Positions 1-64,000 of a stretch of DNA of 64,000 nucleotides are shown one piece after another. A program made the translations under genes and the position numbers. This DNA is from Zygnema cylindricum. Taxonomy: Eukaryota; Streptophyta; Zygnematophyceae; Zygnematales; Zygnemataceae. The notes beneath the pieces were generated by a model. It made no database searches. It saw only the letters and a program-made list of their open reading frames with translations, and was not told the origin of the DNA. Within the stretch, counting starts at the first letter, position 1. Each line of letters opens with the position of its first letter. The stretch spans positions 174,782 to 238,781 of the forward strand of contig JBBHKE010002698.1 of assembly GCA_037447655.1 (NCBI GenBank), given 5' to 3'.

Positions 1-560
1 GGGAGAGGCTGGGGTTTAAAAGAGGGAGGAGGGGAAAGAGTTTAACGTGGAGCGGGAGAGGGAGAGGGGGAGGGAGACATAGAGGAATAGTGGGAGAGCA
101 AGAGAGAGAAGGGAAGGGAGCGGGGGAGGGGGAGGGGGAGGGGAGAGGGAAAGGGAGAGGGAGAGACAAGGTGGGGAGAGGCGAGGGGAAGGAGACGGAA
201 AGGGATAGGGAAGGGGAGGGGGAAGGGGGTGAGGAGGTGATAGGAGGGGAGGGGAGGGGATGTTAGGGTAGGGGATAGGAGGTGATTGGAGGGGAGCAAA
301 GAGACAAGGACAGTGAGAGGGAGAGGGATAAAATAAGATAGAGAGGGAGAGAGAGGAAAAGGGAGGGTGGAAGAGATAAGAAAAGATGGAGAGAGTGGGA
401 GGGAAGGATAGAGAGGGAGGATGGGGGGAGAGAGAGAGAGGGAGGGAGAGTGAGTTAGGGAGGGAGAGAGAGCGATGGAAAGGAGGGTGTGAGAGGGAGG
501 GAGCGAGAAAGAGAGGGATGGAGTGAGAGAGGCAGGGAGAGAGTTGGAGGAAGGGAGAGA
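1..560. repeat. GA-rich purine tract
   Basis: The plus strand is almost pure A and G, built from GGGAGAGGGAG-like units with no fixed period. Open frames across it on the minus strand give only Pro/Ser/Leu/Phe-rich low-complexity translations and are not genes. The tract ends just before an LRR-like exon. Confidence 0.9.
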
Positions 561-615
561 GGAAGCACCTATACCTCCAATATTTTTGTATATTTGGGGT
601 ATTCATGGGGTCCAG

Positions 616-681
616 GGCGCTCCAATGGAATTCCTTCTCCGGTGTATTCCCAATAATAAATCTTAAAAAGCTCACATATCT
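616..681 (+). CDS. Isolated LRR exon (plant LRR receptor-like gene remnant)
   Basis: A 66-bp exon between an AG acceptor (614-615) and a GTGAG donor (682-686). In the phase used by all the LRR exons further right it reads ALQWNSFSGVFP followed by a NLKKLTYL tail. This matches the plant extracellular LRR pattern NxFSGxFPxxxNLxxLxxL. The product would be one leucine-rich repeat of a receptor-like kinase or protein. No neighbouring exon was found here, so it is either a fragment or an outlying exon of the gene whose other exons lie at 32230-40585, separated by inserted elements. Confidence 0.55.
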
Positions 682-2236
682 GTGAGAGTTTCTCCACACC
701 CTTCCACCCTTTGTCTGTCATATTGGTTTGCTTTTGTAAAGTGAGGAAATAAATCACTCTCTCGCTTTTCTTGAAATTTTTCTTTGTTAAATGCTTAAAT
801 GTCGTATTCTTTGATAGAATCTTAAATTTGTAGTTTATGATTTTTCAATATGTTGAGAAAATCGTTTTCTAGGAATGTTTATTTCGCCTGTTTTCTCATT
901 CTAGGTAGTAGGCTCTAACCTTTGGAGAGTAAAAATGACTCTCCTCACCTTTTCGGTTTACGAGGCAAGGAACGCTTCAATGTCACGAATGCTCATTTTG
1001 TCCCGAGAGTCTCGTTGTTGACATTCTCCTTTGATATTTAGTAGTTAGTATTGTTAAAGACGTTACATAATTCCAACTACAAAAAAGTGTTCTTTGTTTC
1101 TTACTCCAACGTCTACTTTCTCGCATACCTCTTTCATTTAATGTCATGTCGTCTAATTCGATAGGTTTTGGGCCTAACCACGCTAATTTGAACAAAAAGT
1201 TTCAAAATTCAATCGCGTGTTTATCAATAGGTGGTATTCAATTGGGCATCTATTGCATTGACAAAAAATATAATTGATCATTAATGGTCGCAAAGCAAAA
1301 CCTTCCAACGCTACCTCCTAATTTGTTTGGCTTATCTATAACAAGTAGGCTCATTCGAAGCTAGTCTTTCCTCCTAAGGCATCGAATCTCCCGTCCAATG
1401 TGTAGAAGAGCCAATCTTTATCAAACAAACTTTGCACTAGTAATCAAAGAAATTCTTATCAAATGATTCCTAGTGATTTTATAGAAGCTAACATTCAACA
1501 CATCAACTCTTTGGGTAATATTTTTGAAAGTCTCTCATCTTGGCCATGACGACATTATTTTGGCAATCCTAGTTGGCGTGGCATCCTCCTACTCAGCGTC
1601 TATTTTGTCTCTGGAAAAGTATACAACACCATTCGTGCTCTTGTCCCTTACGGCTCCCTCAATTCACGAGGAGACAAAATAGAATCATACTAAAGCAACA
1701 AGCGTCTTGCCAACTTTAACCTACATATTTGGCTACCAGATTATGTTTGTTCTCGACACACGTCATTGACGCTTGTCCCACTCTAAAGCGCATATATGAC
1801 AATCAAGGTGGTCTACGTTGTATTGATTAGCATAAACACATTGGTGGGAGCATCTTGTATCGCAACTTTGTGCGGCAAAAGCATTTTTATCAGTTTGCGT
1901 CGAAACTCTGGCCTTGACAAATTCATTCGTCTACCTTCAACCTTATACATATAACCATGTTATAGTGGTTAACCGTTTATGAACATCAATTCAAAATCGA
2001 TGCCCAACTTTCTCATTTGTACGCAGAAGGCCAAGTGTCCTCCACACCCAATTGGGTAGTACCTAGTTTGTTATTGGTAAACATGTCCACATTCTTGCCA
2101 TCTAAATTCGGAGATGGACTTGTCACTCCACTTTTCTCTCTCGGTTGTTTTGAGGGGACGTTAAAACCTTAAATTTTAGGAATGTTAGATTTTGGCGTTT
2201 TTCATCACATGCTGTGATGTTCAAATATGGTTGACC
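682..2236. other. Background without recognisable gene
   Basis: AT-moderate sequence with no convincing coding region on either strand. The longest open stretch (983-1195, minus) gives about 70 residues that I cannot place. It ends at the TCCA target duplication of the element starting at 2241. Confidence 0.5.
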
Positions 2237-2261
2237 TCCATGTCATGCCGCATCGTGTCGG

Positions 2262-2580
2262 TTGCCGGCACGCACGATATTCGACGTGCGCGCACGATAT
2301 AATGCACGCACGCGCAATATTTGTCACGCGCGCGCAGTATTTCTCATGCACGCGTGGTATTTCTCACGCACGCGCGATATTTCTCATGCACGCGCGGTAT
2401 TTCTTACGCCCGCGCATTATTTCTCACGCACGCGCGGTATTTTGCACGCACGCGCAGTATTTCTCAAGCACGCGCGGTATTTCGCATGCACACACGGTTT
2501 AAGGCACGCGCGCGCGGTTTATGTATGCACGCGCGATTTCATGCATGCACGCAAGATTTTATGCACGCACGTCTAACTTT
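2262..2580 (+). repeat. 20-bp tandem repeat array, CG-rich
   Basis: About fifteen imperfect copies of a 20-bp unit of the type TTTCTCACGCACGCGCGGTA lie in the left end of the element. Alternating CG/CA runs dominate. All three plus-strand frames stay open across it only because 20 is not a multiple of three and the unit lacks stops. The resulting HARAVF- or CTRGIS-like repeats are not credible proteins. Confidence 0.9.
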
Positions 2581-5179
2581 TCGTTCGCACGTGCGAAATT
2601 TCGCGCCAGTTCATTTATTTATATGTTTGTTGAACCGTACTAATTTCGTGCGTGGTATTATTTCGTTTCGTGTGCAGGTACACTTCAATTATTTCGTGCG
2701 ATACCTTTCATTTCGTGCTAGACTTTTTATTTCGTGCGGTATGCTTCGATTCGTGCGTATGCACGCGATTTGGAAGTATGTACGTGGAGTATCGTTTGGA
2801 GGCGAATCGCGATTCTCGAACAACGCTTCGATACACTATTTATTTATTTATTTAAGTCGCGAACCCATGTAGGTTCGCGCACATGTAGTTAGGGAGGGTT
2901 TTTACCCTTGGATGGTGGATTTTGTCAAGCGTACGGCAGACGATGTTGGCCGCCTATTGGCCTACATCTTTAGTAGTTTCATGCATGTAAAGTAGACTAG
3001 ACGTAGGCTAATTTCGCTTAGGCCTAGTGTAGCTCTTACTTAGCCTAATTCTCAAACTTAGAGAATTTAGCTTTTGGACAAGAATTTTCTCTTGGCAGCG
3101 GAGCTTTTCTCTTGCTCTCTCTCTCACCGATTGCCCACGTGTCTTTCTTCTCCTTGCTAGCTAGCTGTAGAGGCTAGATAGGTTAAGAATATTTCACCTT
3201 TTATTTCTGCCCACGTTTTTAATCCACACGGCCTAAGGCCACGTCCGGAAGGTTTCCCTCCAAAGTTTGTCTTTTGGTGGAAGTGTGGAATTGGAGATCG
3301 TGGGGGAGCACATCTGTACCTTGCTGTGCCTTCCTCGGGCAGCTTGACGGTTTGGTTGTGTGTTTGTATCTTGTTTGTATTTCGGTTGGCTTGAAAAGAG
3401 TGTTGTTTTGATCGGATTTGGATTTTCCCTTGTGCCGGTTGGAATATTTCTTGCTTTGCTGTCGTAACGGGATAACTCTTGTAGGGAATGTGATAAAGAC
3501 CAGAGAGCCTAGTGGCTACCTCCTGGCTTAGCATTCTTGTCCAAAAGCTCCACTTTTTAAAAATCACATTTTCTAAAAGTTTATTTTTATAAAAATAATT
3601 TATAAAAAAATATATTACTTTTCAAATTCAGTTTTTATTCTTGTTTTTTTCTTCCCATTTTCCTGCCTATTTACCTTTCATTTTCAGTTTTACTTCTCAG
3701 TTTGTGTGATAAAATAAAGCTAAAGAAAAAAAAATATAAAAATTACATTATTTTCAATATAAAATCTATTTTTTCATTTCTAGATTTTCTTCCACCTTTT
3801 ATTTGAGTTCGTTTTTTTTTTCCTTTTGATCTAGCTTTATTTTACTACAAGTTCCATTCTACTTTCTCCCTATTTTTGCTTTCGTTTTCAGTTTTGCATT
3901 GGGAAGATATATTATAAAAATAATTTAATTTATAAATTTTATTTTATAAAAAAAAAAAAACATTTTGTTTTGGTTTTTTGTTTTCTTCTTTCTTGCTTTC
4001 AATTCTTGTCTTCTATCTTGCTTCCACTCTATTTCTGGTCTGCAGATTTAGGTCTGATTTTGTGTCAGATTTTTAGGGTTAATCTGCGGAATTAGGGTTT
4101 GGCCACAGATTTAGGGTTTTGGCCGCAGATTTAGGGTTTGGGCGTATTTAGGGTTTATTTTTTGAAATTCTCAACCCTAGGTCAGCTTATTACCATTCAT
4201 TGGTCGCAGATTTTTGATTTTTACAGCTTGGAATTAGGGTTTGGGAAACCTTTTTGCCCAATCTTAACGTATTTTGTGTTTTATTTTGAATTTTTCTCAA
4301 TATTCCTCATATTTCTTTCTTTTAGTGCAACTTAATTTGTTAACTGGTGGATGTTTATTTTGTTCGGGATTTGATATTTTCTTCTTTTTCTCTTGTCAAA
4401 TTTAATCATTCAGAAAACTTAACAAAATAAATATATATATTCTATATATCAAGATTGCACGATTTATCACCTATAATTATCACCGCTTTATAGTTGGGCA
4501 TAGCGTGGCATAGTGCCGATACGCTTACCCTAGTAGGATACTAATTGCTTTGGTGTTTAGCGGTGGTTCTTGACACGTTCATTCGGAATCGGATCGGGTT
4601 CCATTCCAGGGAGCTTTGCAAAATCCGACTTGCCTCGACCAAGTCCGGTTCACTTTTAGTACTCACCAGAGTATTAAAGGTGTTTGTAAGTATCACGATG
4701 CCTTGCGGGTGCAGGAGCGTTCCTTTGTGATTTGGACACTCGTGTAGGGGTTCGGTGTGGATTGGTTCTATTACGAACCTTTCTATTTGAGCATTTGCAT
4801 TTTCCTTGTTTTCCTTGCATGCTATCTGGCCGTGAGTGGCCTTGAGTTTCCCTGTGACTATCTGGATTGGATTTCCTTTGATAGATCTTTTCGTTGGTGG
4901 CACTGTTTAGACAATTTTCTGTCTGTGCCGCTGTAGATCTGCACCAAAAGGTGCCTGGATAGTTTCTTTGTTTGTTTTTATAGATCTGGCCCTTCGGCCT
5001 TGCCCCATTGTTTGCAGGGTAGAGGTTTTGGTATTCCGGCTTTTTGCTAGATCTGACCACCGGGTCTTGCTAGAGACTTCGTGTGTTCACTTATTTTGTT
5101 TGGATTGGCCTGTCACTTGACGCACCTCGGTTAGTACGTCTTGATATTTTAGTCATAATCGAGGGTTTTCTCTTCGTTT
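2581..5179 (+). other. Long non-coding leader of the left copy
   Basis: About 2.6 kb between the repeat array and the gag start. It includes AT-rich stretches (3570-3960), four short GCAGATTTAGG-like repeats (4043-4135) and segments conserved with the relative at 43352-45655. A candidate intron border is the conserved GTAAGTATCAC site near 4687, followed by GGGTGCAG at 4707-4714. No credible coding region was seen. Confidence 0.6.
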
Positions 5180-7891
5180 ATGCCCACGGATTGGGATAAC
5201 TTGCGTTATCAATCCGGATCTACCCGCGGCGGGACATTTTTCCGTCCACCGCAGTTAGATCTTTCTAGTTTCTCCGAGTCTACGGACGCACCTGTTTCGG
5301 TTGCGGCCCTTAGATCTCCGTCAGTTCGGTCAGTACTGACCACAGTCTCATCATTATCCCGAGTTTTCTCTAGGTCATCCCTAGATAGCACTGAAAGAGA
5401 CTTTTCAGAAGAAATCTTTTCCCATCCTCTCACATTTCAGTTTTCGGTCGATCCAACTTTGGAACCGCTAGTGCATTCTTCTTTTGACGACATGGCTTCC
5501 TCTTCAGAGGGGGGCATGGGGAAAATGCAATTTTGCTTTTCAGGGATGAAGGATACCATGTCTTTATCCCATTTCCGTATGCTTTATAATACCGAAATGC
5601 GTGATTTGGCATTTCGCTATCAAGATCGATTTGATCTTCGTGTGGCATTTTCTCTTCTTGGCCGGTACCTTAGAGGTTCGGCCCTTACATTATATTCCCG
5701 CAAGTATGATGCTATACTCGCGATGACGGAATTTTCCCCTCCTTTTGCTGGTACACCCGAGGTCATAGGTCAAGCGGATATTCCACTCCAGGCCGCTTTT
5801 CCCGAGGTCTTAGATGCCCAAGGTGTTGTCCTAATTCCCGCAGTCCCAGAAATTCCTCGCCAATATGTTGTGGCCGCTCGTGCTGCTGTCCCAGCACGAC
5901 CAGGAATGACTATTCCGTTGCGGGATCCACTATCTGTTATGTTCGATTTCTTAGAAACCGAGTATCGGATGCAAAACCCCGATCAGGTGAAAGAATTGAT
6001 GAATTTCACGCGTAAACCAGGAGAAACCGCGCCTGCTTTACGTGCTCGCATGGAGACTCTGCGAGAAGCTTTACCGGACTTAATGTCCGATGCGGAGGCT
6101 GTTCAAAAATTTGTTGGACAGTTTCCAGATGAATCGAAACGTTTTATACAAAGTCATCTCACTCAGACTTACGGTCTGAAATTTACATTTGATCAAGCCG
6201 CTCAATATGCGGTAGAATATGAGATGCAATCATGTTGGTGGGAAGCTCATGATCGTTCGGAAGTCGCTTCCCCACTTTCTCCACGTAGTAGCCCATGGCC
6301 CAACAATAGGCCTCCAAAGACGCCGGCCATGGGAAATCCGCCATTTAATTCCGGAGACCGATTGTGTTTCCGATGTGGAAACACGGGGCACGATGCCCGC
6401 ATGTGCCCGGATAAGTCCGCCACATGCACCCATTGCAACCAAAAGGGACATTATGTCCACCGTTGCCATGTTAAGGATCCTAATTATTCCTATCAGAATC
6501 AGATTCAGAACGGTGGAATTCCTGCCCGTTCTGCCAAGCCAGTCACTCCTCCTACCGAGACAGAGAAAGAGGCGACTCCGCCTAGGATCTCTCGAAGAGA
6601 GAGAGAAAAGGCCGAGTTACAAGTCATGATGGCCGCCATGATGAAAGAGCAATTTGCTGCCTTCATGGCCGAGATGAAACCCCAATTCACGGGGATGGCA
6701 AGGACAGTCGTCCACACGCCATCTTTGGTTGGTCGAATCCTCCGGGATTCCACTGTCCAACAACGGGCAACCACTTTTGATAAGGGATCCCCTGATCATA
6801 ATCGGGACGGTAAATTACAGAATTCCCGTATTCCACTTTCTTTCGAGAAAGAATCTCTCTCTCCTCTACCAGATACAGCTTCCTCCATTGTAGCTGAAGC
6901 TCTCACTATTCTGGATAGTACCATACATGATGCACATCGAGTCAAGGAACGACTAAGCATCCTTTCTGCCATGATTGATGAGGCCCCCAATGTCTCTCCC
7001 TTTCTTAATGAGGTTCCCAAAGCCTCTCCCCTTGTTGACGAGTTCGCTGCAGCCGCCGCTTTGAGGGCGTTGCAACTGAACCGTAGTCTTTCTGTTATTC
7101 AGCCGGTTACCGCAGATGAGCGCCGTGACCTTGATCCTCACATTAGTTTCCTGGACAATTCTCGAATGTCCTTCTCCGTTAATGGTGTTTCTCCTTCTCT
7201 CCCTCTTATGGATACCGGAGCCAAACCCGTGATCCTTGGATCCGGATTTGCGCTCAAGCTTGGTCTGACAGCAGACAAGCTCCAAGCCACGGCTACTCGG
7301 CTTCTTACTTCAGCCGGTACCACGGAGTCGGTGCTTGGGATTACCAAGGACCCGCTTGTCTTTCGGTTTCACAACGGAACCGAGAGTGAGTCCGTAGAGG
7401 TTTCGGTCCGAGCATTGGTCACCAAATCCAACGACTACGAATGCTTAGTGGGACAGGATGTTATCTTCCGAATCGGTGGGGGAGTAGATATGCATGATCA
7501 GACCTTCTCATACCGTCCATCTAATTTTCCGGGACGCAAAATCAGCCTCCCTCTTGTCACTGCTCGCAAGCCGTTGCCCACTATGGCACATTTGGCTTCC
7601 ACTCTCCCTGCGTTTTCCAGTAACGAACTTCGGGAAGACAATGGCGACTCGTTTTTCACAAAACGGATCCATACTGTTGACACCGAAGTCTTTCCACACA
7701 TTCTAAATGTGGTGGATAGTGATACTAATGGGATGTTGAGTTTGCAGAGTGTTTATGCATGTATAGGTGGTGATCAAGGGTTCCACATGGAGTGCCTCTC
7801 TCCTCCATTATCTTTCAACCCGGCTGACCATTGCTGCCTTGATTTCTGTTCCAGGCCTTCAGCTGTCTTGACCAGCTCCTCTACAGATTAA
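5180..7891 (+). CDS. Gag-protease polyprotein with PHD remnant (903 aa, intact)
   Basis: An uninterrupted frame. Residues 1-100 are Ser-rich. About 105-370 is a gag capsid-like region containing RMETLREALPD and FVGQFPDE. Two CCHC zinc knuckles follow (CFRCGNTGH at about 396 and CTHCNQKGH at about 415), then a Lys/Glu-rich coiled linker, then an aspartic protease with LPLMDTGAKPV (catalytic Asp about 678) and a DYECLVGQ strand. After about residue 815 it jumps to sequence matching the C-terminus of the relative's integrase (VDSDTNGML) and a half PHD finger (GFHMECLSPPL). DNMT, RT, RNase H and the integrase core are deleted. The start was chosen because the relative at 45656 begins with the same M-P-x-D-W-D-N-L motif. 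It presumably forms particles and matures them; polymerase and integrase would have to come from elsewhere. Confidence 0.85.
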   Translation: MPTDWDNLRYQSGSTRGGTFFRPPQLDLSSFSESTDAPVSVAALRSPSVRSVLTTVSSLSRVFSRSSLDSTERDFSEEIFSHPLTFQFSVDPTLEPLVHSSFDDMASSSEGGMGKMQFCFSGMKDTMSLSHFRMLYNTEMRDLAFRYQDRFDLRVAFSLLGRYLRGSALTLYSRKYDAILAMTEFSPPFAGTPEVIGQADIPLQAAFPEVLDAQGVVLIPAVPEIPRQYVVAARAAVPARPGMTIPLRDPLSVMFDFLETEYRMQNPDQVKELMNFTRKPGETAPALRARMETLREALPDLMSDAEAVQKFVGQFPDESKRFIQSHLTQTYGLKFTFDQAAQYAVEYEMQSCWWEAHDRSEVASPLSPRSSPWPNNRPPKTPAMGNPPFNSGDRLCFRCGNTGHDARMCPDKSATCTHCNQKGHYVHRCHVKDPNYSYQNQIQNGGIPARSAKPVTPPTETEKEATPPRISRREREKAELQVMMAAMMKEQFAAFMAEMKPQFTGMARTVVHTPSLVGRILRDSTVQQRATTFDKGSPDHNRDGKLQNSRIPLSFEKESLSPLPDTASSIVAEALTILDSTIHDAHRVKERLSILSAMIDEAPNVSPFLNEVPKASPLVDEFAAAAALRALQLNRSLSVIQPVTADERRDLDPHISFLDNSRMSFSVNGVSPSLPLMDTGAKPVILGSGFALKLGLTADKLQATATRLLTSAGTTESVLGITKDPLVFRFHNGTESESVEVSVRALVTKSNDYECLVGQDVIFRIGGGVDMHDQTFSYRPSNFPGRKISLPLVTARKPLPTMAHLASTLPAFSSNELREDNGDSFFTKRIHTVDTEVFPHILNVVDSDTNGMLSLQSVYACIGGDQGFHMECLSPPLSFNPADHCCLDFCSRPSAVLTSSSTD

Positions 7892-7908
7892 GGAGCTGGG
7901 GGGGGGAA
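7889..7908 (+). promoter_or_regulatory. Stop codon and G-rich polypurine tract
   Basis: The TAA stop of gag-protease is followed by GGAGCTGGGGGGGGGAA, a run of nine G. In LTR retroelements such a tract primes plus-strand DNA. A very similar stop-plus-G8 motif lies at 49305-49322 in the DNMT element. Confidence 0.6.
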
Positions 7909-8099
7909 TTATTGGGTCCACTTCACTCTAGGGGAGTATTCTTCCCCTTCTCTCTTTGGGTCATTTTCACTTTTGGTCCTTCTCATGGTGTATATATTTT
8001 TTGACTTTTCATATTTATTTCCGTTGTTGTGTATGTTTGTGAGCATGACTTTGCTGGTTGTGATGCATGTTTGCTTGCTTGCCTCTCATGCACGACAGC

Positions 8100-9597
8100 T
8101 GTCATGCCGCATCGTGTCGGTTGCCGGCACGCATGATATTCGACGTGCGCGCACGATATAATGCACGCACGCGCAATATTTGTCACGCGCGCGCAGTACT
8201 TCTCATGCACGCGTGGTATTTCTCACGCACGCGCGATATTTCTCATGCACGCGCGGTATTTCTTACGCCCGCGCATTATTTCTCACGCACGCGCGGTATT
8301 TTGCACGCACGCGCAGTATTTCTCAAGCACGCGCGGTATTTCGCATGCACACACGGTTTAAGGCACGCGCGCGCGGTTTATGTATGCACGCGCGATTTCA
8401 TGCATGCACGCAAGATTTTATGCACGCACGTCTAACTTTTCGTTCGTACGTGCGAAATTTCGCGCCAGTTCATTTATTTATATGTTTGTTGAACCGTACT
8501 AATTTCGTGCGTGGTATTATTTCGTTTCGTGTGCAGGTACACTTCAATTATTTCGTGCGATACCTTTCATTTCGTGCTAGACTTTTTATTTCGTGCGGTA
8601 TGCTTCGATTCGTGCGTATGCACGCGATTTGGAAGAATGTACGTGGAGAATCGTTTGGAGGCGAATCGCGATTCTCGAACAACGCTTCGATACACTATTT
8701 ATTTATTTATTTAAGTCGCGAACCCATGTAGGTTCGCGCACATGTAGTTAGGGAGGGTTTTTACCCTTGGATGGTGGATTTTGTCAAGCGTACGGCAGAC
8801 GATGTTGGCCGCCTATTGGCCTACATCTTTAGTAGTTTCATGCATGTAAAGTAGACTAGACGTAGGCTAATTTCGCTTAGGCCTAGTGTAGCTCTTACTT
8901 AGCCTAATTCTCAAACTTAGAGAATTTAGCTTTTGGACAAGAATTTTCTCTTGGCAGCGGAGCTTTTCTCTTGCTCTCTCTCTCACCGATTGCCCACGTG
9001 TCTTTCTTCTCCTTGCTAGCTAGCTGTAGAGGCTAGATAGGTTAAGAATATTTCACCTTTTATTTCTGCCCACGTTTTTAATCCACACGGCCTAAGGCCA
9101 CGTCCGGAAGGTTTCCCTCCAAAGTTTGTCTTTTGGTGGAAGTGTGGAATTGGAGATCGTGGGGGAGCACATCTGTACCTTGCTGTGCCTTCCTCGGGCA
9201 GCTTGACGGTTTGGTTGTGTGTTTGTATCTTGTTTGTATTTCGGTTGGCTTGAAAAGAGTGTTGTTTTGATCGGATTTGGATTTTCCCTTGTGCCGGTTG
9301 GAATATTTCTTGCTTTGCTGTCGTAACGGGATAACTCTTGTAGGGAATGTGATAAAGACCAGAGAGCTTGACCAGCTCCTCTACAGATTAAGGAGCTGGG
9401 GGGGGGAATTATTGGGTCCACTTCACTCTAGGGGAGTATTCTTCCCCTTCTCTCTTTGGGTCATTTTCACTTTTGGTCCTTCTCATGGTGTATATATTTT
9501 TTGACTTTTCATATTTATTTCCGTTGTTGTGTATGTTTGTGAGCATGACTTTGCTGGTTGTGATGCATGTTTGCTTGCTTGCCTCTCATGCACGACA
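8100..9597 (+). mobile_element. TGTC/GACA-family element, right copy: 1.5-kb derivative without ORF
   Basis: It begins TGTCATGCCGC at 8100. It is nearly identical to 2241-3508 for 1268 bp, then joins directly at 9367/9368 to the equivalent of 7868-8097 and ends GCACGACA at 9597. About 4.36 kb (3509-7867), including all coding sequence, is missing. The border shares a single C and has no GT-AG, so splicing does not explain it. Only two bases (GC) separate it from the left copy. TCCA follows at 9598. Confidence 0.85.
8121..8440 (+). repeat. Second copy of the 20-bp CG-rich array
   Basis: The same array as at 2262-2580, differing by a few bases (for example AGTACTTCT at 8196 against AGTATTTCT). 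Confidence 0.9.
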
Positions 9598-9671
9598 TCC
9601 ATCTCTCCCCTTTAAGTTCTCCAAAAACTATTTTCTCGACAACATTGTTGTCCCCATTGAGTTAATAAGAA

Positions 9672-9809
9672 TCTCTTCTTTGGTGGTGCCGTCAAACACT
9701 AAAAAGTCAAGGTTCCCATTTTTGTATATAACATCACATTTCTCTTCTTTGGTGGTGCCATCAAACTCTAAAAATTCAAAGCTGCCGTTTTTGTCTATAA
9801 CATCACATT
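9672..9809. repeat. 69-bp tandem duplication
   Basis: Two adjacent copies start TCTCTTCTTTGGTGGTGCC at 9672 and 9741. Each continues through a TCAAAC..CTAAAAA block to ATAACATCACATT. They differ at several positions. Confidence 0.8.
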
Positions 9810-10894
9810 TCTCTCCAACATTAAAATCTTTGTCAGTGTGGGCATAAAACCGTGTTCATTTGTATCTTATCCTCTTCTTTCCTCAGATGGGTCAACGTCG
9901 AAACATGTCCATCAACTTAGACTTTTTCCCCATTGCATCTTTGCTACATGTTTTTTTCCTATTGCATGCATCTTTGTCGTGGCCACATTGCCAGTTTTAG
10001 CCTCCATCAATAAAGCAGGGTAGTGGTCACTCTACCAAAACTTTTTGCCACGAATAATATTGCTTGCTGTTTTTTGTGCGAGGAAGGCATGCTCACTCAT
10101 ATACCATTCTTCTCCAATTAATTGGTCGTGACCACTCATATTGTTTCCCTTTGACATATGCGGTGGCATGGTAGTCATGAGTCACAATAGCGCTCTATAT
10201 TTTGTCACATCCATCGACTATGCCATGCTGTAATCTTCTCTTAATCAAATACCTTGCAAATTCGAAATGTTAAAAAATCCAAGATTTGAAGTTATTTCAA
10301 ATGTTTTATTAGCTGTTGCATCATAGTTTTTCTTATAGGCAATCGAGGAAGTTTTTTCCCGTACGAGTTTTTGTTATTTCTCTCCTCCCACATCATAATT
10401 CGCCAACAATGACATTTGGCATTTCCCAACAGAACAATATTTCTAAACAGTACAATCGTACGTTCATAAACATGGCCCTTTTCATGTTACATTTCATTTT
10501 TTTCCCAACTAGATTCTAGACAGAATCAGTGACTAGTGACAACCTTTGTTTCACTATTCAACTCCCAATCGTCACTCATGATGCTTAGATTGGCATCAAA
10601 CCTCAACTTTGTATCTTCATATAAGACCCGTATACCAAAGATCCAACTCCAACCGACAAATGGGAATGTTGTGCAAAATTTGTGATTCTTGACATTTTTA
10701 ACCAAGTCCGGCCAACCACCACTCACACAAGCGCCGGATTGCTCACAAAACGCAAAAAACCACCAACATTCCTACGTATATTGCCTTTTTGTCCTTTTTT
10801 GTCGAAATGGCTAGGCCTTACGTCACCGTCTGGAAAGCTACCACCATTGACCTTGAATTTGACTTTCCCTAACGCAACTGCACATGGGAATTCA

Positions 10895-10933
10895 CCTCTC
10901 GTCCTTGGGACGAGAGGTCCTTGGGACGAGAGG
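10895..10933. repeat. Perfect hairpin plus 16-bp direct repeat
   Basis: CCTCTCGTCC and GGACGAGAGG form a 10-bp inverted repeat with a 3-base loop. TCCTTGGGACGAGAGG then occurs twice in direct succession (10902 and 10918). Function unknown. Confidence 0.85.
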
Positions 10934-11386
10934 TCATATGTGATGGATATTAAACAAAAAATATTCACTCAAAAAAAATTCATAAAACATAAAACTTTAC
11001 ATAGCTGAAGCTCATTAAAGGCAAGAGAATAATCGGCCAAAAGATTTATAAGTGTTTCTAGCCGAAGCCTCTTTTAAATCAACTCTTCTCTCTTCTTTTC
11101 TCTACACTTTTAAAATATCACTCAAGAATGATCATACTCCTAAAAACCTTATTCACCAAAAGGATCACTAAAGATCCGCAACACCTCATAATTGACCACG
11201 AAGGATCTTTCCCCTCTCTCTTAATCGACTACAAAGGATCTACATCTTTAGTCTTTAATTGATCCAAAGTTAAACCAAGGATAATTTTGTAGCTACACTA
11301 TGTTGACAAAAAACTCTGCTACTTTGCACTACCAAGCAAGGTAGGACAAGCAAGAATACCATGACAACAAACTTTGTCCCTTTCTG

Positions 11387-11486
11387 GTAGACGCATTGTC
11401 CTTTTGTTGGCAGGCGCATTGTCCCTATCTTGACAGACTCATTGTCCTTTTCTTGGCAGACGCATTGTCCCTTTCTTGACAGACGA
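11387..11486. repeat. Degenerate 22-25 bp tandem repeat
   Basis: Four to five copies of a unit like GCAGACGCATTGTCCCTTTCTTG. A further degenerate copy (TGCATCGTCCCTTTTTGGC) follows at about 29687, immediately right of the copia element. The array was therefore continuous before that insertion. Confidence 0.7.
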
Positions 11487-11704
11487 TGTTAGGTTCTTTG
11501 TGAAACGGCGTCTCAGTTTTGTTGAGCGCTGTAATATATATTATTTAGTTATTACTTAGTTAGTGTGTGATTTGTGTGACGTGGTGTGATTTTTTAGTTA
11601 TAGTTTGGATTATTCTGTTTGGTTTGTATGGCGGTATACTGTTTCCTAAAGTACCGCGTACATTATGTTGTTTCGGCAATACTTTGTTGTGACTAGTTGG
11701 CGCG
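11487..11704 (+). repeat. Copia 5' LTR, left part (with target site of the nested element)
   Basis: Matches the start of the 3' LTR at 29223 (TTCTTTGTGAAACGG and onward). It is interrupted at 11704; its last five bases, GCGCG, recur at 16858-16862 as the duplication made by the nested element. Confidence 0.9.
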
Positions 11705-12440
11705 TGTTAGGATTTTGTACTGAGAACTCATTTAGCGACGAGACATTCTCGTAGCTAAAGTAGCGACGACCAGCGACGAAATAGTCTCGTCGCTAGATAT
11801 TTGAAGTGACGTAGAAGTTAGCGACGAAGTAGTTTCGTCGTTGGATATTTGAAGTGACGTAGAAATTGTTTGTTCGTTTCGTTTCACGCGAGTTCTAGTC
11901 GTACTATTGAAGTGACGTGGAAAATGTTTGGTCATTTCAGTTCACGTAAGTTCTAGTTGTACCGTGTGGTTCAAGTCGGTTCGTGGTTGACTTGTGTAGT
12001 GTACCGTGTAGTTCAAGTCGGTTCGCAGTTGTCGGTCGGATGTTTTCACCACGTTGACTCTTACGCGTTTCTAATCGTGTACCGTGGTATTGTTACGTGA
12101 CGTTTGAAGGAGTATATTGAGGCGTAGTGAGAGAGAGGTTTTTATCAATTTGGCGAGAGTTGATCCTCCTTGTAGGTTATGAAGGAGTTCAAGGAGTTGA
12201 GGGAGTTTGATAGCTTTGTGATGTTTCTTGAAGAGTTAGAGGAGGGTAGTGAAGAGTATCTTCTATTTCATTAAGTGGAGTTAGAAGTGAGAGTGTTTTG
12301 AGGGTGTGAGGAAATTATGTAAGAAAAGATCTCCGTGGAATATATTGGCTTCCTTGGGGTAATCTTTCTCTTGTGTGTGTTTTATTCATTTATGCTTCCG
12401 CTGGCATTTGCACTCAATGTTTTATTATTCGATCCTTTCA
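11705..12440 (+). repeat. LARD 5' LTR with three hairpins
   Basis: Nearly identical to 16121-16857. Near its start are three hairpins in a row (11734-11756, 11772-11794, 11820-11842), each built on AGCGACGA paired with TCGTCGCT or a close variant. Confidence 0.9.
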
Positions 12441-12454
12441 ATTGGTATCAGAGG
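12441..12454 (+). promoter_or_regulatory. LARD primer binding site
   Basis: ATTGGTATCAGAGG directly follows the LTR. TGGTATCAGAG is the usual plant complement of the 3' end of initiator tRNA-Met. Confidence 0.85.
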
Positions 12455-12499
12455 AGGTTGTAGTGCTCCATGACTGTTTTGATGATGGAGATGGAGACG

Positions 12500-13300
12500 A
12501 TTAAAGGCGAAAAGGATTAACGACAAAGACGACAATTTGAAGACGAAGAGAGAAGACGAAGACGAAGTTTGAAGACGAATATGAAGACAGAAGACAAAGA
12601 TGAAGACAAAGAAGAAGACGAAGCATGAAGACGAAGAAGAAGATGAAGACGAAGATTGAAGACGAAGTGGAAGACGAAGACGAAGATTGAAGACGCAGAG
12701 TGACAGACGAAGACGAAGTTTGAAGACGAATACGAAGATAGAAGACGAAGATGAAGACTGAAGACGAAGATGAAAACTGAAGACGAAGTGGAAGACGAAG
12801 ACGAAGACGGAGATTGAAAACAAAGACTAAAACGAAGACTGAAGATGAGGTGAAGGTTGTTTTTCTTTTGACAGTAATTATTGTAGATATTAGGATGATG
12901 GAGGTGATATTTATTATGAAGTCAAAGAAGAAGAGTTCGAAGAAGTTGAAGGAGGCGAAGAAGGCAAAGAAGAGAAGAGTGAATTAAAATCAATCCGATG
13001 AGGAAATTCAGATTGAGATGGGAGGAAGAAAATTCATTTATCTTTTGATGAATGAACCGGATCCCGATCCGGATGGAGGTGATTCTTTATTTGAAGTAGA
13101 AGAAGAATGATGAAGAAGAAGTAGATGAAGAATCCGAAGAAGTAGTCGATGAAGTCGAAGAAGGTGAAGAAGAGAAGAGTGTATTAAAAACTGAAGAGAG
13201 GTGTGAAGAAAAGTGTGATGAGAAGTTTATTAAAAAGAGTGATTTGATGAAAGAGAAAAAGAGTGGAAAGAAGAGTGAAGAGAAGAAGATAAATTTCTTT
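12500..13300 (+). repeat. GAAGAC / GAAGAA repeat tract
   Basis: Dense degenerate repeats of GAAGACGAAGAC, then GAAGAAG, broken by frequent TGA in the plus frames. The minus strand is open in places (12425-12823) only because TCTTCGTC repeats lack stops. No protein is inferred. Confidence 0.85.
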
Positions 13301-16100
13301 TGGGAGGAGAAATGAAGTTGCCGATGTGGTATATTGATTGAGGTGTAAAGGAGTGGTTTATGAAGAAGAAAGTAAGTGTGTTGTCGTGAGTTGAAAATGA
13401 ATCTCGACATTTTTGAAGATCTTTTTTGGAGGGAGTTTTATTTCGTACTTTTGTACGTTTATTTATTGAAGACGTTATTCGAAGTGAATCGAGGTGAATT
13501 GTGTGGCGATTACCTAAATCGCCGGTCAGTTTGTAAGAAGAGTCATTCAAGTTTGGCATTCTCAATTTCTGTCCGCAGTTCGAGTGTGTACAAATTTATT
13601 TGATTTTTGTCGTCAATGACTGCACATTTTTTTGTTGTGGATTTTGTTGAAGTGAAGTTTTAATGTGTCCATGATTAGGAGGAAGAAGAGGAGGAGTTTC
13701 GTGTTAGCGAAAGACCGGTTGCTTTACCGGCTGTTTTGGCCATTTATTGACAAAGAGGAGGATTGAAAAAAAAAATGACGAAGATGAAGAAAAAGAAAAA
13801 GAGAAGTCAGATTTTTGTTTTGGGTTTGAAAGAAGATAAGAGCAGAGACGAAGTGGAGGTAGTGAGAGATTATTCTCTCGGAAGGAAGAAGAGTACTCCT
13901 TCCCTCCTGGCGGCTTCGACGTTTGTTTGGAGAAACCATTTTTTTTTAGTTTCATTTGAGGAAGAATTCGGATGTATGGAGCGACTAATTTGGAAGATCA
14001 GGATAATTCAAATTCCTATTTTGATGGAGATGGAGATGAGAGTGGAGGAGACGAGTATGTGAAGAAAGAGAAGAGGTAAACTGTCACTTAGAATTCCGAG
14101 GAGGAGAGGTGGCATTTAAAGAGCTTGAGAACATTTTTTTTTACTTTGTTAAACTATGTCGGTAGTGGAAGAGATCGCAAAAATGGCGATTGAGGTGATC
14201 GCCGTGTAAGTTGCGGCCGTGTTGAGTTTACAAATTATTTTGAGTTTGGAAATTATACCGACGACGGACTATAATTTTCCGATTCACATATTAATGATTA
14301 ATTCGATAAAGAATGAGAGAAAATTATGATTTTTTTTATGAGGAGAGCCAAATTCATGATTTCTTGTCCATTGCGCATTCCGCATTGGAGGAGAAAGCGC
14401 ATGTCTATTTCGGTTTGAATAGTTGAAGGAAAATGTTGACATTAAGAGTGACATTGAAAAATACATTGATGATTGGAGTGATGAAATTTTTATTTCTCGA
14501 GTGTTTTTGAATTCTCGGAAATTTAAAGGTTTTAAATCGAGTTCTAATTTAGATATAACAAATCTGAATCGGAGGAAGATAAAGGGAGAGAACAAATTTG
14601 TTCAAATGAGATTCAAGTTATGAGGGGGGAAAGGCCGAATAAGCTTTCTTATTTTTTGGCAAGGAGAAAAGATTTCAAACTCGCTTCATTTTATTTTTTG
14701 ATGTGAGGAAAAATCAACTTTAACTGTTGAGAATTTTGTTTGCGAGAATGTTGTTGGAAGCCCACAGTCATTTTCTAAATTAAGAGAGGTTGAAGAGTGG
14801 GAAACGATATTGGAGGCGGTAGAAGAGAAGAGTGTTGAGAAAGAGGAAAAAAGTGAAGTTTATTTTTGGAGGACAAGTCGTTCCGTATGAAGAGCCGGTT
14901 GGACGCTTGACGTATATTAGGGAATGAACGATGATGGCGGATATTCCGGCGGCCGTGTTGGTCGTCGTCAGATTTTGTCGGTCATTGAGTTATTAAAATT
15001 TGTTTACGCGGATCTTTCGGTACCTTATGGTACCATGTGGATGTGACTATGGTTTCAGTTGACGAAAAAAAAATATGTTAGGAAGTGCTAATTTTGATGG
15101 AGGTTGTGACGCGGAGTTATTTGACGTGAGTTTGCGGCGTGGACTTTTCATTTATTTTGATTTCAAAATTTCACCGCCCTGGTACGTGTTTTTTGGAGCG
15201 GCATTTTGTTTTCTTTTGAGATTCTAAGAACAAATGGAGAAGCGCCATGTGGCGTATGCGTGAATTTTGACGAGTGAAGTTACGGAAGAATTTTGAATGG
15301 TGATTGAAGGAAAAAAATCGCAATCAAGTTGTAACGTTTCAGAGGAGGCTACGACATTGGGAGTTGATTGAAGTTTGCGAGGATTTTGTCGGAGGATTAT
15401 TCGATTTGGCGTATTTTGGAAAATCGCGAGGAGATATAACTGTTTCTTATGTTGGACATTTGATGCTTTGTTTCGTACATTAATCTGGTGTTTTAATTTT
15501 TTGTTTAAGTATACTTCATGATGCTTTACGGAGGGGAAGTTTTAAGTTGTGATTGGTTTAATCATTACAAGTTTGAGAGGGGGATTGTTAGACTCAAATT
15601 TATAATTGGCTGTAGCGTGTTTGTCGCGTGGTCGTCTAGTTTGTCTTTTGTTGTTTTGTGTAAGTTCATTTATGTTATTTTGGAGTTGAAGTGGTGGTTT
15701 GACAATTCCCACATTGAGAAGGGGATTGTTAAGTTTTACATTGTGGGATTTGTGTTAGCGTCGGTTGGCAGCTTAGCAACCATTGTACGCTTAGTTTAAG
15801 TACTAAACTCAAGTGTCGGAGTTATTTGTGTCTTGTCTTATTTGAAGTGTATGTATGGAGGGTCCCGGTCACTGTACGGTTTTGTGTCATAGTGATCGTA
15901 GTAATCTTTGTTATGATTTGAGGAGTAGATTTGTTTTTGGGTTGCGGCGTACATTTGTACGGCCGATTTTGTTTCACTTTGTCGAGGAGTTTTCCGGTTG
16001 ACGTTTATGTACGTTCTTTTGAGCGTGTATTGACAGCATCAAAAGAAGTATATGTAATGGGAAAGAAATTAGTACGCATGAAGTAAGAGGGGGCTTTGAG
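13301..16100 (+). other. LARD interior, no recognisable gene
   Basis: Only short frames (13763-14062, 14423-14623, 15518-15799) with low-complexity or unmatched translations. Two purine-rich motifs followed by TGTTA (about 15577 and 15716) resemble polypurine tract/LTR starts. Confidence 0.55.
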
Positions 16101-16108
16101 TGTCTCAT

Positions 16109-16120
16109 TAAGAGGGGGAA
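16109..16120 (+). promoter_or_regulatory. LARD polypurine tract
   Basis: TTAAGAGGGGGAA-type tract abutting the TGTTAGG start of the 3' LTR. Confidence 0.8.
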
Positions 16121-16857
16121 TGTTAGGATTTTGTACTGAGAACTCATTTAGCGACGAGACATTCTCGTAGCTAAAGTAGCAACGACCAGCGACGAAATAG
16201 TCTCGTCGCTAGATATTTGAAGTGACGTAGAATTTAGCGACGAAGTAGTTTCGTCGCTGGATATTTGAAGTGACGTAGAAATTGTTTGTTCGTTTTGTTT
16301 CACGCGCGTTCTAGTCGTAATATTGAAGTGACGTGGAAAATGTTTGGTCATTTCAGTTCACGTAAGTTCTAGTTGTACCGTGTGGTTCAAGTCGGTTCGT
16401 GGTTGACTTGTGTAGTCGTACCGTGTAGTTCAAGTCGGTTTGCAGTTGTCGGTCGGATGTTTTCACCACGTTGACTCTTACGCGTTTCTAATCGTGTACC
16501 GTGGTATTGTTATGTGACGTTTGAAGGAGTATATTGAGGCGTAGTGAGAGAGAGGTTTTTATCAATTTGGCGAGAGTTGATCCTCCTTGTAGGTTATGAA
16601 GGAGTTCAAGGAGTTGAGGGAGTTTGATAGCTTTGTGATGTTTCTTGAAGAGTTAGAGGAGGGTATTGAAGAGTATCTTCTATTTCATTAAGTGGAGTTA
16701 GAAGTGAGAGTGTTTTGAGGGTGTGATGAAATTATGTAAGAAAAGTTCTCCGTGGAATATATTGGCTTCCTTGGGGTAACCTTTCTCTTGTGTGTGTTTT
16801 ATTCATTTATGCTTCCACTGGCATTTGCACTCAATGTTTTATTATTCGATCTTTTCA
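16121..16857 (+). repeat. LARD 3' LTR
   Basis: 737 bp, nearly identical to the 5' LTR, which suggests a fairly recent insertion. Followed by the GCGCG duplication at 16858-16862. Confidence 0.9.
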
Positions 16858-16862
16858 GCGCG

Positions 16863-17081
16863 CGTACCTTTATACGTCGCGCGATTCATTTGTACCTTGC
16901 AGTAATTGTTGCTTCATACGAGAGTATTTAGGACTTAGTCATTTGGGGGAAAAGTTAATCTTTTGTAAGGGGAAAACTTCTGGTGAAAAATATTTGTCTT
17001 TTGTTGGAGTGTCATCTTCTTTCTATCTTTTGCTTCCGCACTATATCTTGTTGTTCTTCTATCCTTGTGTTGATCATTACA
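16863..17081 (+). repeat. Copia 5' LTR, right part
   Basis: Resumes the copia LTR after the nested element and parallels 29455-29684. It ends ATTACA at 17081. Together the two 5' parts total about 437 bp against 462 bp for the 3' LTR, which has an extra segment near 29368-29392. Confidence 0.85.
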
Positions 17082-17095
17082 AGTGGTATCGGAGC
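17082..17095 (+). promoter_or_regulatory. Copia primer binding site
   Basis: AGTGGTATCGGAGC starts right after the LTR. It is complementary to the 3' end of initiator tRNA-Met with one difference from the usual TGGTATCAGAGC. Confidence 0.85.
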
Positions 17096-17118
17096 TAGTT
17101 TGCTTCATTAAGAGTTCT

Positions 17119-18640
17119 CATGCCACCATGGGGGAAAGAAGAAGAAGTCCTCATCGACACCTTCTCCTATTGCGGCTCCTAATCTAGATCTACCGGATCT
17201 GCTGGATCTACCGGATCTCTTAGATCTAGTCAATTTGTCTCCAGATCAAAGTGTGAAATATTTCGGCTTCCGAGGAGAGACTTTTGAAAAGGGTTCTCCC
17301 TCCAACCCACTTCCAAAAAAGCAGGAAGAGAAATAAAAAAGGGTGGTGTTGACCGAAGATCGTCTCAATATGTTGTTTGACGACTTTCTCACTCTAGTAG
17401 ATAAACGGATCACAGATGCTAATCGAATGGGGAAGTTTAAGGTAGAGGAGGAGGATCCAATCTTGAATTCTTTTGAGGTGGCTTCGGATGGAGGGGTCGA
17501 GAATGACTACATTTTGAGAGAGGCTCTCCGAAAGGTAAAGTTTCTGATCGAGAACGACTCGGATCTTGAATATGAATCCGATGATGAGTTACCGATCCCT
17601 TCCTTGCCGAGGAAGATCGTCTTCTTTAACTAATCTAACTATCAAATATGTAAGAAATACATAAAGGCACAACTTATCCTCTGTCACTTTTGGGAGATTG
17701 TAAATGGAGAAGAAAAGAAGTCGATCGACGATCCGAAGGCTCGCCGCCTTTGGAAGAAGAAAAATCTTGCCGGAATCACCTATCTTTTGCAATTTGTACC
17801 TCATCTGTGCATGATCATTTTCTTACCCGAGATACGGCGCATGAGTGTTGGAAGTCGCTCGAAGGCTAATTTAAGAAGGGACTCCAAAACAAGGGGCAAT
17901 ATGTTTACACAGACTTTATTCAATTTAAGATAAATTCTAACGAATTGATTAATGATGCGATCAAGCGATATAATATTATTGTAGAGCAACTCTTGAATAA
18001 CGGCCAGATTATTATCGAGGATGATAAAGTGATCGGTCTCATCAATTGTTACCCGACAATCTTACTTATCTTAAAGAAATTCTTTGGGCGCAAACAAATC
18101 CGGCTTATGAATTCATCATGAATTACTTTAAGACCACCAAGAGAAATCGCGGAGGTCCTCTTAAAGCTTCGGCCTCGGGTGGATCTCTGAACGCATCCTC
18201 CCAAGAACTCGCGGATCTAAATTATCTCCGTGGGGGAAGAGGGGGAAGGGGAAGAGGAGCGGATCTAGGGGAAGGAGCACCGAAAGGAGGGGAACTTTCC
18301 CGCTCAACCTATTTTCCAAGATCAATCCACTGTCACTTGATTTCGATGCAATAAAGCTGGTCATGTGTCTTCCTCTTGCTCGGACAAATAAAAGAAATGC
18401 CATTATTGCGGGAAATGGATACACATTAGTCCCCAATGCTACGCGAAAGCCGATGGTGGCGGCGGCGGTAGTGATAGACTTCGTGGGCGAGGCGGTGGCC
18501 GATTTGATAGAGGGGGGCGAGGTGGATGTGGCAGCCGATTCGGCGGCCATGGCCATTTCGTTTTGGAGAACGATTAAACAAACGAAACACCGATTTCCTT
18601 TTCCACGCTATGTGTCAACAACGAACCTCCAAACTTTGAA
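17119..18640 (+). pseudogene. Copia gag, broken
   Basis: Fragments in shifting frames. A Ser/Pro and Leu-Asp-rich start (LDLPDLLDLPDLL) is followed by the KYFGFRGETFEK stretch, a stop at 17334-17336, then an acidic segment to 17633. Later pieces include DNLTYLKEILWAQTNPAYEF (18046 on) and a Gly/Arg-rich linker. Two CCHC-type knuckles lie near 18335-18445 (FRCNKAGHVSSSC, its first Cys lost to a stop, and CHYCGKWIHISPQC). The usual role is particle assembly and RNA packaging. Several stops and frame shifts make it non-functional. The upstream ATGs at 17120 and 17128 open into quickly terminated frames, so the original start is unclear. Confidence 0.75.
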
Positions 18641-18925
18641 TGGCAAAATAACAAGGAGTGGATTATCGATTCCGAAGCCTCGCATCACATTTGTACGGAC
18701 GACACACTTTTCGACGAAATGCGCGCCTTGACCGTTCCAAAGAGAATCAATGTCGCTAGCGATAAATCTATTTTTTTCGGAATAGTTGCTACCGTACCCC
18801 TCGAATTGATTTCGCTAGATCCACATGGATCTGCGCGAATCTCCGAGATCTAGCTCTTGAACTTGCTTTATATTCCATTCGGCTCCGTAAATCTTTCGAG
18901 CGTGCTGCAGATCTCACAAGTTGGT
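18641..18925 (+). pseudogene. Copia protease and start of the pre-integrase region
   Basis: Reads WIIDSEASHHICTDD, the copia aspartic protease active-site block. The usual DSGAS is DSEAS here (Gly to Glu), which probably inactivates it. The frame then runs to a Leu-Tyr-Ile-Pro stretch typical of the region before integrase and is cut at 18925 by the chromovirus insertion. It resumes at 26160. Confidence 0.75.
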
Positions 18926-19429
18926 TGTAATAGGATTACAGGATTCAGGTACTTAGTGGCTAGAGCTAGGCTGCTATAGTTGCGATTCCAGAGCAGCGCA
19001 GTTGCGATTCCAGAGCAGCGCAACTACGATTCCAGACCAGCGCAGCGTAGCAGCATAGCAACTTAGAAGTGTAACAATTTGATAGCGCCGCAACATAGCA
19101 GCGCAGCATAGCAACGCCGCAGAATGTAGAATCAGCAGTACAGTTTTAGAAGAATCTTGGATAGATCTAGGTTGATCGGAAAGGTCCACATGTATAGTGT
19201 ACCGTACTAGTTTGACTAGCAGCTAGTTAGTTTAAATAGTCAGGTGGGCCTGTGAATAGAGCACCTAAAGTAGATCTACACAGCTAGCGCAACCTTTTAC
19301 TCTCTTTTAAGTAATAAAGCAAAACCTTGTCTGTGAGTTCTGTGTACTCCTGCTATTGCTACGGGAAGATCCTTCATGTTTTCCGCTGTGCATGGTGACG
19401 TGTTGTGGTGTATAGTCACCTCTTTTACA
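18926..19429 (+). repeat. Chromovirus 5' LTR with 22-bp internal repeats
   Basis: Contains three direct copies of a 22-bp unit of the type AGTTGCGATTCCAGAGCAGCGC (18978, 19000, 19022), then more GCAGCG-like runs. The 3' LTR has diverged copies of the same array. Confidence 0.9.
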
Positions 19430-19443
19430 CTAGTATCGGAGTT
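19430..19443 (+). promoter_or_regulatory. Chromovirus primer binding site (degenerate)
   Basis: CTAGTATCGGAG follows the LTR. It resembles the tRNA-Met site TGGTATCAGAG with two or three changes. Confidence 0.55.
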
Positions 19444-19463
19444 GTAACCCGTGACTCTACAGC

Positions 19464-20405
19464 ATGGATGAACACGGCGTATCCACTACAAAAATGTTGG
19501 CGCAAGTCTTCAAGGTCTTTGAAAGTGTGAGATTACAGAACGCGCAGCTGAGTAACACCGTCACAGCCTTGGAGTCGCGTTTAGGGGAGCGACTTCATGG
19601 AGGCGTAGAGAGAGACTCCCGAAGACCGAAATTAAGATTTCCCGACGAGTTTGACCCTGCAAGACACAAGAACCTTGACTCGTGGCTATTCTTCGTGGCG
19701 AACTATCTCGAGAATTTTCCTAGCCTATCGGATCGTGATAGGATTCACTACGCGGGTGATCTTCTTAAAGGGGCAGCGGGGGCTTGGTGGAGAACATTGG
19801 TAGAGGACGATGAGTTACTGACCATCTAGGTGCACTTCGTTCAACTTCTCCGCGACACTTGGCAACCCGACAACACGACGAAGGCGGCGAGAGATAAGAT
19901 CGGAGTATAGAAGCAACGAACTTCAGTGATGGAGTTTACGCAGCGGTTCTTGGAGTGCAAAGTTCAAATACCTACGATGACAGAGGATGAAGCCGTGGAT
20001 TGCTACGTGAAGGGGCTTAAGTCGTCTATTCGTAAAGATGTGGAACAATGGCTTGCTCGGGAAAGCACGACTCCTCCTCTCTCGCCAATCATCCAATTTG
20101 CAGAGCGGACCGATTCAATCGACTTTAAGCTCGAAGACCTTTCACTACGGGTCGAGCAGTAGCGGAGGACACCGACGAACACGATGTTTTAACCCCCATG
20201 GAGCTCGGAGCAATTGATGAGGATAAGGAAGTGGTCAACGTCTTGCGGAGAAAGAAGAAATCTACCAAGACCAAAGCCAATGACTTATCCCCCGAAGAAC
20301 TCCAGCAGAGGAGACGAAATTGCTTATGTTTCTACTGCGGTTCCCCGGATCATATGGCTCGAGAATGTCCAAAACGGAAGGGTTCTAAGAAGGGAAAGCT
20401 TAACG
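19464..20405 (+). pseudogene. Chromovirus gag, broken
   Basis: The first block (19464-19829) has the capsid features FDPARHKNLDSWLFFVANYL and GAAGAWWRTLV typical of chromovirus gag. A TAG at 19827-19829 ends it. A second block (19926-20162) continues in the same frame, then shifts. The CCHC knuckle is CFYCGSPDHMARECP at about 20327-20371 in the frame used by pol. The product would build the particle. The stop, a second stop near 19907 and the frame change before 20198 inactivate this copy. Confidence 0.85.
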
Positions 20406-21072
20406 TTATGAGGTTAGCCGGTGAAGGAGGAGACCCTTTGATATTTAGAGGTCAAATCGGAGTGAGCGCAACTAACTTCATGGTGGACTCGCGAGCATCG
20501 AGGAATTTCATTAACGAGGCAACGGTGAAAAGGCTAAAACTTCCTCTCGTGGTGTTAAAGGATCATCAGTCAGTACAATTGGCTGACGGAAGTTCCTTAT
20601 CCATTTCCCATTGTACTCCACGGTCACGCGTTAGAATCGGGAAATTCCGATGGTATGACACGCTTCATGTATTACCTCTTGGGGACCATGAGGTAATCTT
20701 GGGGAAGCCGTGGCTGCAAAAATGGAGTCCGACGATCGATTGGAGAAGTGGCGCCATGAGAGCTAAGAAAAGTGAAGAAGAGTTAGAGGTAAAAGCGGGA
20801 GCGGCTGGTAAGGGAGCGGAAGAGGGACGCCTGCTTTCGGCCTTACAGCTCAAGAGGGCACTCAAGAAAGGGGAAACGATTGGTATGGCGGTCGTCCAGA
20901 CAAAAGAGGAGGCGAAGGAAGAGATCTCGGAAGAATGGAAGAAGAAGGACCCCGACTTCGACTCCAAAGAAAGTGACCACATTGGAAAGAATTCCGAAGA
21001 GGCCCCGGAAGTCGTGACAAAACTTCTCGAGGAGTACGCAGATGTATTTCCCCCGAAGCTCCCCGAAGGATA
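20406..21072 (+). pseudogene. Chromovirus protease
   Basis: The frame continues from the knuckle into MVDSRASRNFINEATVKRL. The family motif is DSGAS; here Gly is Arg, a probable loss of catalysis. The strand HEVILGKPWLQKWSP follows, then a Lys/Glu-rich linker to LPPKLPEG. A TAA at 21071-21073 separates it from RT, although the downstream frame is the same. Confidence 0.85.
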
Positions 21073-21073
21073 A

Positions 21074-22192
21074 CCTCCGAAGCGCGAAGTAGACCATAAG
21101 ATAGAGCTTGTTCCCGGAGCGGTACCCCCGGCTAATCAGATGTACAAGATGAGTTACACCGAGTTGGACGAACTGAAAAAGCAACTCGCAGAGTTGGTCA
21201 AAGCCCGAGCAATTGAACCGAGCAAGTCACCATATGGAGCCCCCGTTCTCTTTGTGAAGAAGAAAGATGGAGGTTTCCGTATGTGTATAGACTACCGAGC
21301 GCTGAACAAATTAACGGTGAAGAATGCGTACCCTTTACTAAGGATAGACGAATTGTTGGATCGACTTCGAGGTGCTAAATATTTTTCGAAAATAGACTTG
21401 CGGAGCGGTTACCACCAGATTAGAATTGTCGAGGAAGATGTGGAGAAGACGGCGTTTAGAACTCGTTACGGTCACTTCCAGTTTCGGGTAATGCCGTTCG
21501 GGTTGACTAACGCACCGGCAACCTTTATGCATTTAATGAATTCCATCTTTCGGCAATATCTAGACGCGTTTGTGATCGTCTTCCTAGACGACATACTGGT
21601 GTATAGCCGAACTCGGGAGGAGCATATGAAGCACTTACGGACGGTCCTACAAGTCCTTCGGGAAAATAAGTTGTACGCAAAGAAAAGTAAATGTGACTTC
21701 TTCAAGGAGACAATTGATTTTTTAGGCCATGTGGTGAGCCGGGACAGAATCGAAGTGGATCCAAACAAGACAAGGGCAGTTAAGGAGTGGCCGCAGCCAG
21801 CGAATGTTACGGAACTACGGAGCTTTCTAGGATTATGCTCCAATTATAGACGTTTTGTTGAAGGTTTTGCAAAAATCGCTGCACCGCTCACGGAATTGCT
21901 CAAGAATGACGTGCCTTATGATTGGAAAGCGGCACAAGGGGCAGCCTTTAACACGCTAAAGGAGCGGTTGGTTACCGCCCCTGTGTTAGCTGTGCCCGAC
22001 CCGGACTTACCTTGGACGATAATTACTGACGCTAGCGATACGACTATTGGAGCGATCCTTATGCAAGATCAAGGGAAAGGCCTTCAACCCATCGCCTACA
22101 ATAGTCGAAAACTAAAGGCAGCAGAGCTGAACTGGGCCACCCATGAGAAAGAGACAATAGCTATCATCAATGTGCTGGAGGTTTGGAAGTGT
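21074..22192 (+). pseudogene. Chromovirus reverse transcriptase and RNase H start
   Basis: A well-preserved [46 protein letters not shown] and the catalytic FLDD box at about 21581-21592. RNase H begins [13 protein letters not shown], keeping its first catalytic Asp, and continues to [25 protein letters not shown] at 22193 interrupts it, then further stops. This enzyme would copy the RNA into DNA. It is the best-conserved polymerase block in the window. Confidence 0.92.
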
Positions 22193-22903
22193 TAGGTTCA
22201 GGGGAAACGGATCACGATTATCATGGATCACCACGCCTTACAATATCGTTAAACCTAGCCGAAGTTGTCCAAGAAACAAGTGCGCTGGATGAGGTTTCTG
22301 CAGACCTTCGGTCCGGAACTTGTTATAGAATATAAGCCAAGCAAAACGAACCCGGCGGATGCGCTGTCAAGGAGACCCGGAGTCGCTGCACCAGTAGCGG
22401 CGCAACGACCGCAAACATCGTAGTTTGGGAAAGCAAGCTCTGCTGAATGGGACGCCGCAGCATCAACCGCAGCGCAAGATCCGAAACTCAGCGCAGTCAC
22501 CAGTACGGTGCAGGTGGACGAACAGTGGTTAGGTCGGATAAAAGCCGCCTATGGCGACGATAATGCAATAAAGGAACTCATTTAAAAGAAGGTAGTCGTT
22601 TGAACCGCCTATGGTATGTGGCGATACAAACCGAGTAAGACAACCCGGCTTTATGTACCAACAAGTACGGAGCTCTGTCACATGATTCTTAAAATGAGTC
22701 ACGACGAGCCGCTCCGTGGACATTTTGGGCGAGATAAAACAACCGCACGTGTCGCTGGGACCTATTATTGGCCAAACATGACTTGAGATGTTACCGAATA
22801 TGTCCGGACGTGTGACTCTTGTAATAAGAACAAAACGGACTCAAGGAACAAAGGTCTGTTACAACCCCTTCCGATATCATCTGTTCCTTGGGAGGAGATC
22901 TCA
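22193..22903 (+). pseudogene. Chromovirus RNase H end and integrase zinc domain, stop-ridden
   Basis: In the same frame: ITIIMDHHALQYR, NPADALSRRPG (the usual RNase H end), an insert rich in GCAGCG codons, then the HHCC region (H in MSHDEPLRGHFGRDKT, then CDSCNKNKTDS). At least four in-frame stops (22193, 22250, 22582, 22602) and more near 22784. Confidence 0.8.
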
Positions 22904-23760
22904 ATGGATTTCATTGTGGCCCTTCCATGGACAAAGGAGGGCTACGACTCCATCTTCGTCGTCGATGATTACTTGAAGAAAATGGCATATTTTCTACCCA
23001 CGTCCACCACAGCTACTACACGCGATATCACGAACTTATTCTTTCGGGAGATATTCCGCCATCACGGACTTCCGACAAAAATCGTCAACGACCGCGATCG
23101 TAAATTCGTGAGCCACTTTTGGCAAAGTTTATTTGCGTTATGTGGCACGCAGCTGGCCATGTCCACAACCTACCACCCTCAAACTGATGGTCAGACTAAA
23201 AGGGTGAATCAAACTTTGGAGGAAGCATTGCGGGCTTATGTCTCGGTGCACCAAACAGATTGGGTGGACCATTTAACAGCGATCGAGGTAGCATACAACA
23301 GTGAAGTGCACTCGTCAACGAATGCTACACCATTCTCCCTCAATGGACGACAGCCCACTCTTCCCCAAAACTTATGGTTAGCAGAATGCCAAACACCGGC
23401 AGCCCTAGATTTTGCCAAAGCGCTGCAAGGAAACCTAGAAAGGGCGGCCAAGGCGCTCCAAATGGCTAAGGATCGTCAAAAGTCGCAGGCCGACGCCCAC
23501 CGAAAGGAAACCGTCTTCTGCGTGGGGGACAAGGTTCGCCTTAATATGGCAAACCTCTCCTTGCCGTGTGCCCTCTCTAAAAAGTTGGCACCAAAGTTCA
23601 CGCGCCCATTGACAATTCTTTCCCGTGTGGGCGACATGGCTTACAAGTTGGATATCCCGACGGACTGGCATATCCATAATGTCTTCCATGTTTCCGTTCT
23701 TAAACCATTCCGCGATCTTGATTCACTTTTCCCTAATCGACGACGGCATACTCTTTTACC
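22904..23760 (+). pseudogene. Chromovirus integrase core and GPY/F-like region
   Basis: The core starts MDFIVALPWTKEGYDSIFVV (first catalytic Asp) and has VNDRDRKFVSHFW (second Asp). The third acid, normally Glu in the QTDGQTER block, is Lys (codon 23198-23200), so strand transfer should be abolished. Downstream are TTYHPQTDG, GDKVRLNMANL, PKFTRPLTILSRVGDMAYKLD and VFHVSVLKPF, the usual C-terminal integrase signatures. The frame is open over this whole stretch. Confidence 0.9.
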
Positions 23761-23771
23761 ACCTGTTCGGG

Positions 23772-23945
23772 GAACCTCGGACGAGTATGAGGTGGAAGAC
23801 ATCCTTCAGTCACGCCACTCTCGGAATTCCAACTCCACCCAATACTTGGTTCGTTGGAAGGGTTACGGTGCTAAGGACGACTCTTCGGTGGACGAGGGGG
23901 ATCTACATTCTTCGGAGTTGCTGCGTCCGTTTCAGCGGAGTGAGG
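23772..23945 (+). CDS. Chromodomain at the integrase C-terminus
   Basis: Reads EYEVEDILQSRHSRN, then TQYLVRWKGYGAKDDSS and LLRPFQ. The YLVRWKGY core is diagnostic. Known role in chromoviruses: binding modified histone tails and steering integration toward silent chromatin. Part of the same open frame as integrase. Confidence 0.9.
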
Positions 23946-24430
23946 ACACTCAGCTTTACCGGAGGGGGAATCGCAGCGGCCGCAACAAAAGAACGAATCG
24001 TATTGTTGCAACCATCGCAATCATCTTGGGGACACGGCAAAGGACCGCAACGGCGATGTTACCACACCGCAGCGCCGTAGCAGCGCAACCACCGCAGCGC
24101 AACATGGTTACGATAACGTCAGAGGATCGCAACACCACCGCTGCGCTGACAAGAAAGCGCAACGGCGCAATTGTGTTTCACTACATGGGTAATGACAAAC
24201 CCTCGGTTTCGCCGCAGCAGTGCGAATTTATAAATAATGGACGCTGCGATACCCTTGCACGCTGCGACGCTTCGCAAAGTCCAAAAGTGAAACCCTCAAC
24301 CCCCGTGAATAAAGCCGCCATCCGTCCTCACAACCAACCTAGTCTCGGCAGCTTGGAAATTGCTTATCTCCGCACAATCAGTTTACCTTCGCTTCTAGAA
24401 TTATCGGAATTGTCTGGTTTAGCAGTGTCT
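23946..24430 (+). other. Linker with GCAGCGCAAC-like repeats
   Basis: In frame with integrase but compositionally like the GCAGCG runs of the LTR (CGCAGCGCCGTAGCAGCGCAAC and similar). Probably non-coding or untranslated between pol and the 3' ORF. Confidence 0.5.
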
Positions 24431-25642
24431 ATGGCGTCGTCGTCCTCTCCACCGCCGAAAAGGAAGAGACTTCTACGGGTGGGACAAGGAGATCCGAACC
24501 GTCTCGAGAGATTGTTAAGGGCGGCGGAAGCCATGGTGGAAGCCAACAGGCGAAGTGAATTAGAAGTGGAGCCGGAACCTGAGGAAAGTGCCAGAAGCGA
24601 GGCAGGACCGGCAGAGACTAGTGGAGGGGAGGGGTCAAAAAACTCACAAGACCCTAAATACACCCCAACCCGGGAAGGTGATCAGGAATTTAAAGAAGAT
24701 CATGAGCTATCAGAGGCTGAGGAACCGGAACGAGAATTAACGCCTCCGCCAATTGAAGAGTGCGGAGAGGAAGGCAAAAGCACAATACCCCAGTGGCGAC
24801 GATGTGTTCCTCCTGCGAGGAAACCGAAGAGATTCGGAGGAGGAAAGTGAACAGGGAGAGGAAATTCCCGACTACCTCTTCCCACTACCAATCGACACCC
24901 AGCATCCGGACCTCGCCTTCAGCTTCCCTAAAAGGTTTTATTGGAACCCCTCGGAGTGGCCCGAGGAATGGCGTATAGGGAAGCATGGAGATCCAATCCG
25001 TATTCCTGTCGACGTTGCGTCACACCCAGGGTGGAATTTCATGCGGACTAAAGACCTGGGAAATAATCATAAAGGTTATGTGCAGCTAAATTCTCACGCC
25101 TTACTGTTCGTGGAAGTGGTAGAAGACAACTACATGTATAGGATTGATGTTCCCGGGTAACTCCGTCATTATCACCCGTGGGATGTCCGCCTCCACGACA
25201 TCATCTCTAGGGCGAAGGTCACCCCTGAGGTACGGGCACTCAAGCTGGCTCGAAGGAATGCTTTGCAGCGGGCCTGAGCTGCAAAGAAGCACGTGTCCTT
25301 TAAATTATGGAAAGTACCTCGGTGGGAACCGGCGTACGAGGAAACGGAGGAAGCTTCCCCAGTAACTGAACCTGAAGAACCCTAGATTTCGGCACCTGTG
25401 GAGCCTGCACCGGCGGCCATTCTGCCGCGACCCGAATTAACCGAGGTTGTACCAGAGAAAGGGGAGGATCAGGTTCAGGAGCGAATTACTCGGAGGCGGT
25501 TGGCAGCGGCAGATCATCATATCGCGTTGCTGGAGACCCGATGTGAGCGGCTCCAACATCAACTTGACACCCTTTGCAAGGAGTTCGAGGAGTATCGCGA
25601 GGAAACATACGACATATTCCGGAAGTTGCAGTCCCCTGAGTA
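24431..25642 (+). pseudogene. Extra 3' ORF of the chromovirus (ORF3), function unknown
   Basis: Begins MASSSSPPPKRKRLLRVGQGD, a possible nuclear localisation signal (PPPKRKR). A Glu/Ser/Pro-rich acidic region follows. A frame change near 24753-24850 leads to a folded-looking segment (FPKRFYWNPSEWPEEWRIGKHGDPI, then NNHKGYVQLNSHALLFVEVVEDNYMYRIDVP). After three stops (25158, 25276, 25383) it ends in a probable coiled coil (ALLETRCERLQHQLDTLCKEFEEYREETYDIF). I recognise no family. The position matches the additional or env-like ORFs of some plant gypsy elements, but there is no signal peptide or membrane segment. About 400 codons in total. Confidence 0.6.
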
Positions 25643-25673
25643 ATTCAAGGTTCGGCAGGACGCTGAATCCTTA

Positions 25674-25684
25674 GTGGGAGGCAT
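25674..25684 (+). promoter_or_regulatory. Chromovirus polypurine tract (weak)
   Basis: AGTGGGAGGCAT directly before the 3' LTR; short and interrupted by pyrimidines. Confidence 0.5.
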
Positions 25685-26159
25685 TGTAATAGGATTACAG
25701 GATTCAGGTACTTAGTGGCTAGAGCTACGCTGCTATAGTTGCTATTCCAGAGTAGCGCTGCTGCGATTCCAGAGCAACGCAGCTGCGATTTGAGACCAGC
25801 TCAGCGTAGCAGCATAGCAACTTAGCAGTGTAACAATTTGATAGCGCCGCAACATAGAAGCGTAGCATAGCAACGCTGCAGAATATAGAATGAGAGGTAT
25901 AGTTCAGAAGAATGTTGGATAGATCTAGGTTGACCGAAAAGGTCCACATACCGTACCGTACTAGTTTAACTAGCGGCTAGTGAGTTTAAATAGTCGGTGG
26001 GCTGTGAATAAACACCTAAGTAGACCTACGACTAGGCAACCTTGTACTCTCTTTCAAGTACAAAACATAACCTTATATGTGAAAGTATTGTACTCTGTTG
26101 TTTATGATCCTATGCCGTTGTGCGGTGGCGTGTTGTGGTGTATAGTCACCTCTTTTACA
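25685..26159 (+). repeat. Chromovirus 3' LTR
   Basis: 475 bp, clearly diverged from the 504-bp 5' LTR by substitutions and small deletions, for example in the stretch after 25930. The insertion is therefore not recent. Confidence 0.9.
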
Positions 26160-27507
26160 CTGGCTCAAGCGTGTACGCCTTCAGAGATTCCACGATCAAA
26201 ATTTTACGATCTGATAGAGTCACAATTGGTGAGGGCCAAGTATCTGACGTATTCCATAGTCGTCTTTTATGGAGGCATCCAAAGTAAAAACGTCATGATT
26301 ACGACATCATTGGACAGATCGCCGAAGTCAAGGGAAACCTGGCGCTATGGCATCACCGTATGTGCGATATGTCAGAGCAGAATCTAAAGCGTATGATCAA
26401 GGTCGGCAGCATGCGGGGCTTAGATCAGACGTCAGGTGAAAAAGTCAACGGCTGTATCTGTTGCAGTCAAGATCCTTAGATCCGAAAACTGAATCCTGCC
26501 AAAGACTTTGACTTTCGGCCAAATCATCCACTTGTAAAAGTACACATGGATCTATGTGGCGACGTTAAACTTGAGAGTTTAGGAGGAAATAAATTTATCA
26601 TGGTTATTGTCGACGTTTATTCAAGATTTACATGGGTATATCTCCTTAAAAACAAATCTGACGCATCCTCAAAATTTGAGGAGTGGCATGTTATGGCCGA
26701 ACGACAATGTGAGCAAAAATTAAAAGCATTTCGATCGGACAATGGCGGAGAATTCAAGGCACTTGATTCCTATTGTAAGAAATGGGGGATTCGGCCAGAA
26801 TTTACATTATCATACTCATCGGAATCGAATGGAATTGCCGAGCGCATAAATCGAACACTTTAAGAACTGGTGCGCTCAATGATTCACAGATCGGGAAGAA
26901 CGGAGTATTTATGGGGAGATGCAATCCTTACAGCCAATTATTTTCGCAACCGTCCACTTACCTCTATTTCGGGCGATAAGACTCATAAACTTTGGTATGG
27001 GCGAAACCCGCATTACATCATTTGCAAATTTCGGGGTGCCATGCGACGGTGTTAATCGAATCGGCAAAACGACGAGGTAAATTTTCTTCTCGTAGTTGGT
27101 CAGGAATTTTTGTGGGGTATAGCTCCAATTGGAGTTTATACCGGGTTTATGATCCGATTCGTCATGTAATTGAAGAGAGTCGTAATGTGAATTTTCATAA
27201 GGAACTTAAAGTTGCTATTTCTCGTTCCGAATTTTTTTGTACTAATCATTATTTTTTTAAAGTGAATGAATCTCTTTTTTTCCCTCATCTCGATGATTCG
27301 GATTCTGAAAATGAGGCGGATCCGGTCGTCAACATTAAAAGGGGGAAAGCTAATTCCGAAACTCATCCGGAATTAATAAATTCCGAAGTGAAAAATCCCG
27401 AATATCTTCGGACACTCACCGATCTAAAAGCTCTAAATCTCCGAGTATTTCTTTCCAAGACGAAATTGAAAAATCCGCAAGCGAAAAAGAAATTGAAATT
27501 CCATTAA
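26160..27507 (+). pseudogene. Copia integrase
   Basis: Resumes copia pol after the chromovirus. Pre-integrase block LALWHHRMCDMSEQNLKRM, then the CxxC pair in GCICCSQD. The core is MDLCGDVKLESLGG (Asp), FRSDNGGEFKALD (Asp) and SNGIAERINRTL (Glu), so the catalytic triad is kept. A stop follows NRTL at 26861. Further text includes GRNPH, GIFVGYSSNWSLYRVYDP and VIEESRNVNF, the copia C-terminal signature. Confidence 0.88.
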
Positions 27508-27638
27508 GATGGAGTCAACGTGAAACAAAGGGGAAGAAACCGGATCGGTTGTCATTTGAACGCAAAGGTGGAAATGTCGAAAACACCAATTATTGTATTT
27601 CTGCCGCCTCAGAGGAGGCATTTATTTTGTAGGAATCA

Positions 27639-28048
27639 TTGACCGAGAATATGCTCTGCAATCCCCAATCTTACTCCGAGGCACAAAGTTCTATGAATTG
27701 GGAGGATAAGTGGAAACCGGCGTGGGAGAGAGAATTAAAATCCATTATCAATAATAAAACTTTTGTGGAGGTGAGTTTACCGGAGGGGAAGAAAGCGATT
27801 GATGCAAAATGGATGTTTAAAACAAAAACTGGTGCTACAGGGGAGATGATTAAATTTAATGCTAGATTGGTGTGTAAAGGCTTTCAACAAGAAGTGGGGG
27901 TTGATTTTTCGGAAACTTATGCACCGGTTGTTAAGTTTGATTCTTTGAGAATGCAAATTACTATTGCAGCCGAGGGGAATAAGCATATACATCAAATGGA
28001 AGTCGAAACGGCCTTTTTAAATGGAGAGTTAGAAGAGGAGGTTTTATG
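27639..28048 (+). pseudogene. Copia reverse transcriptase, first part
   Basis: Reads WKPAWERELKSIINNKTFVEV, AIDAKWMFKTKTGATGEM, ARLVCKGFQQEVGVDFSETYAPVVKFDSLR and HQMEVETAFLNGELEEEVL. The block usually reads QMDVKTAFLNG; Asp is Glu here. A stop or frame break at 28047 separates it from the second part. Confidence 0.9.
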
Positions 28049-28063
28049 AAGGTGCCATAGGGT

Positions 28064-29166
28064 GTGCCTTCGAAAGGAGGAAAAGTATGGCGGCTGCGAA
28101 ATTCCTTGTATGGATTAAAACAAACGCCGAGGACATGGTACCTTCGTCTTCGTAAGGTACTTACTAATTCTGGTTTTGTTCGTAAAATTTCGGATTCCGG
28201 AGTTTACGTGAAAAGAGAGGGAAAGGACCTAATTATTTTTTTTGTGTATGTCCATGACTTCCTACTGATCAGTGACACATTGTCTGTTATTAATAAGTTA
28301 AATAAGTACCTTAGCGTACATTTTAAAGTGATAGATCTTGGTGAAGTAAGGTACACTTTGGGGATAGAAGTCATAAGGTCCAGTGAAAATGTAATTGAAT
28401 TAAGTCAAGCTCAGTACAGTAAAGAGATCTTTACTAGATTTGGCATGATTGGCGCGAAACCTTTCTCGACGCCATTAGAACCAAAAGTACAGTATAGAAA
28501 GTACAAAAAGGAAATAAATGTGCCAGTACCATGTCGTGAAGCAGTTGATAGTTTGATGCATGTGAGTGTTGGCACGCGTCCGGATATTGCAGCGGCAGTG
28601 TCAGTTGTTAGTCGTTATTGCAACGCTCCATGAAAGAATAATTGGGAGGCAGGGAAAAGAATACTACGCTATTTGGTAGGAACGATCGACTTCAGTTTGG
28701 TGTATACGTCCAAAAGGGATTCTTTGCAGTGTATGGGTTATTACGACGCAAATTGGGGAGGAGATTTCCATAGTGGAAAATCCACTTCAAGGTACAATTT
28801 CATTTTGGGCGGCGCGGCTATTTCTTAGAGTTCGCGGCTCCAACCTACGGCTGCTCTAAGTTCCACGGAGTTAGAATATATGTTTGTGTGCCATACTGCA
28901 AAGGCGTCTGTGTGGATCAAGGAGATGCTCGGTGAGTTGGGCGTTTTGATTGGTTGTTTGCAGATTTTCGCTGACAGCATGAGCTCCATGGCGCTTGTGA
29001 AAAATCCGGTCTTTCACAAGCAGACAAAATATATCTAGATACAGTGGCACTTCGTTCAAGACTTGGTCGTTGCGAAGGAAATCCAATTTTCATACGTGTC
29101 GACGTTGGAGGAGGCCGCAGATATGTTAACGAAAGCAGCGGTCTATGAATGTCCTATTACGGGGTA
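28064..29166 (+). pseudogene. Copia reverse transcriptase second part and RNase H
   Basis: LRNSLYGLKQTPRTWY identifies the block. The catalytic YVDD box reads YVHDFLL, with Asp changed to His at 28253-28255, which should kill the polymerase. After VSVVSRYCNAP there is a TGA, then RNase H fragments (YYDANWGGDFHSGKSTS) and the end signature ADMLTKA (29125-29145). Several stops. Confidence 0.88.
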
Positions 29167-29205
29167 GACCTATACTAGGATTGTTTTTAGTTTAAGAAGG
29201 GATTT

Positions 29206-29222
29206 CACATAGAGAGGGGGAT
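29206..29222 (+). promoter_or_regulatory. Copia polypurine tract
   Basis: CATAGAGAGGGGGAT abuts the 3' LTR start TGTTGGG. Confidence 0.85.
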
Positions 29223-29684
29223 TGTTGGGTTCTTTGTGAAACGGTGTCTCTATTCTCTTGAGCGTCGTAATATATATTATGTAGTTATTATTTAGTTAGC
29301 GTGTGATTTGTGTGACGTGGTGTGATTTGTTAGTTATAGTTTGGCTTATTCTGTTTGGTTTGTATGACAAACTTTCGGTTTGTACAGCGGTATGTTGTTT
29401 CGTACAGTATCGCGTACTTTATGTGCTTTCGGCAATACTTTGTTGTGATTGGATCGCGCGCGTACCTTTGTACGTCGCGCGATTCATTTTTACCTTGCAA
29501 TACTTGCTTGCTTTGTATGAGAGTTTTTAGGACTTAGTCCTTTAAGGGAAAAGTTAATCTTTTGTAAAGGGAAAACTTGCGATGAAATATATTTGTCTTT
29601 TGCTGGAGTGTCTTCTTCTTGCTATCTCTTGCTTTCGCACTATATCTTGTCTTTCTTATATTGTTGTGTGAATCGATCCTAACA
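29223..29684 (+). repeat. Copia 3' LTR
   Basis: 462 bp, TGTTGGG to CCTAACA. Parallels the split 5' LTR. Confidence 0.9.
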
Positions 29685-31559
29685 GATGCATCGTCCCTTT
29701 TTGGCAAACGTATAATGCAATTAAACTTCCACGAAGGAAGGCGCACACACTTTTTTCCTTCGAAACGCAAAACTCCAGAAAAGAATTTTAACACGTGTCG
29801 TGTGGATGCATGAAATAAAGTACCTGCAGAATGAAACGTGAACACTTGTACACAAAATAAAAGTTACGCGAAATGAAATCTTACTTTTCGTTCGTTGGCT
29901 CTTTACAAGCATTAACGCGAAACGAAGCCGTACGTCTTGGCGCCAAACATCAATACTCCAAATGGTGTAAACTCCAAAACGTACACAATCAAAGCTGAAC
30001 GCATCAAACGCCAACCCGATATTAAAGTGACGTCCAACTCAAGCCGTCACAAATCCACCGGTGCGAAGTACTCGCACCAAATATCTCAATCCAATCAAAG
30101 TCGAGCGCTTCGTACGCGAACGCGATATACATTGTGGTATACTGAAGCGTCACTTTGCGCGATTCAATAGTGAATCTAACAATCTGCTCGAAGTAGGTTT
30201 TTTTGGTTACGACCAAGGTCGATGGGACCCTCAATTACTACAAAGGTCAACTTGACGTTGAGGGCTTTCTTCCACAAAAAATCTTATTCACCTAAAGCTT
30301 AACATACATCCATCCGGATCCTCTTGTCCTTTATGGCCATCAACGACTGGCACATGGCACATATACCAGATGGATGTTACAACAACATTCTTTTCAAGCG
30401 CCATCTGTGAGGAGATCTTCACCGCCAAATCGATGTCGAGCATGTAGCACCTTCTTTGTCACGTTCTCTTATCCTTTTACGGCCTCATCCAAGCCACTTC
30501 ATGTGGAACAAACAACTTGAGGCGGTCCTTCCTAGTGAAGGCTTCTAAAGCTTGATGCATTTTTTGGCCTCCTCGTACGAGGTAATGCAAACACTTTAGT
30601 CATCCTTGTCGTAAACATCCATGACCTTGGGTGCCAACCTCTCCCTTCCAACCATTCACCGTATTCAAACCATGCTAAACACATCTTACAAAAACAAACG
30701 TAGGGGGTTTTTGAATATTGACTAAGTACTTCAGATACCCGTGACTGGTTTTTCATGTTTCAAGAACAGTAGTACTTTGTGTTTGTCGCAAGAAAAATAT
30801 AGCATCGAGGTCCAGGTTTCCAATGTTTGAATCTAGGCTTATCTCTAATTCTTTGAAAGTTAATGTGGGACTTAGTAAGAACTCTAGTCGCAAAAAAAAT
30901 ATAGGTTTCTTGTGTCTAAATCTAGTCTTGTCTACTTATTTAGATGTTAATGTCAAACTTAGAACTTTGGTTGGTCTGTCCTCGGAAACACACATGATCA
31001 AATCGTAGGCTGCCTTACCACTGCCTCAACTGCACCCAACTTGACATTGCCGTCACCGTCAATAGTTGAGTTAGTTTGCATCCAACCCTACACCTGAGCA
31101 CGTTTCTACAAACATTGTGTTTTCTATAAAGTCTCTTTTGCCCACCTTTTCTTGCTTTACGTCACCCGACTAGGTTGATTTCTATGATATGAGTCTTCGT
31201 TTAGACGGGCTTGATCTTGCGCCAGCGTGTATTGCACCCGGACAAGCCTCTCTGGATAATGGATAATCGCCAGAATTCCATCTTTGGAAGCGAGAACAGA
31301 GCTGGTTTTCCAGTATTCCTTCGTCATACCTTTGGCATACCCGGCTTTCGGCCGCCTCCGGCGGAGGGAGGCAGTGACTTAGAAACTCCTTGATTGAGCA
31401 CTGATTTTTTTCTTTGTCGACTTAACCCTTGTCTCCTAGGAGTCTAAGAAGCAGCCCAATTGTTTTTTCCTATAAGAGTCTGAGTATATTCCAAATACAA
31501 TATAAATAGTTCATTGTCTTTTTGACTTACATCGATCTGTTTCTATACCTCCATTCACC
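29685..31559. other. Background without recognisable gene
   Basis: The first 30 bp continue the short repeat array of 11387-11486. No coding region can be supported beyond that. A short frame at 31211-31393 has no recognisable features. Confidence 0.5.
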
Positions 31560-31860
31560 TGCTATTCATATCTTTTAATTCCGTCTCTCTCTCTCATTTT
31601 CTCTCTTCACCTCTCTCTCACCCTCTCTCGCCCTCACCCACCCCTTTTATCTCCCTCTCTTTTCTTTCTCTCTCTCTCACTCTCTCCCTCCCTCTCTCTC
31701 TCTTTCTCTCTCCTTTTCTCTTTTCCTCTCTCTCTCTCTCTCTCTCTCCTTGTCACTCTTTCTTTCCACCCTCTCTCTCAATTTTCCTCTTTCTCTCTCG
31801 TCCTGTCTTTCTCATCCTCTCCCTCCCTCTCTTCCTCCCACTCTTCTCTTTTTGCAATTT
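31560..31860. repeat. CT-rich microsatellite tract
   Basis: Long pyrimidine run built from CTCTCT with CCCT variants. It turns purine-rich (GAGAGAGAGA) at 31864-31890. Confidence 0.9.
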
Positions 31861-32229
31861 TAGAGGAGAGAGAGAATGAAAGAGAGAGTAGAGGGAACAA
31901 TTTCACCAGAAAAAAAAAAGAAATAATGGAAAGAAAAAACAATACGGATAATTTGGTGATGAAATTTTAGACTACAACAAAATTTAAGAAAACAGAAGTA
32001 AAGATAAAGTTCAAAGATAAAATTCAACAGAATAGAGAAAGGTGTATATTCGAAGTTGTGCTGGCAAAAAAGATTACAAAAGGAAAAATATCGATAAACG
32101 GGGAATAAATTAGGAAATATCTAGGCGTAGTGGAGTTAAATTTTTCCTTTCAACTTTTAATCAATATTTCTAAAAGCAACACATTTTTCTCTAACATTAA
32201 TGTTTTCTTTTTGTTTTTTGGGTTTTTAG

Positions 32230-32298
32230 AGGCATCAATACAAATAAATTCACCGGCGGTTTTAATAATTTCGGTGCTTTAAAATCTCTTCAGTATCT
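32230..32298 (+). pseudogene. LRR exon 1 of a plant LRR receptor-like gene
   Basis: 69 bp after a TTTTTAG acceptor. In the common phase it reads GINTNKFTGGFNNFGALKSLQYL, a plant extracellular LRR (NKFTGGF.. then LKSLQYL). The expected GT donor is AT (32299-32300), so splicing is probably lost. It lies on the same strand and in the same phase as four further exons. Confidence 0.7.
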
Positions 32299-32707
32299 AT
32301 ACGTCATATTTCCTTAAAATATAAATAAATGTAAAAATTAGTTATCCCAACGGTTCTGAATCTTCAATTTTCAATTATTGTTCTTTCAGTTAATTTCCAC
32401 TCTATAGACATATTTCTTCATATTTTAATGTTTCAGGTTTTGAAAAACAAGTTAACCCTAAAATTTGTTGCCTTGAAATATATTGTCGCCTTTGAACATT
32501 AAAACCATTCAAAAGTATCTCATACCTGAACTGTAAAGGAAGTGGAAAAAATAACTGGAAAAGTCTACTTCTTAGTCCATAATTGAAAAATAGCCTTTTG
32601 GACAAATAGTAACGTAGCTAATGTCTTCTAATGTTATTTTGTTATTATAATTTTTTTTTTTTGATGTTTATCCCAATTTTTCTTTTTCATTTCCGCTTTT
32701 TTGACAG

Positions 32708-32778
32708 AAATGCAGATAACAACAACTTTTCGACGAACTTCCATTGGCGTTGAGAAATTTAACGAACCTGGGAATTTT
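32708..32778 (+). pseudogene. LRR exon 2, one-base deletion
   Basis: 71 bp between TTGACAG and GTGAGT. It reads NADNNNFSTNF, then needs a one-base shift to give PLALRNLTNLGI, a normal LRR second half. The intact exon would be 72 bp. The deletion makes the gene a pseudogene at this point. Confidence 0.75.
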
Positions 32779-33017
32779 GTGAGTTTTTTTTTCCTTTTTT
32801 TTCCCTTCCTATAGTCAAACCCGTTATTTATTTTAGATATATATATATTTTTTCTGTTTTTTTATGTTGGCATGCAGGTTTTTAATGATCCTCCAAAAGT
32901 TCCACTTTTCTTAGTTATTAAAAACTTATAAGTTGAGAATTGCTTATGGACCCACTTTTTTTTTTTTTTTTGTATCTTTTATCGTTAACTTTTATTTACT
33001 TGTTTTGGTTGCCATAG

Positions 33018-33089
33018 GAGTTGTTCCGGTTGTGGACTAGGAGGATTCCTTCAAAAATATCTCAGCCAGCTAAAATGGCTTTATTATTT
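33018..33089 (+). CDS. LRR exon 3
   Basis: A 72-bp exon between CCATAG and GTGAGC. It reads SCSGCGLGGFLQKYLSQL, then KWLYYL, open throughout. Pattern GCGLGGxLxxxLSQLxxLxxL. Confidence 0.7.
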
Positions 33090-33543
33090 GTGAGCTTTTG
33101 TTTTCATTTTTCTTTCTAACTCCACCCCCCATAATTTTTTTAATGTTTTGCTCACTTTCATTAACTAAACACTAAAGCTTTTTTATTTTTATTTTTGCAA
33201 CTTAAATCAACTTTTCTATATGCACACACTCTCGATTTTGATGGAATCGAAACCCAATCGTAATGTGCTCACAATCAAACAAACCAAACAAACAAATAAA
33301 TAAAAAAACATACAACCATATACTGACCGCTCATAACCCCAAGATTGAGAGAAGATGTATACTCATGAAAGCAAAGTCATAGTATATGAAGTCTTTACTC
33401 AGACGTTATCCTACATCGCTTACACATTTATGATTAATTATTCGAACTCACTCGTAAGCTGGTTTTTTAATCTAGCGACGGGAAAAAACCTAATTCTACA
33501 AACGTAAAAAACCTAATTCTAAAAACGTCTAAAACCGAAACTA

Positions 33544-33760
33544 CACCGCCAATCGCTATTAGCGTGTACGTTTGATTAGCGTATACTATTATTTAGCGTG
33601 GTGTACGCTAATTGGGAATTTGGAAATTTTGGAAGAAATCGATTACTCTAATTAGGAATTAGGGCTTTTTTTAAATAGTGTGGATTATTCTATTTGAGAA
33701 TAAAACAAAAAAAAAGCAGGACGGGATTAGCGTACACAACGCTAATAGCGATTGGCGGTG
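33544..33760. mobile_element. MITE with 22-bp terminal inverted repeats and TA duplication
   Basis: The ends CACCGCCAATCGCTATTAGC and its exact complement face each other across 217 bp. TA lies on both sides, so the flanking dinucleotides extend the palindrome to 24 bp. Subterminal TTAGCGT motifs repeat inside and the centre is AT-rich. TA duplication suggests mobilisation by a Tc1/mariner-type transposase, but the tips lack the CTCCCTCC of classic Stowaway. No coding capacity. Confidence 0.8.
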
Positions 33761-34097
33761 TACAAGAATTCTAGTATTGAAAATGTAACTCGCACGAAAC
33801 GAATTGAAACGAAACGTGTGCACGAAATGAGGCGTACACGCGAAAATGAAAAAAACGAAACTGACGAAACAAATGCGCGACGTGACGCGTGTTGGAATTC
33901 AAGTATTTTCTAGGTCTAGAGATTGCAAAATAAAAGGCAAAATAGTAGATATTGACAGCCTGCCTCTAACTCCTCCTCAAGTCCCCACACTTGTCGCAGT
34001 CACTGAAGATTGGAGGAGGAGTTAGCCATGGCTGCTTGTGTTGTCTAGAAGGAGACAGACAGTTGTTTTATAGGGGGTTTTCTCTAAAAGGTAGTTT

Positions 34098-34140
34098 TGA
34101 CATAGCCAGGATTTGATCCTGGTACCTGCCACTTGTCTCA
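34098..34140 (+). promoter_or_regulatory. Conserved U3 stem-loop resembling an antisense tRNA T arm
   Basis: TGACATAGCCAGGATTTG continuing ATCCTGGTACCTGCC. The reverse strand gives CAGGTACCAGGATCAAATCC, close to the T arm of initiator tRNA-Met as I remember it. Equivalents occur in the related LTRs at 52706-52746, 55925-55967 and 61963-62007, where the outer stems pair well (TGACGGA with TCCGTCA; CTTGACG with CGTCAAG). Confidence 0.55.
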
Positions 34141-34706
34141 TCCGCAATAGCCGGTAGTCTTAACCAGATAGTCTAAATTACATTAGATATTATGGGGTAT
34201 GATGTTTATTTAAACAGTTACAATAATACTAATTCATTTAACTAGAACTATATGCATAGAGCATAGAAACAGTTGTGGAAAGTACGACGTACGGTACGAA
34301 TACGAAAGAAATACCGCGCAGTTTGTTTGACGCCGGAAAGAATACCGCGCAGGTATTTATGACGGCCACGATTGAAATCTAATTTGATCGGACGGCCGCG
34401 AAGGATGCCGAGATCGCGGCGTACGATTTTGGCGGTTTGCGATCACCGCGACATTGAGTGACACGTGGTAACATTACATTGGATTGCGGCAACTCCGGAG
34501 ATTACGGGAACAAATCTGGATATGACACGTGTCGACATTTTGGCCATGTCGTACAATGGCCGTACAGAAAGTACACCGGCACCTGTACTTTTCTGTACGA
34601 CACAGTAATTTGATTGGTGCCGTACTTCAGTAGATAGAGTTTTAGAGAGGGAATAGGACTTAGATAAATTTTGGATAGGCAGCTGCCTCTCCCAGAGAGC
34701 ACCCTG

Positions 34707-34713
34707 TATAAAT
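34707..34713 (+). promoter_or_regulatory. TATA box of the TR-GAG LTR
   Basis: TATAAAT in an ACCCTG..GGCAAAC context that is conserved in the antisense family member (52097-52103, minus). Confidence 0.7.
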
Positions 34714-34777
34714 GGCAAACTTTGGCCAGTCATAACTATCAATTTACTTGACCATTTTCAGTGATTCTTTTTGTTGC

Positions 34778-34793
34778 GGACTCAGGGGAGTCT
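34778..34793 (+). promoter_or_regulatory. Conserved leader hairpin
   Basis: GGACTCAGGGGAGTCT: GACTC pairs with GAGTC across AGGG. About 70 bp downstream of the TATA box. Present in the LTRs at 37913, 62648 and, antisense, 55235. Possibly an RNA packaging or dimer signal. Confidence 0.5.
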
Positions 34794-35062
34794 AGGCTAC
34801 ACAGGGGTGTAGTCGGTCAGAGTTTTTGTCTGCCAGGGTGGCTGTATTTCTAAGGGAAAGTCAAAGTGGGTGAATGTGTCCAAATCTCATATTCTAACTT
34901 TGCATTCTGTGGTGGAACTGAGCACACAGAAAGTGTTATTTCACAGGGGTGAATCTATATTGGGGTTGTGACTGTCAAGGGGTCAGTCATTTGGGTTTAT
35001 ATCAACTTGGAGTCGGCACTATCTAGATTAGCTTCTTTTGGATCTGCATACTCTGAGGGCCA

Positions 35063-37006
35063 ATGGAGGTCTCAGAGTTTCAGGTTATGGGCCCACAATC
35101 TAGGGTGCCTATGTTTGATGGAACAGACTTCACTTATTGGGAGTTTACAATGGCGGGATTGCTTTTCGAGAAGCACTTATGGGGAATTGTTTCGGGACAA
35201 GTGAGATGTCCACCACCTGGCTTTGGAGGAGCTTACTATGGAGATTCATCTGAGGCTGCCCAGAATATCATCCGGAGCTCAGATGCAACGGAAGGTGAAG
35301 GGAAAAATCTTTCCGTGGATGGGGAAATAGGGGAGAAAGAAAAAGGGACACCTATGGTGAGGGGAGCTAGGCTCTCAGCTATGGTACCACATGTAGGGAT
35401 TAAAACTGAAGAAAATGACAGGAAAATATGGGAATACAAAAACACTATAGCAAAACATCTCATACTTAGATATGTGTCTAAGTCGATAGCTATCACTCTT
35501 TTAAGTCTAACCAAGTCTTCAGAGATATGGGAAGTACTAATTCAGATTTATAAGAGTGAGACTATTCAGAGGCAGCAATTAGTAATACAGGAAATAGATG
35601 CCTATGTTTATAAAGGCGGTAGCATGATAGAGTTTTGCAATGATATTGCTGCATTATATGTTGAGCTAGCTAGTGCGGGATGTGTAGAATCTGAGGAGGG
35701 TAAGATTAATACACTACTTATGAAACTCCCAAGTGAGTACGAAAGCATTATTTATCGTATGCAGGCAATGGATGGCTCCTCATGGACTTGGAGCTTTACC
35801 ATGGGGATAATTCTTGTAAGGGAAAGCACTTTGGAGCTTCGTAGGGGAAAGGACAGGGTCACTGCATTTTCAGCTGGTGGTGATTGGCGGAAGCGTGATG
35901 AGAGGAACGGTGGTGACGAGCGGAAGCGTGATGAGAGAAAGAAAGACAAAGGTAAACCTTATCGGAACTTTGGTGGAAAGAGAGGAAAAGAAAGGGGAGC
36001 TTTGAAAAAGGGGGCTTGCTTCTTTTGTAGGGAACCGGGTCATTATATGGAGGAATGCCCTTGTTTGGAAAAACTTAGAAGTTGGAATGTGGATGAGGAG
36101 GAAGAAAGGGAAGAGGAGAAAGAGGATGAAGATATTTTAGAGCTTCTCCAGATTAGTAGTATGGGGAAGAAAGAAAAGCACACAGTAATTGCACGAAGGC
36201 AACAGTGTGCTTTTGGAGGTATAAGGGAAGTAAAGAGAGAGGAGGTACTTGAGGATGTCGAGGAGTGTAGAGTGTATGACTTAGAAATGAGAAAGTCAGT
36301 TCTAGGGTCCATAAGTGAAAACGGGAAAGATAAAATTAATCAGGACAACTTTATAGATAATAGGGAACCAGAAAACTGGTTGGAAAGGGAGACTTCAACG
36401 GATTCCGAGGAAAGGGGAGAAATGAAACTCGAAGAGGTTTCAAAGGATAGGGGAGAAGAGAAATATTTGATTAAAGGTTTAGGGGAGAAGAAATATTTAT
36501 TGGGAATTAAATTAGAAATTAATAGTGGAAAGAATTCCATGGAAGAGAGTGAGGGAAGTTCAGAAAATGGGGTAATTATCATGGATAAAAATATGAGTAC
36601 GAAAGATGTAGATCTTATGAGGAACTTAGTGGGGACTAGTGGTTTTTGGGAATATTTGGGGGTGGATGGATTTGACATCACTACTTGGTGTGACGAAGAT
36701 GTGCCTGTAAAAAGGTTAGCATCTAGGTGTATGTTGCAGATTGGAAATGGGGCTGGGTGTTTGGATCGCAAGAGGGAAATCGGTTTGTGTGTGGATGAAA
36801 GAGTGATGAAGTGGATAAAATCTTTGCTCGAATTTAAGAAAAATTGGATGTTAAATAAATTGTGTAATACGATTATCATTTCAGTTCATTTAATGCACTG
36901 TATTAAATACTTAAGTTTTATGAAAGAAAAAGGAAAAAGGAAAAAGAAAAGGAAAAAGGGGAGGGGTTGTTTGTTTACTTGTTTGTGGAAGTTGAAAGAA
37001 AAATAA
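35063..37006 (+). CDS. Copia-type Gag with long acidic C-terminal domain (647 aa, intact)
   Basis: Starts inside the LTR (MEVSEFQVMGP) and crosses the primer site. Residues 10-70: YWEFTMAGLLFEKHLWGIVSG, the copia gag_2 start. About 110-270: capsid core with LILRYVSKSIAITLLSL, EIDAYVYKGGSMIEF and TLLMKLPSEYESIIYRM. A DERNGGD/DERKKD linker leads to a CCHC knuckle CFFCREPGHYMEECP at about 319-333. Up to RRQQCAFGG (about 378) it parallels the relative at 61759 (RRQKCALGA), where protease follows. Here about 265 acidic and Lys-rich residues of unknown function replace pol and end KKRKKGRG. The same tail is found in the antisense copy at 52958-54258. Confidence 0.9.
   Translation: MEVSEFQVMGPQSRVPMFDGTDFTYWEFTMAGLLFEKHLWGIVSGQVRCPPPGFGGAYYGDSSEAAQNIIRSSDATEGEGKNLSVDGEIGEKEKGTPMVRGARLSAMVPHVGIKTEENDRKIWEYKNTIAKHLILRYVSKSIAITLLSLTKSSEIWEVLIQIYKSETIQRQQLVIQEIDAYVYKGGSMIEFCNDIAALYVELASAGCVESEEGKINTLLMKLPSEYESIIYRMQAMDGSSWTWSFTMGIILVRESTLELRRGKDRVTAFSAGGDWRKRDERNGGDERKRDERKKDKGKPYRNFGGKRGKERGALKKGACFFCREPGHYMEECPCLEKLRSWNVDEEEEREEEKEDEDILELLQISSMGKKEKHTVIARRQQCAFGGIREVKREEVLEDVEECRVYDLEMRKSVLGSISENGKDKINQDNFIDNREPENWLERETSTDSEERGEMKLEEVSKDRGEEKYLIKGLGEKKYLLGIKLEINSGKNSMEESEGSSENGVIIMDKNMSTKDVDLMRNLVGTSGFWEYLGVDGFDITTWCDEDVPVKRLASRCMLQIGNGAGCLDRKREIGLCVDERVMKWIKSLLEFKKNWMLNKLCNTIIISVHLMHCIKYLSFMKEKGKRKKKRKKGRGCLFTCLWKLKEK
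35083..35096 (+). promoter_or_regulatory. Half-tRNA primer binding site
   Basis: GGTTATGGGCCCAC starts at the base after the LTR. It is complementary to the anticodon arm (GGGCCCAUAACC, CAU anticodon) of initiator tRNA-Met rather than to its CCA end. The same 14-15 bases follow the LTRs at 54929-54943 (minus) and 62797-62811. Confidence 0.8.
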
Positions 37007-37024
37007 ACTAGAAAATAAGGGGAG
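37007..37024 (+). promoter_or_regulatory. TR-GAG polypurine tract
   Basis: AGAAAATAAGGGGAG immediately before the 3' LTR and 3 bp after the gag stop. Confidence 0.8.
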
Positions 37025-38217
37025 TGTTGGAATTCAAGTATTTTCTAGGTCTAGAGATTGCAAAATAAAAGGCAAAATAGTAGATATTGACAGCCTGCCT
37101 CTAACTCCTCCTCAAGTCCCCACACTTGTCGCAGTCACTGAAGATTGGAGGAGGAGTTAGCCATGGCTGCCTGTGCTGTCTAGAAGGAGACAGACAGTTG
37201 TTTTATAGGGGGTTTTCTCTAAAAGGTAGTTTTGACATAGCCAGGATTTGATCCTGGTACCTGCCACTTGTCTCATCCGCAATAGCCGGTAGTCTTAACC
37301 AGATAGTCTAAATTACATTAGATATTATGGGGTATGATGTTTATTTAAACAGTTACAATAATACTAATTCATTTAACTAGAACTATATGCATAGAGCATA
37401 GAAACAGTTGTGGAAAGTACGACGTACGGTACGAATACGAAAGAAATACCGCGCAGTTTGTTTGACGCCGGAAAGAATACCGCGCAGGTATTTATGACGG
37501 CCACGATTGAAATCTAATTTGATCGGACGGCCGCGAAGGATGCCGAGATCGCGGCGTACGATTTTGGCGGTTTGCGATCACCGCGACATTGAGTGACACG
37601 TGGTAACATTACATTGGATTGCGGCAACTCCGGAGATTACGGGAACAAATCCGGATATGACACGTGTCGACATTTTGGCCATGTCGTACAATGGCCGTAC
37701 AGAAAGTACACCGGCACCTGTACTTTTCTGTACGACACAGTAATTTGATTGGTGCCGTACTTCAGTAGATAGAGTTTTAGAGAGGGAATAGGACTTAGAT
37801 AAATTTTGGATAGGCAGTTGCCTCTCCCAGAGAGCACCCTGTATAAATGGCAAACTTTGGCCAGTCATAACTATCAATTTACTTGACCATTTTCAGTGAT
37901 TCTTTTTGCTACGGACTCAGGGGAGTCTAGGCTACACAGGGGTGTAGTCGGTCAGAGTTTTTGTCTGCCAGGGTGGCTGTATTTCTAAGGGAAAGTCAAA
38001 GTGGGTGAATGTGTCCAAATCTCATATTCTAACTTTGCATTCTGTGGTGGAACTGAGCACACAGAAAGTGTTATTTCACAGGGGTGAATCTATATTGGGG
38101 TTGTGACTGTCAAGGGGTCAGTCATTTGGGTTTATATCAACTTGGAGTCGGCACTATCTAGATTAGCTTCTTTTGGATCTGCATACTCTGAGGGCCAATG
38201 GAGGTCTCAGAGTTTCA
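37025..38217 (+). repeat. TR-GAG 3' LTR
   Basis: 1193 bp, near-identical to the 5' LTR. Followed by the ACGCG duplication. Confidence 0.93.
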
Positions 38218-38222
38218 ACGCG

Positions 38223-39745
38223 TGACAAAATTAAACCACATTAATCTCGAACCAACATCACAACAGTGACGTCGGCATAACATTGTAACTCCTAACATAT
38301 TTTCAATTGGAGTACAATGCGAAGGTTGAAAAAAATGCCCATGTTAAGGTTAATGTGTAGATTTTGGTCGCAGTTTTGTTTCAGTTTCAGGTTTCCATAT
38401 CAATCGTTGGAATAATCCAATAGAGCAACAACAAAAGCATGCACGGAGCAAATGTGTTTAATGGCCAAAAACATGAAAACTATTAAACCTTGAAAATAAC
38501 CAAGTTGCTTATAATTCGGATATTTACGTGAGTCTTTATAGGGAAAAAATTGCTCCCTGAAAAGTGCTAGATCCCTCAATCTTTTGGATTATTTAATGTT
38601 GACTTTTAATCTTTCTTCACAAGTTTCAAAAGGTTCCTAGACATATTTTTGTACAATTGAAAAGTAAAACCTCGATGACTTATAAAGACCCTAAAAGGGT
38701 CCTGCATGGAAAAGCCTTCTGATGACTTATGCTAATACCGTTTTCAGCCTCCACTTTTTTTGTTCTATCATCTTATGTAATATTTCTTGATACTCCATGT
38801 TTTTCTTATTAATTAATATTTGTTGTTGTCTATGTGGGTGTGGTTTTTATCGTGGTTGTGGTTTGGTCCTCGCCCTGGTCGCGGTGGTTTATTCTCCTTG
38901 GTTATTGTTGTCATCGTTGTGCTTGTGGCCGTTGTGGTCGTTGTTGTCGTTGTGGTTTTTGACGTTGTTGTGGTGGTTGACATCCTATTGAAGCTTGTCG
39001 TTTCTCGTTGTGGTCATTGTTGCCATGGTGATTGTCGTTGACGTTGTGGTTGTCACCCTCTGGCTGCTATTGTTGTGGTTGTGGGTATTGTCGTTGGTGG
39101 TTGTGGTCATTTTGGTTGTGGACATTGTTGTCATTTTCGTCGTTGTGTGGTTGTTGCTGTTGCTGTCGTTGTAGCCGTTGACATTGTGGTTGTTGTCATT
39201 GTGATTTTGTCCAAATGAGGTTTTGGGAAGGTTTTCAGGAATCTTTCAAAAAATAATTTCGTTGGAAACTTGCCCAATTTTGTAAATGTAAATGAGCTAT
39301 ACACTTTGCATGTAAACGTTAACAATTCCCTTTATTTTTTTTTTTTAGTGTGGCTTCTATTTTGCAATGTTTACCTTTCTTCTAAGGTTTTGTAATGTTA
39401 TTGTTTTTTGTTTTTAGAGCATGCTTGGATCGATGTTATTTCATAGTATTTGGTTTTTTTTCAAGTTATGTATCAAGATATTTTTGATTTTTTACCAAAA
39501 GCCTATAGTTGATATTTTGGTTGTAATCTACACATATTCTTGTGGATTTTGACTATAATGTAGCAGTTTATTACAATCACAATTTAATAACAATAATTAA
39601 TGATAACAAATAATGACCCTAAAACCAATAATTTTTTTCCTTAACTATAATAGTTTGCAGGTTATTTATTGTAAATTGTCATCATGTGTATCCACACTAA
39701 TAATGGTGGTGGGAGATGTTTTCTTTTTCGATGTCCCCTTTTCAG
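38223..39745. other. Intron-like background with GTTGTC/GTTGTGG repeats
   Basis: No exon recognised between the TR-GAG and LRR exon 4. 38815-39210 is a degenerate microsatellite of GTTGTGG and GTTGTCATT units, giving Val-rich spurious frames. Confidence 0.6.
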
Positions 39746-39814
39746 AGATCTGAGTGACAACAAGCTCACTGGGACGATCCCATAAACCATCGGAAACCGA
39801 AGTCTTTTTGATTT
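39746..39814 (+). pseudogene. LRR exon 4, with stop
   Basis: 69 bp between TTTTCAG and GTGAGT. It reads DLSDNKLTGTIP, then a TAA, then TIGNRSLFDL. This is the most typical plant LRR of the set. The TAA falls in the IPxTIG position and needs one change from a sense codon. Confidence 0.8.
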
Positions 39815-40302
39815 GTGAGTTTTTTGATAATCAATAATCCTCAACTATGTAGACCTACAACAAGAAACTTGAAAAAATCAAGTAACGCCCTGAATCTGCC
39901 CGAAAACATCATTCTTAGGATAACCCCAAAGAATTCTAAGTCGTTAGGAAGTTCACAGTGAAATATGGTTTCTAAAATTTTGGTACCCCCATTGCCCATT
40001 TTCTCTTGATAGATTAAGTACACTTCACAAAGGACGAAGAGCTGATGAACCAGGAACTTCTAGAAACGTTTAACCTTCCTTTGAGGGACATTTTCTAACA
40101 CATTTGAATCCCTCAGCATTATAGATTAATAGTTACCCTCTATTTGTTCTTTCTGGACTTACCTTGAGGGAATATTACCACATGAAGGTGATTCTGTAAT
40201 GGTCTCACACGAATTTTACCGTAACATTATATTTTAGATATTGAATTCTGGATGTAGAAATATCTATTTTAAGCAACTGTCATTTGATAGAATGAAGTTG
40301 AA

Positions 40303-40390
40303 CATTGAATACTGCTGGTACACTGGACACTGGACATTGCCCAATGGCCTCTGAACATTGGACATTGAACACTGAACATGGAACATATTT
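40303..40390. repeat. Short minisatellite of GAACATTG / GGACACTG units
   Basis: About ten degenerate 7-9 bp units (TTGAACATTGAATAC, ACTGGACACTGGACATTG and similar). Confidence 0.75.
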
Positions 40391-40516
40391 TCTCTGTAGA
40401 TTCTATGTATCTGCAACGATGAAGCGATTTCACAAAATCTTCTTATAATTTTATCTTTTGCTTGTGTCTTACTCAAAATTATAGGCTTTTGACTTGGCTG
40501 GTTTGTCTTTTTGCAG

Positions 40517-40585
40517 GCGACTTCACAACAATATGCTCAGTGGAATTGTCCCAAAAAGTATTTTTGCCGGACAAATTACAGTATT
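40517..40585 (+). CDS. LRR exon 5
   Basis: 69 bp between TTTTTGCAG and GTAAG. Open: RLHNNMLSGIVPKSIFAGQITVL. Same phase as the other LRR exons. No transmembrane or kinase exon was found downstream before the next elements, so the gene is truncated or continues outside. Confidence 0.75.
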
Positions 40586-40639
40586 GTAAGATACCTTAAT
40601 TTTAAACATAGTTTTTTTCACATGTGAAATACTGAACTT

Positions 40640-40910
40640 CATCATATCTCTCTCTTTCACCCTATTCTCTCTCTCTAAAACTCTCCTTATTCTTCCCAAT
40701 ATCCCTTTCCCCCTCCCTCTCCCTCTTCCTCTCTCTCACCCTCTCCCTCCCCTATTCCTCTCCCTCTCCCTCTCCCGTTCCCTCTCCCTCTCCCGTTCCC
40801 TCTCCCTCTCCCTCTCCTCCCCTCCTCCTCTCCTCCCTCCTCTCCCGCGCACCCTCTTTTACTCTCTCGCTCCATCCCTCTCTCTCCCTCTCGCCCTTTG
40901 TTTTTTGTTT
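40640..40910. repeat. CT-rich tract
   Basis: CCCTCTCCCTCT-type pyrimidine repeats. The minus-strand Gly/Arg/Glu-rich frame here is not a gene. Confidence 0.9.
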
Positions 40911-42889
40911 AATTTTATCTTTTGCCTTAAAATTGCTGAATTTTGGTGAAAAAATCGTGGTTTTTTCAATGATTTTGAACGAACAAAATTTATTAAGTCT
41001 GAGGACTCCAAATTCAACTCTCGCATATTAGAAAATAATGTTTTTTTTTCAAAAGTACATAGTAAACTTTAAATTGTCGTGTTTTCTAAGGTACCTTTGG
41101 TTTTAATTGTGTATTATTTGTCTCCAGCAACTTCTCCTCCCCCGACGAGAGCACGCAATCCTCCTCCCAGAATGAAAACACTGTTGTTCTGACACAACTG
41201 CTGGCCCTGAAGATGAAGAAGATGCAGCAGTAGTCATCGTAGAACAAATCAAGAGAGGAAGCTTCCACAAATACCGATGGCTGAACAGAAACTTTGACAG
41301 ACTATAACTTTCGGAAAAATCTCTAAACGTCCTGAAAATTTTCCACAATGTAGATAACATACAAAGGAACACACACACAAAATTTCAATCAATTCCGCTC
41401 ACAAATCTGTGAGATATGTAGAAATGAAATTACATAAAACTGAGTGTACAGTTTTCATATCATTTGTTCCTAAAAAATCAAATTCACTAAGTCCTACTTT
41501 TATACACCGAAACTACACTAAGCTGTACGGAGGCATTACAGCCGTACATCTAACATTCTATCACAAATATTTACACCGAAGTTCAGACAACGTAAAGTGA
41601 TAATGATCTAGTCACGCCTCGTCACTATTTGTTGGCGGCGGCTGTCAGCGGTCCGATTAGAGGATTTGGCACCGTAGAATTGACTTTACGAAGTCCAGTG
41701 GTCTTGCCGAATTTCCGTACGTCCACGGAGGACATACTCACGCATTCTCCCAAGTGAAGAAACGTGTTCCAAGTGTGACTGAACCGTGAACTCCCAACTT
41801 CACTGTCACACTAAATTCGGTAAGTACTGAACCGAACTCAACCAAAAATAGCTTAAGTCCTGAACAACTCTCTCTCACAGCTGAGGCATAAAGAGGACTA
41901 AAGCTTTCTAAAAACAACAAACACCTCCCTCTCCTCCAAAAAAATCTTCTCCACCCCTTGTTTGACGCTCTCCTCCTCTCCGAAAAAGTTTTCCGTAAAT
42001 CATAACCACATTTCCTTAATGTGTCCGGTTTCTATTTTTCAATAAGTAGAAACGTAGAGTAACTCTTTTATAGCAAATCTACTTTGCGCGGTTTTTGAAG
42101 ATAAAAACTTTTGTAAGTTATGTTTTCAATGCATCATCTGTTGAACAGAATTTTGTCTACAATCCAAGGCTTCAACAATCTGTTTTGCCTTCTTGGTGGT
42201 GGCATTATTCACCATGTTTTTTTCTTTTTCTACATCCTCAGACTTTTTGGGTTCCTTTTGGCTTTTTTTTTTGAAGTTAGTTGAGAACTTAAACGATTTT
42301 TGAGACGCTTCTAGTCCCGAGACTTTGTGACCTAAAAATTGGGAATTTAAGTTATGTTCACAAATGTTTGTGGTATGTCTTGCTGAAATTCTAAACGATA
42401 AAAATTATGAACAATGCAATTATTAATTTACTTCTTTATTTTCTATGAAATCATATCATATGATGGTATCTACTTCCACCCAGCGAATCACAATGTCACG
42501 TGACATACGTTTTAAGGAAAATGTAAAAAAATTATCTCGTCCGTCACTGCTTCTTTGCCTCCCTCTCTCACTTCGTCTCATCTTGCTCTCTCTATTGCTT
42601 TCTCTCACTTCCTCTATCCCTCCCTCCATTTTACCATCCCCCTTCGCCCAATCCAACCCCTTCCACACAGCTGCCTACTACTCCTATGTCCCCACTGTTG
42701 AGATTCAGAAGAAGTGGCCATAATATCGATCAATTACAAGACAGGAAGCTAAGGAAAACATTTCTCTATATGAGAAAGCAAAGCCTAATTAGTGAACAAG
42801 AAAGAAGATAAATTACATACACGACAAAATAAGCACTCAGTGCAAAAATAGCAGCAAGGAAAAAATTGGAGAGAATCATTCAGTAGATC
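40911..42889. other. Background without supported gene
   Basis: A possible terminal exon after a TCTCCAG acceptor at 41127 gives NFSSPDESTQSSSQNENTVV, then a stop at 41231. I cannot connect it to the LRR gene. 42530-42665 is another CT-rich stretch. 41470-41900 has phrases like those in copia LTRs (CTAAGTCCTAC), but no borders. Confidence 0.45.
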
Positions 42890-43351
42890 GATGATTAATT
42901 TTCAATGTCCAACATGCGTACATTTTATATGTGTGAATGACATAGGTACTACGCTACTTGTGTTTCACGTATGTGTGAACTACGTAATCAAATCAACGGC
43001 CGTAATTCACTACGTGACATACACTCCAATTCCGCGACACATAAACTTGCCATACACTACAAGTAGACGACTACGTTTTGCTTAACTTCACGTCTACGCA
43101 AATTATGTTTGACGTCTACGCAAATCATATTTGACGTCTAATCAATTGTACTTCAACTCTATAGAACTTAGTTGAATTCAGTTGAATTCTCTCTCACCCG
43201 GCTTTGACTAACGTTGACTTCTGGTCCTTAACAGAAAATGGACACATAAATCTTAACACCCCCTCTCTGAGTCATTTTCTGGTGACTATCAATTGTCCAC
43301 ACTAAATAGGACCAACTCCTGTGAGCAAATTACAAAATCAAATTTTAAACC
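42890..43351 (-). mobile_element. Antisense copia: 3' LTR (partial borders), polypurine tract and 3' end
   Basis: On the minus strand AGAGAGGGGG (43259-43268) abuts TGTTAAGA (43251-43258), a polypurine tract/LTR start. The LTR extends left; its far border is not resolved. 43089-43142 holds tandem copies of about 25 bp of the type TTTGACGTCTACGCAAAT. The short internal part 43269-43351 is cut by the DNMT element and continues at 57342, where minus-strand RNase H and RT follow. Confidence 0.65.
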
Positions 43352-45655
43352 TGTCATGCCGCATCACGTCGGTGCATCTAATATATTTAATTACATGGAA
43401 ATGGTCCTTCAAAAAGGACGCCACACTAATTTAAACGTGGGTATGTTTTGGTGACTACAGGGCAATACAAATTTCGGTCAAACGCCATGAAACCCGTGGA
43501 CGATTTGGATTCTGTATATGATGTCGACAGTGCCAAAATTCCACTAACCGATTAAATTTGCTGGCTGGAATTTTCGCGAACAAGTTTGAGTTGCCGCCTA
43601 TACAATTGGTGACGCAAAATGTCAAACGATGAGATTCACGTGTACCACCTTGGACGCGAACGCGCATCAACGGCCGCGAAGGACGCAGAAGAATGGACGA
43701 ACGAGATTTAAACTGCGCACGACGACGCGATTGGTCCATTTTAAGTCGTGGACCCTTGGAGGTCTCACGCATTCACATGTAGCATAAGAAGGATTTTTAT
43801 CCGTAGGCTGTAGATTTTGTAACATAAGGCAGACGATTCTGGTCGCTTATTGGCCAGAATCCAAACTAGGCGCAAACAACTACATAGAATGCATGTATTC
43901 GCAGTAGGTTAGACGCTCAGCTGTAAACTTCGTACTTAGCGAATTATTGGAGAATTCTGCCCTCACAATTTCAAGAGCACACGAATTCTCATTTTGGAAG
44001 ATTTGACCTAAACTTTGAGGATTTTTCTTGTGAAATTGTCAGGATAGTTTTAGTGACTATTTTTTTGGTCATTAAGCATTATGCTGCTTAGCTCTTACTT
44101 TCTTTCTCTGTAAACATGCCCTACAAATTAATCTACGCGGCTCACGGGGAAACCTAACCGGTTTCCCTTCACTTCTTCTCTCGTCCTATCAAGTGGATTG
44201 TTGCTCTGCCTTCATTTTCAGGCTGTTGCTGAACCTTGGATTGTGATTGGACAGTTTTGGGTTTACTGGGTGATAGTGGATTAGGGTTGGCTTTTCTCGT
44301 ATGTTTTGTGTGTGACTAAATCTGGTTATCTCAGATTTGCTCGCAGTTTGCTACATTTTCAGTTTTTGTGTTGTGATATTGAGTTAAATCTTTATTTATT
44401 GAACTCCTGTAAAGAATATAAACTGACCAAGGAGCCTTGTGGCTATCCGTTGGCTTAATATTCATGTGCTCTTGAAATTGTAGTTTTTCTATTGTTTTGC
44501 AATTTGAAATTGTGTGTTTTCCAATTATTCTACAATTTGAAATTGCTCGTACTTTCTATTTCGTGTAACTTGGTATTGTTAGTCTTGCTCTATTTTTTGC
44601 GATTCGACATTGTCAGTGTGATTCTATTTTTCACAATTTTATATTGACAGTTTTTCTATGTTCTCTGCAATTTAAAATTGTCAGTTTTTCTCTATTTCGT
44701 TCAATTTAGATTTTACATTTCTTTTGTGTGTTTGTGCGATCTGATAATAAATCTTGCATTTTGGAATATTCTTCTAAGTTGTACTTCTTTATTTGAAATA
44801 AAAAATAAACTAAAGAAAAAAAAAATCTAAAACTAGTTTTGCAATTTTAATTATTGTTTGCTTGTTTGTTCACAAAATCATCTCTTTGGCCAATTTTTCG
44901 GCCAAAATTACACTACACTAATTTGGGTATTTGGGGTATTTCTTTATAGCTCCTTGTTGATCGTAGGCATCGATCTTTCACATTGTGACATACCTCACCA
45001 AGGAGTGGAGATAGTGGAGCTGATTCGTTATTGGGAGCTCTGCAAAACTCCGGTTGGATCAAACAACAACAGTTCACCCTTAACAATCACCACATTGCTA
45101 GAGTGGTTTGTAAGTTCACGATGCCTTGCGGGTGCAGGCGCGTGTCAGGATAGTTGTTGATCGTTTAGAGGGTACGTGAGTGGATTGGGTCCACCTGGAC
45201 CTAATTGTATTGAGCATTTGCACTGTCCACGCTTTCCATGCTTGCCATCTGGCCGTGAGTGGCCTTGAGTTTTTCTTGTTGTCTGTTTGGCGTGGAAATT
45301 TATTGTTACGGCCTTGTGTTTTTCTTGTTGTCTCTTTGGCGTGGAATATTATTGTTTAATTTGGCCGTTAGTGGCCTTGGATAGAACTATTTTCCACCTG
45401 TGGAGCTTTAGATTTGCACCTCCAGGTGCTTGTTTATCAATTTTATGCCTTTATAGATCTGGCCTTTTGGCCTTGCCCACTCGTTTGCAGGGTAGAGGTT
45501 TCGGTAAAAGCGACCTCTTGACTAGATCTGGCCATCATGGTCTTGTTAGAAACTCTTTGAGATTGTTGCCTACGTATGTGGTATGGTTTAGCATTTGTTG
45601 CACCTCGTATAAGGCGTATCCATTAGCGGATTAGTTTGTTATCTCAGTCATTTTT
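43352..45655 (+). other. Leader of the DNMT element
   Basis: Non-coding, conserved in blocks with 2241-5179. Lacks the 20-bp CG array. Contains the phrase TTGTAAGTTCACGATGCC then GGGTGCAG, a candidate intron shared with the left-hand relative, and repeated AATTTGAAATTGT-like words (44480-44700). Confidence 0.65.
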
Positions 45656-48304
45656 ATGCCCAGTGATTGGGATAATCTTCACTACTCATACGGATCTACA
45701 CGTAGTGGTGGAACTTTCCGTTTATCAAATTTTGATCAATCGAATTTATCAAATTTTGTTCTTTTGACATAAGTCTTTTAATCGAATCTATAGCGACTTC
45801 TACTCGTTCAGATTTAACCAATGTCTCATCTTTTTCATTTATTTTTTCCACGCTATGTGTGGAAGAGGTTGATAATGAAAGGGAACCCGATTCAAATTCT
45901 CTTTCTTTTTGGTCTCCGTTAGCACCAATTCAGGCTTGAAATTTGACTAACTCGTCCCTTTTTATGGCCTCCACATCGGAGGATACTCCTGGTAAACTTC
46001 AATTTTGCTTTTCCACAAGGAAGGATATCATGAGTTTATCTCGTTTTCGAATGTTATTCGACACTGAAATGCGAGATCTAGCTTTCATTTATCAAGATAG
46101 ATTTGACATGCGTGCACTTTCTCCCTTCTCGGGCGTTACCTTCGCGAGTCCGCCCTTACCTTATATTCCCGCAAGTATGATTGCATACTTGCGATGACTA
46201 TATATTCTCCACAGTTTGCTGGTACGCTCGAGGTAATAGGTCAAGCAGAAATTCCTTATCAAGCTGCTATTTCCGAGGTCTTAGATGCGCTTGCCAATGT
46301 TTTTTACCCTGCTATGGCGGATGTTCCCCACCAATATGCCATTCCAGCCCGAGTCGCCGTCCTGGCACGACCCGAGATGACTATTCCGTTACGAGACCCT
46401 CTCACCATACTGTTTAATTTGTTAAAAGAGGAGTATCGCATGCAAAATCTTGACAAAGTTAAGGAATTAATTAATTTTGAGCAAAACCGGGCGAAACTGC
46501 CTCGCTTTATGAGCCCGTATGTAGACCTTACGGGAAGTGTTACCCTATTTAACATCAGATACCGAAGCTGTCTAGAAGTTTGTTGGATAGTTTCATTTCC
46601 AGTCAAAGAAATTTATTCAAAGCCATCTTACCCAAACATACGGTCTCAAATTTACGTTCGACCATGCAGCACTATAAGCTGTAGAATTCGAGATGACAAA
46701 TTGTTAATAGGAGGCCCACAATAGACCAAAAGCCGCTCAAAAAAAACCTAACCCTTTTAATTCCCCAAATCCTCGTAACTTGGGGCCAAATAATCGGCCC
46801 CCAAGGGTCCTAACCATGGGACCCCACCAAATCAACCATCCAATCGGATTTGTTTCCGATGTGGCAAGACTAGGCATGAAGCTCGGATGTGCCTGGATAA
46901 ATCTGCAAACTGTACACATTACAAATAGACCGACCACTTTGTGCATTGTTGTCACATCAAAAACTTTGATTTTTCATATCAAAATCAGATTCGAAATGGT
47001 GGCATAGCGGCTATATCTGCCAAAGTAGTCCAACCAGTTAAAGAGCTAGAAAAAAACTCTCCACCAAAAGTGTCTCGGAGAGAAAAAAAGAGAGAGGAAA
47101 TGCAAACTCAAATGGCCGCTATGATCAAAGACAAGTTTGCAGCCCTTATGGCTCAAATGAAACCTCCGACTCACCTAATTGGATGGCTCGTACAGTTGTC
47201 CACCTTCCCACGTTAGCAGGTCGAGTTTTACGAGATTCAACCATTCAAAAGCGGGCTACCACGTTTGACAAGGGGATAGTTAATCACAATCGTGAGGGTA
47301 AACACTCTAGCACACGTCTACCATTATCATTTTCCAAAGATACCGCAACCAATTTGCCCAAAACAGCTTCCACCATCACGGCGAAAGCACTCAATATTCT
47401 TGATTGCTTCATTCAGCACAGCCATAGGGCTAAGAAAAGATTATGCATTTTGTCTACTATGATTTCCGATCCACCCAACCTAAAACCTACGGTCACATCC
47501 ATCCCATTTGCAGCATTACAGGCTTTACAAATGAAACGTAATCCTAACGCTCTAAGGCCTATCTCTACCGACGAGCGTAGTCGACTTAACCCACACATCA
47601 CTTTTCTAGATAATGGGAAGGGTGCATTTTTAGTCAATGGTGTCATACCGTCATTACCACTTATGGACACTGGTGCGAAACGAGTTATTTTGGGGTCATC
47701 TTTTGCATTGAAACTAGGTCTGACAGCTGATAAACTTCAGTCCACTTCCACACGTTTACTTACCTCAACGGGAACAACTAAACCAATTTTGGGCATTACG
47801 AAGGATCCACTCTATTTTAGGTTTGAAAATGGTACAAAATCTGATTTTTTAGAAGTTCGTGCTCACGCATTGGTCACCAAGTGTAGTGATTACGAATGTT
47901 TAGTGGGGCAAAATGTGATTTTCAGAGTAAGAGGCGGCGTGGATATGTACGATCAGACTTTTTCATATCGTCCTACCAATTACCCGGAAAAGAAAATTTG
48001 TTTTCCTCTAATTTCAGCACGCCAACCCATACCCATTATGGCTCACGCAACCCAATCCGTCCCTGCTTATTCCGAAAATTTGGTGGGATTTGAAAATTTT
48101 CAATCTCTTCTCGCAGAGGAAATTTTGCCCGACAGTCCTTCTTTGCATGACCTTTATGATAATTCAGGTTTTATTATTTATTCTCGCAAGTTTGTTCACA
48201 TCTACAAACACACCCTTCAGATTCTTTTATCGCGGGTTTCACCTTTTCCTCTTATTTCTGTAGATCCTTCCACTTTTCTTCCCAATAATTGGAAACCAAT
48301 TTAG
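45656..48304 (+). pseudogene. Gag and protease of the DNMT element, broken
   Basis: Starts MPSDWDNLHYSYGS, parallel to the intact 903-residue protein at 5180. Pieces follow in different frames: LQFCFSTRKDIMSLSRFRMLFDTEMRDLAF (45982 on), FAGTLEVIGQAEIPYQAA (46213 on), a degraded knuckle near 46850, then an open stretch 47183-48304. That stretch has ARTVVHLPTLAGRVLRDST and the protease LPLMDTGAKRVILGSSFALKLGL, with SDYECLVGQNVIF. The protease block is intact. The frame ends with a TAG at 48302, in frame with the methyltransferase that follows, so a single gag-protease-DNMT polyprotein is likely. Confidence 0.85.
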
Positions 48305-49307
48305 GTCAAACCTCATCAAGATGGTCTAGTCATTTTAGACCTATTTGCAGGCATAGGTACCCCTCTACTCTCATGCCTTCGCAACGAATTACTTATCAAA
48401 CACTACTACTCAGTTGACATTGACCCTTTAGCTCAGAAAGCCCAAACACATCACTCTAATCTATTAACGGACAATATCCAAATCTTTTCCATAAATCTGC
48501 CATTGCTGACATGCATACAGCCTTACCTCAAGATATTCGTTAGATATTCAACCAATACCTTCTCGATGTGGAACAAATTGATCGTCTCTTTGCCGGTTGG
48601 GAGTGTCAATGAATGTCACGAGCAGGCAAAGGTCTCGGTTTAGCTGACCCTCGCACTAAATTATTTTTTGAATTACTTCGTATCATGCATTTTTTGCAAT
48701 CTTTCGATTGTCCATTGGGATATATTTTGGAAAACGTGGCAGCCTATAACGATCCTCGACCTATAGTATTAGCTGATTACAAGCGGATAAAAACATTAAT
48801 TGGTCCTCCTCTTATCATTGATGCCGCTCGTCACGGGTCCTTAGCTCATCGGGATTGATCTAAAAGGACCAATATATTGATATTAGACGCCTTAGAGAAG
48901 GAAATCTTTCTATCAAACCTCCTTTTACGGAACTTCAGACTGCACTTCTTCCTTTTCACAAAGTCCAAACCTGTCTGCAGCATGATCACCCACCGAATTA
49001 CAACATTAACCTCTCAAGCCAACCACTCAAAGTTCTCCCCACTCTAGTGTCTTATCCACACTCTCACGCTTTCTCTAGTGATGGGCCCGGCCTGCTTAAA
49101 AATATTCACACAGGCGGCCTAGATGAACCTACAGCCACAGAACGCGAATACCTTATGCATTTCCTTCCCAACACTACGGCTACCCATGGTCTCACAGAAC
49201 GACAATGCTACATCCTTTTAGGTCGTGTCATGGACCCTCAATCCCTCTCATTTGTCTTAGGCCTCGGATTTGGAGCAGGTCGTTACGCACAAACACATCC
49301 ATCTTAA
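48305..49307 (+). pseudogene. C5 cytosine DNA methyltransferase domain inside the retroelement
   Basis: Directly after the protease, same frame: VILDLFAGIGTPLLSCL (motif I; Asp codon 48338) and YYSVDIDPLAQKAQTHH (motif II). After a shift: RLFAGWECQ (motif IV; catalytic Cys 48604-48606), a TGA, then SRAGKGLGLADPRTKLFFELLRI. Next come GYILENVAAYNDPRP (motif VI, ENV at 48730) and PPLIIDAARHGSLAHRD (motif VIII). After another shift: LDEPTATEREYLMHFLP and LTERQCYILLGRVMDPQSLSFVLG (motifs IX-X). The usual PCQ is ECQ. About 330 codons with a small target recognition region, DNMT3/phage-like in size. Such enzymes put methyl groups on cytosine in DNA. Three or more lesions inactivate it. Confidence 0.85.
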
Positions 49308-49322
49308 CCAGTTGGGGGGGGA
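49305..49322 (+). promoter_or_regulatory. Internal G8 tract after the DNMT stop
   Basis: TAACCAGTTGGGGGGGGATT closely resembles TAAGGAGCTGGGGGGGGGAA at the 3' end of the family copy (7889). It could be a central polypurine tract or a trace of a former 3' end. Confidence 0.4.
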
Positions 49323-49482
49323 TTTCAACACCAATTTCTAAACACATTGTCACCCTTAGAGGGACACCTTCTCAACTTTTCCTCTTCCCATCCTCTATTA
49401 AACCTTCTGCTGAGGTCACAATCTATGATTTCCTGAACCCTAGCCACATGTCATAGTCTATTCCGGCATGTACTGCTGCCCA

Positions 49483-49542
49483 ATCTGCTCCCTTTAGTCA
49501 TATGTCAACACCATCTGCTCCCTCTAGTCATATGTCAACACC
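49483..49542 (+). repeat. 30-bp tandem duplication
   Basis: ATCTGCTCCCTTTAGTCATA.. occurs at 49483 and 49513 with one difference, in the DNMT-RT linker. Confidence 0.85.
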
Positions 49543-49639
49543 TCTTTACTGGACTGTAGCCTTTCCTACTCGCAGCTGGCACCATTAGACAAACTGCTTA
49601 TAGGAAACACTGGTTGTTTACTCATTAGGTCAGTCACTT

Positions 49640-51177
49640 ATCACAAATGAACAGCTAGCTTTTGCACAAGCAATGGAAATAATGATGATTAAAGGTTCGG
49701 AATCTCCTAATTGGATATTTGGCTCTAATCTCTCTCAATTTGAACATGATTTACAGTACGAAGTGATTTTGCGGAATATCGACGCTTTTGTTTTCTCTAT
49801 CAATGATCTTGGTTGCCATACCACCTATAAAATATTTATAGAGCTGGAAGACGATCGTCCTATTTTGAAGTCAAAAAACCACTTATCCGAAACTTAATGG
49901 GAATTAGTAGACCTGCGCTGCACTGAATTGGAGGAAGTTGGCCTCATTTATCGGTTGGATTGTACTTTTGCTGCACACACTCTCATGCCTAGGAAAAAAG
50001 ATGCTAAAGGATATTTTACCGAACACGGGATGTGCGCCGATTACCGTGAGCTCACTGCTTACACAATACAAGATTGATATCTAATGCTATTGGCTGAAGA
50101 GATATATGATCATGTAGGAGGCGCTAAATATTTCAGTATTCTGGATTTACGATAAGGCTTTAACCAGATTGAAATAGAGGAGAAGGATAGGCATAAAACC
50201 GCCTTTTAGGGTAGTGATGGTAGTTGGGAGTGGTTTGTCATGCCTTTTAGACGTAAGAACGCCCCCACATTTTTTCAGAAAGTAATGGATTCAATTTTAG
50301 GTGGTTGCAAATTTGCACAATGTTATATTGATGATTTGATTATCGCCTCTGCCAAAATTGAAGATCACGTAGCTCATATCGAATGGCTCCTAACTGAACT
50401 GGAAATGGTCGGATTAAAATGTCATCCAGCTAAATATACTTCCGGGTCCGTGGGTGTGCCTTACCTTGGACATTTCATTTCCTCCGAGGGAATCACACCA
50501 CTTGAAGCAAAAACCGAGGCTATCAGCAAATTGCCAACCCCTGTTTATCTCATGAGTCTTCGAGCCTTCCTAGGATTAGCCAATTATTGTTGCAGGTTTG
50601 TTCCGAGTTTCAACACTATCGCTTCACTATTGAACGATTTGCTCAAGAAAAAAGTTCCTTTCGTTTGGGGACCTCATCAGATTTCAGCGTTCCAGAAGTT
50701 GAAAGATGCCCTCTCTAGTGCTCTAATTCTTCGACCTCCTAATCACAAATTACCTTTTTGCCTACAAACAAACTTTGGAAAGCGTGGCATTGCGACCATC
50801 TTAACTCAGCGTGAACTAACAGGAGAAAAATATGTGGTCCCTTACTCAAACAGGAGTAATAATCGTGCAGAGTCAAATTACAGTAGTTATGAAGGAGAAT
50901 GTCTGGTAGCAGTTTGGGATATTATACACTTTCGTCACTACCTTTACGATAAATCGTTTTCCTTTCTAACCGACCATCAACCTTTACATTGGCTGATGAC
51001 AAACGATAAACTGTCAGGAAAATTAGTGCGATGGTCATTAATATTACAAGAATATGATGTGGAAATAATTCACCGTCCGAGATTATTAGACTTAATGCTG
51101 ACGACATTTCCCGATATCCTTTGCCAAGTACCACAGACAATTGAGTTCGGCAGGATTTTGATGACGACTTACCTACT
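49640..51177 (+). pseudogene. Reverse transcriptase and RNase H of the DNMT element
   Basis: Pieces in one frame with several stops: MIKGSESPNWIFGSNLSQF, then LEEVGLIYRLDCTFAAHTLMPRKKDAKG, CADYRELTA, GAKYFSILDLR and FVMPFRRKNAPTFFQKVMDSILGG. The catalytic YIDD is at 50324-50335, followed by YLGHFISSEGI and FLGLANYCCRFVPSFNTIA. RNase H starts FCLQTNFGKRGIATIL: the first catalytic Asp is Asn. YEGECLVAVWD and FLTDHQPLHWLM are kept. The family is Ty3/gypsy. Stops occur at 49895, 50078, 50153 and 50207, among others. Confidence 0.9.
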
Positions 51178-51732
51178 ATGTCCTCAAGATTTCATATCAC
51201 ACATTCTTTAGCCTCGCTGCACAACTCTCGTTTTGCCCAAGATCCATGGCGAGACGTTGCACTAATTTTTTTCCTCTCCTCACAAACCTTCCGACCAGGC
51301 ACTACATCCGAGGAGGAGGAACGAGTAAAGAAAAGGGCTAAAAATTATCTTTTGTTAGGTGGATCGCTAGTTCCATTGTTAGCAGAAAGTAATCAGGGAC
51401 ACGTGATTCGCCCGACTGAACGCCTCTTGCTGATTGAACAAATTCACATAGACTTGGGTCACTATGGGACTAAGCGCATCTTAAGCTTGTTGCAGACACG
51501 CTATTGGTGGTCTGGGATGCAATCTGATGTTGCTGCGGTAATGCACAAGTGTGCAATATGTGATTGTCAACGTACAACTTTTAGCAACCGGTAGACTAAC
51601 CTCCAACAATTACCCATCAAGGGGTTATTTTACAGCTGGTCGTGTGATTTGGCAGGACCCTTCCCGATATCTCGGAGGGGGAGACAATATATAATGATCA
51701 TGATTGAAAATGGGTTGCAATACCACACAAAA
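51178..51732 (+). pseudogene. Integrase of the DNMT element, N-terminal part
   Basis: HHCC zinc domain: IHIDLGHYGTKRILSLLQTRYWWSGM, then CAICDC. After a TAG at 51592 the core starts SCDLAGPFPISRRG (first Asp) and reaches NGLQYHTK, where the antisense TR-GAG interrupts at 51732. It continues at 56156. Confidence 0.85.
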
Positions 51733-52939
51733 TGAAACTCTGAGACCTCCATTGGCCCTCAGAGTATGCAGATCCAAAAAAAGCTAATCTAGATAGTGCC
51801 GACTCCAAGTTGATATAAACCCAAGTGACTGACCCCTTGATAGTCACAACCCCAATATAGATTCACCCCTGTGAAATAACACTTTCTGTGTGCTCAGTTT
51901 CACCACAGAATGCAAAGTTAGAATATGAGATTTGGACACATTCACCCACTTTGACTTTCCCTTAGAAATGCAGCCAACCTTGCAGACAAAAACACTGACC
52001 GACTACACTGTAGCCTGGACTCCCCTGAGTCCGCAGCTAAATGAATCACTGAAAATGGTCAAGTAAATTGATTGTTATGGCTGGCCAAAGTTTGCCATTT
52101 ATACAGGGTGCTCTCTGGGAGAGGCAGCTGCCTACCCAAAATTTTCTAAGTCCTATTCCCTCTCTAAAACTCTATCTACTGAAGTACGGCACCAATCAAA
52201 TTACTGTGTCGTAGAGAAAAGTATAGGTGTCGGTGTACTTTATGTACGGCCATTATACGACATGGCCAAAATGTCGACACGTGTCAAATCAGGATTAGTT
52301 CTTGTGATCTCCGGAATTCGCGTAGTCCAATGATATCACGCCACGTGTCATTTGACGTGGCAAAGACCGTAAAACGCCAAAAATGCCTTTTACGTGATCG
52401 GGGCGCCTATCGTGGCCGTCCGATCAAAACCGGCTATAATCATAGCTGCTGAAATTTGACGCGCGGTATTTGTTTCGCTATCGAAACAAATGCGCGGTAT
52501 TTGTTTCGCTATCGAAACAAATGCGCAGTATTCGTTCTGTCCTCATACCGTACGTTGTACTAAATTAAATTGTATCTATGTACTAAGTATCTATTAGCCG
52601 TTTAAATGGATTAATCCACATATGACGATTTATATATTTATCAAACCCTACATATCGTAATATCTGTTCTAGACATAACGGCTAGAGCTAACGGCTAATG
52701 CTGACTGACGGAAGGCAGGTACCAAGATCAATTCCTGGGTCCGTCAACTAACTTTTGGTAAGTCTACCTAATTTACCTCCTGTCTTCTCTAGAGAGCCTA
52801 GGCAGCCATGGCTCTAGCTCCCTATCTAGCCTTCAGTGACTACAACAAGTGTGGGGGCTTGGAGAGGGGAGTTAGAGGCAAACCGCCTCAGCTCTTTTTC
52901 TATCCTAATACAGACCTAGAAAATACTTAAATATCAACA
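51733..52939 (-). repeat. Antisense TR-GAG 3' LTR
   Basis: Runs (minus strand) from TGTTGATATTTAAG to GAGTTTCA. Contains two copies of a perfect hairpin (52468-52491 and 52499-52522) and the conserved U3 stem-loop (52706-52746). Confidence 0.9.
52468..52522. repeat. Two perfect hairpins in the LTR
   Basis: ATTTGTTTCG and CGAAACAAAT flank CTAT: a 10-bp stem with a 4-base loop, present twice 31 bp apart with GCGCGGT between. The other LTR of this element has the same pair (from about 55684). Confidence 0.9.
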
Positions 52940-54963
52940 CTCCCCTTATTTTCTAGTCTATTTTTCTTTCAACTTCCACAAACAAGTAAACAAAAACCCC
53001 CTCCCCTTTTTCCTTTTATTTTTCCTTTTTCCTTTTCCTTTCATAAAACTTAAGTATTTAACACATTGCATTAAATGAGCTGAAATGATAATTGTATCAC
53101 ACATTTTATTTAACATCCCATTTTTCTTAAATCGGAGCAAAGATTTTATCCACTTCATCACTCTTTCATCCACACACAAACCGATTTCCCTCTTTGGATC
53201 CAAACAGCCAGCCCCATTTCCAATCTGCAACATACACCTAGATACATACACCTAGATGCAAACCCTTTTACAGGCACATCTTCACAAGTGACGTCACACC
53301 AAGTAATAATGTCAAATCCATCCACCCCCAAATATTCCCAAAAACCGCTAGTCCCCACTAAGTTCCTCATAAGATCTACATCTTTCGTACTCATATTTTT
53401 ATCCATGATAATTACCCCATCTTCTGAACTTTTCTCACTCTCTCCCATGGAATTCTTTCCACTATCACTTTCTAATTTAATTCCCAATAAATATTTATTC
53501 TCCCCTAAACCTTTAATCAAATATTTATCTTCTCCCTTATCCTTTAAAACCTCTTCGAGTTTCACTTCTCCCCTTTCCTCGGAATCCGTTGAAGTCTCAC
53601 TTTCCGACGAGTTTTCTGTTTCCCTATTATCTATAAAATTATCCTGATTAATTTTATCTTTCCCGTTTTCACTTATGGATCCTAGAACTGAATTTCTCAT
53701 TTCTAAGTCATACACTCGACACTCCTCGACATCCTCAAGTACCTCCTCTCTCTTTACTTCCCTTACACCTCCAAAAGCACACTGTTGCCTTCGTGCAATT
53801 ACTGTGTGCTTTTCTCTCTTCCCCATACTACTAATCCAGAGAAGCTCTAAAATATCTTCATCCTCTTTCTCCTCTTCCCCTTCTTCCTCCTCATCCACAT
53901 TCCAACTTCTAAGTTTTTCCAAACAAGGGCATTCCTCCATATAATGACTCGGTTCCCTACAAAAGAAGCAATCCCCCTTTTTCAAAACTCCCATTTCTTT
54001 ACCTCTCCCTCTCTTTCCACCAAAGTTCCGATAAGGTTTACCTTTGTCTTTTTTTCTCTCATCATGCTTCCGCTCGTCACCACCGTTCCTCTCATCACGC
54101 TTCCGCTTGTCACCACCGTTCCTCTCATCACGCTTCTGCCAATCACCACCAGCTGAAAATGCATTGACCTTGTCCTTTCCCCTACGAAACTCCAAAGTGC
54201 TTTCCCTCACAAGAATTATCCCCATGGTAAAGCTCCAAGTCCATGAGGAGCCATCCATTGCCTACATACGACAAATGATGTTTTCGTACTCATCTGGGAG
54301 TTTCATAAGTAGTGTATTAATCTTACTCTCCTCAGATTCTACATATCCCGCACTAGTAAGCTCAATGTATAATGCAGCAATATCATTGCAAAACTATATC
54401 ATGCTACCGCCTTTATAAACGTAGGCATCTATTTCCTGTTTTACTAATTGCTGCCTCTGAAAAGTTTCACTCTTATAAATCTGAATTAGTGCTTCCCATA
54501 TCTTTGAAGCTTTGGTTAGACTTAAAAGGGTGATAGCAATCGACTTAGACACATATCTAAGTATGAGATATTTTGCTATAGTGTTTTTGTATTCCCATAT
54601 TTTTGTGTCATTTTCTTCAGTTTTAATCCCTACATGTGGTACCATAGCTGAGAGCCTAGCTCCCCTCAACATAGGTGTCCCTTTTTCCTTTTCCCCTATT
54701 TCCCCATCTACGAAAAGAATCTTCCCTTCACCTTCCGTTGCATCTGAACTCCGGTTGATATTCTGGGCAGCCTCAGATGAATCTCCAGAGTAAGCTCCTC
54801 CAAAGCCAGGTGGCGGACATCTCACTTGTCCCGAAACAATTCCCCATAAGTTCTTCTCAAAAAGCAATCCCGCCATTGTAAACTCCCAATAAGTGAAGTT
54901 TGTTCCATTGAACATAGGCACCCTAGATGGTGGGCCCATAACCTGAAACTCTGAGACCTCCAT
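52940..54963 (-). pseudogene. Antisense Gag with acidic C-terminal domain, broken
   Basis: Starts MEVSEFQVMGPPSRVPMF inside the LTR at 54963. An open block runs to 54394, then a stop after GGSMI and further stops to 54259. It resumes at 54258 with MDGSSWTWSFTMGIILVRE, the knuckle CFFCREPSHYMEECP (the usual Gly before His is Ser) and the long acidic tail to 53158, where it shifts into a frame ending KRKNKRKKGRG near 52970. An extra ERNGGDKRKRD repeat enlarges the linker. The tail is clearly homologous to that of the intact copy at 35063. Confidence 0.88.
54929..54943 (-). promoter_or_regulatory. Half-tRNA primer site of the antisense TR-GAG
   Basis: On the minus strand GGTTATGGGCCCACC directly follows the LTR, 15 bases complementary to the initiator tRNA-Met anticodon arm. 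Confidence 0.8.
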
Positions 54964-56155
54964 TGGCCCTCAGAGTATGCAGATCCAAAAAAAGTTAATC
55001 TAGATAGTGCCGACTCCAAGTTGATATAAACCCAAGTGACTGACCCCTTGATAGTCACAACCCCAATATAGATTCACCCCTGTGAAATAACACTTTCTGT
55101 GTGCTCAGTTTCACCACAGAATGCAAAGTTAGAATATGAGATTTGGACACATTCACCCACTTTGACTTTCCCTTAGAATTGCAGCCAACCTTCTTGACAG
55201 AAACACTGACCGACTACACCCCTGTGTAGCTTGGACTCCCTTGAGTCCGCAGCAAAATGAATCACTGAAAATGGTCAAGTAAATTGATTGTTATGGCTGG
55301 CCAAAGTTTGCCATTTATACAGGGTGCTATTTGGGAGAGGGAGCAACCTACCCAAAATTTTCTAAGTCCTATTCCCTCTCTAAAACTCTATCTACTAAAG
55401 TATGGCACCAATCAAATTACGATGTCGTACTGAAAAGTACAGGTGTCGGTGTACTTTATGTACGGCCATTGTACGACATGGCCAAAATGTCGACACGTGT
55501 CAAATCAGGATTAGTTCTTGTGATCTCCGGAATTCCTGTAGTCCAATGTTATCAAGCCACGTGTCATTTGACGTGGCAAAGACCGTAAAGCGCCAAAAAT
55601 GCCTTTTCTATGATCGCGGCGCCTATCGTGGCCGTCCGATCAAAACCGGCTATAATCCTAGCCCCTGAAATTCGACGCGCGGTATTTGTTTCGCTATCGA
55701 AACAAATGCGCGGTATTTGTTTCGCTATCGAAACAAATGCGCAGTATCCGTTCTGTCCCCATACCGTACTTCGTACTAAATTAAACTGTATCTATGTACT
55801 AAGTATCTATTAGCCGTTTAAACAGATTAATAAACATATGACGATTTATATATTTATCAAACCCTACATATCATAATATCTGTTCTAGACATAACGGCTA
55901 GAGCTAACGGCTAATGCTGATTGATGGACGGCAGGTACCAAGATCAATTCTTGGGTCCGTCAACTAACTTTTGGTAAGTCTACCTAATTTACCTCCTGTC
56001 TTCTCTAGAGAGCCTAGGCAGCCATGGCTCTAGCTCCCTATCCAGCCTTCAGTGACTACAACAAGTGTGGGGGCTTGGAGAGGGGAGTTAGAGGCAGACT
56101 ACCTCAACTCTTTTTCTATCCTAATACAGACCTAGAAAACACTCAAATATCAACA
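54944..56155 (-). repeat. Antisense TR-GAG 5' LTR
   Basis: 1212 bp; recognisably the same as 51733-52939 with scattered substitutions and small indels. Confidence 0.9.
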
Positions 56156-56420
56156 AAAAACAGCTAAGCTCACCACCGTTGCTTTTAAAGAACATGTCTT
56201 TATGAGATTCAACGCTCCAGCTGAAGTCCTCACAGATCAAGGGATTGAATTCCGCGGAGATTTCCAAGAAATGCTAGATGACGCTATCACAGACCATCGT
56301 CGAACAAGCCGCTATCATCCACAGGCTGATGGATTGGCGAAACGTGCAGTTCAGAACTTCAAGTAGGCATTAAGCAAGCATTGCTTGGAGGTACATATAA
56401 TAGTGTGGGACGAGTCACTG
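56156..56420 (+). pseudogene. Integrase of the DNMT element, core after the insertion
   Basis: KTAKLTTVAFKEHVFMRF, then LTDQGIEFRGDFQEML (second catalytic Asp) and RTSRYHPQADGLAKRAVQNF. The block normally ends GxAER; the catalytic Glu is Lys (56340-56342). A TAG follows VQNFK at 56364. Confidence 0.85.
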
Positions 56421-56940
56421 GGCTATATTCCCATGGGGTATCGAATGTCGGTAATGGGGAGTCTTGTTTATTTCAGTTTGTACTATGTCTTATCTGGGCG
56501 TCAACCCTTGTTGGCTAGGAATATCTAGAAAGTTGCAAGCTTTCCGCTTCCCTTACTGTCTAACAGGGTTTTTTTTGGAAAAACTCACTAAACGGGCGCT
56601 GCTTTTCGCTCGAGAGATGCTTATGGCCTTTGACAACCTGGAGATCGCCTAACACTAGAATTCTTTGCGCTTTTCCATGAGTGCAGCGGCAGCTACTTGC
56701 CCCAGCAGAAGCCTTATCGTATGGGAGATTATGTCTACTTACGGCGCTAATCCTTAGATACCTTGGACACAGATGGTTCACCTCAGATTCTCCAGATAAT
56801 CATAGTAGACACGAATGGCATGCTAAGACCTCAAGGAGCGGTTACGGGAACCTTTCGGGAGCATTTGAAGAACTATTTTCCACGTTATTTACCGGATCTC
56901 TCAGAGGACATGGACCCTATGCGTATGCCTATCACTAAGG
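56421..56940 (+). pseudogene. Integrase C-terminal region of the DNMT element
   Basis: YIPMGYRMSVMGSLVYFSLYYVLSGRQPLLARNI, then LAPAEALSYG with frame breaks, then DTDGSPQILQIIIVDTNGMLRPQGAVTGTFREHLKNYFPRYLPDL. The last block (DTNGML) is the segment to which the deleted relative at 5180 joins its protease. Confidence 0.7.
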
Positions 56941-56945
56941 CTACA

Positions 56946-57150
56946 AAATGCACACCTTGCAATCGAGCCGACGGAGAAACATCAATGCTTCCATGGGACC
57001 ATTGCAACAAGGGATTTCACATGGAGTGTTTGGTTCCTCCGTTAACAACAGTACCGGACGGTCATTGGTTTTGTCACGGCTACCGAAGTTACCAGTCGTA
57101 TTGTCCAGCTCTTCGGCAAGCTAAAGAGCTAGGAGGGGATAATAAACTGA
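56946..57150 (+). pseudogene. PHD finger at the end of the polyprotein
   Basis: KCTPCNRADGETSMLPWDHC, then NKGFHMECLVPPLTTVPDGHWFC, the PHD pattern Cys4-His-Cys3 with CLxPPLxxxPxGxWxC. The third metal ligand (Cys in the usual LLCDxC) is Trp and the last Cys is Tyr, so this copy cannot bind two zincs normally. PHD fingers read histone H3 tails. Here one would follow the integrase and may direct targeting. The family copy at 5180 keeps the second half (GFHMECLSPPL). Confidence 0.8.
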
Positions 57151-57341
57151 ACCTCTTAGCTTCCTCTCTCACCCTACCTTTAACATTTCTTATGATATAT
57201 TTATTTGGTGCTTGGGGCTTGTAAATATTTATTTTTACTTGTTTTCTGGGATGTTCATGACTTTCTCGCTTATTTCTTTATCCTTTATCATTCAGCTGGT
57301 TGTGTTGCATGTTTATCATATTTTTTGTCACATGCACGACA
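57151..57341 (+). other. 3' tail of the DNMT element
   Basis: Parallels 7910-8097: phrases such as CATGACTTT, GGTTGTG.TGCATGTTT and the terminal CATGCACGACA. A weaker purine tract (GAGCTAGGAGGGGATAA) lies at 57127-57143. Confidence 0.7.
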
Positions 57342-59401
57342 AACCATTCTTTCCAATTTGTTCTCTCCAACTGAGAAGTCTTCTTGAACACATGAAAATC
57401 CAACCGGTAGTGCTCCTCCTTATGTCGAGGTAGCCGTTTGCATGACATCTCTCAAAGGCCATCTCTCTCAAGTTTAATCTTTCGACACCTAGGACTTTGT
57501 TTTTTACCGTATATGGATTTGTATAGTTTACACACCATGTGTTCTTTTCCTGGTTATATCAAGCCTTCCATGTAGAATTTTTCCTCTAAATCCACAGTTA
57601 GGTATGCAGTTTTGATATCTAGTTGATGCATCTGCATACCCTCTAATGCCCCTAAGGCTATTGAACTTATGAGACTATTAAACTTCACTACTGGTGAGAA
57701 AGTCTTAGTATAATCAACCCCCTTTTTTTGTGAATACCCGTTAGCTACCAACCTCGCTTTATATCTTTCCACTGATCCATCTGATTTCCTCTTAATCTTA
57801 AAGACCCATTTACACCCCACAATGTTTTTCTCTTCAGGGCGTTCTATTAAGGTCCAAGTTTTGTTTTTGATTAGTGATTCATATTCTAATTCTATTGCCT
57901 CTTTCCATTTCTGAAAATTAGAACTCTCTAAAGCTTCATGAAATGTTTCTGATTCCCCCTCTACCGCCATTAAACAATAAGCTAAACCCACATCTCCTGT
58001 TTCTTCAATGAGCTGTTTTGGTTTAGAACGTATCCGATTAGAAACTCTTTGAGGAGTGTCAATCTCGATTGTTGAATCGAATTCAGAGAGGTTGTAACTT
58101 GTGAAGCTTGTGGCGTTGGTAACTTCTCCACTAGTAAATAATGAAAGGTTGATGTCTTATCGGGGATGACGGAAGTCTAAATTGGAATGGAAATTAGAGT
58201 GGATGACAAAGGCTCCACTTGATGTTCTATCCCTGGAGAACCTGGTTTTGATGGAGACCCACTTTCTAATTCTTCTTGATTATTAAAGGCAACAGTGACA
58301 TTCTGTGGTTCTTCATACCGAGGATCAAAATTATCTATCACATCTGAACTACTTTCCTTCCCTTCATCCACAGTCACATCTCGACTAACATGAACTTTCT
58401 GTGTAACTGGGTTCTAAATTTTGTAAGCTTTTCTATTTGTGTCATAACCTACAAAGACACCAGTCTAACTCTTCTTGTCAAATTTCTTTCTTTTTTGTGT
58501 TAGGATGTGAACAAAGGTTTTACTTCCAAAAACTTTAAAATGTTTAACATTTGGTCTAAAGCCTAACCAAGTTTCTTTAGGTGTAATATCTTTCAGAGAA
58601 GTACTAGGAGATTAAATTTTCAAATAAACTGCAGTAAAAATAGCTTCAGCCCATAGGTTTTGATTAAGTTTTGCACTATGTACTAAACAACGTGCAATTT
58701 CAACTAAAGTCCGGTTAAGTGTTTTCTTACATTCCGTTTTGTTGCGGACTACAAGCTACTATAAATTCTTGCAGTATCCCCAAGTTTTACAATTTTCCTT
58801 AAAAGCATTCGAGGTATATTCCCCCCATTATCTGACCTTCAAATCTAGATCCGCTCTCCTGCCTGATTTTCTACCATAGTTTTCAACTCTCTACATTTCT
58901 CAAGGAATTCACCCCTGGATTTCATAAAATACACCTATACTTTTCTAGTGCACTCATCTGTAAATGTAATGAAAAATCTAGAACCTCCAAGACTTACGAT
59001 GTGAGTACCGCTCAAATGAGAATGAATAAGCTCTAACTTCCTTCTATGTTTTGGTTTATCATTTTTATAAAAAGGAAGACTTCTTTGCTTACCTTGAGCA
59101 CATCCTTCACACATCTTAAGGTTGTCTTTGGCATTAACGTCCTCAAGTCCTCTAACTATCTTCTTTTCAATAAGTCGTTTGAGGTTTTGCTCTCCAGATG
59201 ACCAAATCGATGATGCCACTGCCTTAAAGTCTTTTCTTCTTTGTTGAAATTCATCTGTACATCTTCATCATCCAAACGTAAAGCCAAAAGATTTCCTTCT
59301 GTCAAACTCGTGTTCATCTTCGGCACATTTCCACTATCAAGAGATCCAAGGCCACTTCCCACCATGTACAGGCTCCAGCGTACGGAGAAGGGGGAGTACA
59401 A
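57342..59401 (-). pseudogene. Antisense copia pol (pre-integrase, integrase, RT, RNase H remnant)
   Basis: Reading the minus strand from 59401: LRQWHHRFGHLESKTSNDLL (pre-integrase), CEGCAQGKQRSLPF and LIHSHLSGTHIVSLGGSRFF (integrase). After a decayed stretch comes the C-terminal signature KVHVSRDVTVDEGKE (about 58350-58395). RT follows (57991-57475): WKEAIELEYESLIKNKTW, CKWVFKIKRKSDGSVERYKARLVANGYSQKKGVDY, HQLDIKTAYLTVDLEEKFY and YKSIYGKKQSPR. A deletion then removes the catalytic RT box, and RNase H text GYLDIRRSTTGWIF appears at about 57360-57435. It stops at the DNMT element and continues at 43351. Confidence 0.85.
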
Positions 59402-60586
59402 CCCTCCGGATCATAACTTTGTTTTTCACCGTGGAGCTCAACGCCCTTGAGTTCACCTTAAACGGAGGTCAAACTTCGGAGTTTGTTTGGTGCAAAGGTG
59501 GCGGATTCATTACATGGCATCCGTTCGATGTAGCTTTAGCGGAGGGGTAAATTGTGGAACGGCACGCAGCCTTTGGGATTGTCCCGTAGATCCTGCTGTT
59601 AGCTGTCAGTAGGATGTTAGTTCAGGACCAACAAACGACAGAGCATTTATGTCACCAGGTCAAAGTTAGACGTTTCACCTCAATTAAGAACTTTGTAGCT
59701 TACTAGTGTGCAATAGGAGGACCTTTGGCTATCAATTCAGCCGGAGCCAGTCGCTTAACTTTTTGCCTTGAGTGTAGTACACCCTTTTTAGTCTTATGCC
59801 CTTATGATAACAATTGCTGGCCGCTGATTGGATTTTAGCATTGCTTTGACTTTGCTAGGTGCAATATGACAGACTTTGGTTGTATAAGACAGTTGGGGCC
59901 AAAGGAGACAGGTTGTTTTTTCAGTACTGTCTCCTAAGAAAACCCCCAGATAATAGAATCAACATTTTCTATTGGAGAACTGCTGCATTTTGTCGTTGAC
60001 TCTATTTGCCATCTTTGTTTTCGATTGTCTGTTTTGGAGACCGTAGCTCGGGTGGGTGGTTGGCACTATCTTCTCTTTGGGCAGTTTGGACGTTCCCTGT
60101 TAGAAACTTAGAAGAGTCCTATCGGATCTATACGGCGAAACCGAGGCGTGAGAGAGACTCATACCTGTCTTCGAGGCCATTCGGAGAGTTTCCTTCTTTT
60201 GAGTTTGGTCATCGTTGCACTCCGGGGTATGTTCGCTCGCTTCACTATTATCATTGACTTGTATGTTTATTTCCATTCTCTGGGGCAAGGTGATATTGTT
60301 TAATCTGAAAGAGCCGATTTTTATTGATTCTTTATTTCTGCGTGGGAGTTATTTGCGTACTTTTATGGTTGTCTTTGGTTTCTGTCTGGAGTTCTTGTGG
60401 GCCGGATCTGATGACTATCATTCCCCTTCTATTCTTTGGAGAGTGGTCTAGGTTGTAGCATTTAGTAGGCTCCTGGTGGATAATCACAGTACAGAAAAAG
60501 CAATCGTCCCCTTTTGAGTTAAAGAGGGTAGCTGGTTAGGGTAGTGTACTTTTATAAGGAGATTTAGCTCCTCTTTTTAGGTCAAT
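59402..60586. other. Unassigned sequence, possible leader of a retroelement
   Basis: No coding region recognised. A frame at 60006-60257 has no known features. 59890-59950 holds the direct repeat GGAGACAG / CTGTCTCC as an inverted pair. It could be the LTR or leader of the ORF fragments that follow. Confidence 0.35.
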
Positions 60587-61740
60587 CATAGGCGGAGGGG
60601 ATGATCAACATCGGGACCTTACAGGTGTCAGTCAAGAAGAGTGGGAGAGGCAGGAAGTAGTGGCCCAAGAGGAAGAGTTGCAGGTGCCCGAGGAAGGAGT
60701 CCCTTTTACTTCCGCTTTAGACATAGAGCAGTTTCTCAAGGGAATGATGCCTATGTCTGTCATAGTTGAGACTCCTCCCAAACAGCCAGAGAAGCAACCG
60801 TCTCCCCCACCTCCGCCGGTCTTTTCCTCGAGAACTTTCCTACATTGTCTGAGGCCACCATGGCTAGGGCCATGGAGTAGGAGGAACGACAGGTTAGAGC
60901 TCCTCAACCCCGCAGGAAGGTTTTGGCACAAAAGGAAACCATTCTTGGACCACTTCCCGAAGTGGTACGGTATACCAGGTCTAAATCTTCAGTAGTGGAG
61001 ACGTACGTGGATCGTGAAATCTTGTTAGATCTTAGTGGGCCAGGTGGCAAGGAAATTTTAGCTCTACACAACATCCATGAGTTAAAGGTAAAGAAGGAGC
61101 TTGTGTAGCGGATTGCGAGGAGCGACCGAGCTCGGATCATACGCCCAGTAGGAGGTGTAGTTGAAATCCTAAGCAGTTCGTTTGAGAGCGGTTCTACAAC
61201 CTCCGTCCGAGAGCAACAAGGGAGAACAAGGACTTCGTGTCAACAACCCACCCTATCTCGAGACATTGCCATCAGTAAATAGTCTAGAGGCCGGGTAACT
61301 TCTCGGGCTCGGTCAGGTGAAGAGACCAGCAAGCGGAAATTTCCAGAAACCAAAAGAGATTTCTGGTTCAACCATAGGGATAGCAAAAGCAGATTTGCTC
61401 CCCTGGAGAAAGAGGAGCCTTTTTTTCCTTCCACTTCAGTTTCGCCTACCATTTCTCCCTCAGTGCCGGTGGTTCGACCTTCTAAATGATTATGGCGTTC
61501 GAGACCTACGGACCTCGAGTTACCTGGTTTTGGGATTGCATATCTCTTGGGTGTGATGAGTAACACCTTGAAACAGGTGGATATCTTGCGATATCAGAGT
61601 CAGGCTACGGTAGAGGCAGAACCCGTCATGATAGAATGGGATGCTTTGGAAGAAGATAGGAAAAAGCATTCAAACAGGATCTTCTCCTAATACGGGAGGC
61701 TAAACGGAGATCGAACGGATCCTTAGGGGACAAGTATCTC
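60587..61740 (+). pseudogene. Retroelement-like ORF fragments, unidentified
   Basis: Reading in shifting frames: VSQEEWERQEVVAQEEELQVPEEGVPF, a Pro-rich run (QPSPPPPPVF), then KETILGPLPEVVRYTRSKSSVVETYVDREI and LSGPGGKEILALHNIHELKV, then SKRKFPETKRDFWF. The style (Glu/Pro-rich start, charged middle) is like gag-linker regions of gypsy elements, but I see no knuckle or protease and name no family. Stops at 61106, 61278 and 61487 and several shifts. Ends just before the copia LTR at 61759. Confidence 0.4.
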
Positions 61741-61758
61741 CTTCTATTAGGACAAGTA

Positions 61759-62796
61759 TGTTGAAATTTATAGATTTCTAGAGTATTTTCTAGGTTTAAA
61801 TATGTCTTTATAAAAAGGAAAGAAAAAGGACGGGCAGCCTGCCTCCACCTCCGCTCTCTAACTCCCATACTTGTTGTAGTCACTTAAGGTAAGAGAGAGA
61901 GGTTGATCCATGGCTGCCTTAGTTCAACAGACAGCTATTTTTAGTAGGTTACTAAAAATATACTTGACGGACCAGAGGTTTGATCCCGGTACCTGCGGTT
62001 CGTCAAGTTGACCGGTAGCGGTCAGCTTTATCCTAATAGACTAGGACCAATGCTAAGTACTATGGTATGTGATAGATATATATTTAGTTTGCGTGACTAA
62101 AATTCATTTAACTAGAACTTTATACGGCGTACATAGATTCAGTTTTATAAAGTACGTCGTACGACGCTAATTCGAAACGGATACCACGCATTTTATTTCG
62201 ACATCGGAACAAATATCACGCAAGCATTTATTACGGCTAAGATTGCGTTTGGCACAAAATCCAACGGCGCACATCATCGCCGAAATCCCGGAGTGGTCAT
62301 TTTGGCGTTTTGTGACGTGGCATGACCTGGAGCCACGTGGAGAGATGACATTCGGTCATAGGAATTCCGAGGAATGTACGGACGAGTGAAAAGCGGACAC
62401 GCGTCCACTTAATAGCCTTGTCGTACATAGGCCGTACAAAAGGTACATCGGCAGTAGTACTTTTGTGTACGATACAGTAATCTGATTGGTCCGTACTTCA
62501 GTAGATAGGAGTTATTAGAGAGAATCAGGACTTAGAAAATTTAGGTAGGTAGTCATCTCTCCCTTTGAGAGTTTGTACAAATTGGCATTTTTACTACCTC
62601 ATAACTTATCGCCTGGTTGGCCGTTTTCAGTGATTCTTTTTGCTACGGACTCAGGGGAGTCCAGGCTACACAGGGGTGCATTCAAATTGTCAGTTTGCCT
62701 TCTGAGGCAGAAGTGGTTGTGGCTTAAAGTGGGTTAGTTAAATACTATCTAGAGGCTTCCTGTATTCTATAGTCCAATGGAGGACACAGAATTGCA
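61759..62796 (+). repeat. Copia 5' LTR
   Basis: 1038 bp. Contains the conserved stem-loop at 61963-62007 (CTTGACG with CGTCAAG), CACGTGG near 62335, and the GGACTCAGGGGAGTCC hairpin at 62648-62663. The TATA box is degraded (TACAAAT near 62576). The gag ATG is at 62777. Confidence 0.85.
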
Positions 62797-63905
62797 GGTT
62801 ATGGGCCCACCCTCTAGGGTGCCACCTTTAATGGATCTGGGTTCATCTATTGGGAAGCCATGATGATGGGAGCTTTGTGTGAAAAACGATACTGGGGTAT
62901 CGTCAGTGGACAAGTGAAACGTCCACCTTCGCGAACTCCACCAGGATTTGGGGGAGTAAGGTTTTCTGCAACAACGGCTGCCTCAGCGAAGGAGGCAGAT
63001 GATGGGGACAGTAGTGTGTCCGAAAAGGAGAAAGGGAAGGAGACACCCCTCACTCCTATTGCCACAGTATCGGGAGCGGCGACCGTGAAGACCGTGGAGA
63101 ACGATACTCAAATGTGGGAGGATGTAAACATGGCTGCAAAGAACTTCATTCTAAGGCACCTCACTCAAGGTTTGGCCACTCCTCATCTTCACATTTACAA
63201 GGCCGAGGAGTTGTGGGAGAGTGTGGTGGAGATTTATAGAGCTGGAACTATTCAGGAGCTCCAGTTGGCTGAGCAAAAGCTATTGAGTTACACTTACAAA
63301 GGAGAAAGATGTAAGATTACTGTAATGATCTTTCTCCTTTGTATATGGAAATGGAAAGTGCCGGGTGGACAAGTACAATGAAAATGAAAGTTAACACCCT
63401 TATCATGAAATTACCAGATGAGTTCGAAAACATAGTGTACCGAGTACAGGGATTGCCTGATAGTTCATGGAAATGGAACACAGTAGTCATGATGATACTT
63501 GTGCAGGAAAACACAATGGAGATTAGGAGAGGAGGAAAGAGCATTCAAGCTCTAGCAGCAAGAGGGGACCGATGGGGGAAGGACCCGAAGAAACCTTATA
63601 GAGGGGAAAAAGATCATTCTAGAGGACAGAGGCCCCCAAAGGGTCTTTGTCATTATTGCAAAAAGTAGGGACACTTTATCGCAGATTGTGTCAAGCTATC
63701 AGAGCTGAGGCTCCAAGAGAACCGTGGAGGGGGTCTTCCGGAGGGAAGAAAAAGGCACTTGTGGTTACAAAAGTGTCAGGAGAAACCGAGGATGAGTCCT
63801 CTGAGGAGGATGGGGAGATTCTTCTTTACGAGAGTCTGGAGGAGAAGGAGATTCCTCGGAGGCAGAAGTGTGCCCTTGGAGCAATCTGGGAAGCTCCACA
63901 GGAAG
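62777..63905 (+). pseudogene. Copia gag with CCHC knuckle, broken
   Basis: MEDTELQVMGPPSRVP starts in the LTR. A one-base loss near 62825 shifts into the frame of YWEAMMMGALCEKRYWGIVSGQV (62840 on). It continues with MAAKNFILRHLTQGLATPHLHIY and EQKLLSYTYKGE, then breaks near 63310. The next block is MKVNTLIMKLPDEFENIVYRVQG to GLCHYCKK, a TAG inside the knuckle (63666-63668), then GHFIADC. The acidic end ESSEEDGEILLYESLEE then RRQKCALGAI matches the corresponding part of the gag-only proteins. Confidence 0.85.
62797..62811 (+). promoter_or_regulatory. Half-tRNA primer binding site
   Basis: GGTTATGGGCCCACC follows the LTR, identical to the site in the antisense TR-GAG. Confidence 0.8.
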
Positions 63906-64000
63906 GATGGATCATCGACTCAGGTGCATCCATGCATATGTGTCGTGATAAAGAACTCTTCACTAAGTTAAGAAAAATTCCTACCGTAGAGATAGAGTAT
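63906..64000 (+). pseudogene. Copia protease, start
   Basis: WIIDSGASMHMCRDKELFTKLRKI: the copia aspartic protease active site with DSGAS intact. It runs off the window. Confidence 0.85.

Follow-up and report, generated by a model that had tools for sequence, protein, structure and literature searches.

A Ty3/gypsy family in Zygnema cylindricum whose integration ends probably lie inside the LTR of a permuted provirus

The window analysed here, a 64,000-nt stretch of Zygnema cylindricum DNA, holds two elements with ends of the same kind (Table 1). Element 1 (43352-57341) starts with TGTCATGCCGCATC, stops with CACATGCACGACA and is bordered left and right by AACC, whereas element 2 (2241-9597) has TCCA on both flanks.

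Table 1. Features of the two elements in the window
Feature	Position	Strand	Basis or remark
Element 2, left target duplication TCCA	2237..2240	.	
Element 2, A1, extent recurring in A2	2241..3508	+	LTR-sense A reaches about 3534
Element 2, putative self-primer arm	3069..3085	+	
Element 2, primer-binding site	3533..3549	+	
Element 2, open gag-protease ORF, 903 aa	5180..7891	+	
Element 2, polypurine tract	7890..7906	+	
Element 2, B1	7907..8097	+	repeat shared with B2 extends back to 7867/7868
Element 2, 2-bp spacer GC inside B-NN-A palindrome	8098..8099	+	
Element 2, A2	8100..9367	+	
Element 2, A:B joint, off usual place	9367..9368	+	
Element 2, B2, ends GCACGACA	9368..9597	+	
Element 2, right target duplication TCCA	9598..9601	.	
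Element 1, left 4-bp target duplication AACC	43348..43351	.	
Element 1, segment A (inner U3, R, U5), integration end TGTCATGC first	43352..44459	+	
Element 1, putative self-primer arm in A	43965..43986	+	complementary to primer-binding site
Element 1, primer-binding site	44460..44481	+	begins where A stops
Element 1, gag and aspartic protease region, decayed	46107..48304	+	ORF pieces 46107-46724, 47042-48304
Element 1, DNMT3-type methyltransferase pieces, two frames	48305..48855	+	motifs by eye
Element 1, reverse transcriptase and RNase H	50210..51211	+	Pfam, PDB search
Element 1, integrase zinc-binding domain and DDE core start	51145..51732	+	Pfam (zinc-binding), by eye (core)
Nested copia-type gag-only LTR element, foreign to element 1	51733..56155	-	
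Element 1, remaining integrase core, decayed	56156..56750	+	by eye
Element 1, ORF with PHD finger	56751..57224	+	PF00628, 8.8e-8
Element 1, polypurine tract	57123..57139	+	
Element 1, segment B (outer U3), ends GCACGACA	57140..57341	+	
Element 1, right target duplication AACC	57342..57345	.	

The gypsy-type reverse transcriptase (RT), RNase H and integrase that a sequence-only reading had claimed for element 1 were confirmed. Pfam cut-offs were passed by RT/RNase H, by the zinc-binding domain of the integrase and by the PHD finger, with matches to RVT_1 and RT_RNaseH and an H2C2 match at 51145-51594, downstream of RNase H. In the PDB, RT-RNase H was nearest to Ty3 (4ol8, RT/RNase H, 2.8e-38; 7q5b, Ty3-G Gag-Pol, 5.1e-38; next 1.1e-23). 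The label DNMT/PHD given to this element held for the PHD finger; for the methyltransferase, motifs were recognised by eye, Pfam did not name it in 48305-48643, the sole piece of the stretch tested, and PDB searches with two methyltransferase pieces returned nothing. We assign it to DNMT3 since the relative L147 matches PF00145 (2.7e-7) and has DNMT3A as its best PDB match (3.4e-6). In the gag/protease region, which resembles the element 2 ORF at the DNA level, the protease match stayed below the Pfam cut-off and ORF piece 46107-46724 had no Pfam match. The integrase is split by the nested 4.4-kb element, which carries LTRs of its own (1.2 kb, 95%) besides a copia-type gag. The relative L147 has Integrase_H2C2 and rve within one ORF, and L148 has RNase H, H2C2 and a weak rve. 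Frames were broken in all four DNMT-family copies examined (element 1, L131, L147, L148).

Self-comparison confirmed that no direct repeat links the ends of element 1. The proposal of a 13,990-bp element was right as to its ends, but not as to an undivided element, the nested copy having been missed: element 1 is an A-int-B form (int, internal region) carrying a copia-type insertion. Element 2, cited earlier as an independent copy, was confirmed in its ends and its TCCA but is not free of repeats, as A and B each recur. Positions 2241-3508 are found again at 8100-9367 with 5 differences in 1268, 7867-8097 again at 9367-9597 with 100% identity over 231, and 2 bp separate 8097 and 8100. It is a full permuted copy with a long ORF, in which the notable Pfam matches were a zinc knuckle and a protease only, both below cut-off, and which gave no RT or integrase match. 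At its A:B joint (the colon marks the joint) the U5 side is about 26 nt short and the U3 side has 39 extra nt including the polypurine tract. Splicing as the source of A:B was rejected, the junction bases of element 2 not being GT-AG.

Family copies with these ends in the source assembly showed the order A1-int-PPT-B1-NN-A2:B2 (PPT, polypurine tract), where A starts TGTCATGCC and B ends GCACGACA. In a scan of exact sites allowing spacers of 0-12, the B-NN-A spacer was 2 bp in 199 of 199 (control 0), and the dinucleotide was GC in 65 among 100 sites listed. A G-rich polypurine tract lay 140-300 nt before the site, at the start of B, in 54 of 59 junctions, by a loose rule that also fires in 424 of 2000 random stretches of the window; L205, one of the junctions so scored, looks unrelated. 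By these landmarks, the LTR is B-NN-A, running from the polypurine tract to a self-complementary primer site as in other Ty3/gypsy elements. The integration ends TGTC/GACA, however, form a near-palindrome inside its U3 and do not coincide with the LTR ends that usually bound a provirus. The suggestions that the elements have no LTRs, or belong to a lineage replicating without them, were thus not upheld: the provirus is permuted, its integration point lying inside U3, and this makes the LTRs seem absent; with each copy permuted, repeats can look missing. We did not find most copies to carry long direct repeats outside their ends; the repeats (A1/A2, B1/B2) lie inside. We consider it highly probable that these are Ty3/gypsy elements (DNMT3, RT, RNase H, integrase, PHD) with integrase recognition ends interior to the LTR and a permuted provirus.

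That the termini of both elements are true integration ends, as proposed earlier, was supported genome-wide by exact 4-bp duplications in 11 of 19 left/right end pairs against 3 of 342 cross-pairs. The same 19 pairs gave one match at 3 bp and none at 5 or 6 bp; with 14 further elements whose ends were read individually, the count rose to 18 of 33. The lack of an exact duplication in 8 of the 19 counts against our best explanation. Among solo-sized pairs (1.4-1.6 kb), C510, C772 and C883 matched and C720 did not. No matching 4-bp flank was seen for L130 (TGGA/TGTT), L134, L148, L151, L160 (= C655) and L223 (= C335), and the flanks of L129 and L227 (= C695) agree at 3 of 4 bases. The 4-bp flanks of solo L141 match; the pair L141/L142 was not used to prove A1 x A2 recombination, since the flanks of the two agree over only about 155 bp.

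The A:B boundary has the character of an LTR-LTR joint. Among 71 joints listed, all from element-2-type families and partly non-independent (three within one array, C2652; C173 = C1618), 61 lay within about 3 nt of the U5 end and U3 start (control 0), 4 retained the polypurine G-run, 3 retained primer-site-side bases and 3 were trimmed by at least 7 nt. In the DNMT family, 17 of 17 pattern matches were at the boundary (control 0). Some joints, such as those of element 2, L130 and L133 and the second of L143, are off the usual place, a point against our best explanation. This scatter is like that of cDNA end joining, as in 2-LTR circles. Of 20 junctions sampled, 11 had a second B after A2; in the other 9 no B2 was present within 1.75 kb, which counts against our best explanation, as do L170 and L155, where A is followed by primer site and internal region, and the two successive A:B units of L143. 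The two LTRs of one copy are expected to be nearest relatives, as in L131 (A1/A2 91.1%, next 87.7%). L148 and L143 therefore speak against the best explanation too: in L148, A1 shares 93.4% with L147 A2 against 90.2% with the A2 of the same copy, and in L143, Aa shares 93.4% with L138 against 92.2% with Ab, so that some copies may be chimeric.

In Tf1-type self-priming, a segment at the 5' end of the RNA is complementary to a primer site at the U5 end. Here the stem between candidate arms and primer site outdid every one of 100 shuffles in 11 of 12 units, narrowly in L131 and L140, and its sequence differs between elements 1 and 2; the first L147 unit did not beat its shuffles. A by-eye candidate for a tRNA primer site near 43606 was dropped after the self-complementary arms had been found.

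In our best reading, integrase would cut the internal palindrome in the cDNA, whose ends would be joined before or after the cut. We infer the RNA, circle and cutting steps from genomic copies. RNA would start close to the self-primer arm of A1 and end in A2, placing R at both RNA ends, and would be self-primed and copied into a linear LTR-int-LTR cDNA, the ends of which would become joined as in a 2-LTR circle. A single staggered cut at the palindrome ACA/GC/TGT would give both recessed CA-3' ends at once; the opened molecule would be inserted and the 2-bp spacer lost. A1 x A2 recombination afterwards would yield solo A:B, and B1 x B2 recombination, or the cut of a one-LTR molecule, A-int-B as in 43352-57341. 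For element 1 itself, loss of a former A2:B2 by B1 x B2 recombination is fairly probable, and the copy would then be uninformative on single-unit integration. Such a deletion would leave both outer ends and the duplication intact, and solo A:B copies, the A1 x A2 counterpart, exist, some with duplications; however, the same form would result from a single cut in a one-LTR molecule or from cuts at both sites of a linear cDNA. The loss reading is compatible with an internally cut, permuted provirus.

Whether end-joined circular cDNA is the normal substrate of this DDE integrase, opened by one staggered cut at the internal palindrome, is to us an evenly balanced matter. As a 2-LTR circle offers B-NN-A twice, free choice predicts A:B-NN-A-int-B as often as A-int-B-NN-A:B. 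A:B was upstream in only 1 of 59 junctions and lies almost always on the right, which argues against a circle with free site choice. L181 is the sole candidate for the left type. The one-sided order would be explained if integrase cut the 5' LTR palindrome of linear cDNA first and inserted both new ends, giving the same permuted provirus with no circle; host repair would later join the outer cDNA ends, and A:B would arise in the chromosome. Joint scatter fits host end joining equally well. This route, however, requires broken-target repair every time, whereas cutting of the palindromic LTR-LTR junction has precedent in the foamy virus and HIV-1 integrases, according to passages of PMC1180852 and PMC1905944. 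We regard it as conceivable but rather unlikely.

DIRS/PAT elements have a tyrosine recombinase and are not known to make target duplications. In the ORFs scanned here, Pfam gave no tyrosine recombinase match and DDE integrase domains instead, and the 4-bp matches in the end pairs do not fit such an element. The A-int-B-A-B order is nevertheless that of DIRS/PAT/Ngaro (A-B-A-B in the relevant passages of PMC5890265), and the same passages describe KnitGypsy-Dnmt3 of Klebsormidium nitens with Gypsy domains, a DNMT3 in Pol and DIRS-like repeats, A-coding-B-A-B. By description, our family is of this kind. The architecture thought to be new is unusual; its repeat order was already reported. In the passages searched on KnitGypsy-Dnmt3 we found neither integration ends, spacer, joint scatter nor duplications, and likewise nothing on a primer site, on non-autonomous families or on a mechanism; PHD is a word absent from the main text. 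DIRS/PAT-type replication, with A-int-B-A-B copied whole and the joint inherited via reverse transcription, would also account for the rightward A:B. It is very improbable, as joints differ between related copies and sit at polypurine and primer-site boundaries, quite apart from the DDE-type integrase and the 4-bp duplications.

An LTR-less retroelement, or the retroelement-to-transposon intermediate suggested earlier, can hardly be upheld: element 1 by itself lacks direct repeats and has TGT...ACA ends and 4-bp duplications like Ginger1 (passages of PMC2836005), but permuted LTRs are present in the family, which also retains RT, a polypurine tract and a primer site, and the B-NN-A and A:B data speak against it. 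Ginger, as those passages describe it, shares the gypsy-like integrase, TGTNR ends, 4-bp duplications (Ginger1) and, in some, a PHD finger; it differs from the present family, which has RT (Pfam) and LTRs and is without long terminal inverted repeats. Those of Ginger1 measure about 40-270 bp; here no inverted repeat of at least 20 bp links the element ends, and by eye their inverted match covers about 8 bp, a single mismatch included.

Self-priming Tf1/Sushi Ty3/gypsy elements share the RT-RNase H-integrase order, polypurine tract, U5-end primer site, a self-complementary primer, putative here, and TGT...ACA ends; the present family differs in its integration ends inside U3 and its permuted provirus. 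IS3 circles have short spacers between abutted ends. In IS3-family minicircles and in foamy virus 2-LTR circle cutting, abutted ends are the DDE enzyme substrate, as passages of PMC3299598 and PMC1180852 have it, whereas here we infer abutted-end use, and cutting would take place within the LTR instead of at the LTR-LTR joint.

In the textbook account, LTR elements insert linear cDNA through its LTR ends. Internal integrase ends, together with many recorded LTR-LTR joints, would make this family a genomic fossil archive of circle-like joints, and nature's own test of circles as possible integrase substrates. If the circle is the normal substrate, the old circle-integration model would hold for one natural lineage, and retroviral-type integrases would be tied to IS3-type circle insertion. 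Our data also suggest that tools built around terminal LTRs would place the bounds of such elements wrongly, as 43352-57341 looks LTR-less. In viral contigs, an RT scan found no relative, and a 14-mer scan gave at least 120 stretches, as expected for a 14-mer.

Element 1 (43352-57341; left end TGTCATGCCGCATC, right end CACATGCACGACA) was flanked on both sides by AACC and, as the sequence-only reading had claimed, had no terminal direct repeat. It carried RT-RNase H and a PHD finger, methyltransferase pieces recognised by eye and weak gag/protease matches; a copia-type gag-only element with 95% identical LTRs (51733-56155) is nested in its integrase and splits it. Named organisms among the better RT relatives were Closterium sp. 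NIES-68 (43% identity) and the liverwort Calypogeia fissa (48%), which makes a streptophyte the likely host. In the assembly to which the window belongs (352.8 Mb, 2689 contigs), the first 201 bp of element 1 gave at least 41 matches, 40 of 118 candidates being scored. Element 2, enclosed by TCCA/TCCA and formerly taken as an independent copy, proved not to be free of repeats. Segment A, starting at the left integration end, and segment B, finishing at the right one, were each present twice inside its ends; 5 of 1268 positions differed between the A copies and 0 of 231 between the B copies. The long ORF had zinc-knuckle and protease matches under the Pfam cut-offs. Segment A also contained GC-rich tandem repeats of about 20 bp (2291-2571 and 8157-8430).

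Segments of element 2 (window coordinates)
Segment	Start	End	Remark
A1	2241	3508	
Internal region			between A1 and B1
B1		8097	repeat copy counted from 7867
Spacer GC			between B1 (8097) and A2 (8100)
A2	8100	9367	
B2		9597	

Across the assembly, CATGCACGACA and TGTCATGCC abutted at 199 sites with a spacer of 0-12 bp allowed (control 0), and a search for exactly 2 bp also gave 199, so every one of these B-NN-A sites has a 2-bp spacer. Among the 100 sites listed it was GC (65), AC (17), GT (11), AT (2) or one of five others (1 each); GCACGACA-GC-TGTCATGC forms a near-palindrome. We sampled 20 junctions with flanks (each fifth of the 100); of the other 40 within the first 50, 39 were sampled for their upstream flank. 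A G-rich purine tract lay 140-300 nt upstream, at the start of B, in 54 of the 59 by a loose rule that 424 of 2000 random window stretches also satisfied; one of the 54, numbered L205 among the assembly's junctions, appears unrelated. L173 had internal context and no G-run, L181 had A|B upstream, and L156, L164 and L191 had other upstream contexts. A second B followed A2 in 11 of the 20. In copies of the DNMT family (element 1 and its kin), the end of A coincided with the start of the primer site, and B2 started directly behind the polypurine tract, apart from trimmed cases such as L130 and L133; B-NN-A is thus the LTR, from polypurine tract to primer site. The primer site is complementary to an arm in A, 435-550 nt upstream. 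In 11 of 12 units this stem outperformed each of 100 shuffles, and the pairing is preserved in elements 1 and 2, whose stem sequences differ. This complementarity looks like the self-priming of Tf1/Sushi.

That 4-bp duplications flank these insertions, as proposed earlier, was confirmed in families of the element 2 type. When 60 of 116 left and 100 of 219 right ends were paired (same contig and strand, 0.8-20 kb apart), the 4-bp flanks were identical in 11 of 19 pairs versus 3 of 342 cross-pairs; 3 bp matched in one pair, 5 or 6 bp in none. Flanks read from the fetched ends of 14 further elements matched exactly over 4 bp in seven (elements 1 and 2, the solo A|B copy L141, L161, and those on contigs C179, C971 and C566), at three of four bases in two (L129, C695) and not in five (L130, L134, L148, L151, C335). 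Judged by these flanks, complete A1-int-B1-NN-A2|B2 units, and likewise A|B units of solo size, therefore have true integration ends as their limits. Comparison inside single copies gave a mixed picture: A1 and A2 were mutually nearest relatives in L131 and not in L148, and the pair of A segments in L143 were not nearest relatives either. Some copies therefore appear recombined. In L147+L170 (G000:C1979:528884-541000) and L155, a second A was followed by primer site and internal region in place of B; these may be either tandem units or recombinants. L143 (G000:C1527) read B-NN-A|B-NN-A|B, two consecutive A|B units. L191 (G000:C271:86260-86660) and L164 (G000:C1039), with foreign or inverted B-end sequence directly upstream of B-NN-A, are probably chimeras.

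The A|B joint, where the U5 end meets the U3 start, was matched 71 times in the element-2-type families (control 0), partly non-independently (three share one C2652 array; C173 equals C1618). Within about 3 nt of both limits were 61; the polypurine G-run was retained in 4, primer-site-side bases in 3, and the U5 side was trimmed by at least 7 nt in 3. All 17 DNMT-family matches lay at the boundary, where no more than about 2 bases varied. Both patterns depend on the start of U3 being intact and have an upper limit of 30 nt, so that larger losses go uncounted; the joint of element 2 itself, about 26 nt short on the U5 side and 39 nt long on the U3 side, falls outside both. Because the joints scatter among close relatives, they suggest that joints arise anew. 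The tandem array at G000:C2652:39653-40791 had three same-strand joints about 550 bp apart.

The mechanism we propose starts from what can be read directly: the limits of the LTR, the integration ends internal to it, the 2-bp spacer, the scatter of the joints and the 4-bp duplications. The cDNA ends would become joined, and one palindrome would be cut and both resulting ends inserted, joining coming either before or after cutting. A staggered cut at the near-palindrome would leave CA recessed and a 5' overhang of 2 nt at each end, the form that retroviral ends have after 3' processing. LTR-LTR palindromes are reported to be cleaved by foamy virus and HIV-1 integrases (PMC1180852, PMC1905944). 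The order A|B-NN-A-int-B was nearly absent (one candidate in 59 junctions), which the mechanism leaves unexplained; site choice might conceivably be biased if the 5' LTR is completed ahead of the 3' LTR.

No description of such a permuted gypsy element was found in searches of the open-access PMC library. KnitGypsy-Dnmt3 of K. nitens has gypsy domains with DNMT3 and, per a figure legend, DIRS-type repeats; the portions of that article consulted gave no mechanism (PMC5890265). We therefore consider that the elements vary in a new way on an architecture recorded once previously, and the mechanism proposed for them can be tested.

As controls in the window, two ordinary LTR elements had LTRs 99.5% identical with an ACGCG duplication (33890-38217) and 737-bp LTRs 98% identical with a GCGCG duplication (11705-16857, within a repeat whose related uninterrupted copy is 29223-29669). 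The former, 51733-56155 and the fragment 61782-62927 form one family of copia-type gag LTR elements, in whose scanned ORFs no pol match was found. A chromodomain gypsy element (18925-26161) had LTR-like repeats, 84% identical, at both ends and ORFs for protease, RT, integrase and chromodomain.
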